DNA from: a virus | Virus record (IMG/VR): IMGVR_UViG_3300025151_000172 | Location: 1 to 31,855 of that record | Reading direction: 5' to 3' (one strand) | DNA length: 31,855 nt | Shown here: one piece after another, positions 1 to 31,855 of the stretch | How the letters are laid out: each line of letters begins with the position of its first letter | Position numbering within the stretch: position 1 is the stretch's first letter | Made by a program: the position numbers and the translations under genes | Notes under the pieces: model-generated | What the model was told of the DNA's origin: nothing | What the model saw: only the letters and a program-made list of their open reading frames with translations | Databases searched by the model: none

Positions 1-3000
1 GCAGCACCACTAATGCAGCAAGAAACTCTTTCTTGGGAGGTATCACCGGTAACAAGTATCCTTTCCAAGGCCAGTACTTCCCAGCATCTTCGACAAAAGC
101 ATTTGATCGACAGTTTATTTACTCTGCGAAACAAAGAAACTTTGGTGTCTTAATGTCATCCGATGGTATCACCATAAAGGATGACAATAACACTCTTTTA
201 TTTACTGATGATGATGTAAGTGATAATTTTTATGCATTTGAGAAGAGTTACTCCGGTGTAATTTCTGAAGAAATGTTAAACATGTTTGCATCTCTAATTG
301 AATTCAATGATCTCATAGGATATCCTATCGATGGTTATAAAAGGTCATATAAAGAAATGCAAAAACTTGCTCGACTTTTCTTTGAAAAGATGGAGAATAG
401 AGTTGAGCCTGAAAAGTTTTTTGAATTCTACAAATGGATTGACACTTCCATTATGTATGCACTTGGTCAACTCTTCCCTGCTTCTGCCAAGTTTTCAGAA
501 ACTTCGAGAAATGTGATCGAAAGTCATGTTCTTGAAAGAAACAAGCTTGATCGCAAGTTTCCAATTCTTATTGATGTATCTGCGACTGAGGGCTATGCTC
601 ATGGTCTTAATGAACTTTTATACAAATGGCGATACGGACATGCTCCAGTTGGTGGAAACGAAAACGAAAACTGTGTATGGCAAAAACACAGGAAAGAAAG
701 AACTGACATAACAGACCGACAAACACTGCTAGACAACCTAAATACTGGCAATAATAGTAAACATTTGGCTAAGATAACCACAGATGGCACTGTTTATGCT
801 GGTAGTACTTATGCCATAAGAAACTTCAGTAAATTACATAATTTTGATGTAGAAAAGCATGATGCTATACATGGCGGTATTAACTTTGAGCAAAATAAAA
901 ACAGAGACATAGTTTTTGATGCAACTTACATACATGGGCCAACAACATATGAATTTCCAAAAGGTATACCTCAAAATGTTCTTGTGGTTGGAGTTGGCGA
1001 AGGTCAAGGTGCCGATGCATTTATAGATTGTATTGACGAGTTAGATCAGAACAAAAAGAGAAAATGGAGAGCAACTGCAAAGGTTGGACGAAAATCTGTA
1101 GTAGAAGTAAGCTCAAGTTCAGAGAGAGACGGCGAGGAATACAGAGGTATTTTAAAAACTGCGATTGCTTGGCCACACAACTTGATCTCAGGAACAGTTG
1201 ATACTGGTTATAACTCACTTGTTGTAAATAAATTTAAACAAGGAGTGATCCTTTCAAATGTCCACTCGGACACATATGCTCCCGGTAATGAAATTGGTAT
1301 GCAAGGTCCTTTCACAGAGACATGGGTTGGTGGTCACCAATCTCGACATGTCGATTTGAATAAGCACAATGTACGAATTACAACCAACTCTGCCAGTGCA
1401 ACAGCAACTATTGTCATCGCTACAAACCCAACGGATGGCGATACAATTACAATTGGAGATGGGGTCACAACTCAGATAACCTATACTTTTAAAAATACTG
1501 TAGCGGACCCCTCTACTCAAATATTGATTGATGGCGGTGGCGACCCGTTAGGGACGATGCTCAGTTTGACAACTAGAATAGAAGCTGATTTTAACATAAG
1601 TACACCATCAGGTCTTGCAACTACCAAGGTTCTAACTAATAATAATGTGGGTACCGTCGGAAATCACACATTAGCTGCCTCTTTTACATCGGGTGATAAT
1701 AGTGTAACTGGCTTTACTGGAGGTATTGATGCGGTCTTTCAGACTCTAAATAATATTGATGATCAATATTCTCGTGAAGAGGGATGGAGACTATTGCTGA
1801 ACGAGTGCTCAGATCAACCTACTGCTGGCAGTGGCTCTTTGTCTGGTTCTGGCGATGGTGCCATGGGTTTTGTTGGACCAGATTATGGTGGTCCTTACCC
1901 AGATAATACTAGAAAGTATGCGATTAGATATCGAGAAGAGCGGGCTAAAAGACCTTTAAATATAAAAAATATTCGCACATCTACAGGATCCGCTAGAGCA
2001 GGAAACTTCTTAAAAAATTATGAAGTTGTGATGATCGCTGGTAAAGAAGGCAACAACTTAGCATTTAGAGATTTAGATCTCGAAAGCAGACCAGTCGATG
2101 CAATTTTACCAGATCCAATATGGAATCAGGTGCCTTTTGCCACTCACTATCAATCACTTGTTACCTTTAAAGCAGGACAATATGGTAATGTCTGGGGTGA
2201 TGCAAAGTCAATTCGCTCCGATTATGCTTATAGCGGCGAGACTATCTTTGAAGAAAACAACCGTCAGGTAGAAAAGAACCCGGGACGAACATCTAATTTA
2301 AGTTTTGAAGTTTCAGGAGCATTCCAAGCAGGTGCCAAAGCATCAGGATCATTCTTTGCTTATTCACCTCAAAATGTAATGATGGAGGAAACTTCTGAAT
2401 CATCCGGCAAGAGAATAATATTTGGTGGTGATAACTATATCATCGACTCTATAAATCCCTTCAGCTCTGATTCGGATCCAAACTTTTTTGTTCAGACAGG
2501 TAGTGATAAGCCAACTGACTATTATAGTAATCTTAGAACCAAAATTAATGGAATCGGTATTCATGCGGCTACATTTACCGTGAGGGAACCACAGCATCAA
2601 TGTTTTCAATTTAATACTTCTAATCCAGTCCAAGCCAGAAACAACACAACCAAATTTGTTATAACAACCGGTAGTTCTGATTTTGATAATGTCGAAGAGT
2701 CTTTCGAGTTTTGGATCGATTTACAAGGTATGACATTCACTGGTTCAAATGTTAATCCAAAATGGTATTTGTTCCAAATAGATTCAGGAAGCGGAAATTC
2801 TTCTAAAGAACTTTATTTCTCTGGAAACCAAGGAGAGCTACACTGGAATGTGGGATATAATGATGGTGGTACATTAAAGTATAGAAAATACACAATCGCA
2901 GGAATGAAAACATATAAAGACAGCGGCTTTATTCAAATTGTCATTAATAATGCATATCCTGCTTCAACGGCAGCCGCCTCAACACAATCAACCATTTTTA

Positions 3001-4538
3001 TTAACGGTGTTTCTCAGTCAGTTGATTATGCTGCTACCGCTCTCATAACTGATGTAAGAAATATGAGAATCAAAAGTGACAGTAAAGTTACACTTTTTAA
3101 TTCTTCTTCAACCGATGCATTAAGTAGAAACTCCCCTTTTCATGGTAAATGCTCATATTTTGCTTTTTACAAAGATACTTTAACTGTAAGTAATATCAAG
3201 CAACGATACAACAACAAATATCTTGGTTCATTCTCTAGCAACAATTCTATAGATGTAGCAGATCTCGGTAATGAATATTTCATGTCCGCTGAAAAATTGT
3301 CTCAGGGCGAGGCTGGTGGCAGCATACCGAATGAAGCCACTTTTACTGGTAGTTTTAATGGGCAATTTCCAACTTTCCGAACACTTATATTTAGCGGCGA
3401 AGGTGTGAGCAATACAATTGAGACATCAGGTGCTTTTGATCTTCCATATGGAGAATTTTTTGTAACGGCATCGTCTGAAGGTGTTGCAAGCAATGCACAA
3501 GTAACATTTAACCAAGGGAGTCTTTTTACATACTTTAAGCTCATTAATGATATAACTGGCGGCATTGATCCTCAAGGTGCTTTTGAGGGCGATCAGTTGA
3601 GAATCGCTCTTGATGGTGGCACTTCTCTAACATTAGAGGTTACCGTCACAGGCAATGCTCATGGATCAAATATTAAAGTTGGGGCGACTGGTAGCAATAC
3701 ACTTTTTTGGAACTCTATATCTGGTGCTCTTTATAATAATACAGATTTTAAAGAAGTCACAGTCACTAGCAAAACAGACCCAGCAGGATTCCCATATGCT
3801 CTTTTTGAATCCACGGCATCCCTCAGAACCGGTGGTAATAATGGAATACTAGATTTTATAACCGCCGGTGGAGGCAATCCTAGAATATCATTCTTTAAAT
3901 TGAGCGGTCCATCAGGTGGTTTGAATCCAATAGATTATTACAATATTATTGAAAGAGTAAGAGATGATTTGACTTCCTCAGACTCTATTGTCACGACTCG
4001 CTTCTCATCACCCGGTGGTCCAGAGATTCAATCAAGAGGGTTTTTAGATGTTAGAAATCAAGAATTGTCAGTCTACAATGCCATGCCATTTAGAAATCTT
4101 ACTGTTAGGGCATCCTCATCGGGTGAATCTGGCAGAATAAGATTAGAAGATCACCTTTTGAGAAGAGACGGACTAAGAACTCATTTGTCGAGACATAGTG
4201 GTAAGTTTGGCCACGACAGTGAGTTTGGTTCAATTACCGCTGAGAATTATGTTACCGTTCCTTCGTTCCACAAAACACAAAGGAACGACATAAAAAGAAT
4301 GAATTTCAGCGGAGACAACGTAGTCACAGGAACTATTTATAATAATGGTTTCTTTCAATCTTGTATCCCGCAATCAGATTTTCAATACAGTTGGGTTACT
4401 GGTTCTATCGGCGAGGACATAGGACAAAGAATTTTAGGATTTGCACCACCGACAGGCTTTGTATCTTCGTCCGATACAGGTGTGGTTGATGCTTTGATTT
4501 TTCCCACAGGTTCAGACATAAGTATTAGGAGTTTATAA
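1..4538 (+). CDS. Large virion structural protein, 5'-truncated, with lectin-like domain
   Basis: The reading frame is open to the left edge: codons before the TTG at 33 continue in frame from position 3, so the true start lies outside and more than 1500 residues are present. From about 1375 to 1745 there is a beta-rich, Gly/Thr/Asp-rich insert with a GDTITIGDG motif, and a divergent relative lies near 3550-3900. Between them, about 2596-3230, is a segment with the alternating strands and aromatic spacing of a laminin-G/concanavalin-A-like lectin fold (FEFWIDL, WYLFQI, STIFINGVS). The C-terminal part has SRGFLDVRNQE, SVYNAMPFRNL and SFHKTQRND, which I associate from memory with long structural proteins of marine phages. 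The stop overlaps the next ATG (TAATG). It is probably a tail, baseplate or fibre component, and the lectin fold suggests glycan contact; the exact role is not known. Confidence 0.8.
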   Translation, partial: STTNAARNSFLGGITGNKYPFQGQYFPASSTKAFDRQFIYSAKQRNFGVLMSSDGITIKDDNNTLLFTDDDVSDNFYAFEKSYSGVISEEMLNMFASLIEFNDLIGYPIDGYKRSYKEMQKLARLFFEKMENRVEPEKFFEFYKWIDTSIMYALGQLFPASAKFSETSRNVIESHVLERNKLDRKFPILIDVSATEGYAHGLNELLYKWRYGHAPVGGNENENCVWQKHRKERTDITDRQTLLDNLNTGNNSKHLAKITTDGTVYAGSTYAIRNFSKLHNFDVEKHDAIHGGINFEQNKNRDIVFDATYIHGPTTYEFPKGIPQNVLVVGVGEGQGADAFIDCIDELDQNKKRKWRATAKVGRKSVVEVSSSSERDGEEYRGILKTAIAWPHNLISGTVDTGYNSLVVNKFKQGVILSNVHSDTYAPGNEIGMQGPFTETWVGGHQSRHVDLNKHNVRITTNSASATATIVIATNPTDGDTITIGDGVTTQITYTFKNTVADPSTQILIDGGGDPLGTMLSLTTRIEADFNISTPSGLATTKVLTNNNVGTVGNHTLAASFTSGDNSVTGFTGGIDAVFQTLNNIDDQYSREEGWRLLLNECSDQPTAGSGSLSGSGDGAMGFVGPDYGGPYPDNTRKYAIRYREERAKRPLNIKNIRTSTGSARAGNFLKNYEVVMIAGKEGNNLAFRDLDLESRPVDAILPDPIWNQVPFATHYQSLVTFKAGQYGNVWGDAKSIRSDYAYSGETIFEENNRQVEKNPGRTSNLSFEVSGAFQAGAKASGSFFAYSPQNVMMEETSESSGKRIIFGGDNYIIDSINPFSSDSDPNFFVQTGSDKPTDYYSNLRTKINGIGIHAATFTVREPQHQCFQFNTSNPVQARNNTTKFVITTGSSDFDNVEESFEFWIDLQGMTFTGSNVNPKWYLFQIDSGSGNSSKELYFSGNQGELHWNVGYNDGGTLKYRKYTIAGMKTYKDSGFIQIVINNAYPASTAAASTQSTIFINGVSQSVDYAATALITDVRNMRIKSDSKVTLFNSSSTDALSRNSPFHGKCSYFAFYKDTLTVSNIKQRYNNKYLGSFSSNNSIDVADLGNEYFMSAEKLSQGEAGGSIPNEATFTGSFNGQFPTFRTLIFSGEGVSNTIETSGAFDLPYGEFFVTASSEGVASNAQVTFNQGSLFTYFKLINDITGGIDPQGAFEGDQLRIALDGGTSLTLEVTVTGNAHGSNIKVGATGSNTLFWNSISGALYNNTDFKEVTVTSKTDPAGFPYALFESTASLRTGGNNGILDFITAGGGNPRISFFKLSGPSGGLNPIDYYNIIERVRDDLTSSDSIVTTRFSSPGGPEIQSRGFLDVRNQELSVYNAMPFRNLTVRASSSGESGRIRLEDHLLRRDGLRTHLSRHSGKFGHDSEFGSITAENYVTVPSFHKTQRNDIKRMNFSGDNVVTGTIYNNGFFQSCIPQSDFQYSWVTGSIGEDIGQRILGFAPPTGFVSSSDTGVVDALIFPTGSDISIRSL
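2596..3230 (+). other. Laminin-G/concanavalin-A-like lectin domain inside the first gene
   Basis: About 210 residues show the pattern of a jelly-roll lectin domain: an opening strand region FQFNTSN, the edge strand FEFWIDL, a core strand with WYLFQID, a sugar-face strand ELYFSGNQGELHWNVGY, then the strand IQIVINN followed by STIFINGVS and a closing helix-like VSNIKQRYNN. Such domains in phage tail proteins usually bind host surface glycans or hold trimeric fibres together. The assignment rests on pattern recognition only. Confidence 0.5.
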
Positions 4539-7500
4539 TGTCGCTTTTTGTTGACTTTCTTGGATTAAATAGTTTGATAAGCTCTTCGTTTAGCATAGAT
4601 CCATTTGATAATATCATAGAATCTAGAAGAGGATCAACATTTACACAAGCAACGGCTACTTTAGTTTATGATGGTTCTACATTGCCAAGTGCTGGTGAAA
4701 CAATCACATTTGATGATGGCAAGATTGGTGGAGGTATTGGCAGCTTTACTTTTACATTTACTAGTGGTGCCCCATCATCAGATAACGAGACACAGATTGG
4801 TGGCACCACAGATGCTATGGGAATTAATCTTAAAAATGCAATACTTGGTGCAGCAGGACTTAAAATTGGTGCTGAGATCGATGCGGGCACAAACACAATT
4901 ACTCTGACACTAGAACAAGCTGGTGAAAGGGGCAATGGCCTAACAATAACAACAGATACCGTTGGTGTTTTTACCACTATCGAAAGTTTTTCAGGCGGAA
5001 AGGGCCTCACCATTGATGAAGAAGTTAACGGTATCAATATTCATCGCAATGGCCCTTATGGCTTTCCCACTTTCAAACAAATACGAATTCATGAGAATCC
5101 ACTAACTCGTTATCAAAGACGAAACAATATATTATCTTTTACTAAGCGAGGTGAACAAACCGAACTTACACTTGGCGAAGGTAATATAATAAAATTACAA
5201 GAAAAGTTTGGAGACAAACTTACTTTTACTGAACCAGCAGTTGTGTCTTCCTATCATCCTCTGGAGTATAACTTAGGTATATTTAAGGGTGAAAATGTTC
5301 CGTTTATCGAAAGATTTGGCTTGTCATTTGACTACGGTAACCACATAACACACTTCTCAAATCAAGAGCTGAATAATCTTTTATTATTAGAAGATTTGGA
5401 GGATGAGGTTTATGATGAAATCAAGTCACTTTATTTGGATGGTGCTCTTGAATCAAATAGTTCTGAGATTAATTACTTTGAGTTTCTTAGATATAAACAA
5501 GATATTTTTCCAAAAGAGGTCAACAAATATGGTGGAGCGATAAGATCAAGAAAGCATTACTTGAACGATTTTTGGAGAGACATACGAGAAGAGCGATCTC
5601 AACAAGCAAGAGCAACTGGATTTGGATACACGGCATATCAATCTATGTGGAACATGGATGCCGATGTGACATGGTTGGAGAGACAACTTACTTCTGATAT
5701 TATTGGTCGAGATAATGCAAGTGGATCTGGAATCCTTCAGAATCAGTATTGCCACTTTACAGAGAATACTGGTGGTCCTCGTCAACAAGCAGGCTTAAGA
5801 CCAGCACCAATTTACAATAGAAGACACAGTGTTCCCGGCAGTGGTTCATATGTCGCAGACCATGGGATGATCATACCAGAACTCGCAAGTGCCACAAACT
5901 TTATTCCCTTGTTTCAGGGAGATGCTTTATGGGAGGCTGGAGTACAATCTGGTAAAAATCCTTTCTACTCCTCTTATGATTATTTTGCAGAGCAACTTAG
6001 AGGCTTAGGTAAAGACTATACAGTAGTTCCAGAGTTTAGAGTTAGTGAGCACATGGAAACATATGAAAGCAGTGGATCTTTGTTTTTCTTGGATAATATG
6101 TTTGAATTAACTGGTGCTATAAGCGGTGCAGTTTCAGATTCATCAGAGTCTACTTTCTATGAGACTTACTCCACCTCAGACTTTTTGAAACACTTTGCAA
6201 AAATCAAAGACGATCATAAAGACTTTGTAAATCCGGGCACTTTAACATTAACATGCAAGGCATTAAAAAAGTTTTTAGCATATGATTCTTTTTATCCACA
6301 ACAAAGAACGGTTGATATCGCTGAGCAATTTAACAAAAGTTATAGAGCCTTTATTAACATTCAAGCAGGAACCCTAGCGAACCCAAATTTTGGCAGCATA
6401 GGGATACAACCAATATTAGATCCATTGTTTGCACCGGGTGTTTTATTTAATAGCATAAAAGCAGGTGTGGCATGTGACTATCCAATATATGTTACTGAGC
6501 CCGAGATAGCAACTCTCAGTAGTAGCAACGGGGCAAACTTCGCAGAATTCTTTGGGCTAGAAGACAACTTTGAACAAAGGGTTCCATTTGAAGCACTTGT
6601 AGAACCAGAAAGATATTTGGCTAAAAGAAAAGTTTTTAGTGCCACAGCCCATTCAAGCGGCAACCTTAGTGCAAGTGCGATTTGGGATGGAAAGGCTAAG
6701 AATAATCTTTATACTAAAATGATGTCTAATTTCTTGGCTGAAGTACCTGATTTCTTTTTAAGAGACTCATCATTCACTACTCTTGCCTCCTTACCCCAAG
6801 GAGATGACAACTTTGGAAATGCTGAATTTGGTAAAACCTATTCAATGAGAATCAAAATGTTTCGCTCCATGGATCGAGAGAACAGGCTAACAATCAAGGG
6901 AAGTGATGCATATATGGCACCACAAGCAAGACGTGGGCGAAACAGAGAAACACTAACGATGTATTCTCGACCATCTGCATTCGGCCCTCCCGTCGTCGGT
7001 TGTCCATCCACCGATACACATGTTAGTTATGACTCTCGTGATGGATTTAATCCTTGTTTTACACCTCCATATTATGATGGAGAGGCTTGGATCGATATTG
7101 CTTGGACCGCACCACAGGCTGGATCTGCTGGAGCAGCTGCTGCTTTAGAATCACGCAAATTTACTCTGTCAGAGATTTTGCTTAATTTAACAGCATCAGC
7201 AATTAGGTTCGATATTGATACAATGAATATAGATAATGAATTTACTTCTAGTCTTGGTCCACTTCGTACTGATTCAACTATTAGCATCGATGCTGGTCAA
7301 ATATCAACCAATCTTACATTTCAAGGACTTAAATCATTACGATTGAATCCGGATGCAAGAAATGCCCTTAATCACAACTCGATGCAACTTTTTGCATCTA
7401 TAAATGCTTTAGAAACGGGAAGAATAATTACAAAAAATATAGGCAACGATATTGTACAACCTACATTTGTAGCCACCAACCCACAAGAGGGTAGTCCAGA

Positions 7501-8599
7501 CAGCAGATGGATCATTCAGACTAAATTTGAATCACCAATTTTGAACTTTCAAAATGTTAGTCTGACAACTGGTTCAAATAGAATGATAGCGGCATATCAA
7601 GGGGCAACTCCCCGAGGCATGTGGCATCAATATGGTGTAAAACCAACTTCTGATGAGGGTATATTTCTGCAAGTTACAGATATACCTCGTTCATGGACGA
7701 ACTCCACTTTTAGCGATCCAAACTCATATCTAACCGGCTCCTTAGCAGATTTATGTGGATTCTCAACAGAACCAGTTAAACTTGGTGTGGTTGCAAACAA
7801 AAAGACAATTAGCGAAGCTGTTGTAGCAGTCCCATTCATTATAAAATCAGGTGTTAAGAAATTCTTTGACATAAGTGAAGAAAACTTTAATAATGCCAAG
7901 AAATATTTTCAAGCTCTAAGCGTAGTAAACGGTGGCGGCAATCCACAGGCCATAGGTTTAGGTAATCCTGACTTTTGGGAGGCCCGTGCAGGAAAGTCGA
8001 TTATAGATCAAGTCTCTAAAATGAAAAAATATGTTTTTCCTCCAACAATGGATTTCATAACTTTTCCTGATGATGTTAAACCATTTGCAATGTATATTTT
8101 TGAATTTGAACATTCTTTGACAGAGCAAGATTTATCAGATATATGGCAAGGTTTACCTCCTGATATTGGTGTCAATTTTGAAACTGCCGAGTCAACCGTT
8201 TCCCATAAATTATTGGCAAATGAATTACTTGGTGCAGGCGATGGTGATGATAAATCTCAAATTGGAGATTCTTTAGAAACCGAAATAAGATGGATGGTTT
8301 TCAAAGTTAAGAAAAGAGCAAAAACTGATTACTTTAGCAAAGTAGCAGGCAAAACCGCAGGCTTTGGCACAGCAGCTCTCGCAGCCGGATTCACTACAAA
8401 TGCCCAGAGTGCTCCGGGCCAAGCAGAGAATGTTTCGTACAATTGGCCTTATGATTTCTTTTCCTTGGTAGAACTAGTTAAGATTGATGCTGAGGTTGAG
8501 TTTGCTGACATACCAGAAGGTAAATTTGAGCCTAAAAAATCTTCAGTCCCAGAGGCTGTTCGGACTTTCGCAGCAAACCTTTCCAATAGACGCAGATGA
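4538..8599 (+). CDS. Large virion structural protein (1353 aa)
   Basis: The ATG overlaps the stop of the preceding gene as TAATG and is preceded by TAGGAG. Residues about 33-165 form a Gly/Thr-rich beta module (GETITFDDG, FTFTFTSG, closing FSGGKGL) resembling the inserts in the upstream protein. The remainder is long, rich in aromatic and Asn/Ser residues, without signal peptide or membrane segment, as expected for a virion protein; WYxPYD-type aromatic clusters (NWPYDFFSLVEL) occur near the C-terminus. The last residues are basic (LSNRRR). It overlaps the next gene by ATGA. It sits in a run of structural genes, so a tail or baseplate role is inferred; no catalytic motif was recognised. Confidence 0.75.
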   Translation: MSLFVDFLGLNSLISSSFSIDPFDNIIESRRGSTFTQATATLVYDGSTLPSAGETITFDDGKIGGGIGSFTFTFTSGAPSSDNETQIGGTTDAMGINLKNAILGAAGLKIGAEIDAGTNTITLTLEQAGERGNGLTITTDTVGVFTTIESFSGGKGLTIDEEVNGINIHRNGPYGFPTFKQIRIHENPLTRYQRRNNILSFTKRGEQTELTLGEGNIIKLQEKFGDKLTFTEPAVVSSYHPLEYNLGIFKGENVPFIERFGLSFDYGNHITHFSNQELNNLLLLEDLEDEVYDEIKSLYLDGALESNSSEINYFEFLRYKQDIFPKEVNKYGGAIRSRKHYLNDFWRDIREERSQQARATGFGYTAYQSMWNMDADVTWLERQLTSDIIGRDNASGSGILQNQYCHFTENTGGPRQQAGLRPAPIYNRRHSVPGSGSYVADHGMIIPELASATNFIPLFQGDALWEAGVQSGKNPFYSSYDYFAEQLRGLGKDYTVVPEFRVSEHMETYESSGSLFFLDNMFELTGAISGAVSDSSESTFYETYSTSDFLKHFAKIKDDHKDFVNPGTLTLTCKALKKFLAYDSFYPQQRTVDIAEQFNKSYRAFINIQAGTLANPNFGSIGIQPILDPLFAPGVLFNSIKAGVACDYPIYVTEPEIATLSSSNGANFAEFFGLEDNFEQRVPFEALVEPERYLAKRKVFSATAHSSGNLSASAIWDGKAKNNLYTKMMSNFLAEVPDFFLRDSSFTTLASLPQGDDNFGNAEFGKTYSMRIKMFRSMDRENRLTIKGSDAYMAPQARRGRNRETLTMYSRPSAFGPPVVGCPSTDTHVSYDSRDGFNPCFTPPYYDGEAWIDIAWTAPQAGSAGAAAALESRKFTLSEILLNLTASAIRFDIDTMNIDNEFTSSLGPLRTDSTISIDAGQISTNLTFQGLKSLRLNPDARNALNHNSMQLFASINALETGRIITKNIGNDIVQPTFVATNPQEGSPDSRWIIQTKFESPILNFQNVSLTTGSNRMIAAYQGATPRGMWHQYGVKPTSDEGIFLQVTDIPRSWTNSTFSDPNSYLTGSLADLCGFSTEPVKLGVVANKKTISEAVVAVPFIIKSGVKKFFDISEENFNNAKKYFQALSVVNGGGNPQAIGLGNPDFWEARAGKSIIDQVSKMKKYVFPPTMDFITFPDDVKPFAMYIFEFEHSLTEQDLSDIWQGLPPDIGVNFETAESTVSHKLLANELLGAGDGDDKSQIGDSLETEIRWMVFKVKKRAKTDYFSKVAGKTAGFGTAALAAGFTTNAQSAPGQAENVSYNWPYDFFSLVELVKIDAEVEFADIPEGKFEPKKSSVPEAVRTFAANLSNRRR

Positions 8600-9588
8600 C
8601 ATTTTTTAACAACAAAGAGCAAGTAATCAAGTTTGAACTCACACCCTATGGAAGATATATGTTGTCACAGGGAAAGTTTAAACCTGACTCGTATGAATTT
8701 CTAGACGATGATGTAATGTACGATATTCAACAAATCGGTACTACAGAAATACAAAACGATACATTTGAAAGAATAAAATATGAGACTCCAAAACTGATTC
8801 CAAACCCCAACAAATCAGAAATAAAATCAATAAACTATAATAATGCCATTGAAAACTTTGGCATCATAAATAAACATGGCTTTACAAAAAACCAAGCAGC
8901 GATAGGCAAATCTAGCGGCGAGACAAAAAAGACTCCCGGATTTTCGATGCTAATGCTTGATGGACAAGTCACTGGTGCTCTGCCAGTTTATAACGGAAAT
9001 TCTGTTCTAACTAATACAGGATCATTTGAAAACTCATTCATACCACAATTTAATTTTGAGTTGAATTATGTTCTTAAAAGAAGACAAATAAGCAGATTTG
9101 AAGAAAACGAAGACACGAGAATTATAAGCCAAGTTTTTGATGATGGTAAAATCATGTATGTCCAAGAGGACAATATCATGTCTTTTCTAAAAGAATTTGG
9201 ATCTGATTATGAGAAAGAAAATTTTGAAATCGAGGTTTATGAAATCACAGACAGTGAGAATAATATCAGCGGCTCTATTTCCCCAGAGACATTGAGAACA
9301 CTTTACTTTGACAAAACACAAAGCAGAATACAAAATGATATGATAACGGAAGATGTGACAGATTTAAACCAAGCTCAAATCAGTAGAGACAAATTGGTAT
9401 TAACTTATTTTGAGCTTCTTGTTGATGACGAGATTGATCCAATTGAGTTGTGTCGCAATATTAAAGAAATCAAAAGAGACAATCTTTATGTCGATGATGA
9501 GCTTATATGCCCTGATGATGAACTACCGAGAAGATTTGATATCTATGCTACAAAAGTCGGTGTTAGCGATCTGGAGGATTGTGATTAA
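8596..9588 (+). CDS. Structural protein with N-terminal LTxxGR module (330 aa)
   Basis: The start ATG overlaps the preceding stop as ATGA. The first 45 residues contain EQVIKFELTPYGRYMLSQG followed by FKP and an acidic FLDDDVMYD, a module that recurs in the gene at 14720 (DVVLTDEGRKRLA followed by GDDEINY). I recognise this LTxxGRxxLxxG...DDxIxY arrangement as a common opening of phage structural proteins, but do not know its function. The rest is acidic with many Asn and Glu residues and ends in CPDDELPRRFDIYATKVG. There is no signal peptide and no membrane helix. Gene order places it among virion proteins; a baseplate or tail role is a guess. Confidence 0.7.
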   Translation: MTFFNNKEQVIKFELTPYGRYMLSQGKFKPDSYEFLDDDVMYDIQQIGTTEIQNDTFERIKYETPKLIPNPNKSEIKSINYNNAIENFGIINKHGFTKNQAAIGKSSGETKKTPGFSMLMLDGQVTGALPVYNGNSVLTNTGSFENSFIPQFNFELNYVLKRRQISRFEENEDTRIISQVFDDGKIMYVQEDNIMSFLKEFGSDYEKENFEIEVYEITDSENNISGSISPETLRTLYFDKTQSRIQNDMITEDVTDLNQAQISRDKLVLTYFELLVDDEIDPIELCRNIKEIKRDNLYVDDELICPDDELPRRFDIYATKVGVSDLEDCD

Positions 9589-12500
9589 TGAGTAATCCAA
9601 TTATTGGACTTGAGAGCATGCCTAATGTTTACTTCTCAACTGTTAACATCGAGGAGGATATGCTAGAGGCTACACTGACAATGAAAGATTTTGTCAGCAA
9701 TCCTACATGGTCCATGTCTGATATCTTACGAGATCAATTAAAAATAAAAATACTTGTAATATCATTCAACGACGGTGATAGTGCTCAGCAAACTGTGCAG
9801 CAACTCAATGAGGGAACATTGTCTATTCACGATGTACCTGATTTTCCAGTGAGGATCACTTCTGCACAAGAATATATACCCTCTCAAACAATCCAGACTG
9901 ACGATATAAACAACTTTTACTACAAATTTAAAATTACTCAAGCAGATATAGATTTATCTAAGTCAAATGTTTTTATCTTTGGCATAGCCTATGTGGACCT
10001 AAATCTGCTAAACCTTGACTATGCTAGCTACAAATATCTAGATGGACCAATGGTTTCTGAAATAGCAAGAGAAAACAATAAAACCCCAGCAAGAGGAACC
10101 TTGTTTAGGCTTGATGACGGATCCATATATGCAGGACCTGTCCACGAGCATAAGGGTAAATATATGGAGGGGTCGTTTCATGTTACAGCACCTCATGAAA
10201 ATTTGACACCTGAACTCATAGAGTCAAAAGTATCAGATTTTATGTTTGACACGGGAAAAGAGTTTGTTAGGTCTCCCCAAACAGCACCATTGTTTCAAGA
10301 GTTCTTTCACTATGAGCAAGAGTTAGATACTTCTTTAGTTGTTGTGGATAGTGTTAACCTTGCTCTAAACGAGTTTCATACGGCCAGAGAGCTTTTCAAT
10401 ACAAATCAAGAATACTTTTACAAACTTATGAAGGACTTTTATATCCCCAGATTTGAAATGAGAAAAGCACCACTAAAAAGAAGATTAGAGTTTTTAGATA
10501 TTGGTACTAGTGATTGGGTATATGATGATGACCTAGAGTCTGTGCTCATCAAAACTGCTATGGTTGATGGTGCTTTTGAAGAAAGATTTGAGATGAGATT
10601 CTTCTCTCGACAATTTAATGTGAATCCAAACAACTTAGTTGAAGCCACCGATAATTCATTTGATATAAATACACAATCCACATTCGATGCATCAGAGAAA
10701 GTTGGTTACATAAAACAATTAACATCAAACGAAGAATTTTTGTATAATTTGTTGGTTGTGGATGAAGAGTATTACGGTGACGATGCTGAAGATTATAAGC
10801 TCAGATTAGAATTGGATGTTATAGATTCTTTTAAAGTTGAACTTGAGAACACAAAAGTTGAAATGTTGTCAATTATCTCAGATCTTCAAATCACCTATAA
10901 TTCCCTATTTGGTAAACTCGATAAACAAAGAATCATAAGCTTTTTTGCATCAAATGGTATTGTTATAGGTAATAATTTAGAATTTATTAATATTGAAAGC
11001 CAATCTCTATTTGGACAGAGCATATTTTCTAGGCTATCTTCTGCCTTGCGAAATATATTACTCGCTATGATCAGTAATGATGAAGTAATAGAGGGAGTGA
11101 TAACAAGCACTGTTAAAAATCTTTATATAAATTCAAGCTCTAAAGAAAATTATAATACTGTCATTTCATTTTTAAATAATTTAGTAAATGATTTTACAAA
11201 AAAATATAGACTTACACAAAATGCTAACAGACCAATCTTGACAAATTCATCTATTTCAAAGGTTGAAAGAAAAATACAAAAGGTTATTGAGGTAAATCGA
11301 ACTCGCCAAGGCAACTTTAGCTTTTTCAATAAATCAGATAGCCAGAGAATTATTACTGCAAGTGACATGAAAGAGAGAGCGAATCAAGAATATAGAAAAT
11401 TCTTCGATCGCCAAATATCGGGTAAAGAGATATCAGACATATCTCCAAATATGGATTCCGATAAGGCAGCACAGATGGCTGACTTTGAGAGCACAAAATA
11501 TATTTATTTCACACCAACAAATTATAGGTACGGTGTAGAAAAATCAATTGACTTATCGGATTCAAATATTTCTATTTTTGATGAAAAGAGTCACGACATT
11601 ATATCAAAGTACATGTTCAAAAGAAGAACAGAGCCTAAAAAAACTAGAAGATCTGGTAAATCAAAATCAAGATCAAAATTGGGCACTGCACCAAAATTTG
11701 GCAAAAAAAAGTTGTTGTCAACGATAGCAGTATCTCGCCCATTTAGATTACCAGAAGAGCCACTAGATGATAAAAAATATGAAGATGTTCGTGACTACTT
11801 GGGGTCTACCAGCATTTTCTTGGGCTTAAGTTTTGACACTAGAGAGAAAGACCTGCCGCTTGATGATGCTCCTGCTAACACAATTCAAGCAGTTTTCTCG
11901 CAAGAGAACAAAATAAATGATTTCAAAAAAATATCACTAGATAATGAGGAGTCTGAGCTTCTAAAACTATCAAACAAAATTGACCTTTCAACATTACCAC
12001 TACAGTTTCGTGCTTTGGTTTTATCAAACTATGGTTTATCAAGATTTTCTTTTCCAATCGAGAAAGAGTCATTGATGCAAAATTCTAGATTCTCCAATGT
12101 TCTTGATAATGTTTTTAACAGAGTTAGGATAGCACAATATCTTGATGGTTTTGAAAAAGACGAAAGAGGTTTGAGAATAATCAACAATCCAATTTACGGG
12201 ACACTAAGTGATGAAATATTAGACTCTGGGAGAACATTGGCGATTAAGCTTACACCGTTTGAAAATGGTCAATTACAAATCCGAAGAGACGATGTGATCC
12301 CATCAACAAATTCATTCGTCTTTATAAATGGAACAGCTCCACCTGCTGATGTTGATGATGATATGGAAGTAGATGCTCAAATTTCAGACAGAGATCAAAA
12401 AGAGTTTTCTACCACAAACATAATCAAGCAAAATCAAAAAAGACAAGAATTAAATCAGTTTGTTGATCCAGTAGAGCAGGTACAACAATCTCGAACAACA

Positions 12501-12659
12501 GTTGATCCTAGAAGGTCTATAAGACCAACAAGGTCCGGAAGAGCCCCCACAGCATCGAGAGTAACCAGCGAGGATCGCCAAACAAGAACAAGCCCTTCGC
12601 TTACTAGGTCTTCTTCACCTCGTGGCTCAAGCGGTGGAAGCTCTGGAGGAGGATACTAA
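9588..12659 (+). CDS. Large putative virion protein with Arg/Ser-rich tail (1023 aa)
   Basis: Start and stop both use TAATG overlaps with neighbours, indicating translational coupling. The N-terminal 200 residues look beta-rich and include an early ATLTMKDFV segment and a GTLFRLDDGSIYAGPVHEHKG stretch. The middle (about residues 250-640) is rich in Lys, Glu and Asn and probably helical. A basic stretch of RRTEPKKTRRSGKSKSRSK lies near residue 690. The last ~60 residues are low-complexity Arg, Ser, Thr and Gly, ending in GGSSGGGY. No enzyme motif was recognised. It lies between structural genes and is probably part of the tail or baseplate. Confidence 0.7.
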   Translation: MSNPIIGLESMPNVYFSTVNIEEDMLEATLTMKDFVSNPTWSMSDILRDQLKIKILVISFNDGDSAQQTVQQLNEGTLSIHDVPDFPVRITSAQEYIPSQTIQTDDINNFYYKFKITQADIDLSKSNVFIFGIAYVDLNLLNLDYASYKYLDGPMVSEIARENNKTPARGTLFRLDDGSIYAGPVHEHKGKYMEGSFHVTAPHENLTPELIESKVSDFMFDTGKEFVRSPQTAPLFQEFFHYEQELDTSLVVVDSVNLALNEFHTARELFNTNQEYFYKLMKDFYIPRFEMRKAPLKRRLEFLDIGTSDWVYDDDLESVLIKTAMVDGAFEERFEMRFFSRQFNVNPNNLVEATDNSFDINTQSTFDASEKVGYIKQLTSNEEFLYNLLVVDEEYYGDDAEDYKLRLELDVIDSFKVELENTKVEMLSIISDLQITYNSLFGKLDKQRIISFFASNGIVIGNNLEFINIESQSLFGQSIFSRLSSALRNILLAMISNDEVIEGVITSTVKNLYINSSSKENYNTVISFLNNLVNDFTKKYRLTQNANRPILTNSSISKVERKIQKVIEVNRTRQGNFSFFNKSDSQRIITASDMKERANQEYRKFFDRQISGKEISDISPNMDSDKAAQMADFESTKYIYFTPTNYRYGVEKSIDLSDSNISIFDEKSHDIISKYMFKRRTEPKKTRRSGKSKSRSKLGTAPKFGKKKLLSTIAVSRPFRLPEEPLDDKKYEDVRDYLGSTSIFLGLSFDTREKDLPLDDAPANTIQAVFSQENKINDFKKISLDNEESELLKLSNKIDLSTLPLQFRALVLSNYGLSRFSFPIEKESLMQNSRFSNVLDNVFNRVRIAQYLDGFEKDERGLRIINNPIYGTLSDEILDSGRTLAIKLTPFENGQLQIRRDDVIPSTNSFVFINGTAPPADVDDDMEVDAQISDRDQKEFSTTNIIKQNQKRQELNQFVDPVEQVQQSRTTVDPRRSIRPTRSGRAPTASRVTSEDRQTRTSPSLTRSSSPRGSSGGSSGGGY

Positions 12660-14695
12660 TGTCTAATAGAGTTATTGATGGCTCAAGCATCTTTACCGGC
12701 GATGATTTAGGTAAGGATGGACTACGAAGAGAGATTGGTGTTTATTACGGCATCGATGAGGGTGCCGTCGTTGCTAGAATCAACACAACCAGTTCCTACT
12801 TGTTGACAGAGGGCACACCAAATATCGATAGTAGCGGATTATTACCATTCGCCACTCAAGCCATAACACTAACTACTGCATCATATGTTGATGATTACGA
12901 TCAGTGGCTTGCACAACTAGCAAATAAGTTTGTACCCGGTGCAGAGTACATAGATCATTATTTTAATGAACCAACAGATCACTCGTCAATAAGCCCAATA
13001 AATAATTATGAGTCCTTTGGATATGAGAGCCTATCAAAGGCAGTGCCTCCTCTTTCTTTATTGAACATACATGATCAAGAGGATTTTCCTGTTGATACTG
13101 GTGGACCAAATGGATCGCAGATGCAGCAGTTCTTAGATCAGTTTTCAATCAATAGAGAAGAGACAACAAAAAGACAACATCTTTTCTTTGGTAAAGAAAA
13201 AATAAAAGATATAAAATTAGAACACATTTTGCAACTTGGGCTTGAAATACCAGATCAGCCAAACAGGCCATACAACTCATATATCGAGATTAAGACACTA
13301 TCATCAGTTTTATACTCTAACAACATAGCGACGGTTCAAGAGTTGCTTTTTGATCAGACAAAAATGACAAATAAACTTTTTTCATTCTTTAAGAGAGAAG
13401 AGGGAGCCGGTTTAGATTTTTATCTTGATAATTTAAACAGCCTAACACAAGTGAATGTTAAGGGTTTTGTTGAATTTATATCAAACTACGATTTGTTAAA
13501 TCTAGCCGACGATGTGGACGAAAAATATTATAAAGATTATGATGAAGCATCTGTTTTTGAATCTTTCTTTTTGAGATTAGAAATGTTATCCAGAATCAGA
13601 GATTTTGTTTCAGAGAGGTTAAGAAAATCTTTTGATAGTGTAATAATGCAAAATGATTCATGCCCCTCCTTGATTGTTGGCTATAAGATACAAAAGTTTG
13701 TTGCTGGAGGAACACAACCAATTCAGACAACATATGTGATGACACCACGACCAAGAACTTACTATGACTCACTGTTTTCTTATGATACGAATTATAGATA
13801 TGAAGTCAAAGCGATTACTATGGTGTTGGGTAACTCCTACTCTTACACTCGCCTTAGACCAAATCCAGAGCTTGGCCAAGTGTCTATGACTTTTGTAAAT
13901 CGACCGTCATTGCAATTTTTGGAAATACCGATACTAACTCAAGACATGATAGTCACAGACATCCCTAATCCTCCACCAGAGATTTTCTTTTTCAATGAAC
14001 GAGGTAACAAAAATGAGTTGATTATAACTCTTGATCAGGCGACAATAGTTGAAAACTCTTCACCAGATAATTACCCACAGTATTTTTATGATGATTATGT
14101 TTCTCAAAGCAAAGTCTTTATACAACAGAATAGCACACAAATAGAATTTAGCACACTTTATACATCCAATATATATCAAATTTACAGGATCGATGAAGAA
14201 CCTAAAAGTATTGCTGATTTTACAAATGGCCTCATCGCCACTATTGGTCAGCCCGGTGTTGAATTGACTGACAATTTGTTTCGAGACACTATTGCTAGTC
14301 AGAAAAAATATTACTATTTAATAAGAACACTTACCAACTTTGGTATACACTCAAATCCAACAAGAGTTTATGAACTAGAGTTGATTCAAGACTCAGATGA
14401 AACATATCTTAACTACAGCGAGTTCAAATTCAAGGAACAAGAAACAACTAGCAAGCAAAAGGTGTTTAAGAAATTTTTACAGATCAAGCCAGCTCTACCC
14501 CAGCTTGCTCTAAAGAATGATCAGATCACGGACTTATCTACAGCAGATAACTATGGTGATTCAATCGTGGGAACCGATCCGGATCCAATTTGGGGTAAAA
14601 GATTTAAAATTCGCATAAAATCAAAGAAAACAGGTAAATTATTTGATTTAAATGTGACATTCAATTTAGAAGACGAAAATAACCAACCAATCTAA
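12659..14695 (+). CDS. Putative virion protein with fibronectin-III-like region (678 aa)
   Basis: The ATG overlaps the previous stop (TAATG) and has GGAGG in the preceding codons. The first ~130 residues are acidic and rich in Ser and Tyr. From about residue 430 to 590 the sequence has the look of a fibronectin type III or similar beta sandwich: PPPEIFFFNERGNKNELIITL, IYQIYRIDEEP, then KYYYLIRTLTNFGIHSNPTR ending in VYELELI. Such domains are common in phage tail and baseplate proteins and are thought to mediate adhesion. The C-terminus contains a basic KRFKIRIKSKKTGK stretch. Role inferred from context and fold resemblance. Confidence 0.7.
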   Translation: MSNRVIDGSSIFTGDDLGKDGLRREIGVYYGIDEGAVVARINTTSSYLLTEGTPNIDSSGLLPFATQAITLTTASYVDDYDQWLAQLANKFVPGAEYIDHYFNEPTDHSSISPINNYESFGYESLSKAVPPLSLLNIHDQEDFPVDTGGPNGSQMQQFLDQFSINREETTKRQHLFFGKEKIKDIKLEHILQLGLEIPDQPNRPYNSYIEIKTLSSVLYSNNIATVQELLFDQTKMTNKLFSFFKREEGAGLDFYLDNLNSLTQVNVKGFVEFISNYDLLNLADDVDEKYYKDYDEASVFESFFLRLEMLSRIRDFVSERLRKSFDSVIMQNDSCPSLIVGYKIQKFVAGGTQPIQTTYVMTPRPRTYYDSLFSYDTNYRYEVKAITMVLGNSYSYTRLRPNPELGQVSMTFVNRPSLQFLEIPILTQDMIVTDIPNPPPEIFFFNERGNKNELIITLDQATIVENSSPDNYPQYFYDDYVSQSKVFIQQNSTQIEFSTLYTSNIYQIYRIDEEPKSIADFTNGLIATIGQPGVELTDNLFRDTIASQKKYYYLIRTLTNFGIHSNPTRVYELELIQDSDETYLNYSEFKFKEQETTSKQKVFKKFLQIKPALPQLALKNDQITDLSTADNYGDSIVGTDPDPIWGKRFKIRIKSKKTGKLFDLNVTFNLEDENNQPI

Positions 14696-14719
14696 TTATT
14701 AATGTATTAGGAGAAAAAT

Positions 14720-15652
14720 ATGGGATTCCAAGACAATAGCGGCGATATTATTCTAGATGTCGTTCTGACCGATGAAGGAAGAAAGAGATTAGCAAAAGCA
14801 GACGGCAGCTTTGAAATTGTTAAGTTTGGCTGCGGAGATGACGAGATTAATTATGGCTTGTTCAATCTGAATACCGGCTCTGCTTATCAAGATTTGTCTA
14901 TTTTGCAAACACCGATACTTGAAGCATTTACTAACAATGCATCTTCAATGAAATCAATGCTTGTCTCTATTCCAAGAACAAACATTCTTTTTATGCCAAT
15001 TTTGCGATTGAATGAAAAACAAACACAAAGTGCTGTAGCAACTGCGGGTTCTTTTATTGTAGCCGTTGATGCAGACACACAAGACAATAGTGCAAAAGGC
15101 TTAACGACAAGTATTGGTTATGTTGCTGATAGTCATCAACAGGGTGTGCTCTTTGGAAACAATCCGGAGATTGAAGTCAGCAGCTTTATTAAAGTTGACT
15201 CTGGTATTGATGGAGGATCTTTGATTGAGGTTCCAGCAGACCTCGCAGAAACACAATTTATGATTCAAATGGATCACAGACTAGGATCTTTAGTTGACAC
15301 TACTGGTAAAGTCTTTTTAAGACCAGTGGCAATTGATGATGATAATGTCGCAACATATATGGTATCTCTCGCAGACAACAACGGTTTTGTGAAGCAGCCT
15401 TCACAATTAAGCTTGGATGCAAACGATAGCCCTATTAATGGACCGTTGTCCGCTACTCTTGAGTTTAAGGTCAAGTCGTCTCCTGATTTGATCAACAGTA
15501 ACTATTTGTTTGAACTTATTGGCTCAACAGCAGATATCACAAATAATGCTTCAGGCCAAAGTAGTTGTAGAATTATTGACTCATACATAAGAGTTACAGG
15601 CCGAAATATTGGTTTCTCGGTTGATATTCCAGTTAGATATGCAAAATTATAA
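14720..15652 (+). CDS. Structural protein with N-terminal LTxxGR module (310 aa)
   Basis: A clear ribosome-binding site, AGGAG, lies 6 bases before the ATG, and a 24-base gap separates it from the upstream gene. Residues 8-45 carry DIILDVVLTDEGRKRLAKADG followed by FGCGDDEINYGLF, the same opening module as the gene at 8596. The body is beta-rich and hydrophobic-polar alternating, ending in VDIPVRYAKL. There is no signal peptide or membrane helix. It begins a sub-block with two paralogous genes downstream. Probably a tail or baseplate protein; no biochemical function can be assigned. Confidence 0.72.
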   Translation: MGFQDNSGDIILDVVLTDEGRKRLAKADGSFEIVKFGCGDDEINYGLFNLNTGSAYQDLSILQTPILEAFTNNASSMKSMLVSIPRTNILFMPILRLNEKQTQSAVATAGSFIVAVDADTQDNSAKGLTTSIGYVADSHQQGVLFGNNPEIEVSSFIKVDSGIDGGSLIEVPADLAETQFMIQMDHRLGSLVDTTGKVFLRPVAIDDDNVATYMVSLADNNGFVKQPSQLSLDANDSPINGPLSATLEFKVKSSPDLINSNYLFELIGSTADITNNASGQSSCRIIDSYIRVTGRNIGFSVDIPVRYAKL

Positions 15653-15662
15653 GGTGAATTAA

Positions 15663-16766
15663 ATGGCTAGTATTTATAAAACAATTAGAAGCGAAGATAT
15701 CGCATCAACAAGAACAGTTCTTCACGAAGCAATTCCCTTGACTGGAACAATCGTATCTGGAACATACTCTGATGAAAATATTAAAAATTATGCTCATGGG
15801 ATGTTTCAATCTGTTTATGATTACCCCTACTTGAGCTCCTCAGCAAATCATATTTTTGATCTTACCCTTGGGTTTTCAACTGGGTCTGCTTCTTTATCGG
15901 GCTCCACAACTTCTCAGCAAGCGAAAAAAGGTAACATTTACAATCAAATGGCTCAAGTATTAATGGGCTATGATAAGAATGGAAAAATACAAAGATTTGA
16001 TTCTGATGGCGATTTGTTTAGTACAACAACAGACAAAATGGACAACTGCTTATTTGTTAATTTTTCTAGATTATTGGTTAAGGATGAGCTGCAAAAAGGG
16101 ACATTTGCATTGACATTGGGTGTCTCTGCATCATATGATACACCATTTGCTGGTAATCGAATAACTCTTAAAGATAACGATGCTGCTGATGACTATCGAG
16201 TAAACTCCCCAGCCGGTGAATATGCCGTTTTATATGCAGAAAATGTTGCCGGTATCGATGGATCTCCTCTATTTAATCAGACTGGTTCAAAGCAAATCAA
16301 AGCAGGGCTTCTGTTTTATCAAGCAGGTGTTGCAGTTCTTACTTCATCACTATTCATGGCCACTGATTCCGCTGCTAGTCCCGGCTTTCTCTCTGCTTCA
16401 GTTGGATGGGAATCAGATACTTTAGTGGTAACCTCATCATTTACTGGCTCTTCGATAGAAGTAAATGCTAATTCTTTGAGACGCAGGATCTACAATATTG
16501 CTTTCAACAATTCAGTTGAGCTTAATTCTACAATTTACTTCTGTCACCTTGGGGCAAATGAGTTTAATTATTCTGCTAACCCAACTTATGTCAGTGGTTC
16601 TAAAATTGTTGTCAAGGCTCAAAGTACAGATGAGCCTGTCTCATATCTTACAACAGTTGGTCTTTATTCGTCAGATAATCAACTTATGGCTACTGCCAAG
16701 TTGTCTGAACCAATCAAGAAAACACCTTCAACCTCTCTAACATTTAGGGTGCGACTAGATTACTAA
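15663..16766 (+). CDS. Structural protein, first of two tandem paralogues (367 aa)
   Basis: AAGGTG precedes the ATG at a normal distance. The C-terminal half aligns by eye with the next gene: AGLLFYQAGVAVLTSS here against VGLVFYNEGLMLLTSS there, FCHLGANEFNYSANPT against FCHARAGELNSSNNPT, and a closing AKLSEPIKKTPS...FRVRLDY against ASLAQPIKKEEN...FKIELDT. Motifs of this kind (FYxxGxxxLTSS, NPT, KLSxPIKK) are familiar from T4-like marine phages, where they are annotated only as structural or hypothetical. Ser/Thr/Ala-rich N-terminal half, no signal peptide. Likely virion subunit. Confidence 0.75.
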   Translation: MASIYKTIRSEDIASTRTVLHEAIPLTGTIVSGTYSDENIKNYAHGMFQSVYDYPYLSSSANHIFDLTLGFSTGSASLSGSTTSQQAKKGNIYNQMAQVLMGYDKNGKIQRFDSDGDLFSTTTDKMDNCLFVNFSRLLVKDELQKGTFALTLGVSASYDTPFAGNRITLKDNDAADDYRVNSPAGEYAVLYAENVAGIDGSPLFNQTGSKQIKAGLLFYQAGVAVLTSSLFMATDSAASPGFLSASVGWESDTLVVTSSFTGSSIEVNANSLRRRIYNIAFNNSVELNSTIYFCHLGANEFNYSANPTYVSGSKIVVKAQSTDEPVSYLTTVGLYSSDNQLMATAKLSEPIKKTPSTSLTFRVRLDY

Positions 16767-17932
16767 TGTCAAAGTTTAAGTTCAAAAAAGAAGACATTTA
16801 TGTCAATAGAACTAAAACTTATCCGGACTACAAGATATTCGTTAATGATGCAAATGTAACAATAAACAATATAGTTGAGACAAATGCAAATGCAGCGACA
16901 TCTCCCGGATTTGTGTCTTTGTATGAATATAATTTTGACACTCGATTTGAATACATACACCCTTTTATTATAGGTGGTGAAAACGACTATCGCCAATTAT
17001 TTAGATCACAAATACCTGAGTCATCTAGTGCGGCGGTATTTGATTCACAAAATCCTAATTGGGTTCAGTTTTCCAACTTATTACCGGCTATCGGTTCAAA
17101 CTTAACATCTTCTTATTTGGCTATGACATCCTCGTTAAAAAGGATAAATCCGCTTGAGACATCAAGAAGAAATGTTTTGATAAACATAGCCCGAAACTAT
17201 TATATCCAAAGTGCTCAATTTAAAATTACAGAATTGAATTTTGATGAGGATACTTCTTTAATCAATATACCACAGCCCTTGTTTGGCTCATCAATCAAGA
17301 AGGGGTCTGTCGAGTTAAGCTTTTATGTCACGGGTACACTTATCGCAAGATGCACCGATGAAGGACAGAATGGACAATTGGTTCAAAACGGAGACGGTAT
17401 CACAAGCACAGGTAGTGGGTCAACCGTTGGCCTCGTGTTTTACAACGAAGGTTTAATGCTGCTCACATCTTCAGCAACTCTGTACACATCCGCATCCTTA
17501 AACCGTTGGGTTGACTTTGCAACTGGACTACACGATAGCACCGCTAAAGGCTCAGGGTTAGAAGATCGATCGTTTGAAATAAAATACAAAGGGACAAACT
17601 ATGTCAACACGATGACCATGTTCTGTCATGCGAGGGCTGGAGAATTAAACAGTTCAAACAATCCTACCTCAATTGATTGGTCATCCGAAACAACTTTTGC
17701 AATATCAGACACTGGTTCTGTAAGAGGTTTTGAAGAGCGACCCAAAGATATTAAAAATGTTGTATCTTGCAGTATTGAAAATTTAAATGACGATTTTAGA
17801 AAGACGACTTACATCTCTAAGATCAACATGTATGATGATAAAGGTAACCTTATTGGAGTTGCTTCATTAGCACAGCCAATTAAGAAAGAAGAAAACGACG
17901 ATTATACATTTAAAATTGAATTAGATACTTGA
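16766..17932 (+). CDS. Structural protein, second of two tandem paralogues (388 aa)
   Basis: TAATG overlap with the preceding gene and no obvious Shine-Dalgarno sequence, so translation is probably coupled. It is a diverged copy of the upstream gene, sharing the FYNEGLMLLTSS, FCHARAGELNSSNNPT and SLAQPIKKEEN blocks at matching spacing. The last codon ACT and the stop TGA are embedded in the -35 region of a promoter driving the next gene; where the paralogue ends in RLDY, this one ends in ELDT. Last gene of the structural block. Role within the virion not known. Confidence 0.75.
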   Translation: MSKFKFKKEDIYVNRTKTYPDYKIFVNDANVTINNIVETNANAATSPGFVSLYEYNFDTRFEYIHPFIIGGENDYRQLFRSQIPESSSAAVFDSQNPNWVQFSNLLPAIGSNLTSSYLAMTSSLKRINPLETSRRNVLINIARNYYIQSAQFKITELNFDEDTSLINIPQPLFGSSIKKGSVELSFYVTGTLIARCTDEGQNGQLVQNGDGITSTGSGSTVGLVFYNEGLMLLTSSATLYTSASLNRWVDFATGLHDSTAKGSGLEDRSFEIKYKGTNYVNTMTMFCHARAGELNSSNNPTSIDWSSETTFAISDTGSVRGFEERPKDIKNVVSCSIENLNDDFRKTTYISKINMYDDKGNLIGVASLAQPIKKEENDDYTFKIELDT

Positions 17933-17957
17933 CAAACTAAAAAAAATATGTTATAAT
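17929..17957 (+). promoter_or_regulatory. Consensus sigma70-type promoter P1
   Basis: TTGACA at 17929-17934, a spacer of exactly 17 bases, and TATAAT at 17952-17957 preceded by TG at 17949-17950 (extended -10). Both hexamers match the sigma70 consensus perfectly. The stop codon of the upstream gene lies inside the -35 box. The predicted transcription start, about 17964, is only about 2 bases before the ATG of the resolvase gene, so the mRNA should be leaderless. Confidence 0.88.
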
Positions 17958-17965
17958 ATATTATT

Positions 17966-18517
17966 ATGAGTTTACAAAGAGTTATCTTGGGTATTGATAT
18001 TAGTACCTCACGGATTGGTATTGCCGCCGTCACTAAAGACGAAAAGCTTGTGTTCGCAGATACCATTACATACAAACAGAAAGACATGTCTCTTGAGAAC
18101 AAAGCCTTATTGTTTGAGAACACATTACAAAAAATCCTTACTGTGGAGAAGATGCACCCTATGGCTATCTATGTCGAGGAGCCATTCACTATGTTCTCCG
18201 GTGGAAGAACAACAGCAAACACCATGGCTAAACTCCAGAGGTTCAATGGCATGTGCTGTCTTGCTATACGAAAGGGTATTCTTAATAAGTCTGCTGAATT
18301 GATACCAGCACGAACTTGCCGCTCTCTCAATGAGATAAAGATTCCCCGAGGATCAAATACAAAAAAGATGATTATCGATTGGGTTTCTGCAAAGTATCCA
18401 AAAGACTTTAGATACGAGTTGACGAGACACGGTAATCCCAAGCCCGGTACGGATGATAAAGCAGATGCTGTTGTTGTGGCCCTTGCAGGATTAAAAAAGT
18501 TTAAAGAAAACACTTGA
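17966..18517 (+). CDS. RuvC-like Holliday junction resolvase (183 aa)
   Basis: RNase H-fold nuclease resembling RuvC, which cleaves four-way DNA junctions as a dimer. The expected acidic residues are visible: D11 in ILGIDIS, E71/E72 in IYVEEPF, and D163/D164/D167 in GTDDKADAVVVAL. The length is close to cellular RuvC (about 170 aa). The only ATG ahead of ILGID is at 17966, which is directly downstream of promoter P1 and has no Shine-Dalgarno sequence. Probably resolves branched concatemeric DNA before packaging or during recombination-dependent replication, together with the downstream SbcD-SbcC protein. Its C-terminal Thr codon and stop overlap promoter P2. T4 uses an unrelated enzyme (endonuclease VII) for this step. 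Confidence 0.85.
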   Translation: MSLQRVILGIDISTSRIGIAAVTKDEKLVFADTITYKQKDMSLENKALLFENTLQKILTVEKMHPMAIYVEEPFTMFSGGRTTANTMAKLQRFNGMCCLAIRKGILNKSAELIPARTCRSLNEIKIPRGSNTKKMIIDWVSAKYPKDFRYELTRHGNPKPGTDDKADAVVVALAGLKKFKENT

Positions 18518-18541
18518 CAAATTTTCTCATCATGTTATATT
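18514..18541 (+). promoter_or_regulatory. Sigma70-type promoter P2
   Basis: TTGACA at 18514-18519, 16-base spacer, TATATT at 18536-18541 with TG at 18533-18534. The 14 bases 18534-18547 (GTTATATTATAAAC) are identical to those in P3. The predicted start, about 18548, coincides with the GAGG ribosome-binding site of the primase gene, so the leader is only about 9 bases. Confidence 0.8.
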
Positions 18542-18556
18542 ATAAACGAGGCACAC

Positions 18557-19492
18557 ATGAACGAGAAAATTAAAATCATCAACGACATTCTTGGCTCCTA
18601 TCGTAGAGTCAAAAACGAACATCTTTATCATTGTCCATATTGCAATCATCACAAGAAAAAGATGTCTGTAAACTTTGCAAAGAATTATTTTAAATGCTGG
18701 GTTTGTGATACTCGTGGTAAGAACATCTATCGGATGGTCCGCAAGTTTGGCACTTACGATCAAAGACAAAAGTGGCTTCAACTTGATGGCCGACTTGATC
18801 TATCAGAATTTGATAAGTTCTTTGCTGAGTTAAACGATGAGGTGCCTGAACAAACCGTGTCGTTACCAGATGAATTTGTTTCTCTTTGTAACAAGAGTCT
18901 TCCCTTATCCTCTATGAAAGCATTAGAGTATCTCGTGTCTAGAGGTTTGACAATGGATGACATTCTTAAATGGAAAATCGGATACTGTACAGGAGGAAAA
19001 TATGGTGGTCGAATCATTATCCCCAGTTTTAATTGGGATGGTAGCACTAATTATTTTATCGCTCGTTCTTTTGTTAATCATGGGCGACGATATTTGAATC
19101 CGGCAGCAGGAAGAGACATAGTGTTTAATGAGCTTTATGTAGATTGGGACGAAGATGTTGTGCTTGTAGAAGGGGTTTTTGATGCGATTATCGCCGGTTC
19201 TAATTCAATCCCCATACTTGGTTCGACTTTGCGAGAAAACTCTCGTTTATTTCAACAAATTGTTTTAAATGATTCTCCTGTATATTTGGCCCTCGATAAT
19301 GATGCCGAGAAGAAAAGGAACTGGATAATCAAGTCTTTTTTGAAGTATGACATCGAGTTGTATACCATTGACACCTCGGGATGCGAAGATATTGGATCTA
19401 TGAGCAGAGACGAATTCAGGAAAAGAAAGGAAAATGCTAGATTAGCGGATCTAGACGAAATTTTAATATTTGACAAGTTGAGAGCAATATAG
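18557..19492 (+). CDS. DNA primase with CHC2-like zinc finger and Toprim domain (311 aa)
   Basis: Synthesises RNA primers for lagging-strand replication. The N-terminal zinc finger has C26-x2-C29 (HCPYCN) and C47-x2-C50 (CWVC). A Toprim core follows: VVLVEGVFDAI near residues 201-211 supplies the catalytic Glu, and LALDNDAEKKR near 246-256 the metal-binding DxD. Size and order resemble T4 gp61 (about 340 aa) and lack the helicase half of T7 gp4. GAGG at 18548-18551 precedes the ATG by five bases. Transcribed from P2. A replicative helicase partner is not in this window. Confidence 0.85.
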   Translation: MNEKIKIINDILGSYRRVKNEHLYHCPYCNHHKKKMSVNFAKNYFKCWVCDTRGKNIYRMVRKFGTYDQRQKWLQLDGRLDLSEFDKFFAELNDEVPEQTVSLPDEFVSLCNKSLPLSSMKALEYLVSRGLTMDDILKWKIGYCTGGKYGGRIIIPSFNWDGSTNYFIARSFVNHGRRYLNPAAGRDIVFNELYVDWDEDVVLVEGVFDAIIAGSNSIPILGSTLRENSRLFQQIVLNDSPVYLALDNDAEKKRNWIIKSFLKYDIELYTIDTSGCEDIGSMSRDEFRKRKENARLADLDEILIFDKLRAI

Positions 19493-19494
19493 GT

Positions 19495-19689
19495 ATGGAA
19501 ATCGGAGATTTAGTTCAACTCAATGGGGCAATGCGAAAACAAACATTATCGTATTATATATTAGACCATTATTCCCCTAACGACATTGGAATCGTTTTAA
19601 ATGTAAAACAATTTTTAGTTGATGTTTATTGGATTAAAAACAAAAAGGTTGCACCGATATCAAGACCGCTTCTCATAAAAATTACTTGA
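19495..19689 (+). CDS. Small SH3-barrel-like hypothetical protein (64 aa)
   Basis: Begins 2 bases after the primase stop, with no promoter of its own, so it is probably co-transcribed with the primase. The pattern IGDLVQLNG, DIGIVLNV, FLVDVYWI resembles small SH3-like/KOW-like beta-barrel proteins common in phage genomes. It has no cysteines and no membrane segment. Its last codon ACT and stop TGA are part of promoter P3. Function not known. Confidence 0.65.
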   Translation: MEIGDLVQLNGAMRKQTLSYYILDHYSPNDIGIVLNVKQFLVDVYWIKNKKVAPISRPLLIKIT

Positions 19690-19714
19690 CAAATTATAGC
19701 TAACAGGTTATATT
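19686..19714 (+). promoter_or_regulatory. Sigma70-type promoter P3
   Basis: TTGACA at 19686-19691, 17-base spacer, TATATT at 19709-19714, then ATAAAC. Bases 19707-19720 are identical to 18534-18547 in P2. The predicted start is about 19721, giving a 22-base leader containing AGGAG at 19730-19734. It drives the two lipoprotein genes. Confidence 0.8.
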
Positions 19715-19742
19715 ATAAACACTCAAAATAGGAGACTAACGA

Positions 19743-19886
19743 ATGAGTATTTTACTTTATAGCATGCTGTTTGCATGCTCCGGCGACAAAGCCGATGATA
19801 CAGCCGTTGCTGAAGAACCAGCATCAGAACCAGCAGCAGAGATTGCTGATTCAGGCGAAGACACAGCAGAAGATTCAGGAGAATAA
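19743..19886 (+). CDS. Tiny acidic lipoprotein (47 aa)
   Basis: A short reading frame with a strong Shine-Dalgarno (AGGAG, 8 bases before the ATG) and promoter P3 immediately upstream. The protein opens MSILLYSMLFAC: a short uncharged hydrophobic segment ending in a lipobox (LFA before Cys12). After the Cys come SGDK and then about 30 residues made almost only of Asp, Glu, Ala, Pro, Ser, Thr and Gly. The mature product would be a lipid-anchored acidic peptide of about 36 residues. The signal lacks the usual N-terminal Lys/Arg. Role not known; envelope exclusion of competing phages is one possibility. Confidence 0.75.
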   Translation: MSILLYSMLFACSGDKADDTAVAEEPASEPAAEIADSGEDTAEDSGE

Positions 19887-19888
19887 TT

Positions 19889-20125
19889 ATGATCATGCTA
19901 TTATCACTACTCGTTGCTTGCGGTGGAAATACCTCAGACAATACGGAAGAGCTTGTTACCACTGAAGCAACGGTAACTGAAGAAGGTCTTGAAGTTATTG
20001 AAACTACCACAAATGAAAATGGTACGACGACAACGACGACTACCAATGATGGTTCAACAACTGAGACTACTAGTTCAGAAGTTGAAACCACAGAAAATAC
20101 AGAAACTACGAACGAAAACGAGTAG
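19889..20125 (+). CDS. Small Thr/Glu-rich lipoprotein (78 aa)
   Basis: Starts 2 bases after the previous lipoprotein gene; AGGAG at 19877-19881 lies inside that gene and favours the first ATG over the one at 19895. The protein begins MIMLLSLLVAC, with a textbook lipobox (LVA before Cys11), followed by GGN. The remaining ~65 residues are dominated by Thr and Glu, including a run of seven Thr, and contain no further Cys and almost no basic residues. Like its neighbour it lacks a positively charged signal-peptide N-terminus. Likely an envelope lipoprotein exposed to the periplasm or cell surface. Function unknown. Confidence 0.75.
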   Translation: MIMLLSLLVACGGNTSDNTEELVTTEATVTEEGLEVIETTTNENGTTTTTTTNDGSTTETTSSEVETTENTETTNENE

Positions 20126-20137
20126 TTTACAGGGTTT

Positions 20138-20165
20138 GCGGCTCCCTCCAAAAGCCGCTTCTTTT
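20138..20165 (+). terminator. Intrinsic terminator or attenuator between lipoproteins and thioredoxin
   Basis: GCGGCT at 20138-20143 pairs perfectly with AGCCGC at 20153-20158, with a 9-base loop, followed directly by TTCTTTT. This is a compact rho-independent terminator shape for the P3 transcript. No promoter is visible between it and the thioredoxin gene, so thioredoxin would depend on read-through. Confidence 0.6.
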
Positions 20166-20172
20166 ATGGAGG
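20145..20172 (+). promoter_or_regulatory. Alternative hairpin masking the thioredoxin ribosome-binding site
   Basis: CCTCCAAAAG at 20145-20154 can pair with CTTTT at 20161-20165 and GGAGG at 20168-20172: ten base pairs with a 2-base bulge and a 6-base loop. GGAGG is the Shine-Dalgarno of the thioredoxin gene. This fold uses bases of the terminator's 3' arm and loop, so the two structures exclude each other. Confidence 0.45.
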
Positions 20173-20177
20173 AAAAA

Positions 20178-20495
20178 ATGAAAGAAATAGCAGATGGAAA
20201 TTTTACTGAGTCTATCAAAGATGGGATAACCCTTGTAGACTTTTATGCAAATTGGTGTATGCCATGTCTTCGTATGCAATCTCAAGTTGAGAGCTTTCAA
20301 GAAGCAAATCCAAATGTCAATGTTTTTAAATATGATGTTGATAAGGGTGTAAATATTTGGTCTAATGTTAAAGAACAATTTCAAATTCGCTCAATACCTT
20401 TTGTGGTCATTTATAAAAATGGCGAGGTAGCAACTAGTGCAATCGGATACAAGACAGCAGACCAATTACAAGAAATACTTGACAACATACAATAA
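20178..20495 (+). CDS. Thioredoxin (105 aa)
   Basis: A small thiol-disulfide oxidoreductase with the thioredoxin fold: TLVDFYANWCMPC places the redox pair at C27 and C30, and RSIPFVVIYKNGEV carries the cis-Pro (P74) and the following strand. The active site reads WCMPC rather than the usual WCGPC. Normal length, no signal peptide, so cytoplasmic. The ATG at 20178 is chosen because GGAGG lies 5 bases before it; an in-frame ATG at 20166 overlaps that site. Possible roles are reducing phage ribonucleotide reductase or acting as a processivity factor; neither partner is in the window. The -35 box of promoter P4 lies inside its last codons. Confidence 0.88.
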   Translation: MKEIADGNFTESIKDGITLVDFYANWCMPCLRMQSQVESFQEANPNVNVFKYDVDKGVNIWSNVKEQFQIRSIPFVVIYKNGEVATSAIGYKTADQLQEILDNIQ

Positions 20496-20507
20496 ATGTG
20501 ATACACT
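20479..20507 (+). promoter_or_regulatory. Sigma70-type promoter P4
   Basis: TTGACA at 20479-20484, 17-base spacer, TACACT at 20502-20507 with TG at 20499-20500, then ATAAAC as in P2 and P3. The predicted start, about 20514, is the first base of a perfect AGGAGG ribosome-binding site, so the leader is about 10 bases. Confidence 0.75.
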
Positions 20508-20523
20508 ATAAACAGGAGGTCGC

Positions 20524-23500
20524 ATGCTTATAGCACACATTTCAGACACACACATTAGAAACCTGAAGTATCATTATGAATACAGACAGGCTTTCGCAGA
20601 CTTATACGACAAACTCCGTGATCAAAATCCAGACATTATTGTTCACACGGGTGACATCGCACATACAAAAACACAATTATCCCCAGAATACTTCGAATTA
20701 ACTTCGGAGTTTCTTGCCTCTTTGGCTAATATAGCACCGCTCTATGTTATTCTTGGAAACCATGATGGTAACCTAAAGAACTTTGAGCGACAAGATGCTA
20801 TAACTCCAATTGTTGAAGCACTGGATAATGACAATATACATCTACTCAAAGAATCAGGCGAGACCTTATTAGATAATGATATTGTCTTAAATGTCTTATC
20901 AGTTTTTGATCGAGATAACTGGGTAAAGCCAACTGATCATTCAAAGATAAATATCGCTCTTTATCATGGTTCAATATCTGGTTGTGAGACAGGACAGGGA
21001 TTCACTATCACACACGGTGAAGATGAAGCATCTATCTTTTCTGATTTTGACTTCGCCATGCTAGGCGATATTCACAAGCGACAACAAATGGATAGCGAGG
21101 GCCGTGTATGGTATGCAGGGTCAACAATCCAGCAGAACTTTGGTGAAAGTCCTCGCAAAGGTTATTTGCTTTGGAATATAAAATCTAAAGACGATTGGGA
21201 TATAGAGTTCCATGCTCTACATAATCCTCGTCCGTTCATGACAATTCGTCTTGACCAAGATGGAAACCTACCAGAAACACATGTTCCAAGAGATTCTTAT
21301 CTGAGAGTCGTCTCAGGATATAATCTGCCTTTGACAAAACTTAGACAAGCAGTTTCTGAAGCAGAAGCTAAGTGGCGACCGTATTCAATCACATATGTCA
21401 ACAAGGGCACCGGAGGGTCATCTCAAAACCAAGGCATGCTTGCTGATGGTAGATTTGAGAATCTTCGAGACACCCGTGTTCAAAAGGAAATGATTGAAGA
21501 ATATTTAATCGATAAAGAACTTGATGAGGGTGTTCTTGAAAAAGTTCTTGAGCACAATCGTCATTACAACAGAATCGCAGAGGAACAAGAAGAAGTCTCT
21601 CGTAATGTTATCTGGTCCGTAAAGGAGATGCAGTGGGACAATCTGTTCAATTACGGAGAGAAGAATAAATTAAACCTAGATAACCTCAATGGTATTGTGG
21701 GTATCTTTGGAAAGAACTACTCAGGCAAGTCTTCTATTGTTGACTCTGCTTTGTATTCTATATTCAATACGACATCTAAAGGTGAACGAAAAAATGTTCA
21801 CATTATAAACCAAAATAAGGATAAAGCCCGAGGACGGATAGATATCCAAGTCGGTGATAACCTGTATAGAATCACTCGTAATTTAGCAAAATATGAGAAG
21901 AAACTGCGAGGTAAAACCACTGTTGAGGCTAAAGTAGAACTTGATTTTGCAGTCTACAATGGAAAGGACTGGGAGTCTCTGAACGGGACATCTCGTAATC
22001 AAACAGATGCAAATATACGAAGACACTTTGGAACAATTGATGATTTTCTTTTGACCTCGATGGCTTCTCAGATGGACTCTCTATCTTTTGTAAAAGAGGG
22101 ATCAACTAAGCGAAAAGAGATTTTAGCAAAGTTTCTTGACCTCGATTTGTTTGATGCAAAGTTTAAGATCGCCAAGAAAGATTTAGCAGAAAAAAAATCT
22201 GTTATCAAACACCTCCGTTCAATGAACTGGGATCTTGAGATTAATAAAAAGCAAGATGTTCTTGACGATATTGAAATTGACATCCGAGAAAAGACTCAAA
22301 GATGTAATGAGATTGAAGTTGAACTCAAAGGTTTCGTTGCTCAACTCGAAGAGATCAATGAAGCAATTGATTCAATTCCAGCAGAGATTATTAACATATC
22401 CGACATTAACAAACGGATTCAACAAAAGGAAAATCACACCACATCACTGCTTACAAAAAATGCATCGTTGACATCGAAAATATCCAACAATAAGCAAACT
22501 TTACAAGAGGTAATCACCTTCGTCGATACATTTGACCTAAATGTGTTGCTGGAGGAAAAAGAAAGGCATTCTGAATTGCTTGGCTCTAAATTTTCAAATT
22601 CTTCGGACATTCGTGAAGCAGAGACCGAAAAGAAAAGATTACAGAAGAAAATCAAGATGCTGGACAACCATGAGTATGATCCTGATTGTAAATTCTGTAC
22701 AAATAATAAATTTGTTAAAGATGCAAAGAAAGCAGAAGCCGGATTGAAAGATCTCAAGGGGCGGATGTCTAATCTTAAAATGCATGCTGAGAATATTGAA
22801 AGCAAACTGTCAGACTTAAACATTGAGGACATTGAAGAAAAGATTGCTTCTTATTATGAGGTTGTGTCTCGTCGTGATTCTTTACAAACAGAGATTGAGC
22901 GAGATGAGTTGCAAATAGAAAGCAACAATAAACAAATTCAAATCAATAACACCACTCTTGACGGCTTAGTTGCCTCTCGTGATTTATATGAAGAGAACCG
23001 AGAAGCGATTGAAAACAAAGAAGCATTCCTTGCTAAGCGAGACGAATATTCTAGAGCAAGAGCGAGGCTTGTTGGTGAGCAAAAAGATTGTGAAGAACAA
23101 CTTCAAGAATTCTATATTGAAAAGGGATCCACCCAACAAGCGATCACTTCATATCGAGAACGGAAAGAAGAACTTGCTTCAAAAGAAAAGGAGTTTATTG
23201 CTCTTGATCTTTTCCTTCAGTGTATGCATCCTAATGGTATTGCTTACAACGTAATTCGCCAAATGCTTCCCATAATTAACGAGGAAATAGCCAAAGTTTT
23301 AACTTCTATTGTTGACTTTGAGGTGTTCTTCGTAGACAATGGTAAGTCATTAGATATCATGCTCAAACACCCAAAATATGATGCTCGTCCTTTATCTATG
23401 GGATCAGGTGCGGAGAAGACACTATCTGCTATGGCCATACGCTTATCTTTGATTTCAATAACCAATTTGCCGAAAAGTGAACTATTTATACTAGACGAAC

Positions 23501-23673
23501 CAGCCACTGCTTTGGATCAAGAACATATGGATGGATTTGTCAAGATGCTTGAGATGATTAAGTCTCAATTTAAAACCGTCTTGCTTATCTCTCATCTTGA
23601 TAGTCTTAAAGACTGTGTTGATCTTACGATCGATATTCAAAAGAAAAATGGCTATGCGAGGGTAAATTTATGA
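20524..23673 (+). CDS. Fused SbcD-SbcC (Mre11-Rad50) nuclease/ATPase (1049 aa)
   Basis: One chain contains both subunits of the Mre11-Rad50 DNA end-processing complex (T4 gp47 and gp46). The N-terminal metallophosphoesterase has D8 and H10 (SDTH), D44 (TGD), N79-H80-D81 (GNHD), YHGS near 148 and GDIH near 180. After a linker comes the ATPase: Walker A GIFGKNYSGKSS near 393-404, long coiled coil, a zinc hook DCKFC near 720-723, second coiled coil, ABC signature SMGSGAEKTLS near 958, Walker B LFILDEPATALD near 987-998 and the H-loop LLISHLD near 1020. All key residues for both activities appear intact. It probably resects DNA ends for recombination-dependent replication. AGGAGG lies 4 bases before the ATG, directly downstream of P4. 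Confidence 0.92.
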   Translation: MLIAHISDTHIRNLKYHYEYRQAFADLYDKLRDQNPDIIVHTGDIAHTKTQLSPEYFELTSEFLASLANIAPLYVILGNHDGNLKNFERQDAITPIVEALDNDNIHLLKESGETLLDNDIVLNVLSVFDRDNWVKPTDHSKINIALYHGSISGCETGQGFTITHGEDEASIFSDFDFAMLGDIHKRQQMDSEGRVWYAGSTIQQNFGESPRKGYLLWNIKSKDDWDIEFHALHNPRPFMTIRLDQDGNLPETHVPRDSYLRVVSGYNLPLTKLRQAVSEAEAKWRPYSITYVNKGTGGSSQNQGMLADGRFENLRDTRVQKEMIEEYLIDKELDEGVLEKVLEHNRHYNRIAEEQEEVSRNVIWSVKEMQWDNLFNYGEKNKLNLDNLNGIVGIFGKNYSGKSSIVDSALYSIFNTTSKGERKNVHIINQNKDKARGRIDIQVGDNLYRITRNLAKYEKKLRGKTTVEAKVELDFAVYNGKDWESLNGTSRNQTDANIRRHFGTIDDFLLTSMASQMDSLSFVKEGSTKRKEILAKFLDLDLFDAKFKIAKKDLAEKKSVIKHLRSMNWDLEINKKQDVLDDIEIDIREKTQRCNEIEVELKGFVAQLEEINEAIDSIPAEIINISDINKRIQQKENHTTSLLTKNASLTSKISNNKQTLQEVITFVDTFDLNVLLEEKERHSELLGSKFSNSSDIREAETEKKRLQKKIKMLDNHEYDPDCKFCTNNKFVKDAKKAEAGLKDLKGRMSNLKMHAENIESKLSDLNIEDIEEKIASYYEVVSRRDSLQTEIERDELQIESNNKQIQINNTTLDGLVASRDLYEENREAIENKEAFLAKRDEYSRARARLVGEQKDCEEQLQEFYIEKGSTQQAITSYRERKEELASKEKEFIALDLFLQCMHPNGIAYNVIRQMLPIINEEIAKVLTSIVDFEVFFVDNGKSLDIMLKHPKYDARPLSMGSGAEKTLSAMAIRLSLISITNLPKSELFILDEPATALDQEHMDGFVKMLEMIKSQFKTVLLISHLDSLKDCVDLTIDIQKKNGYARVNL

Positions 23674-24038
23674 ACGTCAAGGATAAATTAATGTCTGATC
23701 TTTCAGAAAAAAAAGAAGATATCATAGATGGTATACAAGACAGGGTAGATGACGCCAGAGAAGGATTAAGCGAACTTGCTGCTGAGCAAGCCAAAGGCAG
23801 ACTCAGAAGAGTAGCCGATGCTGCCGCAAAAGGTGTTGCATCTCTAGGAAGTAAAGGCGGTATTCTTGATACCATTCTTGGAAAGGTAATATCTCGTAAG
23901 TTATTAGTATTTGGAACAGCGACTTATCTTCTTGCAAATGCTGGTCTTGACTCCGATACTTGGGGTCTCATCGCTATCGTTTACATTGGTGGCCAATCTG
24001 CTGTTGATACCATGAAGGCTTGGAGACACGGTAGATAG
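23670..24038 (+). CDS. Holin-like membrane protein (122 aa)
   Basis: ATGA overlap with the SbcD-SbcC stop. The N-terminal ~65 residues are charged and helical (EKKEDIIDGIQDRVDDAREG). The C-terminal half has two hydrophobic segments, KLLVFGTATYLLANAGL and WGLIAIVYIGGQSAVDTM, forming a hairpin, then the basic end KAWRHGR. A small protein with two closely spaced membrane helices and a basic tail is consistent with a class II holin, but this is resemblance, not proof. It heads a run of three membrane or exported proteins. Confidence 0.55.
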   Translation: MNVKDKLMSDLSEKKEDIIDGIQDRVDDAREGLSELAAEQAKGRLRRVADAAAKGVASLGSKGGILDTILGKVISRKLLVFGTATYLLANAGLDSDTWGLIAIVYIGGQSAVDTMKAWRHGR

Positions 24039-24439
24039 TGACACTTCTTGTAATTAAAAAGTACTGGGAACTAACTTGCTCCTTCGTGAGGAATCATTGG
24101 AGGGGTCTTGTAGTTCTTGGTGCCATGGCTATCTGCTATTTTTATGGGAAAGGCATTGAAAACAAAATGAGATTAGATCGCCAACTTGCAAAATCCCAAT
24201 GGGAAAAAGAGAGAAAAGAAATTGAAGACTCATATCAGAAAGAAATCCATAAACGAGAAAAAGCTCGTGAGACCTATGATAAAGCGATCCAAGCAGCTGA
24301 AACAAAGAAAGCCGCAGCGACCTCTAAACTTGAGAAGCAGAAAGCCGAAGAAGTAAAAAAACTAATCAAAAAAGCAAAGAGCGATCCCGATGAGGTTGAT
24401 CGTATTTTAAAAGAACAGTTTAACATAGAGGAAATATGA
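24038..24439 (+). CDS. Membrane-anchored coiled-coil protein, Rz-like candidate (133 aa)
   Basis: GTG start overlapping the preceding TAG (TAGTG); a GGAG lies 12 bases upstream, rather far, so coupling is likely. One N-terminal membrane helix, GLVVLGAMAICYFYGKG, is followed by ~95 residues of Lys/Glu/Ala-rich coiled coil ending in ILKEQFNIEEI. One N-terminal anchor with a charged helical domain is the architecture of an inner-membrane spanin (Rz), but many other phage proteins look like this. No endolysin was recognised near it. Confidence 0.55.
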   Translation: MTLLVIKKYWELTCSFVRNHWRGLVVLGAMAICYFYGKGIENKMRLDRQLAKSQWEKERKEIEDSYQKEIHKREKARETYDKAIQAAETKKAAATSKLEKQKAEEVKKLIKKAKSDPDEVDRILKEQFNIEEI

Positions 24440-24831
24440 TTTTACTATTATTATGTTCGCTGGCTTTTGGCGAACCACAATTCACCCAACTTGCGAAGGG
24501 CGAACCAGCTCCGTTTTCTGGTCGTTTATTTAACGATGATGCGGTGGCAAATCTAATCGTAGACAAGAAGTCAATTGAAGATGCGTGTGCTATTGAGGTT
24601 GACTTTGAACTAGAGAAAGCACAGGCTCAATGGAACTATGACTTTAAGATTATGCAGATCTCTCTTGAGGGCAAACTCGAAAGAGCAAATGCAGTAATTG
24701 AGTCACAATCACAAGAAATAGACTATTTAAGGAGTGAACATAAGCCCGCAAGAACATTTCTTTGGGTTTCAACAGGTTTTGCTGTCGGGACTCTAACATC
24801 GTTGGGGATTTATCATTCTGTAAAGGACTAG
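24436..24831 (+). CDS. Exported coiled-coil protein with C-terminal membrane helix (131 aa)
   Basis: GAGGAA precedes the ATG, which overlaps the preceding stop (ATGA). A short uncharged signal-like segment, MILLLLCSLAFG, ends at a plausible signal-peptidase I site before EPQF. Then come KGEPAPFSGRLFNDDAV and KSIEDACAIEVDFEL, a coiled coil of ~60 residues, and a C-terminal hydrophobic helix TFLWVSTGFAVGTLTSLGIY. The KGEPAPFSGxL motif is familiar to me from phage envelope or lysis-region proteins, but I cannot name a proven function. The alternative reading of the N-terminus as a lipobox fails because Leu, not Ala/Gly/Ser, precedes the Cys. Confidence 0.55.
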   Translation: MILLLLCSLAFGEPQFTQLAKGEPAPFSGRLFNDDAVANLIVDKKSIEDACAIEVDFELEKAQAQWNYDFKIMQISLEGKLERANAVIESQSQEIDYLRSEHKPARTFLWVSTGFAVGTLTSLGIYHSVKD

Positions 24832-25269
24832 ATGATGATCAAAGTAAGAATACAAAAAGCAATGAATCAGATCATGGAGATGATCTGTCCCAAGGCGACT
24901 CAAGATCTTGAGCTCAACACAAAGAATAGAAATGCTGCCATCCAAGCAAAGCACATACAATATGGGCCGCTTAACTTATCAGACGAGGCTTATTGGGATA
25001 GAGCAGCAGAACATTGGAATACTACACCGGATGTAGCCAAAGAATCACGATGTGCAAACTGTATCGCTTTTGATATTTCACCAAGAATGCTCGAATGTTT
25101 GCCCGGCCCAGTATCCGAACCAATTGAAGATGCAGAGGGTTACTTAGGTTACTGTTGGATGCATCATTTTAAGTGCCATAGTGCAAGAGCATGCTATACA
25201 TGGGCGGCCGGTGGACCAATAAGCAAAGATGAAAATTCATATGAATGGCAGAAAAAGTCGGAGGGATAA
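24832..25269 (+). CDS. Six-cysteine protein, possible Fe-S (HiPIP-like) or zinc binder (145 aa)
   Basis: Begins directly after the previous stop, at a doubled ATG (24832 or 24835), with AAGGA just upstream. The C-terminal half has C74-x2-C77 (RCANCIAF), C89 (MLECLPGP), C108 (LGYCWMHH), C115 and C121 (FKCHSARACYTW). The order CANC, C-x-PG, GYC resembles high-potential iron-sulfur proteins (CxxC, C, GWC), but two extra cysteines, a His-rich HHFKCH segment and no export signal argue for caution; structural zinc is an alternative. The first ~60 residues look helical. Function not known. Confidence 0.6.
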   Translation: MMIKVRIQKAMNQIMEMICPKATQDLELNTKNRNAAIQAKHIQYGPLNLSDEAYWDRAAEHWNTTPDVAKESRCANCIAFDISPRMLECLPGPVSEPIEDAEGYLGYCWMHHFKCHSARACYTWAAGGPISKDENSYEWQKKSEG

Positions 25270-25655
25270 TGTCGAAAGACCCAAATTATGCTATAAAGAT
25301 TGAGCAAGCGATCGCAAAGAAATATGGTGAAGAAACAGTCCAAAATCCCAAAAAAACATGGACTGAACAAAAAGATGAAGAATACTTTGCTCAATTAAAA
25401 GAGTCGTATAAAAACAAAAAGCAAGAAGAGGATTACGACAAAAAAGAAGTAAATGGTGTTTTCATACCAAAAAAACTACTTAATAGTGATTCTAATCGTT
25501 CCTGTCCTGTTTGTTCTGTCTATACTACAAAATCACAAGACGACCTTTATTTTACAAAGTTTGATTGCTGTTTTAAGTGTTATATACAATGGGTGGAGGG
25601 CCGAGAGGAAAGATGGAAAACCGGCTGGAGACCAAATAATGAGACTAACAACTAA
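25269..25655 (+). CDS. Zinc-ribbon-like conserved hypothetical protein (128 aa)
   Basis: The start is placed at the ATG that overlaps the preceding stop (TAATG), with GGAGG 4-5 bases upstream, instead of eight codons earlier. The charged N-terminal half begins MSKDPNYAIKIEQAIAKKYG and is rich in Lys, Glu and Asp. The C-terminal half carries C79-x2-C82 (SCPVCS) and C100, C101-x2-C104 (DCCFKC), a likely zinc ribbon, followed by QWVEGREERWKTGWRPN. I recall similar proteins in T4-like marine phages without a known role. It overlaps the next gene by 17 bases. Confidence 0.7.
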   Translation: MSKDPNYAIKIEQAIAKKYGEETVQNPKKTWTEQKDEEYFAQLKESYKNKKQEEDYDKKEVNGVFIPKKLLNSDSNRSCPVCSVYTTKSQDDLYFTKFDCCFKCYIQWVEGREERWKTGWRPNNETNN

Positions 25656-25974
25656 ACTTCTAAAAGACATTATTAAAGAAGAGCTTGATAATATGTCAGA
25701 GGACACATCTCTCGAAGAAGAAATTGAAGAGAACAAAGATGCTATTGTCATGGCTGCAAAGGCTGTGGGAGTCCCTAAAGAACTAGACGAAGGAATTGAG
25801 AACATAACACCAGAAAACATTATGGTAGTTTTACAAGCTCTCATGAAAATGGGAGTAGAACTGTCTCCCGCTATTCTAGGTGGAGGAGCACTTGCCGCCG
25901 CTATGAAGATTAAAGATGCTATGAAAGATCAGGAAGTCGATGACGATCCACGCTTTTACGATGATGAGGACTAA
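25639..25974 (+). CDS. Acidic hypothetical protein with LLKDIIKEEL N-terminus (111 aa)
   Basis: The start at 25639 is chosen over longer options because GGAG lies 8 bases upstream and because MRLTTKLLKDIIKEEL is a typical N-terminal helix of small phage proteins. The following ~70 residues are acidic, with a glycine/alanine-rich SPAILGGGALAAAM segment, and the end is strongly acidic (DDDPRFYDDED). No signal peptide. It lies just before the packaging genes; function not known. Confidence 0.65.
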   Translation: MRLTTKLLKDIIKEELDNMSEDTSLEEEIEENKDAIVMAAKAVGVPKELDEGIENITPENIMVVLQALMKMGVELSPAILGGGALAAAMKIKDAMKDQEVDDDPRFYDDED

Positions 25975-25977
25975 ACA

Positions 25978-26511
25978 ATGGCAACAACATTAGAAATTAT
26001 TCAGGGCTTAGCCCAAGCCGCTTCTAGAGCATATGATGGTGCTCATATGGAAAATTATAACGACGATGGTCGTGCTCGTACTGCCAAGTTGCAACGAGAA
26101 GAGGGTGATCCAATTTTAGACCGTCGAGTTATGGACGGATTCAAAGTTAGATTTTCAGGCCCTAATCTTATAATTTCATATCAATCTGAGATCAAGCTCA
26201 AAGAAGTTTATGCTGGTGGTTTTGAAAATGAAATTAACAGAAGAATCAATGAAATAAAAAAGTTTCTTCAAAAAGAGTATAAGGCAATCACTGGTGAGTC
26301 TGTGTCACTCACGAAACAAGGCGAATCAGATATTCTCGTTCAGTCTACCTCTCGCATACACTCTTGGGTCCAAGCACAATGCACTTACAAGATTGGTAAA
26401 GTGAATGCAGATGGCATACTTCAGCCGTCAGAGCCAACTGTCCGAGAGATTACAAAAAAGTTTCTTGAGAAAGCATCTACAAAGCGACCACGTAACGATA
26501 CAAGGAAATAA
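25978..26511 (+). CDS. Conserved hypothetical protein upstream of terminase (177 aa)
   Basis: Begins 3 bases after the previous stop and overlaps the terminase start as TAATG. The sequence has an N-terminal helix TLEIIQGLAQAASRAYDGA, the block REEGDPILDRRVMDGFKVRF, beta-like GPNLIISYQSEIKLKEVY, an amphipathic helix INEIKKFLQKEYKAITG, and a basic tail ending KRPRNDTRK. A compact protein immediately upstream of the large terminase sits where a small terminase often does, but there is no visible helix-turn-helix, so I do not assign it. Confidence 0.7.
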   Translation: MATTLEIIQGLAQAASRAYDGAHMENYNDDGRARTAKLQREEGDPILDRRVMDGFKVRFSGPNLIISYQSEIKLKEVYAGGFENEINRRINEIKKFLQKEYKAITGESVSLTKQGESDILVQSTSRIHSWVQAQCTYKIGKVNADGILQPSEPTVREITKKFLEKASTKRPRNDTRK

Positions 26512-28094
26512 TGGGGCTTGAGTTATCAAAGAAAGAAATCGTAAAAGAAATTGTAAAATCGGGTAAGGATCCGATTTACTTTATTAACACTTATTGCCGC
26601 ATTTCGCATCCTCAAAAGGGTCTTATAAAATTTGATACTTTCCCATACCAAGACGATCTTCTTCAAGATTTTAATGATTTCCGTTTCACGGTTATCTTAA
26701 AAGCCAGACAGTTAGGCATCTCAACGATTACTGCCGCCTATATTGTCTGGCTTATCTTATTTCATCGTGATAAGAATGTGATGGTGCTTGCAACAAAGTT
26801 TGCAACGGCTGCGAATCTTGTGAAGAAAGTAAAGGCAATCATGAAGAACCTGCCTGATTGGATTCGTATAACAGATATCGCAATTGATAATAGAACTTCA
26901 TTTGAACTGTCCAATGGTTCTCAAATCAAAGCATCATCTACTTCTGGAGATGCAGGTCGTTCAGAGGCTCTTTCGCTTCTCGTAATTGATGAGGCTGCTT
27001 TTGTTGATGGCCTAGATGAACTATGGACTGCTCTTTATCCTACACTTTCAACAGGTGGTCGATGTATCGCTCTTAGTACACCCAATGGTGTTGGTAATTG
27101 GTTTCACAAAACTTATGTAGATGCTGTGGATAGCCAGAATGACTTCAAGGCAGTTAATCTCCCATGGGATGTTCATCCCGAAAGAGATATGGCATGGTTT
27201 AGAAACGAAACAAAAAACATGTCAAAGCGACAAATCGCCCAAGAGCTTGAGTGCAACTTTAACTCCTCTGGTGAAACCGTTTTACAATCAGAGGACATGG
27301 AATGGGCGAACTCCTGTGTCTGCGACCCTATTTACAAGACAGGGTTCGATCGTAACTTCTGGATCTGGGAGAAATACCAAGATGATTCTAAATATCTGCT
27401 TGTTGCTGACGTTGCTCGTGGTGATGGAGCAGATTATTCTGTTTTTCATGTCATTAAACTGGAAACGATGGAAGTCGTCGCAGAATACCAAGGAAAACCA
27501 ACGCTAGATCATTATGCCGATATTTTGTTTGATGCTGGTCGAGAATATGGAAATTGTCTTTTAGTTGTAGAAAATAATGGCATTGGTATTTCTGTTCTTG
27601 AAAAACTTATCAATAAAAGTTATCCAAACTTATACTATTCCATTAAAGGCACACACGAATATATTGAGCAACACAAAGCCGAATATGCTTCTAATTCTGT
27701 TCCGGGATTTACCAACTCATCGAAAACAAGACCTCTTATTGTGGCTAAAATGGAAGAGTACATAAGAAACAGACTAATTACTGTTAGATCTTCTCGACTT
27801 TTTCATGAATTTAAGACTTTTATCTGGCATAATGGGAGACCACAAGCAATGCGTTCGTACCATGACGATTTGGTTATGTCTTTGTCAATTGCTTGTTGGG
27901 TGAGAGATACAGCGATAGAGGTAGATCAAAGAGATGTTGCCTATAAAAAGGCAATGATGGATGGTATGTTTCTGAACAGCACAAGAATGAATACAACCAT
28001 TAAAGGACAAGATGGGTATTCTGAAACATTTAATGAGAAATATCGTGATCAAATCAAACAAAAGAAAGATTTTCTTTGGATTTATAAAGGATAA
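26511..28094 (+). CDS. Large terminase subunit, T4 gp17-like (527 aa)
   Basis: The DNA packaging motor: an ATPase that translocates DNA into the prohead and a nuclease that cuts concatemers. ATPase motifs: a deviant Walker A, LKARQLGIST, near residues 63-72; Walker B LLVIDEAAF near 155-163; the coupling motif ALSTPNG near 187-193. The RNase H-like nuclease has D in LLVADVARGDGADYS near 296-310, E in LLVVENNGIG near 350 and the closing acidic pair in YHDDLVMSLS near 450. Domain order and length are close to T4 gp17 (610 aa). AAGGA precedes the ATG. The portal follows after 3 bases. Confidence 0.93.
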   Translation: MGLELSKKEIVKEIVKSGKDPIYFINTYCRISHPQKGLIKFDTFPYQDDLLQDFNDFRFTVILKARQLGISTITAAYIVWLILFHRDKNVMVLATKFATAANLVKKVKAIMKNLPDWIRITDIAIDNRTSFELSNGSQIKASSTSGDAGRSEALSLLVIDEAAFVDGLDELWTALYPTLSTGGRCIALSTPNGVGNWFHKTYVDAVDSQNDFKAVNLPWDVHPERDMAWFRNETKNMSKRQIAQELECNFNSSGETVLQSEDMEWANSCVCDPIYKTGFDRNFWIWEKYQDDSKYLLVADVARGDGADYSVFHVIKLETMEVVAEYQGKPTLDHYADILFDAGREYGNCLLVVENNGIGISVLEKLINKSYPNLYYSIKGTHEYIEQHKAEYASNSVPGFTNSSKTRPLIVAKMEEYIRNRLITVRSSRLFHEFKTFIWHNGRPQAMRSYHDDLVMSLSIACWVRDTAIEVDQRDVAYKKAMMDGMFLNSTRMNTTIKGQDGYSETFNEKYRDQIKQKKDFLWIYKG

Positions 28095-28097
28095 ATT

Positions 28098-30080
28098 ATG
28101 GCTCCACGTAACCGTAAAAGAATAAACAGAGGTAAGAATCCCAATAATGCAAACAGTGAATTGTTTAAATCACTAACTCGTTTGTTTTCGGGACCTATCA
28201 CAACAAGAAGAACACAGACTGGTAGACAACTCCGCCGAAGACACTTGGACATGTATGCAAAAGAGTTCAGGTCAGCATCAGGAAAGCAGTTTAAAAAAGC
28301 AGATAGTTACTCGCCCATGAGTCAGCTTAATGCTTCAATGTTTTCAAATCGCAATCGTGCTGAAAGATATATAGATTTTGATGAGATGGAGTACACTCCT
28401 GAGATTGCATCGTCTTTGGACATTTATGCAGACGAGATGACAACACACTCAGCACTTCAGCCAATGTTAGGCATAAAGTGCTCTAATGAAGAGATATCAT
28501 ATCTTTTGCAAAATCTATATCACAAAGTTTTAAATATTGATTATAACCTTTTTGGTTGGTGCCGAACAATGTGTAAATATGGTGATTTGTTTTTGTATTT
28601 AGATATTGACGACACGAGAGGGATTCAAAACTGTATTGGTCTGCCTGCCCAAGAGATTGAGAGACTTGAAGGCGAAGATGAAAGTAATCCAAACTATGTC
28701 CAGTTTCAGTGGAACTCTGGAGGCATGACTTTTGAGAATTGGCAGATTGCACATTTTCGTATTCTTGGTAACGATAAGTTTGCTCCATATGGAACTTCTG
28801 TTCTCGAACCTGCTCGTCGAATATGGAGACAGTTGACAATGCTTGAAGATGCCATGATGGCTTATCGTATTGTCCGAGCACCAGAAAGGCGACTTTTTAA
28901 GATTGATGTCGGTAACATTGCACCTGAAGATGTAGAGCAATACATGCAAAAGGTAATGACACAAATGAAGAGACATCAAGTTGTTGATCCAACAACGGGA
29001 CGAGTCGATCTTCGATACAATCCGCTCTCAATTGAAGAAGATTACTTTATACCTGTCCGTGGTGGCACGGCATCAGATATTTCAAACCTTCCGGGCTCCT
29101 CTTACAATGGCGGTATCGATGATGTGAAATATCTTCGAGATAAATTATTTTCCGCACTAAAAATTCCTCAATCATACCTCTCTATGGGAGAAGGTGCCAC
29201 CGAAGACAAGACAACATTAGCACAAAAAGATATTCGTTTTGCAAGAACGATTCAAAGATTGCAGAGAGTGATCATTGCAGAGCTTGAAAAGATTGGTATA
29301 ATCCATTTGTTTACCCTTGGCTTTCGTGGAGATGATTTGTTATCATTCAAGCTTTCCCTTAACAACCCATCTAAGATCGCAGAACTACAAGAACTTGAAC
29401 ATTGGAAACAAAAGTTTGATGTTGCCTCAAATGCTACTGAGGGTTATTTTTCAAAACGCTGGATCGCAGAACACATGTTTGGAATGTCCGCAGATGAATT
29501 TATTAGAAATCAAAGAGAGATGTTCCATGATAGAAAGTTCGCAGCCGCCCTTGAAGCTGCTACCGAACCAGAAGGTGAAAAAGATTCTAAAGGTTCTGGA
29601 GGCGGTGGCCTTGGAGACCTTGATCTTGGTGGCGATACAGGCGGAGGTCTTGGGGATCTTGATCTTGGCGGAGGTGCCACTGACACACCAGCCGATACAC
29701 CTGCTGCTGATACACCAGCCGCCGGACCTGCTGCTGGAGGCGATGATGAACCAACCCTCCTCGCAGAACCACCCGCAAAACGAAATGATGATGCCAAACC
29801 ACGAGGTCCATATAAAAGACATCAAACATCGTATGACAAAGGCGGTCGAACAAAAAATTATAAAAACATTGCCACTGGTGGCGAAATCCGTGGTTCAACA
29901 GACAGAACAACATTTCCGGGCAAGACTGGTTTCGGAGGTCTAGATTCGCTAACTAAAGGAATGTTCGAGGAAAACCGACAAACAGAGAATTTGGAAGAAC
30001 AAAAACTATTTACCATTAGCAATGATGTAAAAGTATTATTACAAAGTTTAATCAGGGAAGATGAGCATGAAACACAATAA
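28098..30080 (+). CDS. Portal protein, T4 gp20-like, with C-terminal extension (660 aa)
   Basis: Forms the dodecameric ring at the capsid vertex through which DNA passes. The typical segments are SSLDIYADEMTTHS near residue 97, the APERRLFKIDVGN strand near 260, and IDDVKYLRDKLFSALKIPQSYL near 340-361 followed by a helical RFARTIQRLQRVI, matching the gp20 core order. T4 gp20 is about 524 aa; here ~150 residues follow the core. They start with two exact 11-residue Gly/Asp/Leu repeats, continue as an Asp-Thr-Pro-Ala linker, then a basic region (KPRGPYKRHQ), ending in an amphipathic VLLQSLIREDE. AAAGGA precedes the ATG. It overlaps the next gene. Confidence 0.9.
   Translation: MAPRNRKRINRGKNPNNANSELFKSLTRLFSGPITTRRTQTGRQLRRRHLDMYAKEFRSASGKQFKKADSYSPMSQLNASMFSNRNRAERYIDFDEMEYTPEIASSLDIYADEMTTHSALQPMLGIKCSNEEISYLLQNLYHKVLNIDYNLFGWCRTMCKYGDLFLYLDIDDTRGIQNCIGLPAQEIERLEGEDESNPNYVQFQWNSGGMTFENWQIAHFRILGNDKFAPYGTSVLEPARRIWRQLTMLEDAMMAYRIVRAPERRLFKIDVGNIAPEDVEQYMQKVMTQMKRHQVVDPTTGRVDLRYNPLSIEEDYFIPVRGGTASDISNLPGSSYNGGIDDVKYLRDKLFSALKIPQSYLSMGEGATEDKTTLAQKDIRFARTIQRLQRVIIAELEKIGIIHLFTLGFRGDDLLSFKLSLNNPSKIAELQELEHWKQKFDVASNATEGYFSKRWIAEHMFGMSADEFIRNQREMFHDRKFAAALEAATEPEGEKDSKGSGGGGLGDLDLGGDTGGGLGDLDLGGGATDTPADTPAADTPAAGPAAGGDDEPTLLAEPPAKRNDDAKPRGPYKRHQTSYDKGGRTKNYKNIATGGEIRGSTDRTTFPGKTGFGGLDSLTKGMFEENRQTENLEEQKLFTISNDVKVLLQSLIREDEHETQ
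29601..29672 (+). repeat. Two 11-codon repeats in the portal C-terminal linker
   Basis: GGGLGDLDLGG is encoded at 29601-29633 and again at 29640-29672, with two codons between. The copies differ at some third positions, so the peptide rather than the DNA is conserved. A run of DTPA/PAA codons follows to about 29738. Confidence 0.85.
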
Positions 30081-30870
30081 GAAAAGAAATACCGCTTTTC
30101 TTTACGAATGCTTAGTAAAAGAACTAACAAAAGCAATCGTAAGAAATGACATGGTGACCAAGAACAATTTGATCGAGATCATTAAAGAAAATTTTAAAGC
30201 GGGAACAATCCTTAAAAAAGAACTTGACATTTACAAGTCACTCTTAGAGGGAACCGGCGAGAAAGAATATTCACGATCACTTAGAGTCATTTATGAAATA
30301 AAAAAAGACTTTGATGATCTTGATCGTAAAGCGGTATTCAATGCTCAGACCAAACTTATCAAGACAATGAATGAAAACTTTGATCCTTCTATTTGGTCTA
30401 ACTTTCTTCCTAATTATAAAAACATAGCAACATCAGGTTTATTTTTTAATCAGGGTAAACTTGCCGCAAAGAAAAGGCTGCTTATTGAAAACAGAGTAGT
30501 GCAGTTTCGACAAGAGAGACTTGTGGAATCAAAAATGGAACATGTAGACAATCTTACATATAAAACATTTGTCAACAAATTCAATGAGACTTACGGAGAG
30601 TCTTTGAGAAAAGAGCAAAGAGAATTGCTTACAAACTTTATTATTTCGTTCTCGGACAATGGTGTCGGACTTAAATCTTTCATAAATGAAGAGATACATC
30701 GACTCCGCAGTTCGTTAGAAAGTTTGAACGAAAATCAATATGCCCATAATGCATCAAAAGTTGTCAATAAACTCAATAGTTTTAGTGAGAGAAGAATAGA
30801 CGAACAAATGCTTAGGGATTTGTTTTTCATTCAAGATTTAGTGCATGAGGTAACAAAAAATGGCAATTAA
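30067..30870 (+). CDS. Conserved hypothetical protein after the portal (267 aa)
   Basis: The ATG at 30067 is preferred over the one at 30061 because AGGGA at 30054-30058 is 8 bases from it and almost abuts the earlier one. The protein opens MKHNKKRNTAFLYECLVKEL and is largely helical and basic, with blocks LDRKAVFNAQTKLIKTMNEN, PNYKNIATSGLFFNQGKLAAKKRLL and LLTNFIISFSDNGVGLKSFINEEI. From memory, proteins with this opening follow the portal in T4-like marine phages, with no proven role. A head-assembly or scaffold function is only inferred from position. Confidence 0.72.
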   Translation: MKHNKKRNTAFLYECLVKELTKAIVRNDMVTKNNLIEIIKENFKAGTILKKELDIYKSLLEGTGEKEYSRSLRVIYEIKKDFDDLDRKAVFNAQTKLIKTMNENFDPSIWSNFLPNYKNIATSGLFFNQGKLAAKKRLLIENRVVQFRQERLVESKMEHVDNLTYKTFVNKFNETYGESLRKEQRELLTNFIISFSDNGVGLKSFINEEIHRLRSSLESLNENQYAHNASKVVNKLNSFSERRIDEQMLRDLFFIQDLVHEVTKNGN

Positions 30871-31477
30871 TGTTAAAGTTGCTGGTGTATCTCAACCCGT
30901 TATGATTGATACATCAATCGGTGTGAGAATTGACAATAATCCAAGCATCGGAGTAACGATTAATAATCCCAATCTTCATGAGGTCAAATTCAAGCTTAAT
31001 ATTCGAGAAGCACACAATGGAGACTTGATGATTTTTGATCATCCGGATATTGACATCGTTATCATGAAAGAAAGGAAAAAAGTTGTTACCTTTGCAAAAG
31101 ATCTTGCAACCGATGTTGTTTATGGCACATCTTCAAGGCTTATGGAAAGACTTCGCAAAAAAGGTGTCATTGCTTTTGACACCATTCAAGGCGGAAATGT
31201 ATATGGATCTCTAGAGGGACAACTTCTTGAAATGAAAGACCCAGAACAAAAAGATATGGAGATGCCTCTCTTGTTAAATCAAATATCCGAATGGATTGAA
31301 AGCGAAAGACCATATTTTGAAACTGTTGAGGATTATGAGCAAATGTATGACAACGATTTGACTCATCCTAACCAAGATAACTCAACAGAGCTTGGAGAGG
31401 TACCACAGGCTGCCAAGAAAGGATCAATTGAGCCATACATATTTGGTGCATATCCTTACGGTGGCTATTATTATTAG
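30860..31477 (+). CDS. Conserved hypothetical protein in head block (205 aa)
   Basis: Overlaps the preceding gene by 11 bases. The N-terminal ~100 residues look beta-rich, with related segments IGVRIDNNPSIGVTINNPNL and HEVKFKLNIREA, then HPDIDIVIMKERKKVVTFAK. The block YGTSSRLMERLRKKGVIAFDTIQGGNVYGSLEGQL follows, and the C-terminus is acidic, ending in a Tyr/Gly-rich FGAYPYGGYYY. No membrane segment or catalytic motif was recognised. Probably a head or assembly protein by position. Confidence 0.7.
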   Translation: MAINVKVAGVSQPVMIDTSIGVRIDNNPSIGVTINNPNLHEVKFKLNIREAHNGDLMIFDHPDIDIVIMKERKKVVTFAKDLATDVVYGTSSRLMERLRKKGVIAFDTIQGGNVYGSLEGQLLEMKDPEQKDMEMPLLLNQISEWIESERPYFETVEDYEQMYDNDLTHPNQDNSTELGEVPQAAKKGSIEPYIFGAYPYGGYYY

Positions 31478-31485
31478 AGGTAAAA

Positions 31486-31830
31486 ATGAACGTAAACTTT
31501 TTAGAATTTGACGCCGGATGGCTATGGTTTATATTAGCCGCATACGGATTGACTCAAATACTTGTCTATGGCTCAATCTTTGATCAGATCCGTCCCGCTA
31601 AAGATGCTTACCGTGGATGGGGGAAAGTCTGGCACTGTCCTATGTGTATGGGATTTTGGGTTGGAGCCCTTTTATTTACACTAAATGGATTTACCGAACT
31701 ATTTACATTTGATTATACATTCGCAAATTTTTTAATTTGTGGGTGGATGGCATCTGGAACATCATATTTTTTAAGTATGCTTGTGAACGATGACGGAATC
31801 AAGATTAACCAAGGAGCAAAAAATGAATAA
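31486..31830 (+). CDS. Small membrane protein with HCPMCxGFWVG motif (114 aa)
   Basis: GAGG lies 5 bases before the ATG. Three hydrophobic segments are visible: WLWFILAAYGLTQILVY, FWVGALLFTLNGFTELF and FANFLICGWMASGTSYFLSM. A CxxCxGFWxG motif between the first two resembles the DUF1360 family of small membrane proteins found in phages and bacteria, whose role is unknown. The final residues KINQGAKNE overlap the next start codon by 8 bases. Confidence 0.7.
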   Translation: MNVNFLEFDAGWLWFILAAYGLTQILVYGSIFDQIRPAKDAYRGWGKVWHCPMCMGFWVGALLFTLNGFTELFTFDYTFANFLICGWMASGTSYFLSMLVNDDGIKINQGAKNE

Positions 31831-31855
31831 GAAATGGATGCTACAACCAGTTCGT
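31823..31855 (+). CDS. Start of a gene cut by the right edge
   Basis: AAGGAG at 31811-31816 followed 6 bases later by ATG at 31823; the frame reads MNKKWMLQPVR and is open at the window end. The position after the portal block suggests a head gene such as a prohead protease or scaffold, but 11 residues do not allow identification. Confidence 0.6.
   Translation, partial: MNKKWMLQPVR

Follow-up and report, generated by a model that had tools for sequence, protein, structure and literature searches.

Four related promoters, P1 to P4, lie before genes of a DNA-metabolism island in a genome fragment of a T4-like phage. They are almost certainly real promoters, and it is very probable that they belong to an early/middle regulon, read by the main sigma70-type RNA polymerase of the host, in an uncultured T4-like clade. 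The window, meaning the whole 31,855-nt stretch of viral DNA analyzed, is T4-like by its gp20-type portal and T4-type terminase. We infer the polymerase, timing, start sites, and leaderless translation of one message from the sequence, enrichment, placement, virion-block exclusion, and conservation of the promoter family.

All features of the window described here are on the plus strand. The island is flanked by two virion-gene blocks, neither of which contains a promoter of the family. The upstream block (g1 to g8, 3 to 17932) is of the tail/baseplate type by position and synteny, and the downstream head block (26511 to 30080) encodes the terminase large subunit (Terminase_6N) and the T4-type portal (gp20; Portal_T4, E = 2.7e-76). 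Between them lie genes for a RuvC-like Holliday junction resolvase (183 aa, 17966 to 18517; phrog_159, E = 1.7e-11), a DnaG-type primase (311 aa, 18557 to 19492; phrog_47, E = 1.8e-39; Pfam Zn_ribbon_DnaG), and, immediately 3' of the primase, a small conserved ORF of 64 aa (19495 to 19689) whose copy in relative G001 is 70% identical. Two lipoprotein-like proteins follow: lip1 (47 aa, 19743 to 19886), which starts with MSILLYSMLFAC and is kept in loci L003 to L006, and the T/E-rich lip2 (78 aa, 19889 to 20125). An intrinsic-terminator-like hairpin, GCGGCT-9-AGCCGC followed by TTCTTTT (20138 to 20165), closes the P3 unit. An identical hairpin lies upstream of trx in L003 and L004; folding stability in this region of the window was not unusual (z = -0.16), and a generic terminator scan of the window gave no clear excess over shuffles. 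The island ends with thioredoxin (105 aa, 20178 to 20495; Pfam Thioredoxin, E = 3.3e-18), which has no promoter of the P1-P4 family of its own, and an SbcD-SbcC (gp47-gp46-like) fused nuclease (1049 aa, 20524 to 23673; phrog_77, E = 1.1e-49; Pfam Metallophos). In relatives, the position of the island between virion blocks is retained.

An earlier note on this DNA had described four repeated TTGACA/extended -10 sites with spacers of 16 to 17 bases, a TG extension in three, and ATAAAC after the -10 box in P2, P3, and P4, and each of these observations was borne out. P1 (17929 to 17957) has TTGACA at 17929 to 17934, a 17-bp spacer, and the extended -10 TGTTATAAT at 17949 to 17957; it lies before the RuvC-like gene, which it is expected to drive from a +1 at 17964 to 17966, and is kept before ruvC in relatives. 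P2 (18514 to 18547) has a 16-bp spacer, TGTTATATT at 18533 to 18541, and ATAAAC at 18542 to 18547, which would place +1 at about 18548, where a Shine-Dalgarno GAGG begins. P3 (19686 to 19720) has a 17-bp spacer, TATATT at 19709 to 19714, and ATAAAC at 19715 to 19720, with a predicted +1 at about 19721; it shares GTTATATTATAAAC with P2 and is conserved in L003 to L006 as RGTTATATTRTAWACACTCAAAAA. Its -10 box is preceded by GG rather than by the TG found at -15/-14 in P1, P2, and P4. P4 (20479 to 20513) has a 17-bp spacer, TGATACACT at 20499 to 20507, and ATAAAC at 20508 to 20513, and its +1 would be at about 20514, where AGGAGG starts. Scored against a TTGACA-like -35, a spacer of 16 to 18 bp, and a TATAAT-like -10, P1 to P4 have 12, 11, 11, and 10 of 12 matches. 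They occupy four of the five longest intergenic gaps in the window (gaps of 28 to 53 bp).

Chance levels in the window were estimated from 300 dinucleotide shuffles. TTGACAA with TGnTAnnnT was observed 3 times versus 0.06 expected, ACTTGACAA with TAnnnT 4 times versus 0.06, and the latter with ATAAAC 3 times versus 0.003; no shuffle reached any of these counts. ACTTGACAA alone was a weaker signal (4 versus 0.6, reached in 1 of 300 shuffles). Generic TTGACA/TATAAT scans of the window gave no clear excess over shuffles (49 versus 48.8; 59 versus 48.7, standard deviation of 7), and consensus counting by itself is therefore no evidence. The statement in the earlier note that no such sites occur elsewhere in the window holds for the full motif but not for generic scans, in which three further 11/12 matches appear (7866, 10719, and 16110), all within ORFs and without TG or ATAAAC.

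The family extends well beyond the window. A count over 11 genomes (1.07 Mb) gave 127 motif sites versus 2 to 8 in shuffled DNA. A single relative can have as many as 42 copies, and reversed-pattern controls were near zero (26 records). The coding strand carries 119 of the 127 sites, and 105 lie outside ORF interiors, as defined with a simple gene caller written for this analysis, in genomes that are 95 to 98% coding. It is extremely improbable that the sites are chance AT-rich matches, a reading already refuted by counts that shuffles do not reproduce, or a codon-usage by-product at gene ends. The by-product explanation draws on the frequent overlap of ACTTGACAA with the final codons and the stop codon of the gene before it: the TGA of the -35 is a stop codon in P1, P2, and P3 (ORF ends at 17932, 18517, and 19689) and in 22 of 105 promoters of the family. 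It leaves unaccounted for the -10 box, the 17-bp spacer, and conservation despite a changed upstream gene. Of 28 close relatives, 24 have the promoter in front of primase, and the DNA further upstream is often unrelated.

Outside virion blocks, which make up 49% of the DNA, lie 96 of the 101 coding-strand sites that are not within ORFs (P = 1e-22); four of the remaining five are the ruvC promoter at a block edge. A search before other early genes in relatives had been suggested as a check; enrichment was found, and the claim was not refuted. This placement also fits the proposal that the module is transcribed on its own, early, and by host polymerase, with the timing suggested by gene content. 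Exact copies of ACTTGACAA-N13-15-TATATTATAAAC number 10, spread over 9 viral contigs, and all 10 lie 12 to 47 nt before a Shine-Dalgarno sequence and start codon. The repeats are intergenic and conserved, and at ruvC a copy in the opposed orientation is present in some relatives (G018:135891 and G017:37738), as might be expected of operators or recombination/packaging sites. We consider such a role very improbable, because conservation falls mainly on sigma70 contact positions and leaves most of the spacer free, and because orientation tracks the gene, with a Shine-Dalgarno sequence closely downstream. A promoter followed by a tRNA acceptor/T-arm "minihelix" was considered as a conserved feature and rejected, since among the viral contigs searched it was confined to G018.

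The family resembles the early promoters of T4, RB69, RB49, 44RR, and Aeh1, which number in the tens per genome, stand in front of early genes and novel ORFs, and have a host-sigma70-type -10 (PMC1524935). As in T4, many copies precede genes that are early by content and late blocks are largely avoided, and the preference for C at -3 to -1 in RB69, RB49, and 44RR (PMC1524935) is a further likeness. In contrast to the GTTTAC-like -35 of T4 early promoters at -36 to -31 (PMC1524935), the -35 here is TTGACA(A), the TGn extension is usual, and the phages are only distantly related. The three annotated relatives searched, Microcystis phage Mel-JY01, Flavobacterium phage immuto, and LR756508, have 0, 1, and 0 motif sites, which indicates that the family is clade specific and rules these phages out as a source of transcript data for it. 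There is no essential difference from bacterial sigma70 extended -10 promoters, which share TTGACA, the 17-bp spacer, the TGnTATAAT-type -10, and a purine at +1 (79 of 95 nonredundant sites here, in agreement with a predicted start about 7 nt past the -10 box); the phage family has C rather than T as the commonest base at -17, and a stop codon is often embedded in its -35.

Two subclasses were distinguished. Class A comprises 77 sites with TGTTATATT or a variant of it. Class B, to which P4 belongs, comprises 18 sites with TGATACA[CTA]T and has a conserved start region, ATAAAC|ATCAAC. The earlier note had placed ATAAAC outside the standard promoter, but it is the discriminator, at -6 to -1 between the -10 box and +1, and not an extra box. 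Its suggestion that ATAAAC influences start-site choice fits our data. ATAAAC would put a pyrimidine(-1)/purine(+1) start directly at the Shine-Dalgarno sequence. The suggested binding of a phage factor to ATAAAC is unsupported: the hexamer varies in most class A promoters, C(-1)/A(+1) is significant in class B only (C at -1 in 13 of 18, P = 3e-5; class A, 10 of 77, P = 0.58), and no factor is needed. Middle-class promoters of a phage-modified polymerase, with a phage activator bound to ATAAAC or the spacer, are unlikely overall. The two subclasses, the class B start region with its C(-1), and the clustering of class B at 14 to 31 kb in G018 and 4 to 7 kb in G003 favor that explanation, but class A lacks the C at -1, and a consensus -35 with an extended -10 requires no activator. 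Moreover, a MotA box replaces the -35 in T4 middle promoters (PMC1524935), and neither a TTGCTT-like box near -30 nor any other conserved box was seen here; the -35 is consensus and positions -21/-20 are free.

In the window, 8 nt separate the P1 -10 box from the RuvC-like ATG, and there is no Shine-Dalgarno sequence; across 14 ruvC loci, this distance is 5 to 8 nt, again without a Shine-Dalgarno sequence. P1 transcription would start on the AUG of the resolvase gene, and the resolvase mRNA is thus probably leaderless. This conserved P1-ruvC geometry is new in this analysis. The lambda cI mRNA made from PRM is leaderless. The ruvC loci resemble such messages, including those of known leaderless host genes (PMC10986495), in having a -10 box 5 to 8 nt before the AUG and no Shine-Dalgarno sequence, but here the gene is a conserved resolvase gene of T4-like phages.

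Later transcription of the virion genes probably depends on a gp55-like phage sigma that reads a single 8-bp box, ACTATTTA, and the two together form a probable late system. One candidate late-promoter core lies at 30005 to 30012, and five more begin at 4332, 14313, 23481, 24722, and 31698; the window sites are within ORFs and are weak evidence for the window alone. ACTATTTA occurs 142 times on the coding strand versus 7 on the opposite strand and is distributed alike in virion and other regions (76 versus 66). A gp55-type sigma is encoded in G018 (phrog_234, E = 8e-6), with homologues in six other relatives, and is absent from the window fragment; it was found via PHROGs, and phmmer searches with T4 gp55, gp45, gp43, and others recovered only a gp41-like helicase. 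T4 late promoters have TATAAATA at -13 to -6, and Aeh1 has CTAAATA (PMC1524935). They share with the motif here one short box, no -35, and a gp55-like sigma in the genome, but ACTATTTA takes the place of TATAAATA, which was rejected as the late box because it is not enriched (26 coding versus 65 opposite strand). In the literature searched, no paper connected ACTATTTA with late promoters.

A host search with the 5' end of the phage tmRNA found no match, and portal relatives in metagenome-assembled genomes (59 to 60%) lie on Acidiferrobacteraceae and Flavobacteriaceae contigs, which conflict in phylum and are possibly misbinned.

Tentatively, the clade may run a two-code program, with early promoters of the host-sigma70 extended -10 type that fall into two subclasses and late promoters read by a gp55-like sigma at ACTATTTA, and may make its resolvase from a conserved leaderless early mRNA. 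If so, late read-through ruvC transcripts, which lack a Shine-Dalgarno sequence, would be poorly translated, resulting in a translational timing switch. The phages of the clade are presumably virulent, and the resolvase message would be a testable case of leaderless translation for a lytic-cycle phage enzyme. With an early-promoter signature, and probably a late one, for an uncultured T4-like clade, gene timing may be readable from metagenomic fragments.

The window, 31,855 bases of a virus, carries a T4-type portal and terminase, together with tail/baseplate-type genes assigned by synteny. The island between its blocks of virion genes encodes a RuvC-like resolvase, a DnaG-type primase, two small lipoprotein-like proteins, a thioredoxin, and a fused SbcD-SbcC. 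Judged by terminase, its closest annotated relatives are Flavobacterium phage immuto (48%) and Microcystis phage Mel-JY01 (46%). A primase scan of viral contigs returned 45 relatives with identities of up to 88%. Our impression is that these phages may be of marine origin. The two tiny lipoprotein-like genes (19743-20125, under promoter P3) have lipobox-type starts, are D/T/E-rich, and are kept in the nearest relatives only.

Four copies of ACTTGACAA (17927, 18512, 19684, and 20477) mark promoters P1 to P4, which precede ruvC, the primase, the lipoprotein-like genes, and SbcD-SbcC, respectively. Each is separated by 16 or 17 bases from a -10 box, with TG directly 5' of the box at three sites and ATAAAC after it at three, just as the earlier note had read them. 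ACTTGACAA with a correctly spaced TAnnnT was seen four times versus 0.06 expected from dinucleotide shuffles of the window, and the same combination with ATAAAC was seen three times versus 0.003. Generic TTGACA and TATAAT counts in the window were near the shuffle level, so the strength of the evidence lies in combination and placement rather than in the hexamers alone. The window is 98% coding, and P1 to P4 occupy four of its five longest intergenic gaps (28 to 53 bp); the fifth holds a terminator-like hairpin. In P1 to P3, the preceding gene ends with the TGA within TTGACA.

The claim that these sites form a phage promoter family was borne out in related phages. The pattern TTGACA-N12-15-TGnTAnnnT occurred up to 42 times per record in 26 related records, with reversed-pattern controls near zero. 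In 11 genomes or fragments (1.07 Mb, window included, read in pieces), 127 sites were found versus 2 to 8 in shuffles; 119 lay on the coding strand and 105 outside ORF interiors, and the dominant spacer was 17 bp. The exact string proposed earlier was found 10 times, on 9 viral contigs, in each case 12 to 47 nt 5' of a Shine-Dalgarno sequence and start codon. Where the primase is at least 61% identical (28 loci), a promoter directly precedes its gene 24 times, even though the DNA farther upstream often changes; this promoter is missing in more distant primase relatives and in the three annotated phages searched. The -35 box doubles as a stop codon in part of the family: its TGA ends a frame open for 60 codons or more in 22/105 promoters versus 31/527 coding-strand TTGACA hexamers in the 11 genomes.

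Eight family members lie within 5 kb at L088:1-5000 (G011:54-4876), six of them of the TTGACAG...TGTTACATT variant, probably marking an early cluster of small genes. Another lies upstream of a phage-encoded tmRNA at L080:5061-5434 (G015:105061-105434; Rfam RF00023, 90 bits; tag ANNNLFFDEVALAA), whose 5' end had no exact match among the bacterial genomes searched. On the minus strand of L051 (G018), near 13600-13520 and 12500-12430, two promoters lead directly into tRNA T-arm and acceptor 3' pieces that lack D and anticodon arms and end in a T run; intact tRNA-Arg, tRNA-Met, and HNH genes lie nearby. This arrangement was not found in other viral contigs searched.

Among 95 nonredundant sites, conservation beyond the search pattern comprised a C preceding TTGACAA, A at -19, C/T at -17, A/G at -16, A at both -9 and -6, and a purine at +1. 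The -10 boxes fall into two subclasses, TGTTATATT and variants (class A, n = 77) and TGATACA[CTA]T (class B, n = 18, including P4). Class B sites share the start region ATAAAC|ATCAAC and have C at -1 in 13/18 cases (P = 3e-5), while this C is not kept in class A (10/77). ATAAAC is therefore a discriminator that gives a pyrimidine/purine start. Of the two roles suggested earlier for this element, start-site choice thus fits, and a separate factor-binding site is not needed, though a phage factor may still affect these promoters. At P2 and P4 the Shine-Dalgarno sequence begins at about +1, with predicted leaders of 9 to 10 nt.

Virion genes were mapped by homology to delimit the virion blocks, which make up 49% of the DNA but contain only 5 of 101 coding-strand promoters outside ORF interiors (P = 1e-22). 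The ruvC promoter accounts for four of these five; its -35 box extends into the final virion gene of the block. Together with the unchanged position of the island in relatives, this gives comparative support to the proposal that the island is transcribed on its own; gene content and promoter type suggest that this occurs early.

Counting 8-mers upstream of 1018 genes, with no prior assumption, returned the sigma70 elements plus ACTATTTA (83 versus 4.1 expected). Across the 11 genomes, ACTATTTA has 142 coding-strand copies versus 7 on the opposite strand, mostly 10 to 40 nt 5' of a Shine-Dalgarno-led start and with no -35 element. The T4 late box, TATAAATA, was not enriched in this count; ACTATTTA is closer to CTAAATA, the box of Aeh1, which has a diverged gp55 (PMC1524935). 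G018 encodes a gp55-like late sigma factor (L056:9533-10225, minus strand; phrog_234, E = 8e-6) with homologs in six other relatives. Virion blocks hold 76 copies of ACTATTTA and the remaining DNA 66, so placement does not mark it as late; that designation depends on its resemblance in form to T4 late promoters and on the sigma factor, and we regard ACTATTTA as a candidate late-promoter core. All six copies in the window (4332, 14313, 23481, 24722, 30005, and 31698) are inside ORFs.

The ATG of ruvC, at 17966, lies 8 nt after the -10 box of P1 without a Shine-Dalgarno sequence. An in-frame stop lies directly upstream at 17954, and a start codon farther downstream would drop the N-terminal G-I/L-D motif of the catalytic site. 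A consensus extended -10 box 5 to 8 nt from the ruvC ATG, again without a Shine-Dalgarno sequence, was found at 14 loci, some pairs of which are nearly identical (the window, L003-L008, L010-L013, L022, L043, and L047), and spacing is comparable in the distant L038 and L040. In another branch (L017, L018, L025, and L027) the distance is 17 to 19 nt and a Shine-Dalgarno sequence is present; most family promoters elsewhere (88/105) lie 10 to 60 nt 5' of a Shine-Dalgarno-led start. We infer that transcription starts on the ruvC AUG, and from this conserved geometry the mRNA is predicted to be leaderless. Lambda cI provides a phage precedent for leaderless mRNA. Opposed, antisense copies of the motif are present at or inside the ruvC 5' end in three relatives (G018:135891 and 135974, G017:37738, and G009:61226).

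The four sites are thus real, were correctly read in the main points, and belong to a family of early/middle promoters in a clade of T4-like phages. Promoter families of such a kind are already known; the new parts are the phages themselves, their exact promoter consensus, a likely late box, and the predicted leaderless resolvase message.
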